A stretch of DNA of 64,000 nucleotides from Polyangia bacterium (GTDB lineage Bacteria; Myxococcota_A; Polyangia; Fen-1088). Below are positions 1 through 64,000 of this stretch, piece by piece. Every line of letters begins with the position of its first letter. Position 1 is the stretch's first letter. The position numbers and the translations under genes were made by a program. The stretch covers positions 1 to 64,000 of the forward strand of contig DATATI010000041.1 of NCBI GenBank assembly GCA_036268875.1. Reading direction: 5' to 3'. Below the pieces are notes generated by a model. It had not been told where the DNA came from. It did no database searches and worked only from the letters and a program-made list of their open reading frames with translations.

Positions 1-84
1 CGCCATCTTTCGGCCTGCCGCGAGGTATTCGCTCACTACCCGTTCGATCTGTTTGCCAAGGTCTTCGCTGCTCGTGATCGTCAT
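1..84 (-). CDS. Partial hypothetical protein (N-terminus only)
   Basis: An ATG on the minus strand at 84 opens 28 codons that run off the left edge without a stop; the peptide begins MTITSSEDLGKQIERVVSEY. It is predicted to be an amphipathic helix with alternating charged and hydrophobic residues. No family is recognised from so little sequence. It lies directly downstream of the decayed response-regulator remnant on the same strand, so it may belong to the same decayed unit or be an independent gene. The ATG is chosen because it is the first one after the stop codons of the remnant. Confidence 0.35.
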   Translation of the reverse strand, partial: MTITSSEDLGKQIERVVSEYLAAGRKMA

Positions 85-135
85 GCGATCCAATTCGCAT
101 AACCACCGGCGGCGCTCAACCACACCCCTGAACGG

Positions 136-423
136 TTACGAAAACGCGGTCAGCGCCGCCACCGGCACGCTGCCGCCGCGCGCCGCCGGCAGGGCGCGGA
201 TCTTGCGAATCAGCGCGTATCCGTTTTCGCCGGGCATTCAGATATCGGCGATCAGCACGTCGGGAATCTCCTACGGCGAAGACCGCCTCACCAAGGGCGA
301 CGCTCCCGGCCTCGCGCACGCGCGCATGACAGATTTCCAGCGTGGAGCGAGCATCTGTCGCGTATCGTCGTCGTCGTCGACCACCACCACCCGCAGCCCG
401 GCCAGCGATGGCGGCGCTTCCAT
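136..423 (-). pseudogene. Response-regulator receiver (REC) domain remnant
   Basis: Read across frames, the minus strand spells a receiver domain: 'LRVVVVDDDDDTRQML' (the acidic pocket), then 'TLEICHARVREAGSVAL', then 'IPDVLIADI' followed by 'MPGENGYALIRKIRALPAA' (phospho-acceptor Asp region) and 'VPVAALTAFS' (the conserved T/S strand). Continuity needs a frame change near 345-350 and another near 272. A TGA at 238-240 sits where a Gly is normal in the D-x-G-M-P motif, and a TAA at 136-138 cuts off the last strand and the Lys. Stops plus shifts mean this is true decay and not one sequencing slip. In intact proteins this kind of domain is commonly the C-terminal part of a hybrid kinase. The 424-629 stretch upstream holds nothing I recognise. 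Confidence 0.72.
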
Positions 424-629
424 GGTGGTTTTGTAACCTTCCGAAGGAGGGCGTCCTGACAGCGCGGCCAACTTGAGTTGTCGACGGAGAATGGCGGATC
501 TCCGTCAGCTGGGCTGGCGCCACTTGTGCGGCAGAAGGTCGTCGAGTGCGTATACGGAATGGGAGGCGGCCGAGGATATCTTGAGATATTGCCGACCAAT
601 CCGGCGCAGACGCCACCGCCGCTGGATGA

Positions 630-1133
630 ATCGCGCTGGGAGATGTTGTACATGAAATCGCCTCGGGGGATGCCGTCGTGAAGAACCTGTATGGCGTCGG
701 CTACGGGACGCGCATCGAACTGGGGCGGATCTTTCACATCGGCGCGGGCGGCCACTGGGGCCGGGGCCTGGGCCTGGCTTATGCGGGGCTGCCGTCGGAC
801 GCGGTCTACGACGCCAGTGACAGCCTTCGCTTTACCAACGGCTATTTCGTCATGGGGCAGGTGGTGCTGGGACCGTTCGATCTGAACGGTGGCTACGGCC
901 GCACCAATGTCACGATGACCACGACCGACCTGACTTCCGACTCCAACAATGCCTCCGGCGATCCGACGTACAGCTGGATCAAGAGCCAGACCGGAATCTC
1001 GGGCGCGATCGTTTTTCACGCCCGAGATTGGCTGCACTTTGACTTCGACGTCTTTCACGCCGATTCCCAGTGGGACCTGGGCGAGCGGCAGCAGATCAAC
1101 TTCTACAACGCCGGAACGACCATCACCTGGTAA
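630..1133 (+). pseudogene. Outer-membrane beta-barrel protein, C-terminal remnant
   Basis: The frame is open from 630 (after a TGA at 627-629) to 1133; the first usable start is a GTG at 678. The product alternates hydrophobic and polar residues, is rich in Gly, Tyr and aromatic residues ('VGYGTRIELG', 'FDLNGGYGRTNVTMTT', 'WLHFDFDVFHADSQWDLG') and ends in 'NAGTTITW', with an aromatic last residue as in the beta-signal recognised by the Bam complex. That pattern fits the last strands of a porin-like barrel. There is no signal peptide and the length (about 150 residues) is short for a barrel with this spacing, so the gene appears to have lost its 5' part. Which porin family it came from cannot be told. 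Confidence 0.5.
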
Positions 1134-1148
1134 CGACGTCCGTCCCGG

Positions 1149-2258
1149 TCAGGGCCTTGCCGCGCACTTTGGTTTCTTGCCGGGCGCGTTCTTGTACGCT
1201 TCGTTGATGTCCACCCAATAGGGGTGCTGACAGATAAAGTCGGCGATGTCGTTGGCGCCGACAAAATAAATCGGCGTCTTCACCCAGGGCAACTTGGCGG
1301 CGCCATTGTTGATGGTGTCGTTGGCACCGATGTCCTGACAGCGAGCCAGGGCAATGGCTGCCTTGGCGCCGCTTTCGCCCATCTTGTCGGGCGCTGGCCA
1401 CACGCTGCCGAACATCCGACCTTCGATGATGGCCTGGATGGCCGCCAGCTCCATGTCCTGGCCGGTGACGGGAATCGATCCCGGCTTCAATCCGGCGCCC
1501 TTGATGGCTTGCATCACGCCCAACGATTCGCCGTCGTAAGAGACCAGGAACGCGTCGACCTTGTTGTTGGTCAACGTCAGGGCGTTTTCAGCGAAGGCCT
1601 GGGCCGGCTCCGTCTTCCACCCCTTCGCCAGCTGATCGAGGACGATCTTGATCTGGCCGGCCTTGACCAGCTTGTCGAGCACCGCGTGATAACCCTGTTG
1701 CATCTCGGTGGCGCCGGTCTGTCCCGGATCGCCGCCGATCAAGGCGTAGTTGCCCTTGGGCACCTTCTTGATCATCGCGTTGGCCGCCACCACGCCGCCC
1801 TCGCGGTTGTCGCGTCCGATGAAAGCGTCGTGCTTCGCGCCCAGGATGAGGTCGTTGTATGAAGCCAGCGGCACGCCCGCCGCGGCGGCTTTCTTGGCGA
1901 TCGCCGCCGCCACGTGAAAGTCGACGGGATTGATAACGATTACGTCCACCCCCTGGGTCAGGACGTTCTCTGCCTGCGAGACCTGGTTCAGGGCATCGTT
2001 CTCGGCCGATTGGGTGATCACCTTGTAGCCGGCGGCTTCGGCGGTCTTCACGAAGAACGGCATGTCGGCGTGCAAGTACCGATAGGCCGTCGACTGCTTC
2101 ATCAGAAATGCGATCTTCTTGGTCTTGCCGGGGACGCACGCCTTCTTGTCGGCGGCAAACACGGGACCGGCCGTGACGGCGATGCTGGCGACCACTGTGG
2201 CCAGACCAACCAAGGTCGTGGCCGTCCATCGTGACTTCGAGGGGAGATTTCGCGGCAT
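1149..2258 (-). CDS. Sugar ABC transporter periplasmic substrate-binding protein (ribose/xylose type)
   Basis: 369 residues. The start is the ATG at 2258, preceded at a good distance by AAAGGAA; a longer frame exists but has no such site. Residues 1-35 are a signal peptide ending 'AGPVFA'. The rest is a type 1 periplasmic binding protein of the Peripla_BP_4 family: 'KIAFLMKQSTAYRY' at the first strand, 'GVDVIVINPVDFHVAA', 'VPLASYNDLILG', 'FIGRDNREGGVVAANAMI', 'GNYALIGGDPGQTGA' and 'IPVTGQDMELAAIQAIIEG', the usual sugar-binding blocks of xylose- and ribose-binding proteins. Its normal partners, an ATPase and a permease, are not next to it: downstream is a decayed barrel on the other strand, upstream a phosphodiesterase. 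A LacI-type palindrome lies 66 bp ahead of the start. The substrate is unknown. Confidence 0.9.
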   Translation of the reverse strand: MPRNLPSKSRWTATTLVGLATVVASIAVTAGPVFAADKKACVPGKTKKIAFLMKQSTAYRYLHADMPFFVKTAEAAGYKVITQSAENDALNQVSQAENVLTQGVDVIVINPVDFHVAAAIAKKAAAAGVPLASYNDLILGAKHDAFIGRDNREGGVVAANAMIKKVPKGNYALIGGDPGQTGATEMQQGYHAVLDKLVKAGQIKIVLDQLAKGWKTEPAQAFAENALTLTNNKVDAFLVSYDGESLGVMQAIKGAGLKPGSIPVTGQDMELAAIQAIIEGRMFGSVWPAPDKMGESGAKAAIALARCQDIGANDTINNGAAKLPWVKTPIYFVGANDIADFICQHPYWVDINEAYKNAPGKKPKCAARP

Positions 2259-2323
2259 GGATCGTTCCTTTCGGGGAGGGCGCATCCGAAGCGCTCCGGA
2301 AAGCGATCCTTACACCGGGCAAG

Positions 2324-2339
2324 TTGTTACCGGTATCAA
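2324..2339. promoter_or_regulatory. Candidate LacI/GalR-family operator upstream of the sugar-binding protein
   Basis: The sequence TTGTTACCGGTATCAA is a 16-bp inverted repeat with seven of eight pairs complementary and a central CG, which is the shape of LacI/GalR-family operators (the E. coli GntR site, ATGTTA-N4-TAACAT, is close). It lies 66 bp upstream of the ATG at 2258, where it could block a promoter. No LacI-family regulator is encoded in this window, so the repressor would be elsewhere. The symmetry is visible; the family assignment is inferred. Confidence 0.5.
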
Positions 2340-2380
2340 AAGAATCGCGGGCGGCCTGCGCCAGCACGACCACCGTTCCG

Positions 2381-4420
2381 CTACGGCTTCTTGGCCGGCG
2401 CGCAGGGCAGGACGTTGGCCCAGTCACCCCAGCTGACATCGCCCGACGATTTCGTCGCCGCGTCCAGATAGCGAACGCCGCCAAAATCCTGGTAGTGCAG
2501 CCAGGTCTTGAAGCCTTCGTCGCTGGGCGGCGAGGCGGTGATCCCGCACTTGGTGGTGGCGTTGGCCGGCTTCTTCACCAGCGCCTCGGTCAGCACGCGC
2601 CCCACCAGCTTGCCATGGTTTTTCACCGACAACCCCAGCAGCTTTGCCAGCGTCACGGGGAGATCGGCGTTGCTGACCGGAGCGCGATCAATGAACGCGG
2701 TTTTGAAGTCGGGGCCGATGGCGGCCATGTTATTGAACGTGTCGCCGCGCCCGAAGCTGCCGTGCATGCCTTGTCCTTGCTGCAGGGTCGCGTCGGCGAT
2801 CTCAACGGCGGTGTTCACCGGATCGGCGTCGCTGGTGGCGAAGGTCTTGAACGCCACGACAATCGACGGCCTCGGGGTGTGCGCCGAACCGAGCAGCTTG
2901 ATCGCGCTCAGGGGCAGGGAGCCCGGCACTTTTCCCGCGGCGTCATTGACGAACAACCCGCCGACGTAGTCCTGGCGAATCAGGAACGCGGCCAGGTCCC
3001 GCACGGTGGCGGTGTCGTTCTGGGCCACGTACACCAGATCCGATCCGCCGTTGGCGGCGACGATGACCTTGGCGTCGCTGGGCGCTTTGATGGCGCCGGA
3101 GCCGCCGAGCAGGCCGTTACCCAGTTTCGGACGCACCACCTTGGTGGCGCTGGGGCGTTCCGCGGTCCAGTCGACGGGGGCGTAGACCTTCACGCCGGCC
3201 TCGCCGGCGATCTGCGTGTCGGGATCGAACAACGGCAGCTTCAAATGTACGGCCAGATCAATGGCCAGGAAACCCGGCGGCAGAAAGCCGGGCTTGACGT
3301 CGGGTTTTCCCTCGGCGTCCTTGTAGACGAACTTGGCGGCGCCGCAGGCGGTGGCGGTGCCGGCGGCATCGACGTCATGCCGGCTGATGGTTGAAAAGCC
3401 GTGGTCGGCGGTGATCACCACGTCGGTGTCGGCGGCCAGTTTGGGGGTGGCATCGAGGAAATCGAGGATCTGTTTTAGATTTCCGTCGACGTTCTTGACC
3501 GCCAGCTTGGTGGTGGGGCCGTTGATGCCGGGGACCACCGTCTGCAGGCTGTCGCCCTGGTTGTGCTGCGTGCCGTCCGGATCGCGGGACCAGAACACCA
3601 CCGCGAACGGCTTCCCGTCGCTGGCAAAACGGGGCAGGATCACCTTGGTCAACGCGTCGGCAAAGTATTGTTGCTGCGTGACGTTCGCCGCGGTGGTGCC
3701 GGCCACCGTGCTGTTGCCCGGGAACCCGTTGTCGCCGGGCGACTTCGCGGCGGCGCCGTTGCTGCGGTTCGGCGCCTTGGCGGCCAGGCCGGCCGCGGCC
3801 AGCGCCTGGGCGACGGCTGGCGACAGCGGCACGCCGGTGGGATCGCCGGTGCGATCATCAAGGACAATGGTGTGCGGGACCGGCACGGCGCCGTTCTTGG
3901 GATTTCCTTCCGTCACGTCTTGCAGCAGCGTCGGTCCCAGCTTTCCCACGGCGGCGGTGTTGAATCCCTTCGCCCGGGCCAAGGCCAGCAGCGAGTCTTC
4001 GCCGAGAAAATTCTCGCCCGGGAAATGCTCGTCGATGTCGCCCAGGATCTGATCGTCTTCAATGAACGGCGTCACAGTTCGCGGCGCCACTCCGGTGAAG
4101 CTGCCTTTATCGAAGACCGGAAAGCCGGTGGAGATCAGATTGCCGAACGCGCCGGTGTCGCCCAGCAGGTGCCCGGTGGCCAGCGCCGATCCGTTGGGCA
4201 TGGTGAACGTCGGGTACAAGGCGTGGCTGTTGGCGAAGAAGACGCCTTTTTCGCGCACGCGCATCAGCGTCGGGGCCAGGTCGGCGGTGATCGCGCCGGG
4301 GCGTAGGCCGTCGGCGACGAAGAGGATCACGTTGCGAGCCTGCAAGGGGGAAGACGGCAACGCCAGGCCAGCAAGAACCAGCGCGCCCGCGATTGTTTTG
4401 TAGCAGCAAGGGATAGACAT
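2381..4420 (-). CDS. Secreted alkaline-phosphatase-superfamily phosphodiesterase
   Basis: 679 residues. A signal peptide covers about residues 1-28 ('SSPLQA'). The alkaline phosphatase/nucleotide pyrophosphatase fold follows: 'NVILFVADGLRPGAI' with the first metal-binding Asp, 'PTFTMPNGSALATGHLLG' containing the usual Thr nucleophile region and the downstream Gly-rich turn, and 'DTDVVITADHGFSTISRHD' with the D-H metal pair. A further 'MHGSFGRGDTFNNMAAIGP' near residue 580 supplies the last His. The product should hydrolyse a phosphate mono- or diester outside the inner membrane; the substrate cannot be read. It is about 200 residues longer than minimal family members because of long insertions between the metal motifs. 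It is divergently transcribed from the glycosyltransferase, with 221 bp between them and no confident promoter. Confidence 0.85.
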   Translation of the reverse strand: MSIPCCYKTIAGALVLAGLALPSSPLQARNVILFVADGLRPGAITADLAPTLMRVREKGVFFANSHALYPTFTMPNGSALATGHLLGDTGAFGNLISTGFPVFDKGSFTGVAPRTVTPFIEDDQILGDIDEHFPGENFLGEDSLLALARAKGFNTAAVGKLGPTLLQDVTEGNPKNGAVPVPHTIVLDDRTGDPTGVPLSPAVAQALAAAGLAAKAPNRSNGAAAKSPGDNGFPGNSTVAGTTAANVTQQQYFADALTKVILPRFASDGKPFAVVFWSRDPDGTQHNQGDSLQTVVPGINGPTTKLAVKNVDGNLKQILDFLDATPKLAADTDVVITADHGFSTISRHDVDAAGTATACGAAKFVYKDAEGKPDVKPGFLPPGFLAIDLAVHLKLPLFDPDTQIAGEAGVKVYAPVDWTAERPSATKVVRPKLGNGLLGGSGAIKAPSDAKVIVAANGGSDLVYVAQNDTATVRDLAAFLIRQDYVGGLFVNDAAGKVPGSLPLSAIKLLGSAHTPRPSIVVAFKTFATSDADPVNTAVEIADATLQQGQGMHGSFGRGDTFNNMAAIGPDFKTAFIDRAPVSNADLPVTLAKLLGLSVKNHGKLVGRVLTEALVKKPANATTKCGITASPPSDEGFKTWLHYQDFGGVRYLDAATKSSGDVSWGDWANVLPCAPAKKP

Positions 4421-4641
4421 GGGCGGGACCGTACAACATCAAAGTCGCGTCCTCTGTCAGCCCTGCGGGTGTTGGGCGATTTGTTGCCGAGACGTTACCG
4501 ACGTGACACAGAGCCGGCGGGCGGAGTCTTCCGAAGCAGTATTCTGGTTCGGCAGCGAGGACGCGAAAGTGTTGGAAAAACACCACGGCGTTTTCACCGG
4601 CCTGCCACGGCGTTGTTTATCACGCGGTTTACGATCAACGC

Positions 4642-5880
4642 GTGCAAACAGAAAAACAGACAAATCATCCGGGTTGGTTGAAGAGAAACGGCGTCGCTCG
4701 TCAGCCGCTGTCGGTTGATGTGTCGTCATTCATCGCGGCCAATGTGGATGTCAGACCGCGCTTGCGGCGCTTGGCGTTGGTGACCGACGCCTGGAAGCCG
4801 CAGACCAACGGCGTGGTCAACACGCTGGTGCGGTTGGTGAAGTACCTGGAGGCGTCCGGCGTCACCGTCCTGGTGATCGCGCCCGATGGCCACCGCACGG
4901 TTCCGCTGCCGTCTTATCCCGAGATTCGGGTGGCCTGCGATCCCTGGAAGGCCATCGGCCGCATTCGGGCGTTTCAGCCCGACGCCATTCACGTCGCCAC
5001 CGAGGGGCCGCTGGGTTTCTGGGCGGTGGGTTGGCTGCGCCGCGAACGGATGCGTTTCACCACCAGTTTCCACACGCGTTACGCGGAGTACCTCAGCGCG
5101 CGTCTTCCGGTGCCGCTGGAATGGGGCTATCAACTGGTGCGCTGGTTCCACGAGCGCGCCGACCACACGCTGGTCAGCTCGCAGTCACTGCTGAACGAGC
5201 TGCAGGAGCGGCGGGTGGCACGGCAACTGGTGCACTGGCCGCGCGGCGTGGATGCCACGTTCTTTCATCCCGACCAGCGCCGCGACGACCTGTACGATCT
5301 GCCGCGGCCGATCTGGCTTTACGTCGGGCGGGTGGCGGTCGAAAAAAGCCTGGAGGATTTCCTGTCGCTGTCTTTGCCCGGGACCAAGGTGATGGTCGGC
5401 GACGGACCGTCGCGCGCCGATCTGCAGCGGCAATTTCCTGAAACGGTCTGGCGCGGCTATCAATTCGGAGACGATCTGGCGGCGCACTTTGCCAGCGCCG
5501 ACTGTTTTGTCTTTCCGTCCCGCACGGAAACCTTCGGCAACGTCATCCTGGAGGCGCTGGCGTCAGGACTGCCGGTGGCGTCGGTGCCGGCGCCGGGGCC
5601 GATCGATTTGATCCAGGAAGGCGTCAACGGTGCCATTGACGATCAGCTGCAGCAGGCCTGTGTCCGAGCCCTGCGTTGCTCGCGCGAAAAAGCCCGCGCC
5701 AGCGTGATCGGCCGGACGCTGCAAGCCGGGCACGAGCTGTTTCGCGCCCACCTGGTGCCGGTGCAGCCGGGATCAACCGGCGGGTTCGCCGCCGAGGACG
5801 GTATCTCCGACGAGCGTGCGCCGGAGCTCCTGGCTCCTCACACTCTCAACCCACCCGCAGCAGCGGCCCTCCCATTTTGA
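4642..5880 (+). CDS. Glycosyltransferase family 4 (alpha-mannosyltransferase-like)
   Basis: 412 residues as drawn from a GTG. The conserved domain begins only near residue 40 ('RRLALVTDAWKPQTNGVVNT'), so a later TTG at 4678 or GTG could be the true start. The N-terminal Rossmann half carries 'PQTNGVVNTLVRLVKYL' and 'HVATEGPLGFWAVGW', 'TSFHTRYAEY'; the C-terminal half carries 'WLYVGRVAVEKSLEDFL', 'VMVGDGPSRADL' and the donor-binding 'VFPSRTETFGNVILEALASG', with the E-x7-E pair of GT-B enzymes. This is the pattern of GDP-mannose-dependent enzymes that put mannose on diacylglycerol or phosphatidylinositol-type lipids (MgtA/PimB-like). It converges with the phosphatidylserine decarboxylase, overlapping its end by 35 bp. 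A lipid acceptor is therefore plausible but not shown. Confidence 0.85.
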   Translation: MQTEKQTNHPGWLKRNGVARQPLSVDVSSFIAANVDVRPRLRRLALVTDAWKPQTNGVVNTLVRLVKYLEASGVTVLVIAPDGHRTVPLPSYPEIRVACDPWKAIGRIRAFQPDAIHVATEGPLGFWAVGWLRRERMRFTTSFHTRYAEYLSARLPVPLEWGYQLVRWFHERADHTLVSSQSLLNELQERRVARQLVHWPRGVDATFFHPDQRRDDLYDLPRPIWLYVGRVAVEKSLEDFLSLSLPGTKVMVGDGPSRADLQRQFPETVWRGYQFGDDLAAHFASADCFVFPSRTETFGNVILEALASGLPVASVPAPGPIDLIQEGVNGAIDDQLQQACVRALRCSREKARASVIGRTLQAGHELFRAHLVPVQPGSTGGFAAEDGISDERAPELLAPHTLNPPAAAALPF

Positions 5881-6727
5881 TGGTCGAGCCGGTCACGACG
5901 CCCGGGGCCAGTGTCAGCGCCGCGGGCGCGAAGACGATGATCGTCGACCCCAGCTCGAACCAACCCATCTCCTGGCCTTTGCTGAACGACGAACGGCAGG
6001 GGAAGCGCGTCGGACCCTGATAACCGAGGTGCAGAAGGACGTCCAGGCAGTGCAGACGGATGCTGGCCACCAGGATCGAAGCCACCGCCACCAGCGTCAC
6101 CGGGTGGCCGCTGCCTTTCAACCGTGTTCGAATCACCGCCCGTTCGTTCTTGCAGAAAAGTTTCTCGACCCGTTTGAGGGCAATGGGGTTGGTGTTCCAG
6201 GTGTCGCCGGAGATGTACATGACGCCGTCGACGGTGAGATCGTGGGGGGCGTGGAACCGATGATACATGCTGGACGTCAGGCGCAACGTCACATAGCGCC
6301 CGTGGCGATAAAGGTCGACCAGGTCGGGATCCGGCAGCAAATCAGGCAGCGTATAAGGAAAGCCCTTGGCCTGGACCACTCGGGCGTCGTCGACCGTGCC
6401 GCAAGCGCCGACAATGGCGTCGCACGGGCTGACCGCGACCGACGGATCGGCGACCACCGGTCGAGCGCCGGGCTTCAACTCGCGCACGAAGCAATCGTGC
6501 AGGCTGCGAAATTCCGTCTTGGACGCCTCGTGCAGCGGCGGATCAGCGAACAGCCGCCACACCCCGATCGACAGATCGCGCACCAGCGGCTGTTCGATCT
6601 TGGCGAACCGGGCCATAAAACGCGTGGCCAGGTGGCGGGGAATGCGGTTGGTGAGCAAGAAATTCAAGTCTTCGTTGGCGGCGACCCCGGCCAAAGTGGA
6701 ACGAAGACTCTCGGCCTGTGGCAACAT
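5846..6727 (-). CDS. psd: Phosphatidylserine decarboxylase proenzyme
   Basis: 293 residues. The enzyme removes CO2 from phosphatidylserine to give phosphatidylethanolamine at the inner membrane, and makes its own pyruvoyl group by self-cleavage. The cleavage motif LGST is present at residues 259-262, so Ser261 would become the pyruvoyl of the small alpha chain of about 33 residues. The self-cleavage triad is complete: Asp103 in 'SPCDAIVG', His159 in 'YHRFHAPHD' and Ser261. Length and the short alpha chain match the bacterial PSD-B type. It is divergent from the aminotransferase gene with only 29 bp between start codons, and its tail overlaps the end of the glycosyltransferase gene by 35 bp on the other strand. 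A phosphatidylserine synthase is not in the window. Confidence 0.93.
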   Translation of the reverse strand: MLPQAESLRSTLAGVAANEDLNFLLTNRIPRHLATRFMARFAKIEQPLVRDLSIGVWRLFADPPLHEASKTEFRSLHDCFVRELKPGARPVVADPSVAVSPCDAIVGACGTVDDARVVQAKGFPYTLPDLLPDPDLVDLYRHGRYVTLRLTSSMYHRFHAPHDLTVDGVMYISGDTWNTNPIALKRVEKLFCKNERAVIRTRLKGSGHPVTLVAVASILVASIRLHCLDVLLHLGYQGPTRFPCRSSFSKGQEMGWFELGSTIIVFAPAALTLAPGVVTGSTIKMGGPLLRVG

Positions 6728-6756
6728 TTCGTTTATACCTTTCGCAGGGGAGTGTC

Positions 6757-8475
6757 ATGAACACAACGGTTGTGCTGTATGGAGCGGGAGCGGGCGCGGC
6801 GGCTATGTTGGCGCGGCGGTTGTTCGTTCGCTTGCAGCTGTCCAAGGCCAAGCATCCGTCGCTGCGCGGCCACTCGCGCATGGCCCGGATGGCGGCGCGG
6901 CTGGTGCGCTTTTACGACTACAGCGACCAGCAGTTTTTCCGCACCGACGGCGCTCCACCGGAGATCGCCGCGCGACGCCGGGATGGTTTCATGCGCCTCG
7001 GCGAGCTTTACCGCCAGCGTTTCGCTCAGTCGGTCCGCGCCACCGGCGAGGTGGAGGGCGATCTTTCCGACGTGGCCTTCACCGGCCAGTACCGGGTGCC
7101 GTTTCAATTTCGGCGCCTGGTGCGCAAGCATCTCAAGACCGGATCCTTCCTGCAGGCGTCGGCAGGCGTGACCGTCACCGATCTGGACGGCAATCAATTC
7201 TTCGATCTGACCGGCTCTTACGGCGTCAATGTCTTTGGCTATGACTTTTACAAGCAATGCATCGACAACGGCGCGGCGTTGGTGCGCGGGTTGGGTCCGG
7301 TGCTGGGCGCCTATCACCCGCTGGTGGCGGAGAACGCCAAGCGACTGAAAGAGATCTCCGGTCTGGACGAGGTGTCGTTTCACATGTCGGGCACCGAGGC
7401 GGTGATGCAGGCGGTGCGGCTGGCTCGCTATCACACCCGGCGCTCGCACCTGGTGCGTTTTTGCGGCTCCTACCACGGCTGGTGGGGCGACGTGCAGCCG
7501 GGCGTGGGCAACCCGCAGCCGGCGCACGAGACGTACACGCTCAAAGACATGGATGACGATGCTCTGCGCGTGTTGCGCAAACGCAAGGACATCGCCTGCG
7601 TGCTGGTGAATCCGCTGCAGGCCATGCACCCGAACGGCAACGCGCCCACCGATTCGACGTTGCTGGCCAGCGATCGAAGCGCCGGCTTCGACCGGGCCGC
7701 CTATACCGACTGGCTGAAGCGCCTGCGCGCGGTGTGCACCGAACGCAACATCGTCCTCATCTTCGACGAGGTGTTCGTGGGCTTTCGCCTGGCCGCCGGC
7801 GGGGCGCAGGAGTACTTCGGCGTGCGCGCCGACCTGGTCACCTACGGCAAGACGCTGGCGGGCGGCTTGCCCATCGGCGTGGTGTGCGGGCGGCGCGATT
7901 TGATGAAGCGCTTTGACGAAAAGCGCCCGGCGGACATCTGCTTTGCCCGCGGGACGTTCAACTCGCATCCCTACGTGATGGGCGCCATGCACGAATTTCT
8001 GCGCCGCTTGCAGACGCCGGAGATCGCGGCCACCTACCAGAATCTGGACCAGGTCTGGAATGCCCGCGCCCGCTCGCTCAATCAACGGCTGGCGGACCAG
8101 CAGCTCCCGGTTCGCGTCGAAAACCTGAGCACGATCTGGACCGTCCTTTATACCCGTCCATCGCGTTACAACTGGATGCTGCAATATTATCTGCGCGCCG
8201 AAGGGCTGGCCTTGAGCTGGGTGGGGACCGGGCGGTTGATCTTCAGCCTCAATTATTCGGACGCCGCGTTCAATCAAGTGGTCGAGCGCTTTGTGGCTGC
8301 TGCCCAGGCGATGGAGCGAGACGGGTTCTGGTACGCGGACCCGGCGCTGACCAACAAAGCGATCAAGCGCCGCGTGCTCCGAGAGATGCTGACGGCTAGG
8401 CGTGCTGCGCCTTCCCCGACTCCTCAATCAGCTCGCCCCGCAGAAGATGCAGCGGCGACCGGTAGTACAGCATGA
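6757..8475 (+). CDS. Class III PLP-dependent aminotransferase (glutamate-1-semialdehyde aminomutase-like)
   Basis: 572 residues from the ATG at 6757, preceded by AGGGGAG; an upstream start at 6718 has no such site. The core has 'GVTVTDLDGNQFFDLTGSY', 'GLDEVSFHMSGTEAVMQAVR', 'FCGSYHGWWGD' (PLP phosphate and ring contacts), 'IVLIFDEVFVGFRL' (D-E-V for the pyridine nitrogen) and 'TYGKTLAGGLPIG', where Lys365 forms the Schiff base. It is much longer than hemL: about 130 residues precede the core, beginning with a hydrophobic helix that could anchor it in the membrane, so it is not the haem enzyme. Its neighbours (psd, Mpo1-like protein, GT4) point to an amino-lipid or long-chain aldehyde substrate, which is inference. 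The last 80 bp overlap the convergent membrane-protein gene. Confidence 0.85.
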   Translation: MNTTVVLYGAGAGAAAMLARRLFVRLQLSKAKHPSLRGHSRMARMAARLVRFYDYSDQQFFRTDGAPPEIAARRRDGFMRLGELYRQRFAQSVRATGEVEGDLSDVAFTGQYRVPFQFRRLVRKHLKTGSFLQASAGVTVTDLDGNQFFDLTGSYGVNVFGYDFYKQCIDNGAALVRGLGPVLGAYHPLVAENAKRLKEISGLDEVSFHMSGTEAVMQAVRLARYHTRRSHLVRFCGSYHGWWGDVQPGVGNPQPAHETYTLKDMDDDALRVLRKRKDIACVLVNPLQAMHPNGNAPTDSTLLASDRSAGFDRAAYTDWLKRLRAVCTERNIVLIFDEVFVGFRLAAGGAQEYFGVRADLVTYGKTLAGGLPIGVVCGRRDLMKRFDEKRPADICFARGTFNSHPYVMGAMHEFLRRLQTPEIAATYQNLDQVWNARARSLNQRLADQQLPVRVENLSTIWTVLYTRPSRYNWMLQYYLRAEGLALSWVGTGRLIFSLNYSDAAFNQVVERFVAAAQAMERDGFWYADPALTNKAIKRRVLREMLTARRAAPSPTPQSARPAEDAAATGSTA

Positions 8476-9004
8476 TGTCGTGAACCGGATCGGTGAGGAT
8501 CTTGGTGAACCACACCAGGCCGGTCATCACATCACGCAGGAAGAACAGGTGGATGGTGCGGAACAACAGCGCCCCGCCCGCCAGGCCAATCCAGACCTTG
8601 GACAGGTTGGTCAGGTAGCTGGAGAGATCGGTGTACGCCGGCAGCATGCCGAAGAACGAAGGTGAGAAATACAGCACCACCGGCGCCAGTCCCCAGATGC
8701 TGTGCAGGATGATCTTGCGGCGCAGGTTGAAGCCGACTTTGACCTTCTCTTTGTATTCGTGGGTCGCCTGGTTCATCTCGTCATAGCCCTTGGGCTCGAA
8801 GAAGAAATGGCCCACCTGGCGAATGCACATCGCGAAGGTCCAGCCGAACAGCGCCGCCGCCACCGGCTTGGTGAACAGCAGCACATAAGTCACCAGAAAG
8901 CTGATCGCGCTGATGAGGTGCAGCGACTGGTTGACGCGGCTGTGGTGGTAAAAGCGGTGATCGTCCCATCGTTGCTCCGCGAGCATGTCCAAGAATTTCT
9001 TCAT
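8396..9004 (-). CDS. Mpo1/DUF962-like membrane protein
   Basis: 202 residues from the ATG at 9004, which has an excellent AAAGGAGGAGAG site. Four or more hydrophobic segments are visible. Near the N-terminus is 'YHHSRVNQSLHLISA', which contains H-x3-N-x3-H, and at about residue 70 'RQVGHFFFEPKGYDE', which contains G-H-x2-F-E; both are hallmarks of the Mpo1/YGL010w (DUF962) family. Yeast Mpo1 is an iron-dependent dioxygenase that shortens 2-hydroxy fatty acids in sphingoid-base breakdown. The match here is by motif only and the rest of the sequence is divergent, so the activity is a hypothesis. It converges on the class III aminotransferase with an 80-bp overlap and carries a NemR-like palindrome upstream. 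Confidence 0.6.
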   Translation of the reverse strand: MKKFLDMLAEQRWDDHRFYHHSRVNQSLHLISAISFLVTYVLLFTKPVAAALFGWTFAMCIRQVGHFFFEPKGYDEMNQATHEYKEKVKVGFNLRRKIILHSIWGLAPVVLYFSPSFFGMLPAYTDLSSYLTNLSKVWIGLAGGALLFRTIHLFFLRDVMTGLVWFTKILTDPVHDIMLYYRSPLHLLRGELIEESGKAQHA

Positions 9005-9030
9005 CTCTCCTCCTTTGTTACAAATGATCC

Positions 9031-9046
9031 TAGACCGATTGGTCGA
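9031..9046. promoter_or_regulatory. Candidate TetR-family (NemR-like) operator
   Basis: TAGACCGATTGGTCGA has the TAGACC-N4-GGTCTA form described for NemR and related TetR repressors, with one mismatched pair. It sits 27 bp upstream of the ATG of the Mpo1-like gene, overlapping where its promoter or leader must be. No TetR-type gene is in the window. The symmetry is seen; the regulator is inferred. Confidence 0.45.
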
Positions 9047-9203
9047 CGGTGACGCCCACAAGCCCATGACAGTTGTGTGAAAGTTCGGCGACGGAGGTTT
9101 GTTGTCCCGAACGCTTACGCTTTTCTTGCTAGAAGGCGGCCGACGGCCAAACATGATCGGCAGCAGCGTCTAACATCCTTGGCAGTGGGGGGAATTGACA
9201 GAG

Positions 9204-10079
9204 ATGACAGACGGCACGTCGACGGCAGTCATGGTGTGGTGGACGGTCCTTCGCGCCGTCAGCGTATTGAACGGGGCGGTCTGGGTATTGATGGGAGTGA
9301 CCTGGTGGAAATCAAAGACCGAGCGCGATTCACGCCGGCGCACCCATGAAGAACTGCAACTGGGGCTGTCGGCGCTGTTTGTGCTGGGCTGCGGGTTTCG
9401 TTCGTTCTTTCCCTGGGCGGAAGCACCGCGGTTCTGCTTGTCGGCATCTGGGATCTCCAGCGCCGCCATTGCCCGCACGGTGGCCACCGTCGCCGAGCTG
9501 GCTCTGGTGACCCAGTGGGCGCTGACCATGCGCGAGATGTCGCTGGTTCGGAAGGTGCCGCTGGCCTTCGCGGCGTCTTGTTTGGTGGTGCCGCTGATCG
9601 CGGTGGCCGAGGTGGCGTCCTGGTACAGCGCCCTCACCACCAACTTCATCGGCAGCGTGGTGGAAGAGTCACTTTGGGCAATAACGTCGGGCCTGGCCAC
9701 AGTCGGGCTGGGAGCGCTCTTGCCCCGTTACGACGGCTATCGGCGGCGGTTCATCGCCTTCGCGATGATGTTGAACGTGGCCTACATCGGTTTCATGTGC
9801 ACCGTCGACGTCCCGATGTACTTCGGCCGCTGGCGCGCTGATCAGACGGCTGGCCGTCAATACCTGACCATCGGCCAGGGTTGGGCCGACGCCCAGGACC
9901 GACGGGTGTTGACCCGACGCTGGGAAGACTGGCGCGAAGAGATGCCGTGGATGTCGCTTTATTTCAGCGCCGGCGTCTGGATCAGCATCGGCCTGGCCCA
10001 GGCGGCCACCAAACGCTCGCGGCGCGACGCGCGCGAGATGGCCGAGCCGTTGCGCCAGCTGGGCGGCACGGCTATTTGA
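9204..10079 (+). CDS. Polytopic membrane protein of unknown function
   Basis: 291 residues from the ATG at 9204, preceded by GTGGGGGGA; a TTG at 9195 is possible. About six hydrophobic segments can be drawn ('TVLRAVSVLNGAVWVLMGV', 'LGLSALFVLGCGFRSFFPW', 'LVTQWALTMREMS', 'FAASCLVVPLIAVAEVA', 'SGLATVGLGALLP', 'MMLNVAYIGFMCTVDV'), with a charged loop 'DAQDRRVLTRRWEDWREE' before the last one. I do not recognise the family. It is convergent with the CPBP protease gene (8-bp overlap). Nothing suggests a catalytic role: there are no conserved His/Asp/Glu clusters. Confidence 0.7.
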   Translation: MTDGTSTAVMVWWTVLRAVSVLNGAVWVLMGVTWWKSKTERDSRRRTHEELQLGLSALFVLGCGFRSFFPWAEAPRFCLSASGISSAAIARTVATVAELALVTQWALTMREMSLVRKVPLAFAASCLVVPLIAVAEVASWYSALTTNFIGSVVEESLWAITSGLATVGLGALLPRYDGYRRRFIAFAMMLNVAYIGFMCTVDVPMYFGRWRADQTAGRQYLTIGQGWADAQDRRVLTRRWEDWREEMPWMSLYFSAGVWISIGLAQAATKRSRRDAREMAEPLRQLGGTAI

Positions 10080-10773
10080 ACAGGCGCGACATCAGCCGCA
10101 CCCCGTTGACGAACATGCCGGCAATTCCCACGCTGAAGATAAAGTCGCCGTAAAGTCCGTGCTCCAGCGCCACCAGCGCCGTCGAACGCGAGCGCTGATA
10201 GGTCCAGGCGAACAGCCAGCCACCAACGCTGGCCAGCAGGATGGCCACCCGGTGATGAACGATGATGTGCGACCAGCCGAACAAAAGACCGTTGACCGCG
10301 ATCAGGGTCTCCGGCCGGGCAAACAACCTGCCATAGCGGTGAAAGAAGAACGTCCGGTACATCAATTCTTGCGGATAAACAGAGAAGAGTGGGTACAGCA
10401 CAACGACGCCTAACCAGACGAGCGGCCGTTGGCGCGGCAGGTAAAACAGTCCGCTGCCGCCGCGCGACCACCAAGCCACGATCAACAAACCGCCCCCCAC
10501 GAAACCCGCGCGCAATAATAGACCACGCCAGCCGCCTTGCAGGCCGTCGCTGTTCCACAGTTGCCGGCGATCAAACGACGGATCGGCCAGCAGCAACGCC
10601 AAGCAGACGGCGCCACCGGTCATGATCACCACCAGTAGAATCCAGCGCGGGCCCAGGGAAATCAGCCCCGGCAACAGCCCGAACAGCACCGCCAGCTCCA
10701 GCCAGCGACGACGGCGAGTGGCAACAGAAAACGGGGCGGACAGCGGGGTCGGCAGGGGAGTCATTGGCGGCAA
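10072..10773 (-). CDS. CPBP-family intramembrane metalloprotease (Abi/CAAX-like)
   Basis: 233 residues and five to seven hydrophobic segments. The three CPBP motifs are visible in order: 'VYPQELMYRTFFFHRYG' near residue 150 (family form E-E-x3-R, here Q-E-x2-Y-R), 'LFGWSHIIVHH' (F-x3-H) and 'ALEHGLYGDF' (H-x3-N/D). Members include Rce1-like CAAX proteases and bacteriocin self-immunity proteins; zinc-dependent peptide cleavage in the membrane is the family activity. The change of the first motif Glu to Gln is unusual and could weaken activity. It diverges from the metallophosphoesterase gene across a 171-bp gap holding a promoter and an inverted repeat. Confidence 0.75.
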   Translation of the reverse strand: MPPMTPLPTPLSAPFSVATRRRRWLELAVLFGLLPGLISLGPRWILLVVIMTGGAVCLALLLADPSFDRRQLWNSDGLQGGWRGLLLRAGFVGGGLLIVAWWSRGGSGLFYLPRQRPLVWLGVVVLYPLFSVYPQELMYRTFFFHRYGRLFARPETLIAVNGLLFGWSHIIVHHRVAILLASVGGWLFAWTYQRSRSTALVALEHGLYGDFIFSVGIAGMFVNGVRLMSRLFK

Positions 10774-10836
10774 AGACGACTTTACGAGCGATTAACGGCA
10801 CCTTGTCGCTGCGAAATCGCAACAATCGCGGGTAGA

Positions 10837-10855
10837 AAACATTTCAACAATGTTT
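10837..10855. repeat. Inverted repeat in the divergent intergenic region
   Basis: Seven-base arms AAACATT and AATGTTT flank TCAAC, a perfect AT-rich dyad in otherwise GC-rich DNA. It lies between the divergent CPBP and metallophosphoesterase genes, 28 bp ahead of a good -35 box, and so could be an operator acting on either gene. No downstream T-run makes it look like a terminator. Confidence 0.4.
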
Positions 10856-10882
10856 CAGTGCCGGCACTGGGTCGCCCCGGCG

Positions 10883-10910
10883 TTGTCACGCAGCTCTTTT
10901 AACGTATAAG
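10883..10910 (+). promoter_or_regulatory. Sigma-70 promoter for the metallophosphoesterase gene
   Basis: TTGTCA at 10883-10888 and TATAAG at 10905-10910 are separated by 16 bp. Both hexamers are close to consensus and stand out in high-GC DNA. A start of transcription near 10917 would leave a leader of about 28 nt before the ATG at 10945. Confidence 0.55.
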
Positions 10911-10944
10911 TCATGAATAACAGGCAAACGAGGCGTCGTCGCTG

Positions 10945-11769
10945 ATGCGTTCGCAGACGCTGGCGCACATTTCGGATCTCCACGTGGGACGGAGCCCGGA
11001 CTGCGACGAGCGGGCTGCTCAACTGTGTCGCACGCTGGTCGAAGCGGACATTGACCACGTCGTGGTGACAGGCGATGTCACCCACCGCGGCCGCGCCCGC
11101 GAGCTGGCGCAGTTCAAGCAGGCCTTCGCGCCGCTGCTGGACGCCGGTCGCGTGACCGTGGTGCCGGGCAATCACGATCGCCTGGGAGACGATCTTCGTG
11201 AAACGATCATGCCGGGATCGCGCGTGCAGACTGAAACGAGATCGGGTTTGTATCTGGTGCGGTTGGATTCGACCGGTCCGCACAATCGATCGTGGATCAA
11301 CGGCCACGGCATGCTGGAGGAGGCGGACATCGACGCCGTTGATCAAGCGCTGTGGCGCGCGCCGCCGCATCACCTGGTGGTGCTGCTGCTGCACCATCAT
11401 TTGCTGCCGCTGCCCGACGAACACGCGATGGAGCGGTTGTCGGCGTGGATGGGCTTGCGCTTTACCTGCGAGCTGGCGCGCGGGCGGGCTTTGCTGGGCC
11501 GTATTCGTGGGCGTTGCGACCTGGTGCTGCACGGCCACCGCCATCAACCGCGCGTGCAACGGCCGTTCGCCGACGCGCGCCCGCTGCGCATCTTCAACGC
11601 CGGCAGCTCGACCGAGCTCGGCCGGGCCTGCGTCTTCAGCCATGCGGCCGGCGCACTGACCACCGGCCCTTGGTGGTTGGACGCGGTCGCCGGCCCGCCC
11701 GATCGCGAGCTATGGCAAGGCGGCGGCGCCCGCCAGGCTGGCGCGGCCCGCACGCTGCTGGCGATGTGA
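10945..11769 (+). CDS. Calcineurin-like metallophosphoesterase
   Basis: 274 residues with the full set of metal-binding blocks of the superfamily: 'LAHISDLHVGRSPD' (D-x-H), 'DHVVVTGDVTHRG' (G-D), 'VVPGNHDRLGDD' (G-N-H-D), 'LLLHHHLLPLPDEH' (His) and 'VLHGHRHQPRVQR' (G-H-x-H). A dinuclear metal phosphoesterase is therefore expected. The block spacing resembles the CpdA/Icc group (cyclic nucleotide phosphodiesterases), but the substrate cannot be told. No signal peptide, so cytoplasmic. It has its own promoter and no operon partner. Confidence 0.88.
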   Translation: MRSQTLAHISDLHVGRSPDCDERAAQLCRTLVEADIDHVVVTGDVTHRGRARELAQFKQAFAPLLDAGRVTVVPGNHDRLGDDLRETIMPGSRVQTETRSGLYLVRLDSTGPHNRSWINGHGMLEEADIDAVDQALWRAPPHHLVVLLLHHHLLPLPDEHAMERLSAWMGLRFTCELARGRALLGRIRGRCDLVLHGHRHQPRVQRPFADARPLRIFNAGSSTELGRACVFSHAAGALTTGPWWLDAVAGPPDRELWQGGGARQAGAARTLLAM

Positions 11770-11980
11770 TCGCGGCGCGGCGCAGGCGATAGGCCAGCGG
11801 GCCGACCTCGCGCGCTTGACCGCAGGGCGCAGGTGGGGATGACGTGTCGCTGGGACCGCCGGCTTCACCGGGCAATCACGGGGCGGCGGGTTTCTTCGTG
11901 TCGGGCGGGGGGCCTGGTGGCTGCGGCGGCGGCGCCGTCTTATCTTCCTTAAGCACAGAAACCAACAGGGAGGAATGACC

Positions 11981-12457
11981 ATGGCGACCACAGTGAAGGC
12001 GATCCCGGACGGCTATCATTCGGTGACGCCCTATCTCAGCATCAAAGGCGCGCGCGAGGCGCTGGCGTTTTACAAGAAAGCCTTCGGCGCCGAGGAAATC
12101 TACAAGCTGGACATGCCTGACGGCCGCATCGGGCACGCCGAGATCCAGATCGGCAATTCGCGCGTGATGTTATCCGACGAAATGCCCGAAATGCCGGACG
12201 CCATCACCCGCAGCCCGAAGACGTTGAACGGATCGACGACCGGATTCAACATTTACCTGGAGAACGTCGACGCTCGTTTCCAGCAAGCCGTCGCCGCCGG
12301 CGCCACCGTCAAGCGACCGGTCACCACGCAGTTCTACGGTGATCGCAGCGGCACGTTGGAAGATCCGTTCGGCCACTGCTGGACCCTTTCGACCCACGTC
12401 GAGGACGTGGCGCCCGACGAGATGAAGGCCCGCATGGTCAAGCTATTCGGCGGGTAG
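11981..12457 (+). CDS. VOC-superfamily protein, PhnB-like
   Basis: 158 residues from the ATG at 11981, about seven bases after GGGAGGAA; an ATG two codons earlier is also possible. It opens with 'VTPYLSIKGAREALAFYKKA' and continues 'FGAEEIYKLDMPDGRIGHAE', 'FNIYLENVDARFQQAVAAGA' and 'YGDRSGTLEDPFGHCWTLST', the two beta-alpha-beta-beta-beta modules of the VOC fold in the PhnB/YdcA-like 'glyoxalase/bleomycin resistance' group. The His in 'GHAE' and the Glu in 'LEDPFG' could bind metal. The family has many small-molecule roles, so the function is open. A hairpin directly follows the stop codon. Confidence 0.85.
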   Translation: MATTVKAIPDGYHSVTPYLSIKGAREALAFYKKAFGAEEIYKLDMPDGRIGHAEIQIGNSRVMLSDEMPEMPDAITRSPKTLNGSTTGFNIYLENVDARFQQAVAAGATVKRPVTTQFYGDRSGTLEDPFGHCWTLSTHVEDVAPDEMKARMVKLFGG

Positions 12458-12466
12458 AACAACATA

Positions 12467-12495
12467 CGGCGGGGACGGTGCGTTGGTCCCCGCCG
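12467..12495 (+). terminator. Hairpin terminator after the VOC gene
   Basis: A perfect ten-base stem, CGGCGGGGAC with GTCCCCGCCG, encloses a nine-base loop and starts ten bases after the stop codon. The following run is only weakly T-rich (GTCTGTTG), as is common in high-GC genomes. The next 250 bp up to the lipoprotein gene show nothing else recognisable. Confidence 0.6.
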
Positions 12496-12748
12496 GTCTG
12501 TTGTCGCTGGGTGAGCTGGCGCTGGCCGGTCGTGGTCGTCTTAAGACTTTGACGGCGGCGAGATCCGCCGTCGGCTCAAAACTGACCGAGCCGACGCTGA
12601 AGCCCGGGTAAATCGCCGCCGACAGGGACCGGCCACTACTTGAAAGATCTTTTGCGCCCGAGGCAGGGCCGGTCTGACGCGAAGGCCAAAGGATTGGTGG
12701 CGACCGTGGTTTTTGGGCCGGCATCGTGCGACAAATCGGCCCCTCACC

Positions 12749-13660
12749 ATGATGCGCAAATTGTCCGTGGTTTCCTTCTCGTTTGCCGCGGTGGTCGGCT
12801 GCTCCAGCGGAGGCGGATCGTCCCCGCCCAGCAACAAGCCGGACACCGGCACGACGATGGACGGGGCGTCAGTGGCAGACGCCCCGCGCGTCGACGCGGC
12901 CGCGCCGGACACCGGGCCGGTCGCCGAGGTGGGGCCCGTCGATCGAGGGGGCGGCACCGGCGACAGCACCGACAGCGGCGCCCTCGACGCCACCGCGCCC
13001 GTCGACGTCCCCGCCGAGACTGCGCCCGACACCGGCGGACTGCCCGCGGGCCTCAAGGCCATCATGATCACCGACGGCGCCGCCACGCCTACCGCGGGCG
13101 ACACCGTGATGCGCGATCGCCTGAAGGCGCTTGGCTTCGTCATCACGCTGGTCAGGGACGCCGACGTGACCACGCCACAAGCGATGGCGATGGATCTGGT
13201 GGTCATCTCCAGCAGCGCCGAGTCGGCGCCGCTCGGGACCAAGGTCACCAACGTCACCATCCCCGTGCTGAGCATCGAAAACGGCGAGTACCCGATGCTG
13301 AAAATGAGCGGCGCCGCCCGCGGCACCGACTGGGACATGACCGCCAACCAGACGTCGGTGATCATCAAGATGCCCACCCACGAACTGGCCGCCGGGTTGA
13401 CCGGCACGGTGAAGGTGTCCAGCAAGACCGGCGACATGGGGTGGGGCGTCCCCAGCGCCAGCGCCATCGTGGTCGCCACGATGACCGACAATCCGGCGCA
13501 CATCATGATCTTCGGCTACGAAAAAGGCGCCCAGATGGTGGGCATGACCGCGCCCGCGCGCCGGGCGGGTTACGCCATCCGCGAAGATCTCGCCGCCAAT
13601 CTCACCGCCGAGGGCGGCAAGCTGTTCGACGCGGCGGTGACCTGGGTGATGGGTAAATAG
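12749..13660 (+). CDS. Lipoprotein with Asp/Pro-rich linker and a repeat-type C-terminal domain
   Basis: 303 residues from the ATG at 12749 (the next codon is also ATG). A signal peptide ends in the lipobox 'AAVVGC', so the protein should be lipid-anchored. A low-complexity linker rich in Asp, Ala, Pro and Thr runs to about residue 105. The globular part starts 'LKAIMITDGAATPTAGDTVM' and continues 'DRLKALGFVITLVRD', 'AMDLVVISSSAESAPLG', 'NVTIPVLSIENGEYPML' and ends 'GGKLFDAAVTWVMGK'. This Rossmann-like order (strand, helix, 'VVISS') is seen in extracellular proteins of Planctomycetes and Myxococcota with no firm function. It is a singleton; no operon partner. Confidence 0.8.
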   Translation: MMRKLSVVSFSFAAVVGCSSGGGSSPPSNKPDTGTTMDGASVADAPRVDAAAPDTGPVAEVGPVDRGGGTGDSTDSGALDATAPVDVPAETAPDTGGLPAGLKAIMITDGAATPTAGDTVMRDRLKALGFVITLVRDADVTTPQAMAMDLVVISSSAESAPLGTKVTNVTIPVLSIENGEYPMLKMSGAARGTDWDMTANQTSVIIKMPTHELAAGLTGTVKVSSKTGDMGWGVPSASAIVVATMTDNPAHIMIFGYEKGAQMVGMTAPARRAGYAIREDLAANLTAEGGKLFDAAVTWVMGK

Positions 13661-13737
13661 GGCGGGGCCGGGATTTTGTGGTCTGCGCCGGCTCCGCGTC
13701 GGCGGGTCCGGTCGCTGCGTAGACGGAGCACCTGGTC

Positions 13738-14721
13738 TTAGTCGGTCTGGACTTGTCGCCCGACCCGGATCTCCGTCGTTGCGGCGCGGGTTGGTTCTCG
13801 GCCCGCTGTCCAGTCGGTGATCCGGCGGTCGAGAACCTGCATGATCGCCGCGGCCCCTTGCACCGACAGGTGGACGCCGTCGCGGTAGTTGATCCGGTCG
13901 TGGCGAAAGGCGCCCAGGTCGGGCGCGTTCAGATCAATGATCAGATCGCCCGGCGACGAGAACAGGGCCAGCAGGCGCTGGTTGTAGCGATCCATGCGGG
14001 CGCGGCGCGGGGCCAATAGCTCGTCGATGGTCGGGGGGATCACCGCGACCAGGCGCAGGCCGTGGGCGCGCAGCTCGCCGACCATCGTGCGGTATTCGTC
14101 GAACGCCATTTGGTCGACATGGACCTCACCTTCGGATTTCATGATCCGGGTCAGGACCGGGTTCAGCGGGCGCATCTCTTTGATCACCTCGGAGAACTCG
14201 GTGCCCAGCGGATCCCAGACCAGCGGCGCACGCCCGCGTTCGACGGCGCGTTTTTGCCAATACGATCGGCCGAGCGAGATCGAGCCGAGGGCGCTGACGA
14301 TCTCGCTTTCGCGCATCTCGTCGGCGTTCACCCCATGAGCGTCGGTCAGATAAGGGTGAATCAAACAGATCGCCACCTTCAGGCCCGGCGTGGCCAGCGC
14401 GCGCTCGGCCAGCAGGCGTTCCTCGGTGATGTTGCCGCCGTCGGTGGATTCGTTGTACGTGCGCAGGCCGCGAATGGCGGCGGTGTTCCAGTTGCTGGTC
14501 ACCGACGAGCCCAGCAGGATCGCGTCGAAGTTCCGGGGCACGTAGTTGACGCTGAGCAGGTATTTCCCCCGCCGTTCGCTGTCATAGATGCCCAGCGTGC
14601 GTCCGTGGGTGTCGCGAAACAGTCCGTAAAGATCGACCCACACGTTCAGGCAGACCACGGCGCCGCCCACCAGCAGCGTGGCGGCGAGGGTGGCGACGAT
14701 GAAGCGGCGGGGGGGCATCAC
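13738..14721 (-). CDS. Membrane-anchored SGNH/GDSL-like protein, MBOAT partner
   Basis: 327 residues. An N-terminal hydrophobic helix (residues 8-28) anchors the protein, which should lie outside the inner membrane. Block I is 'AILLGSSVTSNW' with Ser72/Ser73 in the G-S-S turn typical of the AlgJ/AlgX/DltD-like group, and the last block is 'YRDGVHLSVQGA' with Asp281 and His284. It follows the MBOAT gene by nine bases in the same operon. In alginate O-acetylation and D-alanylation systems such proteins pass the acyl group from the MBOAT channel to a polymer outside the cell, and the same role is likely here. The acceptor polymer is not encoded nearby. Confidence 0.72.
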   Translation of the reverse strand: MMPPRRFIVATLAATLLVGGAVVCLNVWVDLYGLFRDTHGRTLGIYDSERRGKYLLSVNYVPRNFDAILLGSSVTSNWNTAAIRGLRTYNESTDGGNITEERLLAERALATPGLKVAICLIHPYLTDAHGVNADEMRESEIVSALGSISLGRSYWQKRAVERGRAPLVWDPLGTEFSEVIKEMRPLNPVLTRIMKSEGEVHVDQMAFDEYRTMVGELRAHGLRLVAVIPPTIDELLAPRRARMDRYNQRLLALFSSPGDLIIDLNAPDLGAFRHDRINYRDGVHLSVQGAAAIMQVLDRRITDWTAGREPTRAATTEIRVGRQVQTD

Positions 14722-14730
14722 AGGTCGTGT

Positions 14731-16167
14731 TCAAAAAGCAAAGTAGACAAACTGCTTGGCGATGTTCGAGTTCAGGTAGAGAAACGAGGCCAATAGCAGG
14801 GCTGCCGCCGATGCTGAGGCCAGCGTCGAACGCTTGAGCGCGCCTGCCAGTTCGTCCGACGTCTTGCCGGCGAAGGCGGCGTAAAGGCCGAAGGCCAGCA
14901 GCGGCAGCAGCGTCGTCACGCCGACCTTGCGCACCTCGCGCAATAGCTCGACGCCCAGCCCGCCGGGGCGCGGGAGCAACTGCGCGGCGAAGTGCGCGGC
15001 GGTGGTCAGATCCGGTGAACGGAAAAAGATGAAGGTCAGGTTCACGAAGGCGAACGTCACCGCCGTGGCGATCAGCGGCGGCAGCTTGGGCAGCCGCTTG
15101 CTCTTGGCCTTCTTGCGCACTTGATTCACCACCAGGGCGATGCCGTGCAAGAGCCCGAAGACCACGAACGTCCACGACGGCCCATGCCAGAGACCCGCGA
15201 TGGTCATCGACAGCAGCGTGGCCACCGCTGCGGTGACCAGGGTGGCGCGGCTGAACGCGCGCAGGATCGGCGTGTAGAGATAGGTGGTGATGAACGCCGA
15301 CAGCGACATGTGCCAGCGCTGCCAGAACTCGATCACCGTGCGGGCGCGAAACGGCGCGTTGAAGTTGCGCGGCAGGCGAATGCCCAGCATGGCCGCCGAG
15401 CCCAGCGCCATGTCGGTGTACCCGCTGAAGTCGAAGTAGATCTGCATGGTGTAGGCGACGCTGAAGACCCACGCCTCCACCGTCGACCAGTCGGTGGCGC
15501 CGGCGGCAAAGCCGACGTCGGCGACGCGGGCGAATGAATCGGCCAGCAGGACCTTCTTGCCGATGCCCGTGGCGAACAGGAACAAACCTTGCGCGCCCAG
15601 CTCCCAGCGTTCGTCGCTGGTCAGCTTGGGCGCGGTCAGCTGCGGGACCATCGCCTTGGCGCGCGCCAGCGGACCCGAGGTCACGTTGGGAAAGAAAGCC
15701 ACGAAGGTGGCGTGGTCGAGGAGACCGCTCGGCGAGATCAGGCCTTCGTAGCAGTCGACCAGGTACATGATCTGCTGCAGGGTGAAAAAGCTGATGCCCA
15801 GCGGAAACGCCCAGTCGGGCAGGGCGACGCGCGGCAGGCCCAGCAGCATCAGATTCGACAGGAAGAAGTTGACGTACTTGAACAGACACAGAAACCCGAT
15901 GTTCAGCAGCAAGCCCAGCTGCAGCCAGCGGCGGCGTGTGCTCTCGCGCGTCTCGGCGGCCATCCGCCGGGCCAAAAACCAGTTGACCACGATCGATCCG
16001 CCCAGCAGCCACAGGTTCGACGGTTTCGGCCAGGCGTAGGCGACCAGCGAACCCAGCAGCAACGCCCCTTGCCCGGCGCGCGCCCCCCCGATCTTGCGCG
16101 CCAGCGCGAAAATCAAGGCGACGGCGGGAAAAAAGCAAAAGACGTAAGTGAACGAATTGAACGCCAT
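14731..16167 (-). CDS. MBOAT-family membrane O-acyltransferase
   Basis: 478 residues and about ten membrane segments. The AlgI/DltB-type signatures are present: 'LPDWAFPLGISFFTLQQIMY', 'VTSGPLARAKAMVPQL', 'MQIYFDFSGYTDMALGSA' and 'FWQRWHMSLSAFITTYLY', then 'IAGLWHGPSWTFVVFG', where the His in WHG is the catalytic residue of the family. It moves an acyl group from a cytoplasmic carrier through the membrane to an acceptor outside. Its start overlaps the stop of the SDR gene by one base. The upstream acyl carrier protein and FkbH are the obvious source of its donor, in contrast to alginate systems where acetyl-CoA or an unknown donor is used. Confidence 0.9.
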   Translation of the reverse strand: MAFNSFTYVFCFFPAVALIFALARKIGGARAGQGALLLGSLVAYAWPKPSNLWLLGGSIVVNWFLARRMAAETRESTRRRWLQLGLLLNIGFLCLFKYVNFFLSNLMLLGLPRVALPDWAFPLGISFFTLQQIMYLVDCYEGLISPSGLLDHATFVAFFPNVTSGPLARAKAMVPQLTAPKLTSDERWELGAQGLFLFATGIGKKVLLADSFARVADVGFAAGATDWSTVEAWVFSVAYTMQIYFDFSGYTDMALGSAAMLGIRLPRNFNAPFRARTVIEFWQRWHMSLSAFITTYLYTPILRAFSRATLVTAAVATLLSMTIAGLWHGPSWTFVVFGLLHGIALVVNQVRKKAKSKRLPKLPPLIATAVTFAFVNLTFIFFRSPDLTTAAHFAAQLLPRPGGLGVELLREVRKVGVTTLLPLLAFGLYAAFAGKTSDELAGALKRSTLASASAAALLLASFLYLNSNIAKQFVYFAF

Positions 16168-16916
16168 CAGAAGGCCGCCCCCGCTGTGATGGGCAATTCG
16201 GCGCCGTTGATGTAGCCGGCCTCGGCCGACAGCAGGAAGGCGATGGCGCCCACCACCTCGTCCGGCGTGGCGTGGCGGCCGGCCGGGCTTTGCGCCGCCG
16301 CCAGGTCGCGCGCCACCTCCGGAATGTCGTCGAGAAAACGCGTGCCCACCATGCTGGGCGAGACGGCGTTGATGGTCAGCCCGGTGCCGGCGTATTCGCT
16401 GGCCAGCGCCTTCATCAGGCCCAGCTGGGCGTGCTTGACCACGGTGTACATGGACAGAAACCGCGGTGGCACCCCGCGCGTCACGCTGGACAACACGAAG
16501 ACCACCCGGGCCGCCGGCCGCTTGGCCATCTGGGGAGCGAACCGCTGCAGCAAGGTGACGGCGACGCGCACCTGGATGGTGAGATCCGCTTCAAAGCGCG
16601 CCCAGTCGAACTTTGTAAATCGTTCGTAAACCAACTTCAGGGCCGGCAGGTGCACGAACTGCGTCGGGGTCTCGTGCTGGGCGGCGATGCGATCGCCGAG
16701 GGCCGCCGCGGCCGCCGGATCGCCGAAGTCGGCGGCGCAAAGCTGGATGCGTTCGGCCCCGAATTCGCGCTGCAAGGCCTGCAACCGCTCGCCGCCGCCG
16801 CCAGCGCGATGATGGGCCAGCACCAGCGGGGCTTCGGGCCGCGACAGCAGCCGGCGGATGAGGGCCAGGCCCAGATCCGACGAGGCGCCGGTCAGCAGCA
16901 AAGCCTCACGCGCCAT
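16167..16916 (-). CDS. SDR-family oxidoreductase
   Basis: 249 residues. The nucleotide-binding loop is 'LTGASSDLGLALIRRLL' (T-G-x3-x-x-G), then 'LCAADFGDPAAAAALGD', 'VVFVLSSVTRGVPPRF' with the catalytic Ser, and 'YTVVKHAQLGLMKAL' with the Y-x3-K pair. The C-terminus 'GYINGAELPITAGAAF' matches the FabG group. Inside the FkbH operon it most likely reduces a keto group on an ACP-bound chain or small acyl unit using NAD(P)H. It overlaps the MaoC gene by 11 bases and the MBOAT gene by one. Confidence 0.85.
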   Translation of the reverse strand: MAREALLLTGASSDLGLALIRRLLSRPEAPLVLAHHRAGGGGERLQALQREFGAERIQLCAADFGDPAAAAALGDRIAAQHETPTQFVHLPALKLVYERFTKFDWARFEADLTIQVRVAVTLLQRFAPQMAKRPAARVVFVLSSVTRGVPPRFLSMYTVVKHAQLGLMKALASEYAGTGLTINAVSPSMVGTRFLDDIPEVARDLAAAQSPAGRHATPDEVVGAIAFLLSAEAGYINGAELPITAGAAF

Positions 16917-17325
16917 GCAGCCCGACCCGGATCTTGGCCTTGGAGATGGCCTTGCCGTTCTGGTTGACGATGCGCGCCTTCAGCTCGACGCGACGATAGG
17001 CCTCGGTCAGAAACGTCACCTCGCCCGACACGGTCAGGCGGTCGCCGACGAAGACCGGCGCCACGAAGTCGACGTCAAGCCCGTGCAGCAGGGCGAATTT
17101 CCCCGGCAGGTGCATGCCCACCAGCTGCGAGTAGAACGACGACGTCAAAAGCCCGAACACCACCGGCCCGCGAAACCCCGCCGCGCCGGCGTACGCCGCG
17201 TCGACGTGCAGCGGGTTGCGATCGCCCGACAGCGCGGCGAAGACGTTCATCATCTGATCGTCGATCGCGGCGCTGAATTCGTGGCGTAGGCCGACCCGCA
17301 GGTCGTCCCAGCGGTACTGGTTCAT
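16906..17325 (-). CDS. MaoC-like hydratase/dehydratase
   Basis: 139 residues, starting at the ATG whose first four bases (ATGA) overlap the stop of the acyl-carrier gene. It has the hot-dog fold signature 'FAALSGDRNPLHVDAAYA' (D-x4-H motif, with Asp and His as catalytic pair), then 'GFRGPVVFGLLTSSFYSQLV' and 'FVAPVFVGDRLTVSGEVT'. Such enzymes add or remove water across a double bond of an acyl-CoA or acyl-ACP. With the SDR and ACP it would complete a reduction cycle on an acyl chain. A larger frame extending upstream to 17463 is not used because the start would overlap the whole ACP gene. Confidence 0.87.
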   Translation of the reverse strand: MNQYRWDDLRVGLRHEFSAAIDDQMMNVFAALSGDRNPLHVDAAYAGAAGFRGPVVFGLLTSSFYSQLVGMHLPGKFALLHGLDVDFVAPVFVGDRLTVSGEVTFLTEAYRRVELKARIVNQNGKAISKAKIRVGLHGA

Positions 17326-17564
17326 CGGGCGGCGGTCTTGGTGGCGATGAGATCGATCATCTCGCCGACGTCCTTCAGCTCGCTGAGCTCGCCGAGGGCG
17401 AAGCGGATCTTGTAGTGCTTCTGCACGGCGGTGACCAGGTTGACGTGGGCCAGCGAATCCCAACCCTCGACGGTGTTGGCGTTGGATTGCCGGGTCAGGT
17501 TCAGATCCGGCAGGTCCAGGATGTCGCGAAAGATCGGGGTCAGCTCGACTAGATAGTCAGTCAT
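17322..17564 (-). CDS. Acyl carrier protein
   Basis: 80 residues with the phosphopantetheine site 'GWDSLAHVNLVTAVQ', where Ser37 would be modified. The rest follows the four-helix carrier pattern ('FRDILDLPDLNLT', 'YKIRFALGELSELKDVGEMI'). It overlaps FkbH by eight bases and MaoC by four, which implies translational coupling, so it should be the dedicated carrier of this operon. It lacks the strongly acidic helix II of the fatty-acid ACP, in line with a specialised partner. Confidence 0.93.
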   Translation of the reverse strand: MTDYLVELTPIFRDILDLPDLNLTRQSNANTVEGWDSLAHVNLVTAVQKHYKIRFALGELSELKDVGEMIDLIATKTAAR

Positions 17565-19341
17565 CGAAGGTCTCCTTGACCGAGATGTGGCGATTCCGTT
17601 TTTCGTAAGCGGCGATGTTCAAGCTCCAGGCGCGCGGTCCATCGTCGCTGTCGGGCAGCGGTGTGAAGCGCAGCCGATCGTAGTGATCGGCCACCATGGC
17701 GTTCTTCTCCGTCGGGATGTATGTGCCGCGCAGGGTGGTGGCGCCGGCGGTGCGCGCGCGTTCGACCAGCGCGTCCAGCATAGCCAGCTCCATCTCGCGC
17801 TTGAGCACGCGGCAGCTCATCAGCCACAGATCGATGTGCACCACGCTGTCCGCCAGCCGCCCGACCACCACCGACACCAGGCCGTTGTCGCCGAAGCTGT
17901 CGGTCAGCTTGCCGTAAAGCGGGATGTACGCCTGGTCAACCGCGCGGTCTTCGATCTCCGCCAGGGTGAAGCGACGGGTGGTGAGGTTGAACTGGTTCGT
18001 CTTGTTGGTCAGCTGGGCGATGCGATCGAGGTACTGCGAACGAAAGCGGGCGATCTCCGCACGCATCTGCAGCGAAGCGAGGTATTCACCATAGTCGGCG
18101 AACTGCGCCGTCTGCGCCGCCCGCTGGCTGTTGGCGGCGTACTGTTCGGCGCGCTGCAGATCATCGCCGGACAACGCCACCGGTTCGAAGTAGCGGCCCA
18201 TTTCCAGCACGGCGGCAAAGCTGGAGACGTCGTTGCCCACGTCGGGCACCGCCACCATCGGCAGCTGCGCCGCCACCAGCGCGCGCTCGGCCGGGTTGTC
18301 GTCGACGAAGACGAAGCTGTCCACGCCCAGGTTCAGCTCGTTGGCCATGGAAAGAATGTTGTCGGGCTTGGGCGACCAGTTGGCCCGAAACGCCGCGAAG
18401 TGTTCGGGACGGAGCACCGAGTCCGGATGGGCGAGGCCCTGGCGGGCGTTGGCCTCCTCGTTCTTCGAGCACACCGCCAGCAAGACGCCGCGGCTGCGCA
18501 GGGCCAGGCAGTACTCTTGAAACGCCGTGTACGCCTCGGCCTCGGCGGTCTCGCGGCCGATCTTGATGTGGTCGACGCCGTCGTCGCCGATGACCCCGCC
18601 CCACAGCGTGTTGTCGAGATCCAGGACCAGGCACTTGCGGCTTTTGCCGTAGATCGATCGCACCATCGACGCCAGCGAGCGCGCCACGGCCAGGCTGGCC
18701 TCGACCGTGGTGACGATCTTGTAGGCGTGAAAGCGATGGGCGTCGTGAAAGTTCGCCAGGCCCACCTGCGCGGCGATGCCGTTCAGATCCTGAATCAGGA
18801 GCTTGCCGTTGCCGGCCGCCGCGCGGGCGAAGGCCAGATTCACCAAGTTCACGAAGTGCGAGCGCCCGCCCGGGCTGACCGCATCCAGGTTCCCCAGCAA
18901 GCGCGCCGCCGGCGCTTCAAAGTTGTTCTGGATGATCTGGCAGCCCAGCTTTTCTTGCAGCGCGCGCCAGATACCGGCGAAGCGGGCGGCCTCGGCCTCT
19001 GCCGCCGCCTGGGCCTCGGCCGCGGTGGCCGACAGGATCGGGAAGCCCTGCAGGTTTTTTCCGGTGGTGTGGACGTAGACGATCTCCGGGGCGAAGGCGA
19101 TCAACGCCTCGGGCGCCAGGACCGCCTCTTCGTAATAGCGGTTGTAGTCGGACTGGTAGATGGTGGCGCGAAACCCGTCCGCCAGCAGAAGCAGCTCGAG
19201 AAAATCCGCCACCTCGTTGGTGGTTGACCCGCCCAGGACGGCGATGCGAACGTCCTTGAGGCCGCCGGTCTGAAGAAGTTCGCGGCGCAGGCCCTTTCTT
19301 TTCTGCAGCAAGTGTTCGGCCGTGCTTGATTCGAGGTGCAT
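17557..19341 (-). CDS. FkbH-like HAD-IIIC protein (glyceryl-ACP type)
   Basis: 594 residues. An N-terminal half of about 230 residues, which includes an SGNH-like segment ('RIAVLGGSTTNEVADFLELL'), is followed by a HAD phosphatase domain beginning 'CLVLDLDNTLWGGVIGDDG' with Asp241 and Asp243, and by 'LAVCSKNEEANARQGLA' and 'FVFVDDNPAERALVAAQLP'. A GNAT-like C-terminal part includes 'NQFNLTTRRFTLAEIED'. This is the FkbH architecture: such enzymes take 1,3-bisphosphoglycerate, remove a phosphate and load glyceryl onto a carrier protein. It is the first gene of the six-gene operon, next to its carrier. The glyceryl product is family knowledge, not proven here. The alternative is a different small hydroxyacid starter. 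Confidence 0.88.
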   Translation of the reverse strand: MHLESSTAEHLLQKRKGLRRELLQTGGLKDVRIAVLGGSTTNEVADFLELLLLADGFRATIYQSDYNRYYEEAVLAPEALIAFAPEIVYVHTTGKNLQGFPILSATAAEAQAAAEAEAARFAGIWRALQEKLGCQIIQNNFEAPAARLLGNLDAVSPGGRSHFVNLVNLAFARAAAGNGKLLIQDLNGIAAQVGLANFHDAHRFHAYKIVTTVEASLAVARSLASMVRSIYGKSRKCLVLDLDNTLWGGVIGDDGVDHIKIGRETAEAEAYTAFQEYCLALRSRGVLLAVCSKNEEANARQGLAHPDSVLRPEHFAAFRANWSPKPDNILSMANELNLGVDSFVFVDDNPAERALVAAQLPMVAVPDVGNDVSSFAAVLEMGRYFEPVALSGDDLQRAEQYAANSQRAAQTAQFADYGEYLASLQMRAEIARFRSQYLDRIAQLTNKTNQFNLTTRRFTLAEIEDRAVDQAYIPLYGKLTDSFGDNGLVSVVVGRLADSVVHIDLWLMSCRVLKREMELAMLDALVERARTAGATTLRGTYIPTEKNAMVADHYDRLRFTPLPDSDDGPRAWSLNIAAYEKRNRHISVKETFDD

Positions 19342-19431
19342 GCGAAAATCTCGCTTTTTTAAGGGCTGATTTGTCGGAACCCTTTAACGCAAGGAACGCC
19401 ACTGCTAGGCTTTTATTCCCAGGCGGGTCCC

Positions 19432-21504
19432 GTGCGTGAGCTGGCGTTTTTCCCCCTCGTGGCCGTGTTGGCCGTGGTGTTTGGTGGCGGCTGTTCCAGT
19501 CGCCATCCGGCGGCGGTGCAAGTGGATGCCGGCCCTGCTGGCGGCGGCGCCGCCTTTCAGCCGATCCCACCCACGGTCTATGTGGCCAAGGTGAAGAACA
19601 TCCTCGTCGGCCTGGCCCCCAGCGCCGGCGAGGTGGCCGCCGTGCAAGCGGACCCGCAGGCGCTGGGCGATCTGATCGACGGCTGGATGGCGCTGCCGCA
19701 ATACCAGCAGAAGATGATGCGGTTTTTCCAGCTGGCGTTTCAGCAGACCCAGGTGACGGCGAACGATTTTACCGATCAGCTGCGGGCGTATCCAGCCACC
19801 AACCCCAGCGCCACGCCGTGGCTGCTGCAAAACGCCCAGGAAAGCTTCGCCCGCACCATGGTGGCGCTGACCGCGCAGGGCCGGCCGTTCACCGAGGCCA
19901 TGACCACGCGGCAGCTGATGATGACCACCGCGCTGAAAGAGTTCTACGCCTTCCTGGACGAATGGCAGCTGGACAACGACGGCAACATCACCGACCCGTG
20001 GCGCGACGCCAACCGCGCCGTTCCGATCGTCCTGCAAGCGGCGGCCGGGCCGGTGCCCTTCGAGCAATCGATCGATCCGCAAAGCCCGAACTACATGCAC
20101 TGGTACTTCCCGGACATCCTGACCGAAGAGCACACGCCCGAGTGCCAGCAAGACCCGGTCATGCTGGCGCCCAAGGGGCGGTCCCTGCACTACGTCCTGT
20201 GGGGCTCGGTCGACGGGCGCACGATCACCAACGGCGACTACTGCAACGGCTACCCCGGTACGGCGCGCGCGCCCGTGTTCACCACCGCCGACTTCAACGA
20301 CTGGACCATGGTGACGCTGCGGCCGCCGCAGCCGGGCGAGCCGACGACGGTCTTCTACGACCTGCCCAAGCTGCGTGCGGCCAGCGAACTGGTGTTGACC
20401 GTGCCGCGGGTGGGCTTCTTCAGCACGCCGGCGTTCTTCGCCAACTGGCAGACCAACTCCAGCAACCAGATGCGCGTGACCGCCCAGCAGACGCTGATCG
20501 TCGCCACTGGCGCCGCCGTCGGCCTGGACGACGAATCGCAGTCGCCGTCGACGCCGGGCCTGGACGCCGTGCACGCCGGCGTCGGTACCTGCTACGGCTG
20601 CCACCGGACGCTGGATCCGACGCGTTCGATCTTGTCGTCGACCTGGTCGTGGAATTACCACCACCAGACCGACCCGGCGTGGACGGCGCAGCCGGGCCTG
20701 TTCGCGTTTCGCGGCGTGGTGAAGCCGTTGGCCACCGTCGCCGATCTGGGCGATGCGCTGGCGACGCACCCGCTGGTGGCCGGCGCCTGGGTGCAAAAGC
20801 TATGTCTGTACGTCAACTCGGTGGCCGGCGCCGCCGACGATCCCGAATTCAAGCGCCTGGTGACCCTGTTCCACGATTCGAATTTTTCCTGGCCGACGCT
20901 GGTCAAGGCCCTGATGCTGTCGCCGCTGACCACCCACGCTGCGCCCACGCCCACCGCCGATCAAGCGGGCGGCGACGTGGTGGTGGTGGCGCGGCGCGAT
21001 CACCTGTGCGCCGCGCTGAACGCGCGCCTCGGCTTCACCGACGTCTGCGGCCTGGACGCGCGCAGCGTGACCAGCGCGCCGACCACGCTCGCGATGACAG
21101 CGATGGCGGCGATCCCGTCGATCGTGTCGGGGTTGCCGTCGGATGCCTACGGGCGTGGGTCGGTGGCGCCGCTGTTGCCCAACGAGCCGACGGTGTTTTT
21201 TCAAGCCGCCACCCGCAACATCTGCGAGATGGTGGCGGCGCTGGTGGTCGACCCGGCGGATTCCTCGGCGACATCCGCGGGCAAGCACTGGTCCAGCGCC
21301 GAGCCCGACCGCGCCATCGCCGACTTCGTCGGCTCGCTGCTGGCGCTGGCGCCCTCCGATCCGCGGGCCGGGCCGGCCACGGATCTCTTGAAGGCGCACT
21401 ACACCGCGGCGGTGCAGCAGCCGGGCATCACCGCCACCGATGCCTTGCGCTCGACCTTCGCGGTGGCCTGTCAGTCACCGGCGCTGATCTCCGTGGGCCT
21501 ATGA
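19432..21504 (+). CDS. Exported CxxCH (cytochrome c-like) lipoprotein, partner of the DUF1501 protein
   Basis: 690 residues from a GTG. The lipobox 'FGGGC' gives lipid attachment near residue 21. A single haem c-type motif, C-Y-G-C-H (residues 387-391) followed by 'RTLDPTR', lies in a segment of the kind found in DUF1588/1592/1549-type proteins of Planctomycetes and Myxococcota. The N-terminal region ('VYVAKVKNILVGLAPSAGEV', 'YQQKMMRFFQLAFQQ') and the C-terminal region ('RNICEMVAALVVDP') are also typical of this group. It is 13 bp ahead of the DUF1501 gene, and this pairing recurs in those phyla. Its role is not established; an electron-transfer or haem-bound stress role for the exported pair is a guess. 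The gene is divergent from the FkbH operon. Confidence 0.72.
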   Translation: MRELAFFPLVAVLAVVFGGGCSSRHPAAVQVDAGPAGGGAAFQPIPPTVYVAKVKNILVGLAPSAGEVAAVQADPQALGDLIDGWMALPQYQQKMMRFFQLAFQQTQVTANDFTDQLRAYPATNPSATPWLLQNAQESFARTMVALTAQGRPFTEAMTTRQLMMTTALKEFYAFLDEWQLDNDGNITDPWRDANRAVPIVLQAAAGPVPFEQSIDPQSPNYMHWYFPDILTEEHTPECQQDPVMLAPKGRSLHYVLWGSVDGRTITNGDYCNGYPGTARAPVFTTADFNDWTMVTLRPPQPGEPTTVFYDLPKLRAASELVLTVPRVGFFSTPAFFANWQTNSSNQMRVTAQQTLIVATGAAVGLDDESQSPSTPGLDAVHAGVGTCYGCHRTLDPTRSILSSTWSWNYHHQTDPAWTAQPGLFAFRGVVKPLATVADLGDALATHPLVAGAWVQKLCLYVNSVAGAADDPEFKRLVTLFHDSNFSWPTLVKALMLSPLTTHAAPTPTADQAGGDVVVVARRDHLCAALNARLGFTDVCGLDARSVTSAPTTLAMTAMAAIPSIVSGLPSDAYGRGSVAPLLPNEPTVFFQAATRNICEMVAALVVDPADSSATSAGKHWSSAEPDRAIADFVGSLLALAPSDPRAGPATDLLKAHYTAAVQQPGITATDALRSTFAVACQSPALISVGL

Positions 21505-21517
21505 AAAGGCAAACGCG

Positions 21518-22837
21518 ATGATCTCCCGCCGGCAGGCGCTGCTGACGACGTTGTTCGGGGCCGGCGCGGCAGGCCTGCGCGCGCTGGCCACCGGGCTGCC
21601 GCTGTCGTTCCTGCGCGATCCGCGGCGCGCGCTGGCCGCCGCGACGACGTCCGACAGCGGGTGCCCCAGCCCGGACAAGGCGCAGTTCATCATCTTCAGC
21701 ACGTCGGGCGACGGCGATTCCATCAACACCTGCGCGCCCGGCACGTATGAAGACCCGAAGATCGTGCACAGCCCCGATCCCGCGCTTGGCCCGGTGCCCT
21801 TGCAACTCGGCAGTCAGATGGTCACCGCCGCGGCGCCGTGGGCGGCGCTGCCGGCGGACGTTCTTGCCCGTACGGTGTTCTGGCACATCAGCACGGGAAC
21901 GCCGGTACACTCGCAAGAACCTGATGTACTACGCCTGATGGGCGCCACCCAGCCGACGGAGATGCTGCCGTCGCTGCTGGCCCGGCAACTGGCGCCGTGC
22001 CTGGGAACGATTCAATCCACGCCCTTGAGCATCGGCGCCCGCACACCGTCGGAGACCTTGAATTCGGGTGGCACGACGCTGCCGGTGGTGCCGCCGCTGG
22101 CCGTGAGGGCGACGCTGGCCTCGCCGACCGGACCTCTGACGGCGTTGCAACCGCTGCGCGACGCAACCCTGAATCAGCTTTACGATCTCTACAAAAACGG
22201 CGCCAGTCGATCGCAGCAGCGTTACCTGGACGCGCTGATCACCTCGCGCCAGCAGCTGGGCAGCATCAAAAGCGACGTCCTGGACGCGCTGTCGGGCGTG
22301 ACCGACAACGGACCCGACGCGCAGGCGCTGGTGGCGGTGGCTTTGATCCAGATGAAGGTGGCGCCGGTGGTGACCATCCACGTTCCGTTCGGCGGCGACA
22401 ACCACCACGACGCCAACCTGGGGCAAGAGACGGCGCAAACCCAGACCGGCATCGCCACCATCGGGGCGCTGATGCAGCGCCTGCGCGCGCTTGGTCTGCA
22501 AGACCAGGTGACGTTCATGACCTTGAACGTCTTCGGCCGCACGCTGGGCCCGGGCAACGCCGACGGCCGCGCCCACAACGACAACCACCAGGTGTCGCTG
22601 ACCATCGGGCGTCCGTTTCGCGGCGGCGTGGTGGGCGCGGTGGCGCCGGTCGACACCGACTACGGCGCGGTGGCCATCGATTCGCACACCGGCGCGGGCG
22701 GCGCCGGCGGCGATGTGCAGCCGGGCGATTCGCTGGCGGCGTTCGGGCAGACGATGATGGTCGCCGTCGGCGGCGACGCCTCGACGATCAAGTCGCCGGG
22801 CGGCACCGGCAAGGTGGTGAGCGGGGCGCTGGCGTGA
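21518..22837 (+). CDS. DUF1501-family protein with Tat signal
   Basis: 439 residues. The N-terminus 'MISRRQALLTTLFGAGAAGL' carries the twin-arginine pair S-R-R, followed by a hydrophobic stretch to about residue 40, so the folded protein should be exported by Tat. The body has 'QFIIFSTSGDGDSINTCAPG', 'VTIHVPFGGDNHHDANLGQE' and 'FMTLNVFGRTLGPGNADGRA' with 'HNDNHQ', the Asp/His-rich blocks of DUF1501 (alkaline-phosphatase-like fold) proteins. It is 13 bp after its CxxCH partner. The metal-binding-type blocks suggest hydrolase ancestry, but the function of DUF1501 proteins is unknown. Confidence 0.8.
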   Translation: MISRRQALLTTLFGAGAAGLRALATGLPLSFLRDPRRALAAATTSDSGCPSPDKAQFIIFSTSGDGDSINTCAPGTYEDPKIVHSPDPALGPVPLQLGSQMVTAAAPWAALPADVLARTVFWHISTGTPVHSQEPDVLRLMGATQPTEMLPSLLARQLAPCLGTIQSTPLSIGARTPSETLNSGGTTLPVVPPLAVRATLASPTGPLTALQPLRDATLNQLYDLYKNGASRSQQRYLDALITSRQQLGSIKSDVLDALSGVTDNGPDAQALVAVALIQMKVAPVVTIHVPFGGDNHHDANLGQETAQTQTGIATIGALMQRLRALGLQDQVTFMTLNVFGRTLGPGNADGRAHNDNHQVSLTIGRPFRGGVVGAVAPVDTDYGAVAIDSHTGAGGAGGDVQPGDSLAAFGQTMMVAVGGDASTIKSPGGTGKVVSGALA

Positions 22838-22913
22838 GGCGCGCCAGTGACCGCCAGCGGCACCGCCGTTGCGAGGTCGATCGAATCGTGGTGTCGTCAA
22901 CGCGGAGGAAGTG

Positions 22914-23510
22914 GTGAGCGAAAAGACGCCGGCCCTGGTGGAGATCGAAAACTTCGTTCCCCCGTCCTACGCCGACACCCTGGACCAGATCATCTGCAAG
23001 AACCCGGAGTTCTTGTGGCAGTACAACGCCTCGACCAACAACCTCAAGGCGCCGCAGATCATGAACAAGGATCAGAACTCGTACGAGTCCGATCAGTTCG
23101 TGCACGCCCTTTATCAGGAAGGGGCCAAACGCTCGCCATTCTTCGACGTGGTCTTTCCATTCTTCTATTTTCTCGAAGAAAAGACCGGAATCCTGCTGGC
23201 CAGCATCGAACGCATCAAGGCCAACATGCTGATGAAGAAGGACGCCGCCGCCGATCACTACAACACCCCGCACATCGACATCCCGTCGCCGAAGATGAAG
23301 AGCCTGCTTTACTACGTCAAAGACAGCGACGGCGACACGTTCGTTTTCAACGAGACCTTCCAGGAGAAAAAGGCGCTCACGGTGCGCACGCGCATCGCCC
23401 CGCGCAAGGGCAAGGCGGTGATCTTCGATTCAAACATCTGGCACGCCAGCAGCAATCCGCGCCAGAACAACAACCGCATCGTGCTGAACTTCATCTTCCA
23501 GATGAAGTGA
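22914..23510 (+). CDS. 2-oxoglutarate/Fe(II)-dependent oxygenase (prolyl-hydroxylase-like)
   Basis: 198 residues from the second of two adjacent GTG codons, which lies after GGAGGA; the first would be too close. The metal facial triad is His120-x-Asp122 in 'YNTPHIDIPSP' and His177 in 'SNIWHASSNPR', and Arg188 in 'NNNRIVLNF' is placed to bind the 2-oxoglutarate carboxylate. The size and block spacing are those of small soluble members, including those carried by T4-like phages. The target is unknown. It lies 76 bp after the DUF1501 gene on the same strand, so shared transcription is possible but not certain. It converges with an SDR gene. Confidence 0.8.
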   Translation: MSEKTPALVEIENFVPPSYADTLDQIICKNPEFLWQYNASTNNLKAPQIMNKDQNSYESDQFVHALYQEGAKRSPFFDVVFPFFYFLEEKTGILLASIERIKANMLMKKDAAADHYNTPHIDIPSPKMKSLLYYVKDSDGDTFVFNETFQEKKALTVRTRIAPRKGKAVIFDSNIWHASSNPRQNNNRIVLNFIFQMK

Positions 23511-23558
23511 AGGCGATGACGACGGCGCCGTCGTCGCCTTCGAACCGGACGGCGCCGG

Positions 23559-24254
23559 TCACCAGGGTAGAACTTGCCCGTTGGCGTGCCAGAACGTGCC
23601 CGACGTGGTCATGGTCAGCGCGTCCAGCCGATCGATCAGCATGCGCGCCGATTCGTCCGGCCCGACGTTGCCTGCGCCGCCGGTCATGTCGGTGCGCACG
23701 TAGCCGGGGTGCAGGATGGCCACCGCGATGCCGGCCTGGCGCAGGTCGCGGGCCATCGACACGCCCGCGGCGTTCAGCGCCGCCTTGGACATTCGGTAGC
23801 CGTACTCGCCGCCCGACGAGTTGTCGGCGATCGAGCCCATGCGGCTGGTGATAAGCGCGATCTTGCCGCCGGGCGACGTCACCTGCCCGCGCAGCGCCGC
23901 GACCACCCGCAACGGACCGAGGGCGTTCACCTCGAACTGCGCGCGCACGTCGTCGGTGTCGAGGTCGGCCAGGCTGTCCTCGCGCAGGATGCCGGCGCTG
24001 CAGATCAGTTCGTCGAGACCCGCGCCTTCCAGCCGGCGCGCCAGATCGGCCGCCGCGGCGTCGGCGGTGACGTCGACGTCGGCCTCCACCCGGATGCCCA
24101 GCGCCTTCAATTCAGGCGACGAAGTTCGGCAGACAGCGATCACCTGCCGCCCGCGTTGTTTTAACTGCCGGCAAAGCTCGAGGCCGATGCCGCGGTTGCC
24201 GCCCACCACCAGGGCCCGACGCGCTGACGACGATCCGGTTTGTGACGTTGTCAT
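23559..24254 (-). CDS. SDR-family oxidoreductase (C-factor-like)
   Basis: 231 residues with 'ALVVGGNRGIGLELCRQLKQ' for the cofactor loop, 'VDVTADAAAADLARRL', 'LDELICSAGILREDSLAD', 'ALITSRMGSIADNS' with the catalytic Ser and 'YGYRMSKAALNAAG' with Y-x3-K. The closest named relatives by pattern are the CsgA-like short-chain enzymes of myxobacteria and similar 'C-factor' proteins, so a role in lipid or signal breakdown is possible. Near the C-terminus 'HPGYVRTDMTGGAGNVGPDE' is the usual substrate-loop region. It is not in an obvious operon; the next minus-strand gene starts 36 bp ahead. Confidence 0.85.
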   Translation of the reverse strand: MTTSQTGSSSARRALVVGGNRGIGLELCRQLKQRGRQVIAVCRTSSPELKALGIRVEADVDVTADAAAADLARRLEGAGLDELICSAGILREDSLADLDTDDVRAQFEVNALGPLRVVAALRGQVTSPGGKIALITSRMGSIADNSSGGEYGYRMSKAALNAAGVSMARDLRQAGIAVAILHPGYVRTDMTGGAGNVGPDESARMLIDRLDALTMTTSGTFWHANGQVLPW

Positions 24255-24290
24255 CGGCGAAGGCTAACAACGAACCTCGCCGGGCGCCGG

Positions 24291-25166
24291 TCAAAAGATG
24301 GCCGTCCGGCGTCGGCCAGCGCCATCGACGTAGCCGCGAAACATTCCCGCGCTGGAAAACGGCAGCGCCAGTGCGCCCGCCGCGCCAAGGGCAACGCACC
24401 CGCCGCGTCCGCCCAGCGCCTCGACGTCGGCCAGGGCGCGGGTCGCTGCTTCGGCGAGCGGCATTCCCCCTTCGACCCAGGCGGCGATGCGAAAGGCGAA
24501 CACGGAGCGGATGAAGAACTCGCCGGTGCCGGTGGCCGAAACGGCGCAGCGCTGGTCGGCATAGGTTCCGGCGCCGATCACCGGCGAATCACCGATGCGG
24601 CCGCGCAGCTTGTCGGCCACGCCGCCGGTCGACGTGGCCGCCGCCAGCGCCCCGCGCGCATCGACGGCGACGGCGCCCACGGTGTCGGCCGGCGCGGCCG
24701 CGATCGCGGTCTCGGCCGGTACGAAATACCCCGCGGCAACGCGCGCCACCCCGGCGCCGTCGGCGAAGGCGGCCGCACCATCACCGACCAGCAAAACGTG
24801 CGGCGTTCGTTCAGCCACCAGGCGGGCGATGGACACCGGATGGGCGAACCCCGACAGCGCGCCGACCGCACCAGCGGCGCGCGTGCGTCCGTCCATGATC
24901 GCCGCGTCCAGCGCCACGCCGCCGTCGCGCGCCGCCACGCTGCCCTTGCCGGCATTGAAGACGCCGGATGCTTCCAGGTGGCGCACCGCCTGTTCGACGG
25001 CGTCCACAGCGTGGCCTTTTCGCTGCAACACCGCCCACCCAGCATCCAGCGCTTGTTCCAGCGCGGCATGGGCCGCCGCTTGGTCCAGCTTGGCCGGCTC
25101 CATGGCGCCCGCGCCGCCATGGATGGCCAGCGCTGGAGGTTGCACAGTCAGGGTTTCTTCTCCCAT
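24291..25166 (-). CDS. Isoaspartyl peptidase / L-asparaginase (Ntn hydrolase)
   Basis: 291 residues from the ATG at 25166, which begins 14 codons after the first in-frame start and just before the conserved strand. 'PALAIHGGAGAMEP' opens the domain and 'ALDAGWAVLQRKGHAVDAV' follows. Self-cleavage would occur before the Thr in 'DTVGAVAVDARGALAAATST', which becomes the nucleophile of the beta chain, and 'GRIGDSPVIGAGTYAD' holds substrate contacts. The enzyme removes isoaspartyl residues from peptides and also hydrolyses Asn. Cytoplasmic, no signal peptide. The N-terminus of the first codons is uncertain because the ribosome site is weak. Confidence 0.88.
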   Translation of the reverse strand: MGEETLTVQPPALAIHGGAGAMEPAKLDQAAAHAALEQALDAGWAVLQRKGHAVDAVEQAVRHLEASGVFNAGKGSVAARDGGVALDAAIMDGRTRAAGAVGALSGFAHPVSIARLVAERTPHVLLVGDGAAAFADGAGVARVAAGYFVPAETAIAAAPADTVGAVAVDARGALAAATSTGGVADKLRGRIGDSPVIGAGTYADQRCAVSATGTGEFFIRSVFAFRIAAWVEGGMPLAEAATRALADVEALGGRGGCVALGAAGALALPFSSAGMFRGYVDGAGRRRTAIF

Positions 25167-25282
25167 CGCCCGTCCACAGTTCCGCGGAACCGCCGCCTGC
25201 GCAACCAATCGACTGCGGGCGCCCTATTCGGCCCACGAGCAAATGGGCAATCGTAGTAAGATGCGCGCGGGAGGCGAGGCTT

Positions 25283-27394
25283 ATGGCAGATGGCCAGGCC
25301 GACGCACGGGAGCAGGTGATACGCGACCGGCGCGACATGATCCTGCTAGAGGGGCACAAAGGCGTTCTGCGTTTGCTGGCGCGCGGAGCGGCGCTGGAGG
25401 ACTGTCTGGCGGCGCTGTGCACGGCGATCGAGGACGGTCTGCCGCACGCCCTGTGTTCGGTCCTGCTGCTGAGCGCCGACGGCCGGCACCTGCACCACGG
25501 GGCGGCCCCGCACCTGCCGCCGGCGTTTCTGCGCGGCATCGACGGCGAGCCGATCGGCCCCGAAGCCGGGTCGTGCGGCACCGCCGCCTATTTTCGGCGC
25601 GAGGTGGTGGTGGAAGACATCACCACCGATCCGTTGTGGACACAGTATCGGGCGCTGGCGGAGGCGCATGGGCTGGCGGCCTGCGCGTCCAGCCCGATCG
25701 GCGACGAGCAAGGTCAGATCCTGGGCACGTTCGCCATCTACCGTCGGCAACCGGGGCCGTTTTCGCTGCCTGATCTCAGTGTCCTGCGCGACATGACGGG
25801 CCTTGCCACCGTGGTCATCGAGACCCATCGGCGGCGCTCGGCGCTGACGGAAAGCGAGGCGCGGTTTCGCTTGATCGCCGAGAAGACCGGTCAGGTGGTG
25901 TTCGATCTCGACGTGCCGAGCGGCCACGTGGTGTGGTCAGGCGCCGTGGCGGCGTTGTTCGGCGAGCCGGCGGTGGTGGGGGCGGGATGGAGCGGATTGC
26001 TAGAGCGCGTTCACCCCGACGATCGCGGGCGCGTGCGTGAGGCCCTGACGGCGCCATCGGGGCGCGAGCCGCTGCGTCTCGAGTACCGCGTGCGGCGGCG
26101 CGACGGCAGCGTGCGCATCGTCGATCACCACAGCGCCGTGGTCATGAACAGGCGCGGGGTGGTCGGCCGACACTATGGCGTGCTGGCCGACGTCACCGAA
26201 GCGCGGGCCACCGAGTCGGCGCTGCGCGAGCGGCAGAAGCTGGACAGCCTGGGTCTGCTGGCGGGCGGCATCGCCCATGACTTCAACAACGTGCTGTCGG
26301 CGCTGCTCGGCAACGTGAATCTGGTGGCGGCCGAGGTGCCGCCTTCGTCGGTCGTCTCGGCGCACCTCGACAGCCTGAAGGCGACCATCCTGCGCGCCAC
26401 CGAGCTGACCCGGCAGCTGCTGGCGTACTCGGGCCGCGGGCGATCGCTGGTGCGGGCGGTGGATCTGTCACGGGTGGTCGACGGCATGGTCAGCCTGCTG
26501 TCGGTGACCGTGCCGAAGAAGGTTCACCTCACCGTGCAGCTGGGCGTGGATCTGCCGTCGGTGGAGGCAGACGTCGGTCAGCTGCAACAGGTGGTGATGA
26601 ACCTGTTGACCAACGCCGTCGAGGCCATCGGCGCGCAGGCCGGGCGGGTGTCGATCACCACCGCTGACTGCGCGCTGGACGCCGCGGCCATCGCGGCCTC
26701 GCCGCGGTTGCGCGACCTTTCGCCGGGTCGTTACGTGCGCCTTTCCGTCGAGGACAGCGGGTGCGGCATGACCGAAGAGGTGGTGGCGCGCATCTTCGAT
26801 CCGTTCTTCAGCACCAAGAAGGCCGGCCACGGTCTGGGGCTGTCGGCGATGCTGGGCATCCTGCGCGGCCACCACGCCGGTCTGGCGGTGACGTCATCGC
26901 CGGGGAACGGATCGCTGTTTCAGGTTTTCTTCCCGGCCAGCGATCGCCCGCACGACCAACCGATGCAGCTGCCGCCGCTGGCGTCGACGCTGGGGCCGGC
27001 GGCGCAGGCCGGCGTACGCGGCTTGGCGCTGGTCGCCGACGACGAACCGGCCATCCTGCGCGCGACGGGCCTGACGCTGCGGCGGATGGGCTTTGACGTG
27101 CGCGAAGCCGCCGACGGCCGTGAGGTGGTTGACATCGTGGCCGCCTCGCCGGGCGCCTTCGCCTTCGTGCTGATGGATCTGTCGATGCCGCGCCTGTCGG
27201 GGCGCGAAGCCTTGCAAGAGATCCGGCGCCGCGAGCCCGACCTGCCGGTGATCATCGCCAGCGGCTACGGCGAGGAAGAGACCATCACCGACGACGTGAC
27301 CGGGTTTCTGCCCAAGCCGTATCAACTGGAAGAGCTGGAACGACTGATCGCGCGCCTGTTCGCCCGCCGGCGGGCGAACAGCCAGCGCACCTGA
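25283..27394 (+). CDS. Hybrid sensor histidine kinase: GAF-PAS-HisKA-HATPase-REC
   Basis: 703 residues from the ATG at 25283 after GGGAGGCGAGG. No membrane segment is seen, so it is cytoplasmic. Order of domains: GAF (about 25-185, 'ACASSPIGDEQGQILGTFAI'), PAS with PAC (190-310, 'RFRLIAEKTGQVVFDLDV'), HisKA with His332 in 'AGGIAHDFNNVLSA', HATPase_c (to about 555, 'NAVEAIG', 'VEDSGCGMTEEVV', 'KKAGHGLGLSAML') and a receiver at the C-terminus ('ALVADDEPAILRATG', 'FVLMDLSMPRLSG' with the acceptor Asp, 'FLPKPYQLEEL' with the Lys). All key residues are present. The signal is unknown. It sits alone on the plus strand, facing a minus-strand lipoprotein gene with a 11-bp gap. Confidence 0.92.
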   Translation: MADGQADAREQVIRDRRDMILLEGHKGVLRLLARGAALEDCLAALCTAIEDGLPHALCSVLLLSADGRHLHHGAAPHLPPAFLRGIDGEPIGPEAGSCGTAAYFRREVVVEDITTDPLWTQYRALAEAHGLAACASSPIGDEQGQILGTFAIYRRQPGPFSLPDLSVLRDMTGLATVVIETHRRRSALTESEARFRLIAEKTGQVVFDLDVPSGHVVWSGAVAALFGEPAVVGAGWSGLLERVHPDDRGRVREALTAPSGREPLRLEYRVRRRDGSVRIVDHHSAVVMNRRGVVGRHYGVLADVTEARATESALRERQKLDSLGLLAGGIAHDFNNVLSALLGNVNLVAAEVPPSSVVSAHLDSLKATILRATELTRQLLAYSGRGRSLVRAVDLSRVVDGMVSLLSVTVPKKVHLTVQLGVDLPSVEADVGQLQQVVMNLLTNAVEAIGAQAGRVSITTADCALDAAAIAASPRLRDLSPGRYVRLSVEDSGCGMTEEVVARIFDPFFSTKKAGHGLGLSAMLGILRGHHAGLAVTSSPGNGSLFQVFFPASDRPHDQPMQLPPLASTLGPAAQAGVRGLALVADDEPAILRATGLTLRRMGFDVREAADGREVVDIVAASPGAFAFVLMDLSMPRLSGREALQEIRRREPDLPVIIASGYGEEETITDDVTGFLPKPYQLEELERLIARLFARRRANSQRT

Positions 27395-27405
27395 TGTGCG
27401 GCGCT

Positions 27406-28647
27406 TTACGGCACGCCGTTGGCGTTGACCGGATCAACGCCGAACAGATAGTTGCACAGCGCTTTGTAGTTGGTCTCGTTGCACGGCGATTCGTGACCGC
27501 CGGGCCCGTTGATGCGGTGAGAGTTGGCGTACGGCGGCCCGACGGACATGTTCGTCGGCTGGCCGGTGTAGCCCAGCTTTTCCATGGCGTACAAGTGTTG
27601 CGGGTGCTGCGGGTCCTGAAGCCCGGTCAAGGTGTAAAAGCGATCGATCGGCGTGGCCGGCTTCTCGGTGAACCAGGTCGCCGAAACCATCGTCGGGCAG
27701 TAAGCGTCCATGCCGGGCGGCGACCCGGCGTCGTTGTCGCGCGGACCGGCGAAGGCCACTGACCGCCAGGCGCGCACCAGCATGGCGAACCGAGGCGCAT
27801 TGCTCGCTCCGTGCGAGATGCCGGTGAAGATGACGTCCGACCAGCGAACCGACCCGTCCTGGTTCAGGAAGTAACCCCACCCTTCGGTGGGAAAGTTCTT
27901 GTCCAGGTACTTGAGCGCCATCTCCGTCCGCTTGGCCACGCCGTCGGAGGGGACCATGTGGATGGTGGCGAATTCGTACTTGGTGGTGTGAGTGATGCCG
28001 TCGAATACCTGCTTGCGCGCGTCGCCGAAGAAGTCGGCGTCGCAGCGCAAGATGTTGTAGTTCTCGAACGCGGCCACGCCCAGCACGTGAAACCCGCGCG
28101 GCAGAACGAACGGACCTTCGTTGCCCAGCGTGCCGGCGGTGCTGCCCAGGCCTCCGAACGGCATCACCAGCTTGCCCACCATCTTCATCGAGCGCGGATC
28201 AACCGACGCCACTTCGTTGTTATCGTTGAACGACACGGCGGGATCGGCCTGACTGGCCTTGAAGGTGTGGGTGAGGCGCATCTTCGCCGCCGTGACGCTG
28301 AGCGGTTTCCAGGGTGGCGTGTCGCCGGGTTCGACCGTGCCGGTGTCGGCGCCGCCTGCGTCGGGCGCGGCGCCGTCGCTGCCGGTGGCGCCGCCGCTGC
28401 CGGTGGCGCCGCCGCTGCCGGTGGCCACCGCGCCGCCGCTTCCTGTATCGCCGCCGCTGCCGGTGGTCGCGGCGCCGCCCGAGCCGGTGGTGATCGCGCC
28501 GCCGCTGCCGGTGGCCCCGCCACTGCCGCTGCCGCTGCCGGTTCCGCCGCTGCCCGACGAGTCAGCGCCCCCGGTGTCCGTGCTGCAGCCAAGAAGGCCC
28601 ATGGCCATCCAGGCACCGGTCAACAAACCCAAGCCGCGTTTGGTCAC
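27406..28647 (-). CDS. Lipoprotein with Gly/Ser linker and an alpha/beta-hydrolase-like domain
   Basis: 413 residues from a GTG at 28647 after AAGGGAG. The signal peptide ends in the lipobox 'MGLLGC', then comes a linker of about 90 residues made of G-S-G-G and A-T-G-S repeats. The globular region has 'AKMRLTHTFKASQADPAVSF', 'LPRGFHVLGVAAFENYNI' and 'IFTGISHGASNAPRFAMLV', in which G-I-S-H-G is a G-x-S-x-G nucleophile elbow. Asp in 'GSPPGMDAYCP' and His in 'GPGGHESPC' could complete a triad. Pattern and size resemble the BPSS1187-like family. The substrate is unknown. It is probably surface-exposed, like the other linker lipoproteins of this window. Confidence 0.75.
   Translation of the reverse strand: MTKRGLGLLTGAWMAMGLLGCSTDTGGADSSGSGGTGSGSGSGGATGSGGAITTGSGGAATTGSGGDTGSGGAVATGSGGATGSGGATGSDGAAPDAGGADTGTVEPGDTPPWKPLSVTAAKMRLTHTFKASQADPAVSFNDNNEVASVDPRSMKMVGKLVMPFGGLGSTAGTLGNEGPFVLPRGFHVLGVAAFENYNILRCDADFFGDARKQVFDGITHTTKYEFATIHMVPSDGVAKRTEMALKYLDKNFPTEGWGYFLNQDGSVRWSDVIFTGISHGASNAPRFAMLVRAWRSVAFAGPRDNDAGSPPGMDAYCPTMVSATWFTEKPATPIDRFYTLTGLQDPQHPQHLYAMEKLGYTGQPTNMSVGPPYANSHRINGPGGHESPCNETNYKALCNYLFGVDPVNANGVP
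28373..28590. repeat. Low-complexity GSGG-coding repeat tract
   Basis: On the plus strand this is a run of CCGCCGCTGCCGGTGG-type units that on the minus strand encode the Gly/Ser/Ala linker of the lipoprotein. Units are not exact copies, there are no regular spacers and the tract is in frame, so it is a coding microsatellite and not a CRISPR array. A similar tract lies in the neighbouring lipoprotein at about 29400-29610. Confidence 0.75.
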
Positions 28648-28833
28648 TCGATCAGCTCCCTTCCGCGTCCGCCGGAGAGCAGCGCGCATGGTGTCCTAAC
28701 AATCCAGTTGCCACACCGCCCGCGCCGGCCACCCAATCCCGCGACCCGGCGCTCCGCGCCAGCTTCCGGAAACGATATCACATCTGCCCACGTAATCCTG
28801 CCGATGAATCGATAAAGCCCGGCAAAACGCCCC

Positions 28834-29694
28834 TCAATTGCAGGGCGGCGTGAAGCCTGCCACTTGCACCTGTCGCAACGTCAACGTGGTGTTACCGGCG
28901 CCGACGAAGGTGAACGAGAAGACATCCTTCAAGATGTCCGGCCCGGGCGGACCACCATTCAGGCGAAAATCGGCGAACTTCAAGGTGACGATCTTGAAGG
29001 CATCGCCGGTGGGCACCAGATCATCGCGGTAATGATCGCCGCCGTGGGGGACGGTGCCGGTGCGGATCTGCAAGTACGCCGGCCCGGTCAACGAATACTC
29101 CAGCACCACGCCGGGCGCGGCGCTGAGATCGACGGCGTTCTTCGCTGGATCGGCGCCGCTGGTGTACTGGCCTTGGTTGTTGAGCGGCGTGTTCGCGGTT
29201 CCGTATCCGCTGGCGTCCGACAGCACCCAGGCGACGTGCATCTCGTACGCGCCGTTCACCAGGCGCAGCGGCGAGGCGGTGGGAGGCGTCATGGTCCCGC
29301 CGACCACCTGCATCTCCCAAACCTTCAGCCGCGAGACCGAAGGCGCGGTGCACGGGGTCAGGGGTGGCAAGCCAGTTCCGCCGTCGGCGGCGCCGGTGTC
29401 GCCGCCGCTGCCCGCGCTGTCGGGCGCGCCGCCGCCGTCCGAGGCGCCGATGGCACCACCGCTGCCGCTGGCACCTCCGCTGGCGACCGGCGCGGCGTCA
29501 CTGTCGTTCTGCCCGCCGCTGCCGTTGCTGGTGTCGCCGCCGCTGCCCGTCGCGCCGCCTGTAGCTGCGGGCGATCCACTGCCGCCGCTGCCGCCCCCAG
29601 GCGCACCGGCATTATCACTGGTGGCGCAGCCGGCGATGGATCCGGCCAAAAACAAAACCAACGCGGCCGTCGATCGGGCAGGACGAAAAATCAT
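28834..29694 (-). CDS. Lipoprotein with Gly/Ser linker and a beta-rich C-terminal domain
   Basis: 286 residues from the ATG at 29694. The signal peptide ends in 'AGSIAGC', then a Gly/Ser/Ala/Asp linker runs to about residue 110. The C-terminal 175 residues ('SVSRLKVWEMQVVGGTMTPP', 'MHVAWVLSDASGYG', 'PGVVLEYSLTGPAYLQIRTG', 'DHYRDDLVPTGDAFKIVTLK', 'NTTLTLRQVQVAGF') look like a jelly-roll carbohydrate-binding or CIA30-like module, by strand pattern only. It is the next gene upstream of the other linker lipoprotein on the same strand, 186 bp away. The larger frame extending to 30588 is an antisense shadow of larB. Confidence 0.72.
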   Translation of the reverse strand: MIFRPARSTAALVLFLAGSIAGCATSDNAGAPGGGSGGSGSPAATGGATGSGGDTSNGSGGQNDSDAAPVASGGASGSGGAIGASDGGGAPDSAGSGGDTGAADGGTGLPPLTPCTAPSVSRLKVWEMQVVGGTMTPPTASPLRLVNGAYEMHVAWVLSDASGYGTANTPLNNQGQYTSGADPAKNAVDLSAAPGVVLEYSLTGPAYLQIRTGTVPHGGDHYRDDLVPTGDAFKIVTLKFADFRLNGGPPGPDILKDVFSFTFVGAGNTTLTLRQVQVAGFTPPCN

Positions 29695-29865
29695 GCGGTC
29701 TCGTCTCCTGGTCGGTGTTTGCTGGGGGAACCTCACCACCGCGCCCTCACGCCGAAGCGTCTCGAAGCCTTCAATGATACCGCAACCGCGATGGATCAGC
29801 GACGCCGGCGCCTGGCTGGCCGTCGGCGCGGTGCTCGACGGCGACCCGGATGATAAGGTGAGGCG

Positions 29866-30624
29866 ATGGATCCCGACCGGTTGAAGGCGCTGCTGCAGGC
29901 CGTACAGACCGGGCAAGTCTCCGTCGACGAAGCGGTGCGCGATCTGCGCGACCTGCCGTTTCGCGCGCTGGGCTTCGCCAACGCCGACACCCACCGGCAC
30001 CTGCGCACCGGCTTTCCCGAAGTGGTGCTGGGGCAGGGCAAAACCCCGGCCCAGATCGCCGCCATCTTGAACGAGCTTCACCGCGGCGGCTCGACGGTGC
30101 TGGCCACCCGCGTGTCGCCCGAGGCCGCCGAGCTGGTGGTGGCGGCGGTGCCGGGCGCGCGGCATCTGCCGGTGCCGCGCGCGGTGGTGGTTGGCCCGAC
30201 GCCGCCGCCCGACCGCGGGCGCGGGACCATCGCCGTGCTCAGCGCCGGCACCGCCGACGTCCCCGTCGCCGAGGAAGCGGCGCTGACCGCCGAGCTGGCC
30301 GGCAACCGCGTCGAGCGTATCTACGACGTGGGCGTGGCCGGCTTGCACCGCTTGCTCGCCCATCGCGCGGTGATCGAGGAGGCGGAGATTCTGGTCGTCA
30401 TCGCCGGGATGGAAGGCGCGCTGCCCAGCGTGGTGGGCGGGTTGTTCGCTCGTCCGCTGATCGCCGTCCCCACCAGCGTTGGTTATGGCGCCAGCCTGGG
30501 TGGGATCGCCGCGCTGCTGTCGATGTTGAATTCGTGCGCGGCGGGCGTGGCGGTGGTGAACATTGACAACGGTTTCGGCGCGGGGCACATGGCGGCGCTG
30601 ATGAATCGAAAGCGATCACCGTGA
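29866..30624 (+). CDS. larB: LarB, nickel-pincer nucleotide biosynthesis
   Basis: 252 residues from an ATG after AAGGTGAGG. LarB carboxylates and cleaves nicotinic acid adenine dinucleotide to give pyridinium-3,5-biscarboxylate mononucleotide, the first step to the Ni-pincer cofactor of lactate racemase. Its signature runs are present: 'VSVDEAVRDLRDLPFRALGF', 'GFPEVVLGQGKTPAQIA', 'GGSTVLATRVSPEAAELV', 'IAVLSAGTADVPVAEEAAL', 'EAEILVVIAGMEGALPSVVG' and 'TSVGYGASLGGIAALLSML', with 'FGAGHMAALMN' at the end. It overlaps larC by four bases. LarE and LarA are not in this window. Confidence 0.93.
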   Translation: MDPDRLKALLQAVQTGQVSVDEAVRDLRDLPFRALGFANADTHRHLRTGFPEVVLGQGKTPAQIAAILNELHRGGSTVLATRVSPEAAELVVAAVPGARHLPVPRAVVVGPTPPPDRGRGTIAVLSAGTADVPVAEEAALTAELAGNRVERIYDVGVAGLHRLLAHRAVIEEAEILVVIAGMEGALPSVVGGLFARPLIAVPTSVGYGASLGGIAALLSMLNSCAAGVAVVNIDNGFGAGHMAALMNRKRSP

Positions 30625-32018
30625 GCAAGTCCTTGCACGGGTTGCACCTGCACCTGGAACCGACCTCCGGGATCGCCGGCGATATGGCGGTGGCCGCCCT
30701 GGTCGACGCCGGCGTGCCGGTGGCGGTGGTGCGCGAAGCGGTGGCGCGCATGGACGTGCGTGGATTGAAAGTCGGTTTCGAAACGCGCCGGCGCGGCGCT
30801 TTTGTCGGACGCGGGTTCGTCGTCGACTGGCCCGGCGCCCCGAAAACACCGCCGGCGAAAAAGCGCGCCGGCAAGAAAAGGGCGGCGCACGAGCAAGACG
30901 ATCACGACCACGCCCACGCGCAGGGTCATGGCCACGACGACCATCACCAGGACCACCACCACGCTCACCCGCCGTCGCCTGCGCGGGTCGCCCACGGCCA
31001 CGCCCACGACCACCGCGACTATGCCGAGATCCGCACCCTCATCAAACGCGCCAAGCTGGACGCCGACGTGGCCGCGCTGGCCGGCGACATCTTCGCGCGG
31101 GTCGCCGAGGTGGAAGCGGCGCTGCACGGCTCGTCGGTGGATCGGGTGACGTTTCACGAGGTCGGTGCCTATGACTCCATCGCCGATATCGTCGGGATCG
31201 CCGCGGCGATCGTCTGGCTGCGGCCGGCGTCGATCGGGGCGCTGCCGCCGGTGGTGGGCACTGGCAGCGTTCACACCGCGCACGGGTTGATGCCGGTGCC
31301 CGCGCCCGCCACCGCGGCGTTGCTGCGCGGAATGCCGATGCGCTTCGAAGGCGCCGGCGAATTGACCACGCCCACCGGCGCCGCCATTTTGGCCGCCACC
31401 GTCGACAATTTCGGCCCGCCGCCGCCGATGCGGCTTCTCTCCGTCGGCTATGGCGCCGGCACGCGCGAGCTTCCCGATCGACCGAACGTGCTGCGCGCGC
31501 TGCTGGGCGAACCGCTGGGCCAGGTGGACGCCGCTGCGCCGAGCGCGCTGACGTTGCTGGAAGCGAACCTGGACGACATGAACCCGCAGCTGCTCTCGCC
31601 GCTGTTCGACGCGCTGTTGGCGGCGGGCGCCGTCGATGTGTGGTCGGCGCCGATCTTGATGAAGAAGGGCCGCCCGGCCACCACGGTCAGCGCGCTGGCT
31701 CCGCCGGCGGCGCTGGCCGCGACCGAGCGGGCGTTCTTCTTGAATTCGACCACGCTGGGCCTGCGCGTGCGTCCGATCGATCGGGTGACGCTGGCCCGAT
31801 CGTTCACCACGGTCAAAACGCCGTTCGGCGCCGTGAAGATCAAGCTCGGCAGTCTGGACGGCGCGGTGATCGGGGCGCAGCCCGAGTTCGAAGACTGCCG
31901 GCGGGCGGCGGCGTCGGCCAAGGTTCCGGTGCGCGCGGTGCTGGCGGCGGCGGCGGCCGAGGCCGAGCGCTGGCTGCGCGGAAAGGGCGCCGCCCGCCGG
32001 CCGGCACGCCATCGTTGA
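30621..32018 (+). CDS. larC: LarC, nickel insertion into the pincer cofactor, with His-rich insert
   Basis: 465 residues from a GTG that overlaps larB (GTGA). LarC inserts Ni2+ into the dithiolated pincer nucleotide using CTP. Seen motifs: 'LHLEPTSGIAGDMAVAALVD' at the start, 'VTFHEVGAYDSIADIVG', 'GTGSVHTAHGLMPVPAPATA', 'TPTGAAILAATVDNFGPPPP' and 'LLEANLDDMNPQLLSPLFDA'. The insert at about residues 92-133 is packed with His and Asp (for example 'HDHAHAQGHGHDDHHQDHHH'), a ready nickel reservoir as in other larC genes. In some lactobacilli larC is split by a programmed frameshift; here it is one continuous frame. The gene is followed by a sensor kinase seven bases later. Confidence 0.93.
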   Translation: MSKSLHGLHLHLEPTSGIAGDMAVAALVDAGVPVAVVREAVARMDVRGLKVGFETRRRGAFVGRGFVVDWPGAPKTPPAKKRAGKKRAAHEQDDHDHAHAQGHGHDDHHQDHHHAHPPSPARVAHGHAHDHRDYAEIRTLIKRAKLDADVAALAGDIFARVAEVEAALHGSSVDRVTFHEVGAYDSIADIVGIAAAIVWLRPASIGALPPVVGTGSVHTAHGLMPVPAPATAALLRGMPMRFEGAGELTTPTGAAILAATVDNFGPPPPMRLLSVGYGAGTRELPDRPNVLRALLGEPLGQVDAAAPSALTLLEANLDDMNPQLLSPLFDALLAAGAVDVWSAPILMKKGRPATTVSALAPPAALAATERAFFLNSTTLGLRVRPIDRVTLARSFTTVKTPFGAVKIKLGSLDGAVIGAQPEFEDCRRAAASAKVPVRAVLAAAAAEAERWLRGKGAARRPARHR

Positions 32019-32025
32019 CGAGGTC

Positions 32026-33639
32026 GTGGTGCTGAAAGAAGAAGAATTCTGCCGGTTGCTTGACGATGGCCTGGCCCAGGCGGCTCAGGTGCTGGCCGTG
32101 GGCACTGGCGAAAGCCAGCTTCACGCCGCCGCCGAGCACATCGCCCACGCGCTGGGTGCGGCCTCGGTGACGGTGCTGGCCTTGGTCTCCGACGCCGAGA
32201 GCGCGTACATCGTCGGCGACAGCGACGAGGCCGAGACCGGGCGCGTGCGGTTGCCGCTGGCGCAGTACCCGTACATCGGGCGCGCCCTGCAGACCGGCGA
32301 GGTCACCTTCAGCGGTGCCAGCTCGGGCAAACCGTTGATGGCCCATATCTCGGCAGTCTTCCCGATGATCGTCGGGCGCAAACCGCTTGGCGCGCTGCTG
32401 GTGCGTCTGCCGGGAGATTCGGCGATGAGCGTGCCGCCGATGATCATCAGCGCCGGCAAGATGGCCGCCGGCCTGGTGGCAATGGTCTTGAGAGGGGCGC
32501 GCGCCCTGGATCCCATCCGCGAACGGACGCGCAAGATCACGCTGCAGGATTTTCATGAAGAGCGCCGCGTGCGGGCCATCGAACGCTACCGCGCCTTCAT
32601 CGACAGCGCGTCGGACGCCATCGTGGTGGTCGACGCCGGCGGGCAGGTCCTGTACATCAACCGCGCCGCTCAGGAGATCACCGGGTACGCGCGCGACGGT
32701 CTGGTCGGACGCAGCTTGAAGCAGATCGTTCCCGACTCGTATCGCCCGCTGCTGGAAGAAGCCATCGCCCGCGCCGCCGCGTCCGAGCCGATCGACAACT
32801 TCGATCTCGAGCTGGTGACGACGTCGGGCGATCACATCGTTGTGTCGGTGGCGTCGATCGGCATCCTATCAGAGCACGAGGCGGCCATCTTCGCCTTCCG
32901 CGACGTCAGCCTGGCCCGCAAGCTGGAGAGCGAGCTGCGGCGGACCACGGAGTTTCTCGAGCGCATCTTGAACTCGACCGTGGACGGGATCATCGCCGCG
33001 GACATGCGCGGGCAGGTGCTGTTGTTCAATCAAGGCGCTGAACGCATCTGCGGCTATCGCACGGCCGAGGTGATCGGGCGGATCTCGGTCAAGGAGCTGT
33101 ATCCGGCGGGCGTGGCGCAAGAGGTGATGCGCCTGATCCGGTCGGCCGAACATGGCGGCGGCGGACGCCTTGAGCCGGTGCGCCGCGATCTTCTGAGCGC
33201 GTCCGGCGAAAGCGTGCCGGTGTCGATCTCGGCGGCGCTGGTCTTCGACGACGCCGGGCGCGAGATCGCCACCGTCGGCATCTTTTCTGATCTGCGCGAT
33301 CGCCTGGGCATGGAAGAGCGCCTGGCCCACGCTCAAGAGAAATTGGCCATATCGGAAAAGCAGGTGGTGGCCATCGAACTGGCGGGCGCCGCCGCCCACG
33401 AGCTGAACCAGCCGCTGACGTCGGTGATGGGCTACGCGCAGATGCTGATGCGCAAGCTGCCGGCGCAGGATCCGCACGTCCCGCTGGTCGACACCATCCT
33501 GAAGGAAGCAGAGCGCATGGCCAAGATCGTGCGCCAGCTGGGCAGCCTGACCCGGTACGAGACCAAATCGTATGTCGGCGGGGCGCAGATTCTGGATCTG
33601 GTGCGATCAACCCGCGAGGGCGATCCGCCGCCCAAATAG
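32026..33639 (+). CDS. Sensor kinase-like protein: GAF-PAS-PAS-HisKA, no ATPase domain
   Basis: 537 residues from a GTG seven bases after larC. A GAF-like N-terminus (about 1-165) is followed by PAS (185-300, 'FIDSASDAIVVVDAGGQVLY'), a second PAS (310-425, 'RILNSTVDGIIAADMRGQVL') and a HisKA helix pair with His458 in 'GAAAHELNQPLTSVMGYAQM'. The protein then stops 79 residues later, 'REGDPPPK'; there is no N-box, G1 or G2 motif. It can dimerise and carry the phospho-acceptor His but could not phosphorylate itself, so it may be phosphorylated by another kinase or act by dimer exchange. No other frame downstream continues the domain. It may be transcribed with larBC. Confidence 0.85.
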   Translation: MVLKEEEFCRLLDDGLAQAAQVLAVGTGESQLHAAAEHIAHALGAASVTVLALVSDAESAYIVGDSDEAETGRVRLPLAQYPYIGRALQTGEVTFSGASSGKPLMAHISAVFPMIVGRKPLGALLVRLPGDSAMSVPPMIISAGKMAAGLVAMVLRGARALDPIRERTRKITLQDFHEERRVRAIERYRAFIDSASDAIVVVDAGGQVLYINRAAQEITGYARDGLVGRSLKQIVPDSYRPLLEEAIARAAASEPIDNFDLELVTTSGDHIVVSVASIGILSEHEAAIFAFRDVSLARKLESELRRTTEFLERILNSTVDGIIAADMRGQVLLFNQGAERICGYRTAEVIGRISVKELYPAGVAQEVMRLIRSAEHGGGGRLEPVRRDLLSASGESVPVSISAALVFDDAGREIATVGIFSDLRDRLGMEERLAHAQEKLAISEKQVVAIELAGAAAHELNQPLTSVMGYAQMLMRKLPAQDPHVPLVDTILKEAERMAKIVRQLGSLTRYETKSYVGGAQILDLVRSTREGDPPPK

Positions 33640-33732
33640 TTTCAGCGGCGGTTCGGCTGACGACGCGCAGGAAAACTTTGCCGCCGGTGCCGGACCGGGT
33701 AGGGTGAAGGACCCGCAAGGAATCACCCACTG

Positions 33733-34029
33733 ATGAAACCCGAGCAGATCACTGAAGCCCTGGAACAGGCCGCCGCCCACCTCGGCATTCGCGTCCGCTA
33801 TGAAACCATGACCGGCGACACCGCCGGCGGGGGCGGGCTGTGCAAGGTGAAAGGTCAGTGGTGTGTCATCATCGACCGCAAGACCCCGCCATCGGATCGC
33901 GCCGCCGTGTTGGTCGAGGCGCTATCCACCTTCAACACCGACGATGTCTTCCTGCCGCCGCAAATCCGTGAGGCACTGGCCGCCAAACGAACCGCCTCCG
34001 AGCCGGATTCTCCAGCCGTCGAGCCGTAG
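33733..34029 (+). CDS. Small conserved protein of unknown function
   Basis: 98 residues from the ATG at 33733. The core 'AGGGGLCKVKGQWCVIIDRK' is followed by 'TPPSDRAAVLVEALSTFNTD' and 'DVFLPPQIREALAAK', which I recognise as a recurrent small protein of Myxococcota with no function. The two Cys (in LCK and WCV) are seven residues apart and could bind metal or form a disulfide. No signal peptide; cytoplasmic. It converges with the minus-strand gene after it. Confidence 0.65.
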   Translation: MKPEQITEALEQAAAHLGIRVRYETMTGDTAGGGGLCKVKGQWCVIIDRKTPPSDRAAVLVEALSTFNTDDVFLPPQIREALAAKRTASEPDSPAVEP

Positions 34030-34046
34030 CGCGCAGCTTCGCCGCG

Positions 34047-34454
34047 TTAGCTGTCGCGGGCGATTTCTCGCAGCTTCGCCGCCAGCATCGGATCGGTCTC
34101 GAGCGCGTCGCGCAGCGTTTCGCGCAGGCTGTCGCGCAGCGCGGTTGGCGCGGCGGCGCTCAGCTGTTGGTTGACGATGCGCTCAATCAGCTGGTCCATG
34201 GCCGCGGCCGGGGGCAGCGCGCCAGCGCGCAGGGCGGCGGCGATGTCGTGCGTGCCGACCACCCCGGGGGCGGGCGTGGCCGCCGCCTCCGTTTGCGCGA
34301 CGCCCGAGCCACTGGCCAGCCGTTCAGAACTTGTCGGGGGTCCCCCTTGTGGGCGTTCGATCCCAGCCTTTTCGCCGGTTTTCAGGGCGCCCTGGGCCTC
34401 CCCGAGATCACTGGGGAGGGCGCCTGGGCCCGAGCCTGGTCCGGTCACTTTCAT
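34047..34454 (-). CDS. Hypothetical protein with helical C-terminal domain
   Basis: 135 residues from the ATG at 34454. The first 60 residues are Gly/Pro/Ala-rich and probably disordered. The rest is helical: 'HDIAAALRAGALPPAAAMDQ', 'LIERIVNQQLSAAAPTALRD' and 'SLRETLRDALETDPMLAAKL'. I recall similar short proteins in myxobacteria but know no function. It converges with the 98-residue gene with an 17-bp gap. No membrane segment or metal motif. Confidence 0.55.
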   Translation of the reverse strand: MKVTGPGSGPGALPSDLGEAQGALKTGEKAGIERPQGGPPTSSERLASGSGVAQTEAAATPAPGVVGTHDIAAALRAGALPPAAAMDQLIERIVNQQLSAAAPTALRDSLRETLRDALETDPMLAAKLREIARDS

Positions 34455-34636
34455 CGCTACCAATTTACAATCCTAGCATGGGGGCCAAGGCCCGCGTTCA
34501 CCATGTGCCGCATGTTTTTCCTCTCGGGTCAGGTATCGGTCCGGGGGCGGCGTTGGTTGCCTGGTCGGTCGCGAATGAGGGGCGTTTTCGATAGAGCGAT
34601 TGACAAAGGCGGGGGCCTTCGGCCAGCGTGCCGCCT

Positions 34637-35137
34637 ATGTTGACCGCTTTGACCGACAAGCTGCGAGCGTTGGCCCATCAACAGATCGAAGGCCCGCGTC
34701 CGCCCGGCGAGCGGCCGGCCGTCAAACACCTGCGCAACCTGGCCAGCATCGCCAATGAATTGCTGGGCCGCCCGGTGTGCAGCCCCGAAGAGCTGGCGGA
34801 CCGGCGAGCGCCGCCCGCGCCACCGCCTACCGGCCCTGAGGCGCCCACCGCACCGCAAGCGCCGGTCGCGCCTCGCCAGGCGCCGGTGCTGGTGTACTTC
34901 GACGGCAAGGACCACCGCACCAAGTCCAAGGTTGAAGAGCTGCTGCGTGGCCGCTCCATCGCCTTCCGCGTTCTGGACGTCACCGACGACGAAGCCGAAA
35001 AATCGTGGGTCACCACCGCCGCCCACAGCGACGAATTTCCCATCGTCGTCGTCGCGGGTGCCCCCGTCGGCGGCCTGGCCGAGTTGACCCAGCTCGACCT
35101 CACCGGCGAGCTGGGTCGTCGCGTGTTTGGCAGTTAG
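34637..35137 (+). CDS. Glutaredoxin-fold protein lacking active-site cysteines
   Basis: 166 residues from the ATG at 34637. After a helical N-terminus ('HQQIEGPRPPGERPAVKHLR') and a Pro/Ala linker comes a short thioredoxin-like domain: 'PVLVYFDGKDHRTKSKVEEL', 'IAFRVLDVTDDEAEKSWVTT' and 'DEFPIVVVAGAPVGGLAELT'. The order strand-helix-strand and the conserved cis-Pro (E-F-P) and G-G (V-G-G) match glutaredoxin, but the place of C-P-x-C holds K-D-H-R and the only Cys is in the linker (PVCSPEE). It cannot be a normal oxidoreductase; binding or a structural role is likely. Cytoplasmic. Confidence 0.6.
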   Translation: MLTALTDKLRALAHQQIEGPRPPGERPAVKHLRNLASIANELLGRPVCSPEELADRRAPPAPPPTGPEAPTAPQAPVAPRQAPVLVYFDGKDHRTKSKVEELLRGRSIAFRVLDVTDDEAEKSWVTTAAHSDEFPIVVVAGAPVGGLAELTQLDLTGELGRRVFGS

Positions 35138-35186
35138 ATCGCTTTCAAGAGACTGCGCCCGCCGGCTTCGCGGACGCCGCAAGATC

Positions 35187-36734
35187 TTAAGGGCTGCACG
35201 CGCCCGTGGTCCCGGTGGGGATCCACCAGTTGCCGGACACGGCCAGCATCGACAGCAGCGTGATGCTGCCGCCGTAATAGTCGCCGCCGTTGGTGCCTTT
35301 CATGTACGTCCAGCCGCGATCCAGCCAGGTCTGGTGGGAGGCGTCGGTGACCCCGGCGGCGACCATCGGCGAGGTGAACGAGGGGTCACTGCCCCCGGCG
35401 TTGCTGTCGTCGCCGGTGGTGGGAAACGACGCCTTCATCGCCGACGGGGTGTCGTTGTATTTGGTGCGCGCCCAGGTGGCCATCTTGTTGTCGACGTCCA
35501 GCGAGCCGGCATACCCGAACTGCACAACTGCCACCGCTTGCCGCCACGGCACACGGCACGAGTTGTAGCCGAAGCAGTCATAGCAAGGCCCTTCGTCGCC
35601 GGTGCCGGTCTTCGATCCCACCGGCGGGTTGTCGACCACGAAATCGGGGACCAGGCCGGTGTCGGCATTGCGCACCTGCTTGAGAATGGCCACCGAGCCA
35701 GCGGCGACGTCCGACCAGGCGGCGTGGCCGGTGATGGCCGCGAAGGCCAGCATGTGATCGACCATGTAATCGGAAGGTCGGGTGAGGTCCGGCTTTGATT
35801 CAGGCGCCACCGAACCGAGGTGAGTGGGATCGCCGATGTTGAGGCGGGGGAAGAATTGCCCACTGCCGGTGGTGATGAACTTGTCTTCCATGCCCGCGAT
35901 GACCGACTTGGCGTCGACGAGGTAGTGATTGGTCGCCTCGTCACCCCACTGGTCGTAAGCGATCAGAAGCGAGTAGCCCATGTCCATGTCGCCGTCGGTG
36001 GCGGGCGGCTGCGCTTTGATCGTCGGATCGCCGTTGCCCGGCACCACCCACGACATGAGGCGCGGATCCGAGCTGGACGGAAACGCTTTTCGCACCCGGT
36101 TCAAGCTGTCGAAGACAGTCTTGGCATTGGGATCGTGGCCCGCCATCAACGCGGTTATCAGCATGGCGTAGCCGTGGCCTTCAGACTGCGAGACCTGTTT
36201 GACGTTCGCCGGCCAGCCGAAGATGTTCCCGGCGGCGCCGGCGGCGATGTAGTTTTCGCCGTTGACCGCGCCGGCGGTGAATTTTTTGATCAGGGTCTTC
36301 CAGACGTCGTAGTAGTGGCCGACGTCGGCGTCCATCGTTGCCTGGGCCACCGTCGGGTGAATGCAGGTTGCGCAGCCGGGGTAGCCGCTGTGCTGCGGGA
36401 ACGGGCGGCGCGGCTGTCCAGCAGCGGCGGTGGCCGTGCACGCGGTGGGCGCATCGTTCGGGCCTACCACCTTGTCGACGGACGCGTCGGTCGTCGCCGG
36501 GTGATCGACGGCGGCGTCGGTCTCGGCCACTCCACCGCCCGCCCCGCCGCTGGCCGTGACAGCGCCGCCCGAACCATCACCGCTGGTGCCGCCGCTGGCA
36601 CCGCCCGAGGCGCCGCCGTTCGTGGCGCCGCTGCCGCCCGCCGGCGTGCCGGCCGACGATCCGCAACCGGCCAGGCTCAGCGACACGCCGAACAGAATCG
36701 ATGCGATCGACGAAAAAATAGGCGAGCGCGACAT
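35187..36734 (-). CDS. Lipoprotein glycoside hydrolase, family 8
   Basis: 515 residues. The lipobox 'LSLAGC' (Cys24) is followed by a Gly/Ser/Thr linker to about residue 100, then the GH8 (alpha/alpha)6 domain. The general acid Glu185 lies in 'QVSQSEGHGYAMLITAL', and the catalytic base region is 'ATDGDMDMGYSLLIAYDQWG' with Asp247, Asp249 and Asp251. GH8 enzymes cleave beta-1,4 glucan, chitosan or xylan; the substrate is not read from sequence. Later blocks 'YNSCRVPWRQAVAVVQFG' and 'GGDYYGGSITLLSML' are also family-like. Placed on the cell surface it would degrade plant or microbial polysaccharide. Confidence 0.88.
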   Translation of the reverse strand: MSRSPIFSSIASILFGVSLSLAGCGSSAGTPAGGSGATNGGASGGASGGTSGDGSGGAVTASGGAGGGVAETDAAVDHPATTDASVDKVVGPNDAPTACTATAAAGQPRRPFPQHSGYPGCATCIHPTVAQATMDADVGHYYDVWKTLIKKFTAGAVNGENYIAAGAAGNIFGWPANVKQVSQSEGHGYAMLITALMAGHDPNAKTVFDSLNRVRKAFPSSSDPRLMSWVVPGNGDPTIKAQPPATDGDMDMGYSLLIAYDQWGDEATNHYLVDAKSVIAGMEDKFITTGSGQFFPRLNIGDPTHLGSVAPESKPDLTRPSDYMVDHMLAFAAITGHAAWSDVAAGSVAILKQVRNADTGLVPDFVVDNPPVGSKTGTGDEGPCYDCFGYNSCRVPWRQAVAVVQFGYAGSLDVDNKMATWARTKYNDTPSAMKASFPTTGDDSNAGGSDPSFTSPMVAAGVTDASHQTWLDRGWTYMKGTNGGDYYGGSITLLSMLAVSGNWWIPTGTTGACSP

Positions 36735-36851
36735 GGCGGCGCTCAGGATGCCGCCATCGCCGCCAACGGGGCAAGCCCGATTGACCGGGCCGGTCTGACC
36801 GGCCGCACTCTCATTACGGGCGGCCCGGGCAAGAGGGTGTAAACTTCGGCG

Positions 36852-37610
36852 GTGGGCTTCGTCCGCGGATTCATGGCGCCGTTTCGCGGCGGGTTGTTCA
36901 TCGCGCGGCAGCGCATGTGGCGGTACCTGTTCGTGCCGTTATTGCTGAACGTGGCACTGGCGGTGGGGACGCTGTGGGCCGCCGCGGTTTACTGGCATCA
37001 AGAGCTGGCCACGCATCTCCAATCGTCGCCGATTGTTGGTTGGATTTTGCTTGGCGCCATCACCTTGGTGGGCGGCGCGGTGCTGTTCATTGTTCTACAG
37101 CCGGTGCTGGGCGCGATCTTCAACGACCGCCTGAGCGAGAAGGTGGAGCACAAGATTCGCGGCGCCGCGCCGGTAGCGCCTTTCCTGGCGTCCACCGGCC
37201 AGGCGATCGTGCACGGTCTGTTGAAGCTGCTGCTGTATGGAATCGCCTTGCTGGTCGGGCTGACCCTCACCGCGCTGACCGGGGTGGGCAGCTTGATCGG
37301 CATCGGCCTCGGCGGGTTATTCTTGGCCTATGACGGCTTCGATTACCCGCTGTCGCGCCGGGGGAAAACCTTCGCCGGCAAGTGGAGCTACCTGGCGCGC
37401 CACCCGGCGCAGACGGTCGGCTTTGGCCTCGGCGCCACAGTGCTGTACTTGATTCCGCTGGCTTTCATCGTGGCGCCGCCATTCGCCGCAGCCGGAGCCA
37501 CGCTGGCGTTCCTGGACGCTGACGCCAAGGCGACGGCGAAAGCGGCCCGCAAGGCCGCGCGCTCGGCAGCGGTGGGCGGCGCCGGCAAGCAGGTGGCGGG
37601 AAGCTCCTAG
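36852..37610 (+). CDS. EI24-domain membrane protein (CysZ-like)
   Basis: 252 residues from a GTG. Four or more long hydrophobic segments and the EI24 start 'GFVRGFMAPFRGGLFIARQR' with 'YLFVPLLLNVALAVGTLWA' identify the family. Further matches are 'VLFIVLQPVLGAIFNDRLSE' and the 'FLAYDGFDYPLSRRGKTFAG' block that recurs before the final helices. E. coli CysZ, a distant relative, imports sulfate; other members are uncharacterised. The C-terminal 'AKATAKAARKAARSAA' tail is very basic and cytoplasmic. No operon partner; a separate promoter for the next gene follows. Confidence 0.8.
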   Translation: MGFVRGFMAPFRGGLFIARQRMWRYLFVPLLLNVALAVGTLWAAAVYWHQELATHLQSSPIVGWILLGAITLVGGAVLFIVLQPVLGAIFNDRLSEKVEHKIRGAAPVAPFLASTGQAIVHGLLKLLLYGIALLVGLTLTALTGVGSLIGIGLGGLFLAYDGFDYPLSRRGKTFAGKWSYLARHPAQTVGFGLGATVLYLIPLAFIVAPPFAAAGATLAFLDADAKATAKAARKAARSAAVGGAGKQVAGSS

Positions 37611-37640
37611 ACAGCGATCGTGAGCCGGCATACCTTCCAA

Positions 37641-37670
37641 TTGACATTTCAGCTGGTTAGGTCAGATAAA
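37641..37670 (+). promoter_or_regulatory. Sigma-70 promoter for the Ser/Thr kinase gene
   Basis: A consensus -35, TTGACA at 37641-37646, is followed 18 bp later by GATAAA at 37665-37670. The AT-rich patch is distinct in GC-rich DNA. Transcription from about 37677 would give a leader of about 60 nt before the TTG start at 37738. Confidence 0.55.
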
Positions 37671-37737
37671 TACCGGGCATTGCTTCCCCGAAATTCCCCA
37701 TGGTGAGTGGTCAGGTCGAAAAGAGGGTCGCGTCGCT

Positions 37738-40545
37738 TTGAAGAAGCCCATCCCATTCGGCAAGTACTACCTCCTCGAGCGGATCAACGTCGGAGGCATG
37801 GCCGAGGTCTTCAAGGCCAAGGCCTTCGGCGTGGAGGGCTTCGAGCGCATGCTGGCGGTCAAGCGCATCCTCCCGAACATCGCCGAGGACGAAGAGTTCA
37901 TCACGATGTTCATCGACGAGGCGAAGATCGCGGTGCAGCTGCAGCACGCGAACATCGCTCAAATTTTCGATCTCGGTAAGGTCGACGAGAGTTACTTCAT
38001 CGCGCTTGAGTACGTGAATGGGCGCGACCTGCGGTCAATCTTCGATCGGGCGCGGGCCAAGGGCGAGGTGATGCCCATTCGCCAGGCCTGTTACGTCGTC
38101 ATGCAGGTGTGCGAGGGCCTGGACTATGCCCACAACAAGCGCGACGGCCAGGGCCGCGAGCTGCACCTGGTCCACCGCGACATCTCGCCGCAGAACGTGC
38201 TGGTCGGATACGAAGGCGAGATCAAGCTGATCGACTTTGGTATCGCCAAGGCAGCTGGCAAGGCGTCCAAGACCCAGGCGGGAATCCTGAAGGGCAAGTT
38301 CGGCTATATGTCGCCCGAGCAGGTGCGCGGCCTGCCCATCGACCGGCGCAGCGACATCTTCTCGGTCGGGATCGTGCTTTACGAGATGCTGACCAACGAA
38401 AGGCTGTTCGTCGGTGAGAGCGACTTTTCCACCCTGGAGAAGGTCCGCAACGTCGAGATCATGCCGCCGTCGTCGTACAACCGGAACATCCCCGGCGAGC
38501 TGGAGCGCATCTCGCTGAAGGCGCTGGCCAAGGATCCGGAAGATCGCTATCAGAACGCCATCGATCTGCACGACGACCTGCAGGCATTTTTGTACACGGT
38601 GGGCGAGCTATATTCGCGCAAGGATCTGGCGGCTTGGATGAAGAAGATGTTCGCCACCGAGATCGAAGACGACAACGCGAAGATCGAGCAGTTTCGTCAA
38701 ATCGCCGCCCCGTCCAGCCGCAAGGACGCGGACGATAACTTCCTGGGCGCCGCTTCCGGCAACGGCGCCAAAAAGGTGAAGAAGAGCGTGCCCGATTCAC
38801 CGATGGGATGGGATGACGAAGAGCTGGACACCCAGATCTTCGACAAGGAACCAAGCGACGAGATAAAGACGCTGGAAACGGAAGACCTCTTTTACGAGGA
38901 CGACGACCGCACCGTCGCCAATCAACCGGCGCCGGATATTTTGCGGGCCGCCACCGCGCCCGATCTGGTGGCGACGCCGAAGCCGCGCCTGCTGGCCAAG
39001 CCAACGGCGGGCCACGGCAGTGGTCCTGCGCCTGGGTCTTCTACGGGTGGCGGTCGCGGGATACCGGGCCCCGGGGGATCGGGCTCGGGACCGGTGCCGG
39101 CGCCGCGGCCGGTGCGGGCCCCGGCTTCGCCGCGACAGACGCTGATGGGCATGCCGGCGCCCGGACTGCCCTCGCCGCTGTCTCGTCCGCCCGCGGACGG
39201 CGGTGGACTGCCGCCGCCCGGACACGGGGCGGCGCTGCGGCCGAAGACGCAGCCGTCGATGCCGGTATCGTCACACGTCCCGCCCGCCGGACCAGCCGCA
39301 CCGGCGCCGATGGCCTCCGGTTCGTCAGCGTCGCACCCGGCCTTCTCGTTCGAGAGTCCGGCGCCGTTCGGCAGCGGATCGTTCCTGACCGGCGGTCCGG
39401 AGAGAAACGCGCGCGGCGGAAAATACGCGGCGATGGTCTTCCTGGCCTTGCTGGTGATCGGCGGGACGGTCGCTTACTGGTACTACAGCAGCAACAAGCC
39501 GGGGCAGGTGCAGATCGCCACCGTGCCCTCCGACGCCACCGTGCTCATCGACAACGTCAAGGTCGCCGATCACTCGCCGGTGACGATCGAAAAGCCGCTG
39601 GGTCAATACACCTTGTCCGTCACCCACGACGGGTACGTGCGCAGCGATCAGAACATCGAGGTGAAGGCCGGCCAACCGGTGGCGCTGAACATCGCCCTTG
39701 AACCGTCGCCCGACACCGGGTTCGAACTGACCAGCGATCCGCCCGGAGGCATGGTCTGGCTGGACGGCGCGGTGATCAACGGCGCCAACGGACCGGCGCG
39801 CACCGACTTTCGCGCCTACCGCATTCCGCCCGGCCACCACGTCATCGAGATCAAGGGCGAGAGTCGTTTCAAGCCCTGGAAGCAGGACATCGAGATCGAG
39901 CCAGGATCGATCCGCAAGGTGCACGCCACGCTGGTGCAGGTGGGTGCCGGCGCCGGGAGCGCCGAGCGCGAACCCAGCAAGCCGGCGCCGAAACCCGAGC
40001 CGACGCCAGTGGTCGCCGCGGCGCCGGCGCCGATCGAGGCACCCCCGCCACCCCCACCGCGTCCGACGGTGGCAGTGAATACGCCGCCCCCGTCGCCGCC
40101 GTCTACCAGCAAGCCGCCGTCGACCGCATCTTCCGAGACCGGCGCCGGCACGGCGAGCAGCAGCGGCTCCAGCAATCGGTCGTCGTCGACGACGTCCCCC
40201 GGTTCGTCGCGGGCCGCCTCGACGCCCTCCGTGCCCGCCGTCGCCCGCCGCCGCCGCGACACCACCGACGACGACAGCACGCCCACCAGCAGCCCGAAGG
40301 GCATCTACGGCGAGAGCGGCGACTGTGTCATCACCGTCGGCTCGCGTCCGTGGTCGGAGGTCTGGATCGACGGCAAGAACACCACCAAGCACACGCCGAT
40401 CGCCGATCTGAAGGTTCCCTGCGGCCGGCACCGGCTGGGGTTCAAGCGTCCCGACCTGCAGATCGATCGCACGGAATCCATCACCGTTCGATCGGGCGAG
40501 AAGTTCAAGCAGGTCTACACGCTGACCAAAGAAGCCGATTTCTAG
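37738..40545 (+). CDS. Membrane Ser/Thr protein kinase with three PEGA domains
   Basis: 935 residues from a TTG that follows AGAGGG at a fitting distance. Kinase domain 6-275: 'YLLERINVGGMAEVFKAKAF' (Gly loop), 'ERMLAVKRILP' (Lys), 'HRDISPQNVLV' (catalytic loop) and 'LIDFGIAKA' (DFG), 'GYMSPEQVRG' (APE region as SPE). A long Pro/Ala/Gly linker follows, then a transmembrane helix at about 562-583 ('AAMVFLALLVIGGTVAYWYY'), and outside it two PEGA repeats ('VQIATVPSDATVLIDNVKVA', 'FELTSDPPGGMVWLDG') and a third at the C-terminus ('ITVGSRPWSEVWIDGKNTTK'). This is the usual myxobacterial receptor kinase layout, with the PEGA part in the periplasm. The signal is unknown. Confidence 0.93.
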   Translation: MKKPIPFGKYYLLERINVGGMAEVFKAKAFGVEGFERMLAVKRILPNIAEDEEFITMFIDEAKIAVQLQHANIAQIFDLGKVDESYFIALEYVNGRDLRSIFDRARAKGEVMPIRQACYVVMQVCEGLDYAHNKRDGQGRELHLVHRDISPQNVLVGYEGEIKLIDFGIAKAAGKASKTQAGILKGKFGYMSPEQVRGLPIDRRSDIFSVGIVLYEMLTNERLFVGESDFSTLEKVRNVEIMPPSSYNRNIPGELERISLKALAKDPEDRYQNAIDLHDDLQAFLYTVGELYSRKDLAAWMKKMFATEIEDDNAKIEQFRQIAAPSSRKDADDNFLGAASGNGAKKVKKSVPDSPMGWDDEELDTQIFDKEPSDEIKTLETEDLFYEDDDRTVANQPAPDILRAATAPDLVATPKPRLLAKPTAGHGSGPAPGSSTGGGRGIPGPGGSGSGPVPAPRPVRAPASPRQTLMGMPAPGLPSPLSRPPADGGGLPPPGHGAALRPKTQPSMPVSSHVPPAGPAAPAPMASGSSASHPAFSFESPAPFGSGSFLTGGPERNARGGKYAAMVFLALLVIGGTVAYWYYSSNKPGQVQIATVPSDATVLIDNVKVADHSPVTIEKPLGQYTLSVTHDGYVRSDQNIEVKAGQPVALNIALEPSPDTGFELTSDPPGGMVWLDGAVINGANGPARTDFRAYRIPPGHHVIEIKGESRFKPWKQDIEIEPGSIRKVHATLVQVGAGAGSAEREPSKPAPKPEPTPVVAAAPAPIEAPPPPPPRPTVAVNTPPPSPPSTSKPPSTASSETGAGTASSSGSSNRSSSTTSPGSSRAASTPSVPAVARRRRDTTDDDSTPTSSPKGIYGESGDCVITVGSRPWSEVWIDGKNTTKHTPIADLKVPCGRHRLGFKRPDLQIDRTESITVRSGEKFKQVYTLTKEADF

Positions 40546-40557
40546 AGAGGCCTGCTG

Positions 40558-42102
40558 ATGTCGTTGAAGGTCGAGGCAACGCCAGCCGGGCTTGGCGAGG
40601 GAACCCCGGCCCATCACTTGCCGGTTGCGGCTGTTGCGCCGCCGTCGCGTGCTGATGCGCTGGAGGCCGAGTGGCGCGCCTATTTCCGCAGGCGGCCCGA
40701 CGACATCGCCCATCCGGCGGCGCGCGACTTCATGAACCGCGATCTGGCAGTGGCGCTGGCCCGCCTGATTCCCGCGGACGCCTCGGTGCTGGAGCTCGGC
40801 TGCGGCCGCGGCGACCTGCTGGCGGCGCTGCCGCAGGCCGAACGCCAGGGCGTGGATTTCTTGCCCGAGACCGTCGACGAGGCGCGCGTTCGCCATCCCG
40901 CGCTGTCCTTCGCCGTCGACGACGCCACCCACCCGCCCGCCCCCGGCGCGCCGGGCTGGGACGCGGTGATCTGCGATCGCCTCTGCCACAGCGTCCTCGA
41001 CATCAAGGCGTTGCTGACCGGCTGCAAACGTCGCCTGCGCGAGGGCGGCCGCATTTACCTCACCTGCTTCAATTACTTGTGGGAGCTGCCCACGCGCCTG
41101 GCCGAGGTGGCGGGCTGGAAGCAGCCGGCGCCCACCGCCAACTGGCTGTCGGACAGCGACTTTCGCAATCTGTTCGACATCAGCGGCCTCGAGGTGGTCC
41201 GCTTTGAAGATCGCCTGCTGTTGCCGCTGCAGATCGCGGGTGCGTCGTCGATCGTCAACCGCTATCTCGTGCGCATGCCCGGGATGCAGCACCTGTCGCT
41301 GTACCGGATCTACGTCCTGCGCGAACGCGAGCGCGATCGGGGCCGCGACGCCGCCGTCATCCGCCAGCGCCAGCGCATCGGCGCCAGCGTCAGCGTGGTA
41401 GTGCCGACGCGCAACGAAGCCGGCAACGTTCAGGCGGCCATCGACCGCACCCCGGTGATGGGCTCATCGACCGAGCTTGTCTTCGTCGAGGGCGGGTCGT
41501 CCGACGGCACCTGGCAGACCATCCAGGGGTGCATCCGCCACTATCAAGGACCGCTGACGCTGCGGGCGTTTCAGCAAACGGGCAAAGGGAAGGGTGATGC
41601 CGTGCGCCTGGGGTTCGCCCAGGCCACCGGCGATCTTCTGATGATCCTGGACGCCGATCTCACGGTTCCGCCCGAAGATCTGCCGGGCTTTTACGAGGTG
41701 GCCACCCGCGGCCACGCCGATTTTATTCAGGGCACGCGCCTGGTTTATCCGATGGAGAAGGGCGCCATGCGCTTCTTCAACAAGCTGGGCAACGTGGCCT
41801 TCTCCCAGCTTTTCTCTTACTTGTTGCAGCAGCCGATCCGCGACACTCTGTGCGGGACCAAGGTGCTCTGGCGGGCGGACTACGAACGCATTGCCGCCGC
41901 CCGGCATTACTTCGGCGACTTTGATCCATTCGGCGACTTTGACCTCATCTTTGGCGCCGCCCGGTTGAATTTGAAGATCGCCGAGATCCCGGTGCGCTAT
42001 CGCGATCGCACTTACGGCGAGACCAACATCGCCCGCTGGAAGCACGGCTGGCTGCTTTTGCGCATGTCCGCGGTGGCGGCGCGCAAGATCCGCTTCGTCT
42101 GA
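40558..42102 (+). CDS. Fused class I methyltransferase and family 2 glycosyltransferase
   Basis: 514 residues. The first 250 residues are an AdoMet-dependent methyltransferase ('DASVLELGCGRGDLLAALPQ', 'AVICDRLCHSVLDIKALLTG', 'REGGRIYLTCFNYLWEL'). From about 280 there is a GT-A fold: 'ASVSVVVPTRNEAGNVQAAI', 'LVFVEGGSSDGTWQTIQG', 'LMILDADLTVPPEDLPGFYE' (D-x-D equivalent) and 'TYGETNIARWKHGWLLLRMS', as in polyprenyl-phosphate mannose/glucose synthases. Such fusions suggest methyl and sugar transfer to the same lipid or glycan. No C-terminal membrane helices are clear. It starts 13 bp after the kinase gene and six bases before the next methyltransferase gene, so an operon is likely. Confidence 0.87.
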   Translation: MSLKVEATPAGLGEGTPAHHLPVAAVAPPSRADALEAEWRAYFRRRPDDIAHPAARDFMNRDLAVALARLIPADASVLELGCGRGDLLAALPQAERQGVDFLPETVDEARVRHPALSFAVDDATHPPAPGAPGWDAVICDRLCHSVLDIKALLTGCKRRLREGGRIYLTCFNYLWELPTRLAEVAGWKQPAPTANWLSDSDFRNLFDISGLEVVRFEDRLLLPLQIAGASSIVNRYLVRMPGMQHLSLYRIYVLRERERDRGRDAAVIRQRQRIGASVSVVVPTRNEAGNVQAAIDRTPVMGSSTELVFVEGGSSDGTWQTIQGCIRHYQGPLTLRAFQQTGKGKGDAVRLGFAQATGDLLMILDADLTVPPEDLPGFYEVATRGHADFIQGTRLVYPMEKGAMRFFNKLGNVAFSQLFSYLLQQPIRDTLCGTKVLWRADYERIAAARHYFGDFDPFGDFDLIFGAARLNLKIAEIPVRYRDRTYGETNIARWKHGWLLLRMSAVAARKIRFV

Positions 42103-42107
42103 CGGCG

Positions 42108-42878
42108 ATGCTGACGCCCGCCCAGCGCGCCGACACCCTGAAGCGTTTCGACCAGCACCGCCGCGCCTGGGCGGAGAACCCGACTTTACAAATTCTTTAC
42201 GGAGAGTGGTACGGCCGCATTCGCCGCCACCTGCCGCCGCCGGTCGACGGGCCGTGGTGGGAGCTCGGCTCTGGGCCCGGTTTCGCCCGGAGGTTCATCC
42301 CGGAGCTGTCGCTTTCGGATCTGGTGGCCGCGCCCTGGCACGATCGGGAGATCGCCGCCGACGCCTTGCCGTTCGCCGACGGCAGCGTGGGGGCGCTGGT
42401 GCTGTTCGACGTGCTTCACCATTTGCCGTCATCGGCCCGATTCTTCGCCGAGGCGACCCGGGTCTTGCGCACGGGCGGGCGGGTGGTGCTGTGCGAACCG
42501 GGGATCAGTCCCTTGTCGTTCCCGGTCTACAAGTTCCTGCACGAGGAGCCTCTGCGCCTGTTCGTCGATCCCTTTGTGATGGGGACGGTCACAGAGGGCG
42601 CCGACAAGGATCCCTTCGATTCGAACCAGGCTATCCCCTCGCTGATGTTCGGGCGGCCAGGGGGACGGCGGCGCTTCCGCCACATGTTCCCCACCCTGGA
42701 GATCCGCACTGTTGAACGCCTGGCCGGCCTTAGTTATCCGGCCTCGGGGGGATTTTCGCGAGGTCCTTTGCTGCCGGCGCCACTGTGGCGGCGATTGTTT
42801 GCTGTCGAACGGTTCCTGCCACAATGGATTTTCAGTTTGATCGGTTTTCGTTTGCTGATCGTACTGGAAAAACAGTGA
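42108..42878 (+). CDS. Class I SAM-dependent methyltransferase
   Basis: 256 residues. The AdoMet site is 'GPWWELGSGPGFARRFIPE' with 'LPFADGSVGALVLFDVLHHL' and 'TRVLRTGGRVVLCEPGISPL'. A C-terminal hydrophobic region ends 'FSLIGFRLLIVLEKQ'. Five bases separate it from the fused methyltransferase-glycosyltransferase gene, so a shared transcript and pathway are likely, perhaps methylation of a sugar or lipid intermediate. The substrate is not known. Confidence 0.82.
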   Translation: MLTPAQRADTLKRFDQHRRAWAENPTLQILYGEWYGRIRRHLPPPVDGPWWELGSGPGFARRFIPELSLSDLVAAPWHDREIAADALPFADGSVGALVLFDVLHHLPSSARFFAEATRVLRTGGRVVLCEPGISPLSFPVYKFLHEEPLRLFVDPFVMGTVTEGADKDPFDSNQAIPSLMFGRPGGRRRFRHMFPTLEIRTVERLAGLSYPASGGFSRGPLLPAPLWRRLFAVERFLPQWIFSLIGFRLLIVLEKQ

Positions 42879-42988
42879 CCAAACGCGATGCGTCTCTTTC
42901 GTCGGTTGATCCTGGTCGCCGCCACCGCTCGCCGGTCGTGCTAAGGTGCGCCTCTATATTCTTGGATTGATGGCGCTGCGAGATTCCA

Positions 42989-43861
42989 GTGAAATTTCAG
43001 CACACGCGTACCTTGCTGTCGGCCGCCGCGCTCCTGGCGTTTGGCTGCGGCGCCGAGCCGGGGCCAGGTTTGATTCCCGGGGTCGACTCTGGTCTGCCGC
43101 CTGATCCGACCGGGACCGGCGGCGCGGCGATCGACGCTGACGGAACCGGCGGTACGCCGGACGGGACCGGCGGCGCGGTGATCCCCATCGGCGGCAGCGG
43201 CGGCGACATGGGGATGGATGCCGCGGTCGACGTCGCCCAGGACACCGCTCCGGTCGATGTGCCGGTGCTCAGCGACGGCGGCGCCGACGTACCGGTCGGG
43301 CCCTTCACCTGCAATCAACTGCTGGGTCCGTCCAACATCACGCAGTGGTGGCCGGTATTCGAAGCTCTGATGAACGGCGACCACTGGCAATACATGGCCG
43401 GCTTGCACGCCTTCGTAGACAACTGGGCCGATCCGAACAGCCCGTTCTGGACGACGGCGGTGACGTCACCGTGCACCAGCGGTGCAAAGAATCCCGATCG
43501 GGTGCTGCTGGTCGTCTTCAGCACGACGCTGACGCAGGCCGCTTTCCAGCCGGCCATTACCAAGGCCGTGGCCACCATCAAAACAAAATATCCCGGCGTC
43601 AAACGCATCGAGCTTTTGACCAACCCGCGCAGCCCGATGAACAAGCTGTGCACCGGCGACGATCCGAACAGCGTGGTGCCGCCATACATCGACCAGGCCA
43701 TTCAAAACGTCGCCGATCAATCCGGCGGGGACGTGACGGTGGGCCCAAAGATCGAGGTCGGCTCGTGCACTTGGTGGGACGCGCACGGCACAGATTTCAC
43801 CTCCACCGGCGCCGCGGGCGTCGGTGCGCTGTACGGCGCGTACTACAAGACCCGCCTTTAA
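42989..43861 (+). CDS. Lipoprotein of unknown function
   Basis: 290 residues from a GTG. The lipobox 'LLAFGC' gives Cys20 or so; a Gly/Thr/Asp-rich linker follows to about residue 108. The C-terminal domain starts 'FTCNQLLGPSNITQWWPVFE' and includes 'YMAGLHAFVDNWADPNSPFW', 'DRVLLVVFSTTLTQAAFQPA' and 'PPYIDQAIQNVADQSGGDVT', with Cys residues that could form disulfides. The layout resembles an SGNH- or Rossmann-like secreted domain but I cannot assign a family. It overlaps the end of the convergent methyltransferase gene by four bases. Confidence 0.7.
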   Translation: MKFQHTRTLLSAAALLAFGCGAEPGPGLIPGVDSGLPPDPTGTGGAAIDADGTGGTPDGTGGAVIPIGGSGGDMGMDAAVDVAQDTAPVDVPVLSDGGADVPVGPFTCNQLLGPSNITQWWPVFEALMNGDHWQYMAGLHAFVDNWADPNSPFWTTAVTSPCTSGAKNPDRVLLVVFSTTLTQAAFQPAITKAVATIKTKYPGVKRIELLTNPRSPMNKLCTGDDPNSVVPPYIDQAIQNVADQSGGDVTVGPKIEVGSCTWWDAHGTDFTSTGAAGVGALYGAYYKTRL

Positions 43862-44511
43862 GGCGAGGTCCTGGTCTTGGTCCAGGCGCTGCACTGATAA
43901 AGCGCGGCGGTGACCGGGGCCAGCGGCGGGAAGGCCACCCGGGCCAGCGGCGTCAGCACGCGCCCCAGGGCGGCGGCGATGCGCGCCGGCGGGCTGACGT
44001 GGTGGTCGTCGATGCCGTGAAACCCGATGGCTTCGAAGGCGCGGGTCATCAGGCGGCTGACCATCGGGTAGCCGGTGACCAGCGTGCCGCCCGGGGCCAG
44101 GGCGCGAGCCAGGCCGCGCGCAGCGCCGTCGGCGTCGGCGATGTGCTCCAGCACGGAGAAGCAGACGATGGCGTCGAAGCGATCGGCGGGCAGATCGTCG
44201 TCGCGCAGCAGATCGGCGCGCCGAAAAACCGCCTGGCATCCCGGTGCCACCTGCGATTGCAGGCCAGCCGCCAGCGTCAGATCGGTGCCGGTATATTCGG
44301 CGTATCGCTTGGTCAGCGTCGACACCAGCACGCCGCTGCCCACGCCGATCTCCAGCACGCGATGCCCACCCGATGGCAGCAGATCCAGGCCCATCTGCAG
44401 GCGGTGCCGGTAAAGCCAGCCCACCCACCGGTGGTAGTAGTACGGCAGCGGATCGTGGGCGTCGTTCGGGCGCAGGACGCCGGCCGCCGGCAGCTCAAGG
44501 CGCAGGGGCAC
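43858..44511 (-). CDS. Class I SAM-dependent methyltransferase
   Basis: 217 residues with 'GGHRVLEIGVGSGVLVSTLT', 'CFSVLEHIADADGAARGLAR' and 'LAPGGTLVTGYPMVSRLM', a standard AdoMet fold. It begins within the last 17 bases of the TPR gene, the last member of the aroF-to-methyltransferase run. The region after 'VTGYP' contains 'AIGFHGIDDHHVSPPARIAA', seen in ubiquinone- or glycan-type methyltransferases. No substrate is inferred. Confidence 0.8.
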   Translation of the reverse strand: MPLRLELPAAGVLRPNDAHDPLPYYYHRWVGWLYRHRLQMGLDLLPSGGHRVLEIGVGSGVLVSTLTKRYAEYTGTDLTLAAGLQSQVAPGCQAVFRRADLLRDDDLPADRFDAIVCFSVLEHIADADGAARGLARALAPGGTLVTGYPMVSRLMTRAFEAIGFHGIDDHHVSPPARIAAALGRVLTPLARVAFPPLAPVTAALYQCSAWTKTRTSP

Positions 44512-45412
44512 GCGACGTCGCTTTCTCGATCAGCGCGGACAGATCGACGCCCGGTTTGCGGCGCACGCCGGTGACCACGGAGAACGCCTCCGGCGCATAG
44601 GGATACCCGTTCGAGACGAGATCGCGCAGCTCGGCGGCGCCGCGGGCCAGCTCGTCGGCGGCGGTGTCGGCGCGCAGCGTGCGCAGCTTGCGGCGGATCT
44701 CTTCGCGGGTCTCTTCGTTGCTGGTCACGGCGTAGGTTTGCTCGAGGTGCTTGATGGCCAGGGCGGTGCCGCCCCGCTGGGTCAGCATCTGCGCCACCAG
44801 ATTCGGCAGCCAGGGCGGCACGCCGTCGAACAGCGTGGCCCGGCGCAGGGCTTCGACGCCGCCTTGCCGCCAGTCGGGCACGCGCGGATCATTTTCGCCG
44901 GCCAGCGACGGCAGGTCGAAGAACTGGTTGAAGCCAAGCTGAAACCAGATCTCCCAATCGTCGGGAAATTCGCGGGTGCCGCGCGCCAGGATGCGGTTCG
45001 CCGCCAGCGTGGCGTCGACGGAGAATGTCTTGCCGTTGTAGACCAGCATGGCGGCGCCGCGCCGGTAAAGACTGTGAAAGCGCGGATCGAGATCGATCGC
45101 CGTGGTGAGGTACCGCTCCAGCCAGCGCTGTTCACCCTTGGTCGCCAGCTGCGTCCCGAAGTAGACATTTGCGCGCGCCGCCACCAGATCGGCGGCCAGC
45201 GCGGTGTGGCCCAGGCTGGCCAGGCGCAAGCTGTTGGCGCCCGGCAAATAAAGGGTGTCGGCCTCGGGCGGCCAGGTGGCGCGCAGGGCCAGGCTGCGGG
45301 TCAACGCCGCGTGGGTCAGCGTCGCCAGGGCCAGCGCGGCGACGACCGCGGCGGCGAGCAGCGGGCGCGACAGACGATCCGGGCGCGCCGCGGCCAGGAC
45401 CGGCGCGCTCAC
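44495..45412 (-). CDS. Membrane-anchored TPR-like protein
   Basis: 305 residues. One hydrophobic helix near residues 18-40 ('LLAAAVVAALALATLTHAAL'), preceded by Arg, anchors it with the rest outside or inside. The soluble part is a helical solenoid ('LERYLTTAIDLDPRFHSLYR', 'ILARGTREFPDDWEIWFQLG', 'AIKHLEQTYAVTSNEETREE') with the alternating W/A/Y and P spacing of TPR units. It overlaps the regulator gene by four bases and the methyltransferase gene by 17. Assembly or scaffold function is likely; PilW-type or lipoprotein-sorting roles cannot be told apart. Confidence 0.7.
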   Translation of the reverse strand: MSAPVLAAARPDRLSRPLLAAAVVAALALATLTHAALTRSLALRATWPPEADTLYLPGANSLRLASLGHTALAADLVAARANVYFGTQLATKGEQRWLERYLTTAIDLDPRFHSLYRRGAAMLVYNGKTFSVDATLAANRILARGTREFPDDWEIWFQLGFNQFFDLPSLAGENDPRVPDWRQGGVEALRRATLFDGVPPWLPNLVAQMLTQRGGTALAIKHLEQTYAVTSNEETREEIRRKLRTLRADTAADELARGAAELRDLVSNGYPYAPEAFSVVTGVRRKPGVDLSALIEKATSRAPAP

Positions 45413-46869
45413 GACGATGGTTCCTCGCCGCCCTTGCTGCCGCCGCCAGTTGCCAGGGTGCTGGCCATCGTGGCGTCACCGGGTTCGCCGTCGGCGCCGG
45501 AGAGCCCCAGCTTGGACATCCGGTAGCGCATCGATCGAAACGAGATCCCCAGGACGCGCGCTGCCTCGGTGCGGTTGCCGTCGGTGCGCTCCAGCGCCTT
45601 CAAGACAATCCCCCGTTCGAAGGTCTCCAGCTCTTTTTCCAGATCGAAACCGACCGCCGGCAGGTCTGGCACGCCGACCGCCGCCGCCGGGCGCGGGGTC
45701 AGCTCGGGCAAGGCGTCGGCGGTGATGCGGCCGTCGACCGCCAAGGTCACCGCGCGCTCGACCAGATTTTCTAGCTCGCGCACGTTGCCGGGAAAGTTGT
45801 ACGCGGTCAGCGCCGACATCGCCGCCGGATCGACGCCGCCGATGGGATGGCCGTGCTCGGCGGAGAACTTGCGAACGAAGTGATTCACCATCAGCGGCAC
45901 GTCCTCGCGCCTTTCGCGCAATGGCGGCATGCGCACCTGGATGACATTCAGCCGGTAGTAGAGATCTTGGCGAAAGGCGCCTTTTTCAACCTCCGTCTCC
46001 AGATCGCGGTTGGTGGCCGCCACCACGCGCACGTCGATCTCGCGCTCGCTGACGCCGCCGACCGGTTTGACCTTTCGTTCCTGCAGCACGCGCAGCAGCT
46101 TGACCTGCATGGGCAGCGGCAGCTCGGCCACCTCGTCCAGCATCACCGTGCCGCCGTTGGCCGCCTCGAACAACCCGATCTTGTCGCTGGCCGCGCCGGT
46201 GAACGAACCTTTGACGTGGCCGAACAGCTCGGACTCGATCAGCGTCTCGGGGATGGCGCCGCAGTTCACCGGCAAGAATGGACGATCGGCGCGCGGCGAC
46301 AGCTCGTGCAGGGCGCGCGCCGCCAGCTCCTTGCCGGTGCCCGATTCGCCGACCACCAGCACGCTGGTGCGGGCCGGCGCGATCTTGCGCAGCAGATCGA
46401 ACACCCGCTGCATGGCCGGCGATTTTCCCAGCAGGCGATCGAGCTTGTACCGGCCCTTGATCTCGTCGCGCAGCACCACGTTCTGGTGCAGCAGGAGGCG
46501 CCGCTCGAGAGCGCGCTCGACCACCAGGCCGACCTCGTCCAGCTTGAACGGCTTGACCAGGTAATCGTAGGCGCCGGCCTTCATCGCCGCGATGGCGGTC
46601 TCGGCGGTGGCGTAGGCGGTGACGACGATGACCTGGGTGTCGGGGCGAACCGTCTTCGCCTGCGCCAGTACGTCCAGGCCGGTGCCGTCGGGCATCTGCA
46701 GATCGGTGATCACCAGATCGAACTCGGTCGCTTCCAGGGCGGCGCGCGCTTCGGCGGCGCCGCTGGCGGTGGAGAGGGTGTAGCCGGCGCGCTTGAGGTA
46801 GATGCTCAGGAACTCGCGCATCGACCGTTCATCGTCGACGACCAGGATGTGGCCTGACGGAGTGGTCAT
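45409..46869 (-). CDS. Sigma-54-dependent response regulator (PilR/NtrC-like)
   Basis: 486 residues from the ATG at 46869. REC domain: 'HILVVDDERSMREFLSIYLK' with Asp56 in 'FDLVITDLQMPDGTG'; AAA+ domain: Walker A 'GESGTGKELAARALHE', Walker B 'GGTVMLDEVAELPLP', and the sigma-54 contact loop as 'KGSFTGA' (GSFTGA in place of the usual GAFTGA); a Fis-type helix-turn-helix at the C-terminus, 'ALERTDGNRTEAARVLGISF' with 'RSMRYRMSKLGL', which is the PilR-like form. It activates sigma-54 promoters. No PilS-like kinase is in the window. It overlaps the TPR gene by four bases and follows a methyltransferase gene by 16. Confidence 0.93.
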   Translation of the reverse strand: MTTPSGHILVVDDERSMREFLSIYLKRAGYTLSTASGAAEARAALEATEFDLVITDLQMPDGTGLDVLAQAKTVRPDTQVIVVTAYATAETAIAAMKAGAYDYLVKPFKLDEVGLVVERALERRLLLHQNVVLRDEIKGRYKLDRLLGKSPAMQRVFDLLRKIAPARTSVLVVGESGTGKELAARALHELSPRADRPFLPVNCGAIPETLIESELFGHVKGSFTGAASDKIGLFEAANGGTVMLDEVAELPLPMQVKLLRVLQERKVKPVGGVSEREIDVRVVAATNRDLETEVEKGAFRQDLYYRLNVIQVRMPPLRERREDVPLMVNHFVRKFSAEHGHPIGGVDPAAMSALTAYNFPGNVRELENLVERAVTLAVDGRITADALPELTPRPAAAVGVPDLPAVGFDLEKELETFERGIVLKALERTDGNRTEAARVLGISFRSMRYRMSKLGLSGADGEPGDATMASTLATGGGSKGGEEPSS

Positions 46870-46885
46870 GGGCGGGCGAGCTTCC

Positions 46886-47614
46886 TCATGAGCGTTTGCG
46901 CGCCACCAGGATGACAAAGCCGCCCAGGTTGCGCAGCCCCGGCACGTCGCAGGCCGCGCGTTCGGCCCAGCTGAAAAGCCGGGCCATCGGGGCGACGTCG
47001 AACACCCGCGACGTCGGCGTCACCACCCGTACGCCGCGCAGGCCGATCACTTCCAGATCGGGCGGCAAGTACGAACGCGCTTTGTCGATGGTGTCGTAGC
47101 GGGTGAAGACGTCGCGCTCCGTCGTGCCGCTGGCGATGTGCCCTGGTTTGCCCAGGCGCTTGGCCAGATAGCGCAGCGAGTACGGGTTGTAAAACTCCAG
47201 TAAAAGATGCCCGTTCGGGCGCACCAGCCGCCCCAGCTCGGCCAGCGCTTTTTCGACCGGCGGGATGTGGGCCAGCACTTTCATGCAATAGACCAGATCC
47301 ACCGACGCCGTCGGCAGCGGCACGTCGGTCAGCGATCCTTGCACCACGCGCAGCCCGCGCCCGCGTGCCGCGCCCAGCATGCCGCGCGACAGATCCAGGC
47401 CCACCGCTGACCGGGCCACGCGCGCCGTCTCGCGCAGCAGCAGGCCGGTGCCGCAGCCGGCCTCGAAGACGTCGCGGCCGGCTCCATAACGGCGGACCAG
47501 GTCCAGCTCCAGCTCGTCGATCAGCCGGTGATAGCCGTGGTGGCGTTCCTTCTCGTAGATGCTGGAGAAGCGATCGTAATAATCCTGGGTGGTCGGCACG
47601 GCGGTGCTGGACAT
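46886..47614 (-). CDS. Class I SAM-dependent methyltransferase
   Basis: 242 residues. It has 'AGRDVFEAGCGTGLLLRETA', 'DLVYCMKVLAHIPPVEKALA' and 'LVRPNGHLLLEFYNPYSLRY'. Beginning 'QDYYDRFSSIYEKERHHGYH' is typical of glycan- or lipid-linked methyltransferases with an N-terminal helix. It is 13 bp after the MFS gene and 16 bp before the regulator gene on the same strand. It and the other methyltransferase bracket the regulator and TPR genes. Confidence 0.82.
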   Translation of the reverse strand: MSSTAVPTTQDYYDRFSSIYEKERHHGYHRLIDELELDLVRRYGAGRDVFEAGCGTGLLLRETARVARSAVGLDLSRGMLGAARGRGLRVVQGSLTDVPLPTASVDLVYCMKVLAHIPPVEKALAELGRLVRPNGHLLLEFYNPYSLRYLAKRLGKPGHIASGTTERDVFTRYDTIDKARSYLPPDLEVIGLRGVRVVTPTSRVFDVAPMARLFSWAERAACDVPGLRNLGGFVILVARKRS

Positions 47615-47627
47615 GAAACGGCGGCTA

Positions 47628-48914
47628 TTATGCCACGCGCGTCCGATTCCCGGCCGCGCGTCTTTGTCGGCGGGCGACGATGACGAACAGGACGCCCGAC
47701 AGCAGGAACGCCAGCATTGCCGCCTGCAGTCCCATCGACACCGACGGTTGCGGCGTGCCGTCGGGGCGGGTGGAACCGAGCCGATCGGCCAGCCAGCCCA
47801 CCGCGGACGGTCCGGGTGAATTTCCCAAAAGCTGAATCCCGAACATGAACACCGCTTGCAGGGTGGCGGCGTACTGCGGTGGTCCCAGCTCGTCGACGAT
47901 GGCGGCGGCGGGGCCGTTGTAGACCGACAGCAGGAACACCGCGACGAACGTCAGAGCCATGAAGGCGGTCCGGCTGGGGATCATCAGCGAGAGGGCGCCG
48001 ACCGGAAACGCCAGCAGCAGCGACAGGCCGATGGCCAGCGCGTGCCCGCCGGCGGCGCGCCGGTTGAGCGCGTCGCCCGCATAGCCGCCGGCGATGACTC
48101 CGCCCGCCCCGCACACCAAGCCGACGATAGCCATGAAGATACTGCCGACCACGACGGTGAAGTGCCGCTCTTCGATGATCACCCAGCGCGCCCAGAAGAT
48201 GAGGGCGCTGGCGCCGAAGGTGGCCAGGATGCCGCCCAGCAGAGCGAAGATGTACGTCGGCGCCAGCAGATACGCGCGCGCCGGCAGCGTGCCGGGGCGG
48301 GGCAGACGATCGGGCGCGGCGATGAAGGCGGCGCCCAGGGCCAGCAGGATCGACGGGCCGCCGGCGATCCAGAACACCGCCCGCCAGCCCAGCAGCGGGG
48401 CCAGCACCGCGCCCAGCACCAGGCCGCTGGTGCCGCCGAGAGCCATGCCGACGTTGTAGATGCCGAGCGCGCGCCCGCGCTTTTCCGGCGTGGCGTCGGC
48501 GCACAGAAGCGTATTCGCGCTGGGTCCGTAGGCGCCTTCGCCGACGCCGACCAGGCCGCGAAAGAAGAGCAGCATCGGCAGCGACGTCGACAGCGCCGAG
48601 CCGATGGTGGCGATGCTCCACACCACGATGCCCCCGAAGATCACCTTGCGCGGCCCGATGCGATCGGCGATCGGCCCCGAGGCCAGCGACGAGACGGCGA
48701 AGACGAGCAGATTGACCGTGGCCAGGGCGCCCAGTTCGGCCTTGGTCATGTGAAAGTCGGCGCCGATGAGCGGCGTCATCCCGTACACCACCTGCCGGTC
48801 GAGATAATTGAAGAAATTGATCAGCGTCAGCAGCGGCAGCGCCGCGATGCCGCTGCGCTGAGCCGGCGCGGGTGCGGGCGACGCCGACCCGGGCCCGGCG
48901 TGAGCGACGCTCAC
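47628..48914 (-). CDS. MFS transporter
   Basis: 428 residues from the GTG that overlaps the TlpA stop codon (GTGA). About 12 membrane segments. The signature loops are seen: 'LTLINFFNYLDRQVVYGMTP' at helix 1, 'FAVSSLASGPIADRIGPRKV' (loop 2-3 motif), 'LLFFRGLVGVGEGAYGPSAN' (helix 4-5) and 'ADATPEKRGRALGIYNVGMA'. This is like the spinster/sugar-acid group, exporting or importing a small anion. The extended frame to 49217 has a start inside the TlpA gene and is not used. Confidence 0.88.
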   Translation of the reverse strand: MSVAHAGPGSASPAPAPAQRSGIAALPLLTLINFFNYLDRQVVYGMTPLIGADFHMTKAELGALATVNLLVFAVSSLASGPIADRIGPRKVIFGGIVVWSIATIGSALSTSLPMLLFFRGLVGVGEGAYGPSANTLLCADATPEKRGRALGIYNVGMALGGTSGLVLGAVLAPLLGWRAVFWIAGGPSILLALGAAFIAAPDRLPRPGTLPARAYLLAPTYIFALLGGILATFGASALIFWARWVIIEERHFTVVVGSIFMAIVGLVCGAGGVIAGGYAGDALNRRAAGGHALAIGLSLLLAFPVGALSLMIPSRTAFMALTFVAVFLLSVYNGPAAAIVDELGPPQYAATLQAVFMFGIQLLGNSPGPSAVGWLADRLGSTRPDGTPQPSVSMGLQAAMLAFLLSGVLFVIVARRQRRAAGNRTRVA

Positions 48915-49483
48915 CGCAGGCTTTCCAGACAGGCCAGGGCCTCCGGCTTCGACCAATCTCGCTTGTTGATGAAGTAGTGGCGCACTTTGCCGCTGGCGTC
49001 GATCAAGTAAGTCTCCGGATATTTTTCGGTCCCGTATTTCTTGGGGACCTCTTTGCTGAGGTCTAGCAGGACGCCCATCTTGGTGCCGGCGGTGAAGAAT
49101 CGGCGGATGGGCTCCCACCCGTCGTCCACGCTGACCGCCATCATGCGGATGTCGGTGTTCTCGATGGTGCGGGCCAGCTCTTCCATCGACGGCATCTCTT
49201 CGATGCAGGGCGGACACCAGGTGGCCCAGAAATTCACCAGCACCGGGTGGCCGCGCTGCGAGCGCAGCGAGACCAGCTTGCCGCTGGCGTCGGGCAATTC
49301 GAAGTCGGGCGCCTCGCGGTTCAGAAGTGCGACGGGAACCGGGTCGGGGTTCAAGCCCCGGCAGGCGTTGGCGCGGGTGCGTTCCAGGCTTTCGTGGGCA
49401 CCGGCCAGAAACCGGGTGGTCACGTAAGCCAGCGCCAAAACCGTCAGCGCGAGCGCCGCCGTCGAACCGTTGCGCGTCTTCAT
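48911..49483 (-). CDS. TlpA/ResA-like membrane-anchored thioredoxin
   Basis: 190 residues from the ATG at 49483. An N-terminal helix (8-28) anchors it in the inner membrane with the rest in the periplasm. The active site is 'NFWATWCPPCIEEMPSMEEL' with Cys90 and Cys93. Redox partner sites are 'APDFELPDASGKLVSLRSQR' and 'DVSKEVPKKYGTEKYPETYL' downstream, in the ResA/TlpA form (cytochrome c maturation or disulfide reduction). It overlaps the MFS gene by four bases and stands 48 bp after the DAHP synthase gene. Confidence 0.9.
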   Translation of the reverse strand: MKTRNGSTAALALTVLALAYVTTRFLAGAHESLERTRANACRGLNPDPVPVALLNREAPDFELPDASGKLVSLRSQRGHPVLVNFWATWCPPCIEEMPSMEELARTIENTDIRMMAVSVDDGWEPIRRFFTAGTKMGVLLDLSKEVPKKYGTEKYPETYLIDASGKVRHYFINKRDWSKPEALACLESLR

Positions 49484-49531
49484 GTTGCTGCTTAGGGATC
49501 TGTCTAACACGGCGACGGCTGCCCCGGCACC

Positions 49532-50545
49532 TTAGAGCTGCAGGCCGACCACACCGGCGATGGCGCGCACGGACGTCATCAGGGCGGCGAAGCCTTCGGG
49601 GGTCAGCGACTGCGGCCCGTCGGACAGCGCCTTGTCGGGTTGCGGGTGGACCTCGACCATCAGGCCGTCAGCGCTCATGGCCACCGCGGCGCGGGCCAGC
49701 GCTGGCACGGACGCGCGGTCACCGGTGCCGTGCGACGGGTCGATGATGATCGGCAGGTGGGTGAGGCGTTTGATGAGGGGGATCGAGCCGAGATCGAGGG
49801 TGTTGCGGGTCATCGTCTCGAAGGTGCGGATGCCGCGCTCGCAGAGGATGACGTCGTAGTTGCCTTGCTTGAGGATGTACTCGGCGGCCATCAGGAACTC
49901 CTGGATTGTCGCCGAGAGCCCGCGTTTGAGCATCACCGCCTTGCGCACGCCGCCCACGGCTTCCAGCAACGAGAAGTTCTGCATGTTGCGGGCGCCAATC
50001 TGCAGGACGTCGGCGTAGCGGGCGACCAGCTCGACGTCGCGGGTGTCCATCACTTCAGTGACGATGGGCAGGCCGGTGGCGGCGCGCGCCTCGGCCAGGA
50101 TCTTCAGGCCGTCTTCTTTCATGCCCTGAAAGGCATACGGCGACGTGCGCGGCTTGAAGGCGCCACCGCGCAGAAAGCGCGCGCCGGAGGCTTTCACGGC
50201 GACCGCGGCGGTCATCAGTTGCTCGCGGCTCTCGACGGCGCACGGGCCGGCGATGATGCCGAAGTGGCCGCCGCCGAACTGGCCAGCGCCGATCTTGACG
50301 GCGGTGTCGTTCGGCTTGACCTCGCGCGAGACCAGCTTCCACGGCTTCGAGACCGTCACTGCCTCGGCCACGCCCGGCAGCACGTTGAAGAGGCCGGGGT
50401 CGAGCGGGCCTTGATTGCCGGTGATCCCGATGGCGAGACGGGTGGAGCCCGGGATCTCGTTGGGCGAAAAGCCGAGCTGGCGAATCTTCGCTTCCACCGC
50501 GGCCACGTCCGCCTGGGACGCGTCCGCTCGCATGACAATGAGCAT
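49532..50545 (-). CDS. aroF: 3-deoxy-7-phosphoheptulonate synthase, type I-beta
   Basis: 337 residues. It condenses phosphoenolpyruvate and erythrose 4-phosphate, the first step of the shikimate pathway. An N-terminal ferredoxin-like domain (1-70) is followed by the TIM barrel of the KDO8P-synthase-like type: '[20 protein letters not shown]' , '[20 protein letters not shown]', '[20 protein letters not shown]', '[20 protein letters not shown]' and '[20 protein letters not shown]', and '[20 protein letters not shown]'. Metal ligands Cys, His and Glu are in these runs. It is the first gene of the minus-strand run with TlpA and MFS. The symbol is the common name of this type. Confidence 0.93.
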
Positions 50546-50595
50546 CTGCGCCCATTTTCACCCAATAAATTGCGGCCGCCTACTTCCGGACCTCA

Positions 50596-50637
50596 TCCCG
50601 ACCTTCTCCCCGCTGCGCGGGGAGAAGGAGATCGGGA
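50596..50637. repeat. Long imperfect palindrome, probable terminator/REP-like element
   Basis: CCTTCTCCCCGC at 50602-50613 and GCGGGGAGAAGG at 50617-50628 are perfect 12-base arms with the 3-base loop TGC. An outer arm pair, TCCCGA at 50596-50601 with TCGGGA at 50632-50637, extends it after a small bulge. This 'CCCGACCTTCTCCCC' core is a widespread bacterial palindrome that often recurs between genes. Here it lies just after the stop of the four-domain DsbA gene and before the DAHP synthase start, so it may end the DsbA transcript. Confidence 0.75.
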
Positions 50638-50656
50638 AGCGAGCGCAGCGAGCCCC

Positions 50657-53317
50657 TTACGTCTTGCGCTTCGCGACGGCGACCTTCTTGCCGCCGCCTT
50701 CCTTCTTGGCCAGCTCGGCGTCGATGATCTTCTTGAAGGTGTCCAGCGGGTACGCGCCGGCGATCTTGCGGCCGTTGATGAACACCGCCGGCGTGCCGTT
50801 GACGCCGACGGCGCTGCCTTCCTTGGTGTCGGACTCGATCTGGCTCTTGTACTTCTGCGCGTCGAGGTCGGCCTTGAACTTGCCCATGTTGAGGCCCAGT
50901 TCCTGGGCGTACTTCTCCAGGCTAGGGCGATCCAGGTTCTGCTGGTTGGCGAACAGCTTGTCGTGCATCTCCCAGAACTTGCCCTGGGCGCCAGCGGCCA
51001 TCGCCGCTTCCGCCGCCGGCTCGGCGTTGTTGTGGAAGGGGAGCGGATAGTTCTTCCACACCTGCCGCACCTTGCCGCCATAGTCCTTCTCGATCTGGGT
51101 CAGCGTCGGCTCCACCCGCGAACAGAACGGGCACTGGAAGTCCGAGAAGATGACCATGGTCAGGGGCGCGTCCTTCGGTCCCTTCGCCGGCGCCGAGCCC
51201 GGGTCGACCTTGTAGACAGTGGTGTCGTCCTCGGGACCTTTCTCCGCGGCCTGTGCCGGAGCCGCCGCCACCTCGGTCTTGGCGTCTTTCATGATCACGT
51301 CATAGACCTTGGTCTTCGGCGTGCCTTTGGCCACCAGTGCCTCGGCGGTTTTCAGCTCGCCATCGATCTTCGACTTGAACATCTCGTACGGCTGCGCGCC
51401 CGACAGGAACTTGCCGTTGACGAAGAAGGCTGGCGTGCCGCGGGCGCCGATCTTGTTGCCAGCGGCAGAGTCGGCTTCGATCTCGGCCTTGCCCTTCTGG
51501 CTGTCCAGCGCGGCCTTGAACTTGGCCATGTTCAGACCCAGCTCCTGCGCGTATTTCTCGTAGGTCGGGCGATCCATGGTTTGCTGGTTGGCGAAGATCT
51601 TGTCGTGCATCTCCCAATATTTGCCCTGGTCGCCGGCGGCGCGGGCGGCGATGGCGGCGGGCAGGGCGTTGGGGTGGAACGGCAGCGGCAGATCACGCCA
51701 CACCACGCGCACCTTGCCTTTGTAGTCGTCCATCACCTTGGCCAGCGTCGGCTCGACCCGGCTGCAGAACGGGCACTGGTAATCCGAGAACTGCACGATG
51801 GTCACCAGCGCGTCCTTGGCTCCCTTCATCGGCGCACCCTTGATGTCGGCGCGGTAGACGGCCGACTGATCGGCTTCACCCGGGCGCTGCTGCGGCGCCG
51901 GCGCGGCCGCCTTGGTCAGACCGTCCTTGGTCAGGTCGGCGTAAAGGCGATTGCGCGGGGTGCCGCTCTTCAGCTTCTCGTCGGCTTTCTTGATCTCGTC
52001 GTTGATCACCTGCTTGAAGTTCTCCAGCGGCTGCGCGCCGCGGAAGTTGTGCCCGTTGATGAAGAAGTTCGGCGTGCCGCGCGCGCCGAAGGCGGCGGCG
52101 TCGTCCATGTCCTTCTTGATGCGCTCCTTGCCCTTCTCGCTGTCGAGGGCGGCCTTGAACTTGCCCATGTTCAGGCCCAGCTCCTGGGCGTACTTCTCGA
52201 GATTGGGGCGGTCCAGGTTCTGCTGGTTGGCGAACAGCTTGTCGTGCATCTCCCAGAACTTGCCCTGGTCGCGGGCGGCCTCGGCGGCCAGCGAGGCGAT
52301 CATGGCGTTGTTGTGGAAGGGCAGCGGGTTGTGGCGGAAGGCGATCTCCACGTCGTCGCCATAGTCCTTCTCGATCTGGGCCAGCGTCGGGGCCACGCGG
52401 CCGCAGAACGGGCACTGGAACTCGGAGAACTCGACGATGGTGACCTTGGGGTTCTTGCCACCGCGCACCGGGGCGTCACCGACGGCGACCTTGTAGATCT
52501 CGGTGCCGGCGGCCGGCGCCTTGGCGGGCGTGGGCGGCGCGCCGGGCGCGGCGGCCGACGGGCTGGCCTTCGCGCTCTGCATGAATGTCGCATACAGCTG
52601 GCCGACCGGCGTGCCCTTGGCCAGGATCTTGTCGGCGCGAGAGATCTCGTCGTCGATGACCTTCTTGAATTCTTCATATGGCTGCGCGCCCTGGATGTTG
52701 CGGCCGTTGAGATAGAAGTTCGGCGTTCCCTGCACGCCGATCTGCGTGGCCAGGGCCATGTCCGCGTCGATGCGGCTCTTGTACTGGTTGGTGTCCAGGG
52801 CGGTCTTGAACTTGCCCATGTCCAGCCCCAGCTCCTTGGCGTATTTCTCCAGGTCCGGGCGTTTGATGTTCTGCTGGTTGGCAAACAGCTTGTCGTGCAT
52901 CTCCCAGAACTTGCCCTGGGCCTCGGCGGCCAGCGCCGCCTCCGACGCCAGCGGCGCGTCCTGATGGAACGGCAGCGGGTTGTGGCGGAAGAACATCCGC
53001 ACCTGGGTGGGGTACTCCTTCATGATCTTGTCCAGCGTCGGCTCGACCCGCGAGCAGAACGGACACTGAAAGTCGGAGAAGGCGACGATGTTCACCTTCG
53101 CCGTGGCCGGTCCGCGTCCGGGGCCTTCCAGCGGGACGCGCAGGCGATCGACGCCTTCGGCTGCCTTGTCGGCGGCGACGGCCCCCAACTTGGCGTTCGA
53201 ACCCTCGGCAGCTTCTTTCTTCTCTTCCTTGTCGCTGTTGCCGCCGACCACGGTTTTTAACCCGTAGCCGCCAGCCAGCCCCAGGACCACCAGAACGACT
53301 GCTGTACCTTTGCTCAT
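50657..53317 (-). CDS. Exported protein with four DsbA-like thioredoxin domains
   Basis: 886 residues from the ATG at 53317 after CAGGAGAG. A short signal/anchor is at residues 7-24. Four copies of a DsbA/DsbG-like domain follow, each with F-S-x-[FY]-Q-C-P-F-C: Cys85/88, Cys302/305, Cys515/518 and Cys729/732. Each copy also has 'PLPFH', 'QGKFWEMHDKLFANQQN' or close variants, 'QELGLNMGKFKAAL', and a cis-Pro in G-T-P. The domains are joined by short Pro/Ala linkers. In DsbA the C-P-H-C pair catalyses disulfide formation; the C-P-F-C pair with acidic surroundings here suggests a more reducing, isomerase- or carrier-like role. Four copies in one chain is unusual. Located in the periplasm, perhaps tethered. 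Confidence 0.9.
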   Translation of the reverse strand: MSKGTAVVLVVLGLAGGYGLKTVVGGNSDKEEKKEAAEGSNAKLGAVAADKAAEGVDRLRVPLEGPGRGPATAKVNIVAFSDFQCPFCSRVEPTLDKIMKEYPTQVRMFFRHNPLPFHQDAPLASEAALAAEAQGKFWEMHDKLFANQQNIKRPDLEKYAKELGLDMGKFKTALDTNQYKSRIDADMALATQIGVQGTPNFYLNGRNIQGAQPYEEFKKVIDDEISRADKILAKGTPVGQLYATFMQSAKASPSAAAPGAPPTPAKAPAAGTEIYKVAVGDAPVRGGKNPKVTIVEFSEFQCPFCGRVAPTLAQIEKDYGDDVEIAFRHNPLPFHNNAMIASLAAEAARDQGKFWEMHDKLFANQQNLDRPNLEKYAQELGLNMGKFKAALDSEKGKERIKKDMDDAAAFGARGTPNFFINGHNFRGAQPLENFKQVINDEIKKADEKLKSGTPRNRLYADLTKDGLTKAAAPAPQQRPGEADQSAVYRADIKGAPMKGAKDALVTIVQFSDYQCPFCSRVEPTLAKVMDDYKGKVRVVWRDLPLPFHPNALPAAIAARAAGDQGKYWEMHDKIFANQQTMDRPTYEKYAQELGLNMAKFKAALDSQKGKAEIEADSAAGNKIGARGTPAFFVNGKFLSGAQPYEMFKSKIDGELKTAEALVAKGTPKTKVYDVIMKDAKTEVAAAPAQAAEKGPEDDTTVYKVDPGSAPAKGPKDAPLTMVIFSDFQCPFCSRVEPTLTQIEKDYGGKVRQVWKNYPLPFHNNAEPAAEAAMAAGAQGKFWEMHDKLFANQQNLDRPSLEKYAQELGLNMGKFKADLDAQKYKSQIESDTKEGSAVGVNGTPAVFINGRKIAGAYPLDTFKKIIDAELAKKEGGGKKVAVAKRKT

Positions 53318-53440
53318 GACGCTCTCCTGATTCGGTGACGATGAAATCCGGCCCGGCGGGGCGAGCCGAAGCTCGACGCGGAAGCCGCGCACGGACGAAA
53401 CGATTGCTTGCTTGATGGCTTGGAAACGAACCCGGACCGA

Positions 53441-53977
53441 TCAGGCCCGAGGTGGTCGTTCCAGGCGCGGCAGCAACGCCGAGCGGAGAAGGGAATTTTC
53501 CGAATAGACGGCTTTCCACGCCGGCTGGCGCGGAAGATCAGGCAGGGCGAACAAGGCCAGCGGCTGGCTCGACGGAGGCGACCAGGTCATCCCCGACGGC
53601 GCTGGCAGGCCCGAGCAAACCGTCAGTCGTGATTTTGGCGATCCATCGGGGCGCAGCGGGGTCAGCGACCCGGCCGGTGCTTCGCTTTCCGGCAGGCGGG
53701 AGGCGCGATACGAAGCGTCGCTGATGGTCACGCCGGCGCATTCCCCGACCAGCGCCTGCAACACCGGCGTCACCACCGGCAAACGGCAGTCGATGACGGC
53801 GGGCGTGGCGTACCGAACCGGCTCAGCGCCATCACTGACAGCCACGTCCATCGTCGCACCATCGCCCTCGATGTCGGTGTCCGTGGCGTTGTCCCGATCG
53901 GCCGCACACGTGGCCGTGGCCAGCGTTGGCGGCGCCGGCGGCAGCGAGACGATCAGGGACAGAACAATGCCCAGCAT
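53441..53977 (-). CDS. Exported hypothetical protein
   Basis: 178 residues. A signal peptide covers about residues 1-20 ('LGIVLSLIVSLPPAPPTLAT'). The mature part is Cys- and Asp-containing, with 'VIDCRLPVVTPVLQALVGEC', 'AGVTISDASYRASRLPESEA' and 'GMTWSPPSSQPLALFALPDL'. Four or so Cys could form disulfides, which fits the upstream DsbA-like gene, but the link is only by position. No family is recognised. The next minus-strand gene begins 100 bp ahead. Confidence 0.6.
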   Translation of the reverse strand: MLGIVLSLIVSLPPAPPTLATATCAADRDNATDTDIEGDGATMDVAVSDGAEPVRYATPAVIDCRLPVVTPVLQALVGECAGVTISDASYRASRLPESEAPAGSLTPLRPDGSPKSRLTVCSGLPAPSGMTWSPPSSQPLALFALPDLPRQPAWKAVYSENSLLRSALLPRLERPPRA

Positions 53978-54077
53978 GGGGAGAGGCGAAACGAAGGGTA
54001 GCTCACGGTCGACAGTGGTTCAAGGCCGGGCATTCCTCGCCCGTCCCCGGCGCCGGCGCGGGGATAACCGGTGCTTT

Positions 54078-54971
54078 TCACCGCCTTCCGGTGCCGACCA
54101 GATCCTCCGCACGTTCGCCCACCGGCAACCTGGTTTGCTCGGCCGCCGCGGTCAGCTGCTTGGCCTTCTCCGTCGCCGCCAGCGCCACCGCACTTTGCAT
54201 CATGGCCTGCATCTGCGGCGCCGGCGCCGCGTTGAGGCCGCCCGACAGATCGATCGGTACCGGGAAGACGATCGTCGACGACGCCTCGCCCGCCACTTCG
54301 ACCAACGTCTGGTAAAGCCGCAGTTGCAAGGCGCCCGGATGCCCGGCGATCATCTCGGCGGCCTGGGCCAGCTTGGACGCCGCCTGCACCTCACCCTCGG
54401 CGGCGATCACCTTGGCCCGGCGCTCGCGCTCGGCTTCCGCCTGCCGCGCCATCGCCCGCTGCATCTCTTTTGGCAGCTGGATGTCTTTGATCTCCACCGC
54501 GGAGATCTCCACGCCCCATTGCTCGGTGCGCGTGTCCAGGATGGTGCGGACCTCCTGATTGATGCGGTCGCGGTGGGCCAGGATGTCGTCGAGATCCATC
54601 TTGCCCAGCACCGCGCGCAAGGTGGTCGCCGCCAGCTGCAGCGTCGCCGGCATATACTGCTCGACCTCCAGCACCGCGTGGCGGGGCGACGCCACCGCCG
54701 CATACACCACCGCGTCGACCATGATCGAGATGTTGTCGTGGGTGATCACCTCCTGCGGCGGGATCTGAATGGCCTTGGTGCGTACGTCGACCACGCGCGG
54801 ACGATCGATCCCGAACGGCAGCAGGAAGTTCACGCCCGCGCCGGCCAGTTCCTTGCGCGCGCGGCCTAAACGAAAGATCACCGCCCGTTCATATTCCTGC
54901 AGCACGCGCACGCCGGTCAGGATCGAGATGCCTGCCACCGCCGCGGCCACGCCCAGCAATATCTCCAACAT
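54078..54971 (-). CDS. Slipin/stomatin-like SPFH (Band 7) protein
   Basis: 297 residues. An N-terminal hydrophobic hairpin (3-25) is followed by '[20 protein letters not shown]', '[20 protein letters not shown]' and '[20 protein letters not shown]', the opening of the SPFH domain. Then '[20 protein letters not shown]' and '[20 protein letters not shown]', followed by the coiled coil '[20 protein letters not shown]' and '[20 protein letters not shown]'. Slipins form inner-membrane rings or microdomains. They are often next to an NfeD-like protein, which is not seen here. The C-terminal '[11 protein letters not shown]' helix is as in the family. Confidence 0.9.
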
Positions 54972-55028
54972 GGGTCAAATCTAGTTCATCGTGGGCGGGA
55001 CTCAACCAGCGGGCGTGCGGACGACGAA

Positions 55029-56621
55029 TCAGCGCGCCGGCGGTTCGCTGGCCGGCGCCGGCGCGCCGCCCGTGCGTTCGACGATGATGAACTCTGACCG
55101 CCGGTTGAGGGCGCGGCCTTTCTTGGTGCCATTGGTGGCGATCGGCTTGGTCGATCCGAAGCCAACTGCGTCCAGGCGCCCGCCGTCGATGCCACCGACG
55201 TCGATCAGGTGGCGGCGCACCGCCTCGGCGCGGTCCTGCGACAGCTTCAAATTCTTGGTGGCGTTGCCGCTGCGATCGGTATGGCCTTCGATGCGCAGCT
55301 TCAACACCTCCGGGTGCAGCGCCAAAAGTTTGGCCACCGTCGCCAGCAGCGGGAACGAGCTTTGCTGGATGATCGCCTTGTTGGTGGCGAAGTTCACCTG
55401 CTCGTGGATCTCGATGCGCTCGCCTTTCATGATGGCCAGCGCCGCGCCCTTGTCCGGACAACCGTCGTCGTCTTCGATGCCGTTCAAGACCTCGGGCTCG
55501 TTGGGGCACTTGTCGGCGGTGTCGGGGATGCCGTCCTTGTCGTTGTCGGGATCGGGACAGCCGTCGCTGTCTTCGAAGCCGTCCTTGTCTTCAGGGTCAT
55601 TGGGACATTTGTCGGCGGTGTCGACGATGCCGTCGCCGTCGCTGTCCCGCGGGGGGGCCGGTTTGGGTGGCGCCGGGCTTTCTTCCGGTTGTTCCAGGGG
55701 CCGCACGTTCATCGGGTGGTGCATGTCCGACGCGTACGCCAGCATCAGCACGCCGCGCACCGCCGGCGAGCCGATGCCGCTGGTCAATCCCGCGCCGACC
55801 CCGCCCTGCAACATCCACGGTCCCGGCAACGCATAGCGCGCCCCCGCGAGCGCCTCCGTCGGCGTGTCGCGCACGGTGGCGCCGTGAATGCCGCGGGTGA
55901 CGTACGCCTCGGCCAGCAGCCACAAGCTGTCGGGCGCCACCGCGTAGGCGGCGCCCAGGCCGCCCGCCAGCTCGTCATCGACGGTGATGTTCACCGACCC
56001 AAGGTTGGACTTGCGCCGCACGTTGTATCCCGCGTTGGCCGCCAGCGACAGGCGCGGCGATTCGTAGCCCGCCACCAACCGCGGCCGCGCCGCCACCCCG
56101 CCGTCGCCAGAAAAATTCGAGGCGCTTCCGCTGGGCACGCTGAACCCCAGGGCCAGCGCCAGGTGAAATCCGTCGGCGGTGGGCTGGCCGACCAGACGGC
56201 CCTTGGCGAAAAATTCCAGGTCACCCAGCGTGGTGGCTTTGAGCTTGTTTTGCGCGCTGACCAGATCGACGTCGCCGCCCTGGTACAGCACCACCGGCAG
56301 ACGCGCCCGCAGCTCTAGCCAGTCCACCAGGCCAAGCGCGATGCCCAGGTGCCCGACCAATCGGTTGGCTACCACCGCTCCGTTGTCGACGATTTCGTTG
56401 GTGATCGCGTCGCGCAGGACCAGCGGGTTGTGGGCAAAGTCCAGCGTCAACCCGGCGTCGATATCGCCGCGGCCCAGAATGCGGGCCTTTTCCTGGGAGA
56501 AGTACCCGCTGGTCGATGTCGCCGGGCGAAAGATCTCCGCATCGAAACCCTGCGCCCGCACGACTGCGGGCGGGAGGTAGAGCAAAGCAGCGAGGAGGGA
56601 GGCGGCGACGGTGTTTCGCAT
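55029..56621 (-). CDS. OmpA-family outer-membrane protein with thrombospondin type 3 repeats
   Basis: 530 residues from the ATG at 56621; a longer frame has no site. The signal peptide (1-23) ends 'AVVRA'. A beta-barrel-like region of about 300 residues ('IALGLVDWLELRARLPVVLY', 'FAKGRLVGQPTADGFHLALA', 'SLAANAGYNVRRKSNLGSVN') is followed by Asp-rich calcium repeats ('DSDGDGIVDTADKCPNDPED', 'DGFEDSDGCPDPDNDKDGIP') and a C-terminal OmpA domain ('LALHPEVLKLRIEGHTDRSG', 'LKLSQDRAEAVRRHLIDVGG', 'LDAVGFGSTKPIATNGTKKG') that binds peptidoglycan. It links the outer membrane to the wall. A sigma-70 promoter lies upstream. Confidence 0.92.
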   Translation of the reverse strand: MRNTVAASLLAALLYLPPAVVRAQGFDAEIFRPATSTSGYFSQEKARILGRGDIDAGLTLDFAHNPLVLRDAITNEIVDNGAVVANRLVGHLGIALGLVDWLELRARLPVVLYQGGDVDLVSAQNKLKATTLGDLEFFAKGRLVGQPTADGFHLALALGFSVPSGSASNFSGDGGVAARPRLVAGYESPRLSLAANAGYNVRRKSNLGSVNITVDDELAGGLGAAYAVAPDSLWLLAEAYVTRGIHGATVRDTPTEALAGARYALPGPWMLQGGVGAGLTSGIGSPAVRGVLMLAYASDMHHPMNVRPLEQPEESPAPPKPAPPRDSDGDGIVDTADKCPNDPEDKDGFEDSDGCPDPDNDKDGIPDTADKCPNEPEVLNGIEDDDGCPDKGAALAIMKGERIEIHEQVNFATNKAIIQQSSFPLLATVAKLLALHPEVLKLRIEGHTDRSGNATKNLKLSQDRAEAVRRHLIDVGGIDGGRLDAVGFGSTKPIATNGTKKGRALNRRSEFIIVERTGGAPAPASEPPAR

Positions 56622-56668
56622 GGTGGCAGACGAGTCGTTAGGTGAGCGAACAGTAGAAGGCGCGCCGC

Positions 56669-56697
56669 ATTGTATCTCCGCCCGCGCAAGCCGCCAA
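56669..56697 (-). promoter_or_regulatory. Sigma-70 promoter for the OmpA/TSP3 gene
   Basis: Read on the minus strand, TTGGCG at 56697-56692 and TACAAT at 56674-56669 are separated by exactly 17 bp. Both match consensus well. Transcription from about 56662 would give a 40-nt leader before the ATG at 56621. Confidence 0.6.
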
Positions 56698-56834
56698 TGG
56701 TCGTATAGAGACCGGCCCACAATGCGGAGTTCGTCACAGTGGTGACGTCACGAGGAACGGTCCAACGGCAGCGCTTGGTGCGCGGTGGCAGCACCGTGGG
56801 TGCATGGGAGTTTCCGATCACGTGTCCTTGCTTG

Positions 56835-56851
56835 CTGAGGTTTTTCCTCAG
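56835..56851 (-). terminator. Hairpin downstream of the ferritin-like pseudogene
   Basis: CTGAGG and CCTCAG form a perfect six-base stem with a TTTTT loop (plus strand). It lies about 50 bp after the last recognisable codon of the ferritin-like remnant and before the OmpA promoter. No T-run follows on the minus strand, so the role as a terminator is uncertain. Confidence 0.3.
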
Positions 56852-56899
56852 GCGATCCAGAGCGCGTGATGGATCCGGCGTGCCTGTAATAGTGCGGCG

Positions 56900-57923
56900 C
56901 TTGCGGACGGAAGCCGAGGGTGGAGGCGACCGTCGGCGACACTCCGCGATATGCGAGCTCAGCAACCAACTTCGCGCCCTCAGCGCGGCGAGCCTCGTCA
57001 AGGCGGCGACGGTCCCCCGGTGCCAGCGCAGCGCGCGCCCATACGTCGATCTCCCATGCGAGCCGCGCGTGCCGGGTCTCGTCGCGCGCGATCGATGCCA
57101 TAATGCTTCGCAGCTGGGCGTTGGGAGCCTGATGCGCTTGAATGACCGCCGTCATCGCGCCGAAGGTTTCGCGCACGCACCCCTCCGTGCGTTTTCCTGA
57201 GCAACCGCCAGCAGTGGGCGGATGGCCATGGGGCGAACGCGCGGACGCCTGGCCTTCGCGCCGCACGCCCGCGCGGCACGCGCCATGAGCGCGTAATGGC
57301 GTGACTCGTCGGCAACCCCGGCGCGGGCGGCCTTGACGAGACGCGCAGGCGCCCCGTGCGCCGACAACTCACGGGCTAAGCGCCGGAAGGCCGGCACCGA
57401 CGCCGCCTCCAGCGCGGCCGCGCGCGCCAGCCAGCGTCCGGCTGCCGTGCCGGTCGAAGGACCATGTAAACGCTCCAAGCCCGCGGGCCGTCGGCCTAAG
57501 CAACCACCGACTTGTCCCGCGAGCTGAATCGTGACCGTTCCATCGCCCGTGTCGGGAGCGCCCGCGTCTGTCGCGGCACCGAGGCGTCCGCTGACTCCGC
57601 GTCTCGACCCTCGCCGCCCGTTCCCGCGTCGTCCGCCGACGGATGGTCGACCCGCTCGCACGTGGCGAGCAAATAGCCGCCACCCTGAGGGATGGTCACC
57701 TGTTGTCCACAGAGATCGCGACAGTCATCGGAGGCGGCGCATTTGTCCCACGACGAGGGCTGCGCATTCGCCCGCGCGATAGTGACCGTCTTGTCGAACA
57801 TGCTGACCGGAGTCATGCACACGGGCCCCGCAGTCGCACCGTCCCCGGTCGAGCAGCCGAGCGGTACGAGCGGCAGGCGAGCATCAAGAGCCGCCTAAGG
57901 ATTTCATCTATCGAAAGGTCCAT
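56900..57923 (-). pseudogene. Ferritin-like lipoprotein gene with three frameshifts
   Basis: Starting at an ATG at 57923 ('MDLSIDEILRRLLMLA'), the frame shifts at about 57885 to reach a lipobox 'LPLVPLGC' and 'VCMTPVSMFDKTVTIARANA'. It shifts again between about 57650 and 57580 to reach 'TVTIQLAGQVGGCLGRRPAG', and at about 57190 to reach 'EGCVRETFGAMTAVIQAHQA'. The joined product has the two E-x-x-H-type helix pairs of a ferritin-like diiron domain: 'ARAAALEAASVPAFRRLARE', 'AGVADESRHYALMARAAR', 'SIMASIARDETRHARLAWEI'. It is a known myxobacterial lipoprotein type (a Cys-containing N-terminal part followed by a ferritin-like domain). The first and third slips are explained by single-base losses in short runs. 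Confidence 0.75.
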
Positions 57924-58143
57924 CCAGTATGATCCTTACAGGAAGCGTGCCACGGACTAGAACCCGTATTCGCTGGCGAGACCTCCCAGGGGACCGACGA
58001 AGTTGCGACATTGCTGTCGCAGGCGCCCCGAGGCGATCCTGCCCCTCCGGAGGCAGGTCCCCGCCGTCCTCCCTCGACGGGTGACCGGCACGCGCTACGC
58101 CGCCGGCGGCGCGTTCGGTCGCACGCAAGCCGCACGTCCTTCG

Positions 58144-59130
58144 CTAGTGGATCGCGCAGCCCATGTTGCTGGGCGGACAGGACGCAGCGCAGGTGAACAC
58201 GCAGAAACCGGTCGCATCCGGCGCCACACAGCAAGACTGCCCCTCCGGGCAGCTTGAATTCCCGCACGTGATTTGCCCGCGAACGACGCTCTTACATCGA
58301 CCCGCGTCGCATGCGGCGACGATCTGCTGCCCCGGCTGCGGATAGTTTCCATTCTCATCGACCGCGTTCCCAACGCAACCGCATCGGAAAAACGGCGGAT
58401 CAAGGATCGCCCGGCAGGTGCTCTCGAGCGCTTCGAATTGAGCCTTCTCGCTCATCGCGATCCCGACGACCTCAGTCTGGCAACAAGTCACGATGTGCGG
58501 CTCGAGGACGCAGTCCGTGTCTTGCGTGCAAGCGTTGTCGAGCACGGGAAACTCGTATTTGGGACAGCCGTGACCTCCCGGACAGGACAGGTTCGATTGG
58601 CTCTCGCAATAGTTCACCGCGCACGTTCCGGCGTCGCAGACCCAGTGTGCGCACGCTGTCGTCTCCAATCCATCCGGAGAGAGCGGACAGACTTTGCAAT
58701 CTTGGGGTAGATCGCCTTTGCAGTCCGCCGCCGTCTGACAACTTCCAAGCGCGAAGCAAACTGTGGATGCGGGCGGACAGGTGCCGTTCTGGTCACCACA
58801 GACCGGCGGGCAGTATTGCTCGGGCACCGTCGTCGTATAGGCGCAATTGCCGCGCGAGCCGCAATTGAGACTGGTTATCGGAGGCGCGCAGATTTTCCCA
58901 CTCGCCGGCATCACTGGGCAGGTTCCGGATGCGGTCGTCGGCATGACCTGCACGCAAATATCCGCGGCGTTCCCGTCGCTTCCGTCGTTTCCGCTCTGTC
59001 CCGCGTCGGATTCGCTACCGCCCTGGCCGTTCACCAACGCCCGACTGTCGTGGGACCCGTTGCAGGCGGAGAGTGCGGCGGCGATGACGCCCCAACGCAA
59101 TACGAATTTCCAAGATATCACCGTGTCCAT
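58144..59130 (-). CDS. Cys-rich surface lipoprotein
   Basis: 328 residues. The lipobox 'AALSAC' puts the lipid on Cys23. About 37 Cys are spread over the mature part in short motifs ('GTCPVMPASGKICAPPITSL', 'QYCPPVCGDQNGTCPPASTV', 'CQTAADCKGDLPQDCKVCPL', 'GNSSCPEGQSCCVAPDATGF', 'CVFTCAASCPP'), so it must be disulfide-rich. Such proteins are common in the Myxococcota surface set; function is unknown. The ATG at 59130 gives the signal peptide; no clear ribosome site is seen. It needs thiol oxidation and so might be a client of the periplasmic DsbA-like protein, which is only a guess. Confidence 0.78.
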   Translation of the reverse strand: MDTVISWKFVLRWGVIAAALSACNGSHDSRALVNGQGGSESDAGQSGNDGSDGNAADICVQVMPTTASGTCPVMPASGKICAPPITSLNCGSRGNCAYTTTVPEQYCPPVCGDQNGTCPPASTVCFALGSCQTAADCKGDLPQDCKVCPLSPDGLETTACAHWVCDAGTCAVNYCESQSNLSCPGGHGCPKYEFPVLDNACTQDTDCVLEPHIVTCCQTEVVGIAMSEKAQFEALESTCRAILDPPFFRCGCVGNAVDENGNYPQPGQQIVAACDAGRCKSVVRGQITCGNSSCPEGQSCCVAPDATGFCVFTCAASCPPSNMGCAIH

Positions 59131-59655
59131 CGCGATTTGCCACAGGATAGCAGGCTCAAGTGCGGCAGCCTATCGATCTGCTGCCCACGCCGGAGCAACC
59201 GTCGACCGTGAACGGGGTGGAACCCCCCCGTACGCCGCGCCAGCGCATGGTCGGCGACACGCGCTCTCGACGGAGCGGATCAAATCGGTTCGGCGCGATG
59301 GGCCTCGCACATGTGTATTCGCGCTGAGGGTGCGTGGGCCCAACTTGCGGGCTGACCGCAGATCCGAGACAGGAGCCATCGTCGCCACTGGCAACGAGCG
59401 AACTGCTGGATGATGACGTAGCCGGGAGGCTGGCCAGGATGGTGGTCGTTAGAGTGGTGCTCGGCATCGCCGGTCGCTGATTCTCTGCTCGAAAGGTCCT
59501 GGTCAGTGTGAAGGCGACATCTCCAGCACAGCCATGCGAACGGCAAGTTCTCCTCAGGATGTTGCTGATCCATCAAGTCCCAATTCTGCCCCACCCGAGC
59601 GCGACAGTCCGTCGCGATCCTTGAACAGCACCGATCTTGGCCGCCTCATGATCGC
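59131..59655. other. Gap with no recognisable gene
   Basis: About 525 bp. Open frames on both strands exist but have no coding signature, no recognisable domain, and no ribosome site. One minus-strand frame (59156-59467) starts with a Ser-rich run like a lipoprotein linker but has no signal peptide. No promoter of note was found for the Cys-rich gene. Confidence 0.5.
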
Positions 59656-60126
59656 GTGGCGGCGGCACCGATCGGGCGCACTGACGGGCTGGGCCACACG
59701 ATTCCGGGCTCGAAGCCGCTGACGAGTGCCGAGCGCGCCGAGGGCACGCGTCTGAGGCTCAGCCGGCGCAGTCGGAAGACCCGCCCACGCAAGCGCGGCG
59801 ATTGCGCTGACGGCCCCGGCCGTGCCCCGAGGTCAGTTGCGGCTACCACCTTTTCGTCGACGTCAAAGAGTTCTCCGGCAGGCTGCAACTGAACTTCCCG
59901 GAGCGCGAGGTCGACGAGATGACCGAGAACTGGGTACGGCCACCTCCGCCCCGAACTCATCCGCGTGTCCGACCTGCCGACGATGGACATCGACCTTTCG
60001 CGCGAGGGCGCTGACGTGATAGACCTTGCCGCCGCCCGCCGGGAAGGTAGTGCAGCCGGGTACGTGTCGGGTGCAGACGATATTGACGAGACCGGAGAAA
60101 ATGGCGTAAGTACGCACCGCACTTAG
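59656..60126 (+). pseudogene. Myxobacterial 'GPRPCP' Cys-containing protein, frameshifted and lacking its HTH end
   Basis: A GTG at 59656 starts 'MAAAPIGRTDGLGHTIPG' and reaches 'RKTRPRKRGDCADGP'. One base must be added near 59815-59820 to continue as 'RPCPEVSCGYHLFVDVKE' and 'FSGRLQLNFPEREVDEMTEN', and one removed near 59932 to reach 'GHLRPELIRVSDLPTMDIDL' and the stop at 60126. I recall a family of small delta-proteobacterial proteins with the form ECVDGPRPCPFVSC-x-YHL-x-LDV ... LNFPD-x-E-W-E-M, where a sigma-factor-like HTH ('TLEEVG...TRERIRQVE') follows; here that HTH is missing and a different tail is found. The slips are in C and G runs. It ends six bases before the tRNA. Confidence 0.5.
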
Positions 60127-60131
60127 TAATT

Positions 60132-60204
<73 letters not shown>

Positions 60205-60232
60205 CCGTCTTCTTTGCGCTTGAGGTGACGAT

Positions 60233-63022
60233 ATGTCCGCTCGCGTGCCGGATTCGACGCCCCGTTCGCCGTTCGTGCCCGATGAGTTCTGGACGCAGGA
60301 GATGGCCTTCGTGGCCAGGCGGCGCAACCTACCCAGCGACGCGCCGGCGTCCCCGCCGAAGAATCTGATCGGCCTGGCCCTGTCAGGCGGCGGGATCCGC
60401 AGCGCCACGGTGTCGCTGGGAATCCTGCAGGCGCTGGCCAAACGCGGGCGGCTGCGCTTCATCGACTATGTGTCCACGGCGTCGGGCGGTGGGTACATCG
60501 GCACCTTCCTGGGTGGGCTCTTCCAGCGCTGGTCGCCGTCGTCAGGCGACGACACCATCGCCTCCGACGATCCGCGCTGGACCCAGATCGAATCGGTGCT
60601 GAAGGAATCGCGCAGCCCACCGGTCGAATGGCTGCGCGAAAGCGGTCGCTATCTGGCGCCCAACGGCGCGGCGGATCTGTGGCTGTCGCTGGGCGTGGTG
60701 CTGCGCAATCTGATCGCCGTCCACGTGGTGCTGTCGACGCTGATCCTGGCGGCGTTTCTGCTGGGCAATGGCGCGCGTCGCGCGCTGACCTGGGTGGTCG
60801 AGCAGCTATCGGCGTCCAACGCGACGGTGCTTCAGGATCTGCTGGTCCGCCGTTCGTTCTGGTGGAGCCCGACCATTGTCATTGCGGCGCTGATGCTTTT
60901 GCTGTGGGTGATCCCGAACGGCATCGGGTACTGGCTGGTGCGGTCCGATCGCGGCGACGGCAAGACCGACAACGTCGACGCGTCCAGTCCGATCCTCACG
61001 CTGCTCGCCCTCATCGCCGCCGCGGTGGCCTGCGTAATTTCGTCGACCGCGGGCCTTGGGCTTTACCGCGGATCGTGGGCGCCGCCGCTGGGGATCGCGG
61101 TGGTTCTGGCCGCCAGCGGGTTCGCCTGGGCGAAGGCGGTGCAGGCCACTCGGGGCGCCTCCGAGGCGCGCAACCTGCTGACCTTGCGCTTGCGCACGGC
61201 GCTGATCGCCACCGTCGGGTTCACCGTCTTCGCATTGCTGGATTCGCTGGGACAGTCGATCTACGCGATCTGGTCCGACGGCAACGGCCTGCGCGGGGTG
61301 ACGGCCTGGGCGGGCGCTGGTTTTTCCGGCGTCGCGGCGATGGCCATGTTCCTGCAACGGGTAGCCGGCTCGGTCAGCGAGGGAACGGCGAAGAGCTTGC
61401 GCGTGCCGGCGCAGGTGCTGGCGCTGGTCACGGCTTTCGCGCTGTCGTCGATCATCTTGATCAGCCTGTCGGCGGCGGCACACGGCCTGACCTGGAAATG
61501 GTCGCGCGCCACAGATTGCGCCTGCACGTCGCCGCCGGGCAAAGCCCGCTACGAGATCGCCTTGCCCGACGGCAAAGCAGCCACCGTCCGCGATCCCGTC
61601 AGGGGTCCGGCCATCTGTCGGGTTCGGCCGGCCAGCGGCCACGGGCCGTCACACCTGTGCACGCCGCAGTACCTGAACCGGCGCTCGTATCTGTGGGCGC
61701 TGGGCGTGACGCTGCTTTTGACCGTGGCGTTCGGCCGCACCTATTCATTCGTCAACCGATCGTCGCTGTCGGCGATGTACGGTGCCCGGCTGGCGCGGGC
61801 GTATTTGGGCGCGTCCAATCCCATGCGCGACGATCCCAAGCGGCAGAACGTCACCGTGCAGGTCCCGGGCGACGAGCTGCCGCTGTCGGCGTACAAACCG
61901 CACGAGCGCGGCGGCCCGCTGCACATCATCAACGTCACGTTGAACGAGACCGTCGACGGGCGGTCGAACGTCGAGCAGAAAGATCGCAAGGGCATGGGCC
62001 TGGCGCTGGGTCCGGCGGGCGTCAGCGTCGGCGTTCACCATCACGCCACCTGGCAAGGTGAGACGCTGAAGGCAACAGAAGATCCAGGCACCGGCGATCG
62101 GGCGCGCTTTCGCGTTTTTCCCGAGCACGGGACCTTCAAGCCGCGGTCTCCGACGGTGGGGCAGTGGATGGCCATCTCGGGCGCTGCGGTGTCGACGGGT
62201 CTCGGCTCGCGCACCAGCGTGGGGTTGTCGCTGCTGGTCGGCCTGTTCAATTTTCGCCTGGGATATTGGTTTCAAAGCGGCGTGGACCCGACCAAGCGCG
62301 GGCCGGCGGCCGAGCGCGGACCGGGCGAGAGCGTGATCAGCCGGGCGTTCGCCTGGGCGCTGCCGGTGCAGTCGCATTTGTTGAATGAATTCTTGGCCCG
62401 CTTTCCCGGCACGGCGCGCGAAGACTGGTACTTGTCCGACGGCGGGCACTTCGAAAACACCGCGGCCTACGAGCTGGTGCGCCGCCGCTTGCCGCTGATC
62501 ATTCTGTGCGACAACGGCGCCGACACCGAGGGCGAACTGGGCGATCTGGGCAATTTCGTCCGCAAAGTGCGCACGGATTTCTCCGCCGAGGTGGTGTTCT
62601 TCGATCGCCCCGCCATCGACGAACTGGATCAAACCGTGGCGCGAGTGGCGGGCACGCTGGAGGAGATCGGTCTCGGGTCGTCGCCGTCAATGCCGGCGGG
62701 TGCCGGCGACAATCGTCCGCGCCGATATGCGGCGCTGGCCTGGATTCACTACGCCGACGGCGCGGCGTCGTCGCTGCTGCTGGTGGTTCACCCGGCGGTC
62801 AACGGCAGCGAACCGCTGGACGTGCGCAGCTATCAAAGAAGCCATCCGTCGTTCCCGCAAGAATCGACCGGCGATCAATTTTTCGACGACGCGCAGTGGG
62901 AAGCCTATCGCCGCCTGGGCGAGCACATCGGCATGCACCTGCTGGCGGCCATCGAGCCTGACCACAGCGAGGGCGATCCCGGCGACGGTTGGTGGCCAAG
63001 CCGTCTGCCGCGCCGGCCGTAA
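60233..63022 (+). CDS. Patatin-like phospholipase with multiple membrane segments
   Basis: 929 residues. The patatin start is 'LIGLALSGGGIRSATVSLGI' (oxyanion G-G-G-I-R), the nucleophile run 'DYVSTASGGGYIGTFLGG' has Ser in S-G-G, with Thr in place of the first Gly of G-x-S-x-G, as in a known membrane subtype, and the Asp of the dyad is in 'WYLSDGGHFENTAAYELV' (D-G-G). Between these lie about eight membrane helices (residues about 155-490), which is unlike soluble patatins, so the two catalytic parts may be joined by a membrane domain. It hydrolyses acyl esters of lipids in or near the inner membrane. The gene starts 28 bp after the tRNA. Confidence 0.85.
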   Translation: MSARVPDSTPRSPFVPDEFWTQEMAFVARRRNLPSDAPASPPKNLIGLALSGGGIRSATVSLGILQALAKRGRLRFIDYVSTASGGGYIGTFLGGLFQRWSPSSGDDTIASDDPRWTQIESVLKESRSPPVEWLRESGRYLAPNGAADLWLSLGVVLRNLIAVHVVLSTLILAAFLLGNGARRALTWVVEQLSASNATVLQDLLVRRSFWWSPTIVIAALMLLLWVIPNGIGYWLVRSDRGDGKTDNVDASSPILTLLALIAAAVACVISSTAGLGLYRGSWAPPLGIAVVLAASGFAWAKAVQATRGASEARNLLTLRLRTALIATVGFTVFALLDSLGQSIYAIWSDGNGLRGVTAWAGAGFSGVAAMAMFLQRVAGSVSEGTAKSLRVPAQVLALVTAFALSSIILISLSAAAHGLTWKWSRATDCACTSPPGKARYEIALPDGKAATVRDPVRGPAICRVRPASGHGPSHLCTPQYLNRRSYLWALGVTLLLTVAFGRTYSFVNRSSLSAMYGARLARAYLGASNPMRDDPKRQNVTVQVPGDELPLSAYKPHERGGPLHIINVTLNETVDGRSNVEQKDRKGMGLALGPAGVSVGVHHHATWQGETLKATEDPGTGDRARFRVFPEHGTFKPRSPTVGQWMAISGAAVSTGLGSRTSVGLSLLVGLFNFRLGYWFQSGVDPTKRGPAAERGPGESVISRAFAWALPVQSHLLNEFLARFPGTAREDWYLSDGGHFENTAAYELVRRRLPLIILCDNGADTEGELGDLGNFVRKVRTDFSAEVVFFDRPAIDELDQTVARVAGTLEEIGLGSSPSMPAGAGDNRPRRYAALAWIHYADGAASSLLLVVHPAVNGSEPLDVRSYQRSHPSFPQESTGDQFFDDAQWEAYRRLGEHIGMHLLAAIEPDHSEGDPGDGWWPSRLPRRP

Positions 63023-63057
63023 AGCAGGGCGGAGCGCAGGGCGCGGCGGCGATTGGA

Positions 63058-64000
63058 TCACTCGGGCTCGGGCGGGGGCGGCGGCAGCGGCGTGCCTTGC
63101 AAGCGGCGGATGCGGCGGTCACGCACCTCCAGCACCACGAAGTGATAGCCGGCGGTGTCGACGGAGTCGCCGGGAATGGGAAACTCTGCCAGCTGGGTCA
63201 GCACGAAGCCGCCCAGGGTTTCCACGTCAGGCGGCAGCGGCGGAAATTTCAGGCCCAGATCGCGCGCCGCCACGTCCAGGGTCAGGCGGCCGTCGGCTTC
63301 AAAGCTGCCGTCGGGGCGGCGAATCACCGGCGGGATCTCTTCGTGGTCCTGCTCGTCTTGAATTTCGCCGACCACTTCCTCGACGAGATCTTCGAAGGTC
63401 ACGATGCCGGTGAAGGCGTGGCCCGGGCCCAGGATGACGGCGATGTGGACGCGGCGGCGCTGGAACTCGCGCCGCAGCCATTCGAGGCGCGTGTCTTCCG
63501 AGGCGTAGATGGGCTCACGCACCAGGCGGCGCATGCTGTCGGGGCGATTGCCGGACGCCAGCGCGGCGACGATGTCTTTCAAGTGTACGTACCCGACCAC
63601 GCGATCGGTCACCGGCTCGACCAGCGGATAGCGCGTGTACTGGTTGGCGACGGCGATGCGCAGGTTGTCCTCGAAGGGACGGCCGGCCTCCAGCGTGACC
63701 ACGTCGCGCCGCAAGGTCATCACGTGGCGGGCCACGCGGTGGGTGTAGTCGAACACCCGGTCGATCAAGCGGCGCGCCCCCGGCTCCAGCTGCACGTGCT
63801 GCAGGACCAGGCGCAGCTCTTCCGGCGAGTGCAGCATCTCCGCTTCCGACGCGGGCGGCAGGCGCAGCAGTCGCAGCACCAGACCGGCGGCGCCTTTCAA
63901 CGTCCACACCACCGGGAAGGCCAGCACGTAGACCACCCGGAACGGAACCGCCGTCCACATCGCCACCGGTTCGGTCATCCGGATGGCCAGGCCCTTCGGC
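63058..64000 (-). CDS. CorC/HlyC-family CBS-domain protein, N-terminus outside the window
   Basis: The frame reaches the right edge without a start ('LAIRMTEPVAMWTAV' at the limit), 314 codons are visible. It begins with the last membrane helix of a DUF21/CNNM-type domain ('YVLAFPVVWTLKGAAGLVLR'), then two CBS units ('RRDVVTLEAGRPFEDNLRIA', 'VVGYVHLKDIVAALASGNRP', 'VHIAVILGPGHAFTGIVTFE') and the C-terminal transporter-associated domain (CorC_HlyC, 'DGRLTLDVAARDLGLKFPPL', 'VETLGGFVLTQLAEFPIPGD'). Members act in Mg2+/Co2+ efflux or membrane repair. It ends with a Pro/Glu tail. It faces the patatin gene, 35 bp from its stop. Confidence 0.88.
   Translation of the reverse strand, partial: PKGLAIRMTEPVAMWTAVPFRVVYVLAFPVVWTLKGAAGLVLRLLRLPPASEAEMLHSPEELRLVLQHVQLEPGARRLIDRVFDYTHRVARHVMTLRRDVVTLEAGRPFEDNLRIAVANQYTRYPLVEPVTDRVVGYVHLKDIVAALASGNRPDSMRRLVREPIYASEDTRLEWLRREFQRRRVHIAVILGPGHAFTGIVTFEDLVEEVVGEIQDEQDHEEIPPVIRRPDGSFEADGRLTLDVAARDLGLKFPPLPPDVETLGGFVLTQLAEFPIPGDSVDTAGYHFVVLEVRDRRIRRLQGTPLPPPPPEPE

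Follow-up and report, generated by a model that had tools for sequence, protein, structure and literature searches.

A six-gene FkbH-MBOAT operon in a Polyangia bacterium as a candidate carrier-protein-fed O-acylation system

The operon and its predicted proteins

The six genes considered here lie on the minus strand, from position 19341 down to 13738, of the window, by which we mean the whole stretch of 64,000 nucleotides that was analyzed. According to the ORF calls they follow each other in the order FkbH, ACP, MaoC, SDR, MBOAT and SGNH (Table 1). From FkbH to MBOAT the neighboring genes overlap by 8, 4, 11 and 1 bases, and the MBOAT and SGNH genes are separated by a gap of 9 bases. A previous reading, made from the sequence only, had described exactly this set with these overlaps and this gap, and both the ORF calls and the family searches reproduced it. 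The start of MaoC was taken as the ATG at 17325, which yields the 4-base overlap, while the longest MaoC ORF begins further upstream. The GC3 coding composition backs the reading frames of the operon, with no separate score for the ACP frame.

Table 1. Genes of the operon with their predicted products and characteristic residues.
Predicted product	Position	Strand	Length and start	Family, motifs and residues
FkbH-type HAD-IIIC glyceryl transferase/phosphatase (predicted)	17557..19341	-	594 aa, ATG	TIGR01686, FkbH_N
Acyl carrier protein (ACP)	17322..17564	-	80 aa	PP-binding; phosphopantetheine Ser37 in GWDSLAH
MaoC/(R)-hydratase-like hotdog dehydratase (predicted)	16906..17325	-	139 aa	MaoC_dehydratas; Asp35/His40 dyad
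SDR ketoreductase (predicted)	16167..16916	-	249 aa	adh_short_C2; TGASSDLG, Ser144/Tyr157/Lys161
MBOAT O-acyltransferase (predicted)	14731..16167	-	478 aa	PF03062; His286, His328
Membrane-anchored SGNH protein (predicted)	13738..14721	-	327 aa, GTG	Ser73, Asp281/His284

With 288 bits against TIGR01686 (cut-off 146.65) the FkbH protein is a member of its family. The HAD motifs (D241/D243, S292-K293-N294, D347/D348) and Cys510 are kept in at least 90% of 54 relatives, and the aspartates on which the earlier reading depended are intact (DLDNTLWGG, FVDDNPAER). BF1531 (3slr) is the sole PDB relative of this FkbH by sequence. In the carrier protein, residues W35, D36, S37 and H40 are conserved across 49 FkbH-adjacent ACPs. 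The MaoC protein reaches 73 bits against MaoC_dehydratas, and its closest PDB entry is an (R)-specific enoyl-CoA hydratase (1iq6, 7e-22); the D35/H40 dyad is intact, and it is conserved in at least 90% of 19 sequences. The SDR protein (adh_short_C2, 109 bits) resembles FabG-type reductases, and its S-Y-K residues and SSD motif are conserved across the loci.

The MBOAT protein matches PF03062 with 74.5 bits. Against the DltB model TIGR04091 it scores 194 bits, which is under the cut-off of 375, so that it is not a DltB equivalog; its residues 123-365 nevertheless align with DltB (6bug), and both histidines are kept. The SGNH protein is the weakest of the six by sequence (29 bits against Pfam GDSL, under the cut-off). 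Its predicted model (pLDDT 68) begins with a helix at the N-terminus and continues as an SGNH fold, for which Foldseek and VIA return esterases, PatB and DltD (Z 13, 225 residues), the esterases scoring equally high. Judged by this model, the predicted fold is clearly that of an SGNH protein despite the sequence score below the cut-off.

To characterize the surroundings, 34 flanking gene calls, a subset of the ORFs of the window, were compared with Pfam. Neither the operon nor these 34 calls contain a ketosynthase, a fatty-acid synthase part, an NRPS, a PKS or an adenylation enzyme; a ketosynthase or fatty-acid synthase partner on the flanks would have counted against the earlier reading. Thiolase and acyl-CoA ligase are likewise absent from the operon and the flanking genes tested, and the latter do not form a polysaccharide cluster next to it. 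The nearest neighbors on the plus strand are an ORF that resembles a lipoprotein gene (12713-13660) and, after a 690-aa ORF without Pfam match, a DUF1501 gene. Also on the plus strand lies a glyoxalase gene (11975-12457), which we weighed as a further part of the system and left out, because it lies on the other strand and is of the PF00903 type, not of the Glyoxalase_4 type found in the relatives.

Related loci in other bacteria

Relatives were gathered by FkbH similarity alone from our contig collection, 300 Acidobacteriaceae genomes and 379 genomes of the window's phylum. The FkbH clade of the window occurs in 20 of the 300 Acidobacteriaceae genomes (the family of locus L008) and in 4 of the 379 genomes of the phylum. 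After removal of near-copies 60 non-redundant FkbH loci remained, some of which end at contig ends, and many of which stem from MAGs. An MBOAT gene lies within 7 kb of FkbH in 38 of these 60 loci, and the earlier view that FkbH together with an MBOAT is unusual has to be given up; a MaoC gene lies within the same distance in 19 of the 60. The FkbH-MBOAT loci come from Acidobacteriota, Myxococcota, Clostridia, Planctomycetota, Verrucomicrobiota, Alphaproteobacteria and Helicobacter. The open-access literature searched links FkbH with an MBOAT only in aeruginosin-type clusters; it has no report in which FkbH is joined with O-antigen, and no homologous cluster that is already assigned to a known polymer.

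All six genes recur in L013, a locus counted here with Acidobacteriota from a MAG labelled Rhodanobacteraceae, and five of the six in L008 (Acidobacteriota), where an unmatched ORF takes the position of SGNH. Partial sets were found in the Acidobacteriota loci L009, L018 and L091. L096, a locus from a different genome of the window's phylum, shows the order ACP-MaoC-SDR-FkbH-MBOAT-SGNH, a Subdoligranulum record contains FkbH-ACP-MaoC-SDR, and in four further Acidobacteriota loci (L010, L014, L017, L092) MaoC-SDR fusions sit beside or facing FkbH-ACP.

MaoC and SDR are paired, that is adjacent or fused, in 16 of the 19 MaoC-bearing FkbH loci, many of them as a single fused protein. The exceptions include L087, in which a MaoC but no SDR was detected, and a Helicobacter locus (L030) that has kept one MaoC but neither a second MaoC nor an SDR. 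The domain order in the fusions is MaoC, then SDR, and some fusions sit on the strand opposite to FkbH-ACP. The weak profile match that could indicate a second hotdog domain in the MaoC-SDR fusion comes with a fusion model of pLDDT 50 overall, the N-terminal half of which is unreliable. In six genomes that carry a close relative of the window MaoC, such relatives are confined to the FkbH locus.

The slot beside the FkbH-ACP-MBOAT core varies and holds MaoC and SDR, a VOC protein or a methyltransferase. The VOC protein (Glyoxalase_4) is nearest to methylmalonyl-CoA epimerase, below the cut-off of that family. Its gene directly follows ACP in L016, L020, L027, L086 and L088; pSymB of Sinorhizobium meliloti has the order VOC-MBOAT-ORF-ACP-FkbH, and a Rhodobacteraceae plasmid locus also carries a VOC protein. 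A methyltransferase occupies the slot in L034 and in Paroceanicella, there with a VOC protein too, and L013 contains MaoC-SDR and a VOC protein together. A VOC protein or a methyltransferase in this slot fits with chemistry on a carrier-bound glyceryl group. The acyltransferase varies as well: MBOAT with SGNH or DHHW/ALGX proteins, AAC(3) or WcbI are found at FkbH loci, and one plasmid carries FkbH-ACP-WcbI-[MaoC-SDR].

On the FkbH tree the well-supported branches force at least 9 changes of the MaoC label and at least 6 of the VOC label, which is little below the numbers for shuffled labels. The MaoC-SDR pair has thus joined or left the FkbH core many times, as would be expected if the pair acts on the product of FkbH and ACP. 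The source genome (6.15 Mb) itself provides a second case. It contains 2 FkbH, 3 MaoC and 4 MBOAT genes, and MaoC-SDR adjoins both FkbH genes. At the second locus (G000:C34, L103) an AAC(3)-type N-acyltransferase-FkbH fusion is followed by a MaoC-SDR-ACP fusion, in the vicinity of sugar-nucleotide genes and a Polysacc_synt_2 gene. No close relative of this MaoC-SDR-ACP fusion was found in 284 genomes of the phylum, which indicates that the arrangement is rare.

Proposed acyl pathway and alternatives

We propose that the six genes represent a carrier-protein-fed O-acylation system, in which a glyceryl unit loaded by FkbH is converted to lactyl and passed to an extracytoplasmic acceptor by MBOAT and SGNH, and we regard this as a reasonably probable, though by no means secure, reading. 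FkbH enzymes provide carriers with glyceryl from 1,3-bisphosphoglycerate (PMC8949500), and FkbH loading was modelled as yielding D-lactate-ACP in one pathway-reconstruction paper (PMC7901079). Going by what is known of its family, the FkbH protein would take the phosphoglyceryl group of 1,3-bisphosphoglycerate, strip the phosphate and place D-glyceryl onto holo-ACP. Chemistry and gene order then suggest that the 3-hydroxyl could be lost by MaoC-catalyzed beta-dehydration, giving enolpyruvyl, which equals pyruvyl-S-ACP, and that its 2-keto group could be reduced by the SDR protein to lactyl-S-ACP. We know of no demonstration that a MaoC-fold enzyme dehydrates a 2,3-dihydroxyacyl thioester. By analogy with their families, the DltB-like MBOAT may accept the acyl group from ACP at the cytoplasmic face, and the DltD/PatB-like membrane-anchored SGNH protein may finish the transfer to a hydroxyl of an extracytoplasmic polymer or lipid.

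In its core the earlier proposal is retained: a pathway of its own would lead from a glycolytic intermediate to an O-linked acyl group, with a surface polymer as the presumed target. Among the acyl groups it had considered, lactyl fits MaoC and SDR best, and the group made is probably lactyl; 3-hydroxypropionyl drops out, since by chemical reasoning it is unreachable from glyceryl with these enzymes. What is proposed here for the stereochemistry of the lactyl group and for the acceptor is likewise inferred from chemistry and gene order.

A close parallel is the Dlt system (DltA-DltC-DltB-DltD), which attaches D-alanine to teichoic acids. On the cytoplasmic side, its DltB is handed the D-alanine by the carrier DltC (PMC11035591). 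Both systems combine a small carrier (here the ACP with Ser37, in the same operon), an MBOAT and an SGNH partner, here predicted to be membrane-anchored; the MBOAT core matches DltB including both histidines, and the SGNH fold matches DltD and esterases equally well. In contrast to Dlt, a DltA-type AMP-binding enzyme for the activation of D-alanine is absent from the operon and the flanking genes tested, FkbH takes the place of the ATP-using ligase DltA, and the acyl unit would be a hydroxy acid that is formed while bound to the ACP. By this comparison the operon may work like Dlt, but it is not a member of it, as it lacks the ligase and its MBOAT lies far under the DltB cut-off. The architecture of MBOAT and SGNH is also shared with the O-acetylation systems AlgI/AlgJ/AlgX and PatA/PatB, PatB being among the fold matches of the SGNH protein; to our knowledge, those systems use acetyl donors and have no dedicated ACP, FkbH, MaoC or SDR.

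With the FkbH loading systems of FK520, tetronate and vioprolide the operon has in common a member of the FkbH family and a dedicated ACP, but it has no KS, and its product would go to the MBOAT. It differs from the methoxymalonyl-ACP pathway in having no acyl-CoA-type dehydrogenase, hydroxyacyl dehydrogenase or O-methyltransferase, and from tetronate biosynthesis in that no FabH-like condensing enzyme is present among the window genes tested. The bryostatin synthase BryA has a D-lactyl loading module with FkbH, ACP, KR and DH, which are reportedly proposed to make the lactyl-ACP that primes the polyketide. The same types, FkbH, ACP, dehydratase and ketoreductase, are all present and linked in the operon, whose output would differ from that of BryA in leading to an O-acyltransferase and not to polyketide priming.

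The transferred group could also be glyceryl or another C3 derivative and not lactyl, for example if the SDR oxidizes a glyceryl hydroxyl, or if the pair inverts the configuration by oxidation and reduction. As MaoC and SDR are absent from most FkbH-ACP-MBOAT loci, unmodified glyceryl can probably serve as a donor, and the epimerase-like VOC protein in the same slot makes alteration at C2 a recurring theme. However, the intact and conserved Asp/His dyad of MaoC speaks against this explanation, and the order MaoC, then SDR in the fusions suits a dehydration followed by a reduction better than an epimerization. Altogether we consider it unlikely, while still deserving attention.

Two further explanations appear quite improbable to us. 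The first takes MaoC and SDR as a short fatty-acid or 3-hydroxyacyl path, e.g. to 3-hydroxybutyryl, which would use the ACP in common with FkbH, the latter supplying a different unit. The kinship of MaoC with solved (R)-specific enoyl-CoA hydratases and the FabG-like SDR would agree with such a path; the absence of ketosynthase, thiolase and acyl-CoA ligase from the operon and the flanking genes tested does not, nor does the independent recurrence of MaoC-SDR with FkbH, including the MaoC-SDR-ACP fusion beside an FkbH fusion. The second, to which we give equally little credence, assumes a small secreted natural product, a glyceryl or lactyl ester, in place of a modified surface polymer, and can point to the cyanobacterial aeruginosin-type clusters (suomilide, varlaxin; PMC10143770) in which FkbH and MBOAT co-occur. 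Against it stand the lack of NRPS and PKS among the window genes tested, the membrane-anchored SGNH protein that accompanies the MBOAT, and the sugar-nucleotide, AAC(3), WcbI or sulfotransferase genes that several relatives adjoin. That six unrelated genes are adjacent by chance can practically be dismissed, as a stretch of 7 kb around any one FkbH gene should by chance contain only about 0.007 MaoC and 0.009 MBOAT genes, or roughly 0.01 per gene, against a recurrence across phyla with rearranged orders and fusions.

Possible surface decoration and the Helicobacter loci

The proposed lactyl-transferring system may be one instance of a broader scheme, which we put forward tentatively and with slightly more doubt than confidence. 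FkbH-ACP could represent the hub of a widespread modular decoration of the cell surface, in which interchangeable enzymes form C3 hydroxyacyl groups on the carrier, namely glyceryl or its epimer, O-methylglyceryl and lactyl, and equally interchangeable acyltransferases (MBOAT/SGNH, AAC(3)-like, WcbI) receive them, and which would be phase-variable in Helicobacter. If this is true, a Dlt-like surface acylation would be driven by the acyl-phosphate of 1,3-bisphosphoglycerate and not by ATP, and bacteria would possess a means to make and export activated lactyl and glyceryl groups. It would also provide a genetic basis for the glycerate and lactate esters of bacterial envelopes, together with an interchangeable set of acyl-making enzymes.

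An FkbH locus was found in 5 of 34 Helicobacter genomes, with the order FkbH-ACP-MaoC-MaoC-SDR-MBOAT in L026, L109 and L110. Poly-G tracts, which are usual in phase-variable surface genes, occur at two places. Near the FkbH start, tracts of 9 to 15 are found in L030, L109, L110 and L111, where the frame is interrupted; L026 has no tract near the FkbH start, and its FkbH frame is intact. Where the two MaoC genes join, a tract of 8 to 17 is present in L026, L109, L110 and L111. These tracts suggest that the Helicobacter operons are phase-variable and hence serve a surface structure, an indication that bears on a distant relative and not on the acceptor in the window organism. In two of the Helicobacter loci the MBOAT frame is broken as well.

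Second FkbH locus of the genome

At the second FkbH locus of the window's own genome (L103) FkbH is fused to an AAC(3)-like acyltransferase, which is followed by a MaoC-SDR-ACP fusion, and a Polysacc_synt_2 gene lies close to both. The system probably carries out N-acylation of an amino sugar.

FkbH loci of relatives

Among five Helicobacter loci (L030, L109, L110, L111 and L026) poly-G tracts were found near the FkbH start in four and at the junction of the two MaoC genes (MaoC1/MaoC2) in four, and reading frames are broken in several. The Helicobacter FkbH loci with such tracts look phase-variable. L030 lacks MaoC1 and SDR.

On pSymB of Sinorhizobium meliloti, a model species of the laboratory (L115, L118), the operon order is VOC (methylmalonyl-epimerase-like)-MBOAT-ORF-ACP-FkbH, with the FkbH frame split in the record of S. 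meliloti 1021 (L118). The FkbH and ACP genes of an unverified, phage-labelled contig (L121) are located close to its end; this contig derives from human faeces.

Coordinates of additional FkbH loci and of other genes of the window
Feature	Location	Strand	Remark
Second FkbH locus, same genome	L103 = G000:C34:108875-127921, positions 7630-11735		
FkbH + ACP	L121 = MT835480.1, 5947-7990		FkbH 48% identical
911-aa protein, four tandem DsbA/Thioredoxin_4 stretches	window 50657-53392	minus	
Glycosyl hydrolase family 8 protein	window 35187-36734	minus	
Methyltransferase and family 2 glycosyltransferase domains in one protein	window 40558-42102	plus
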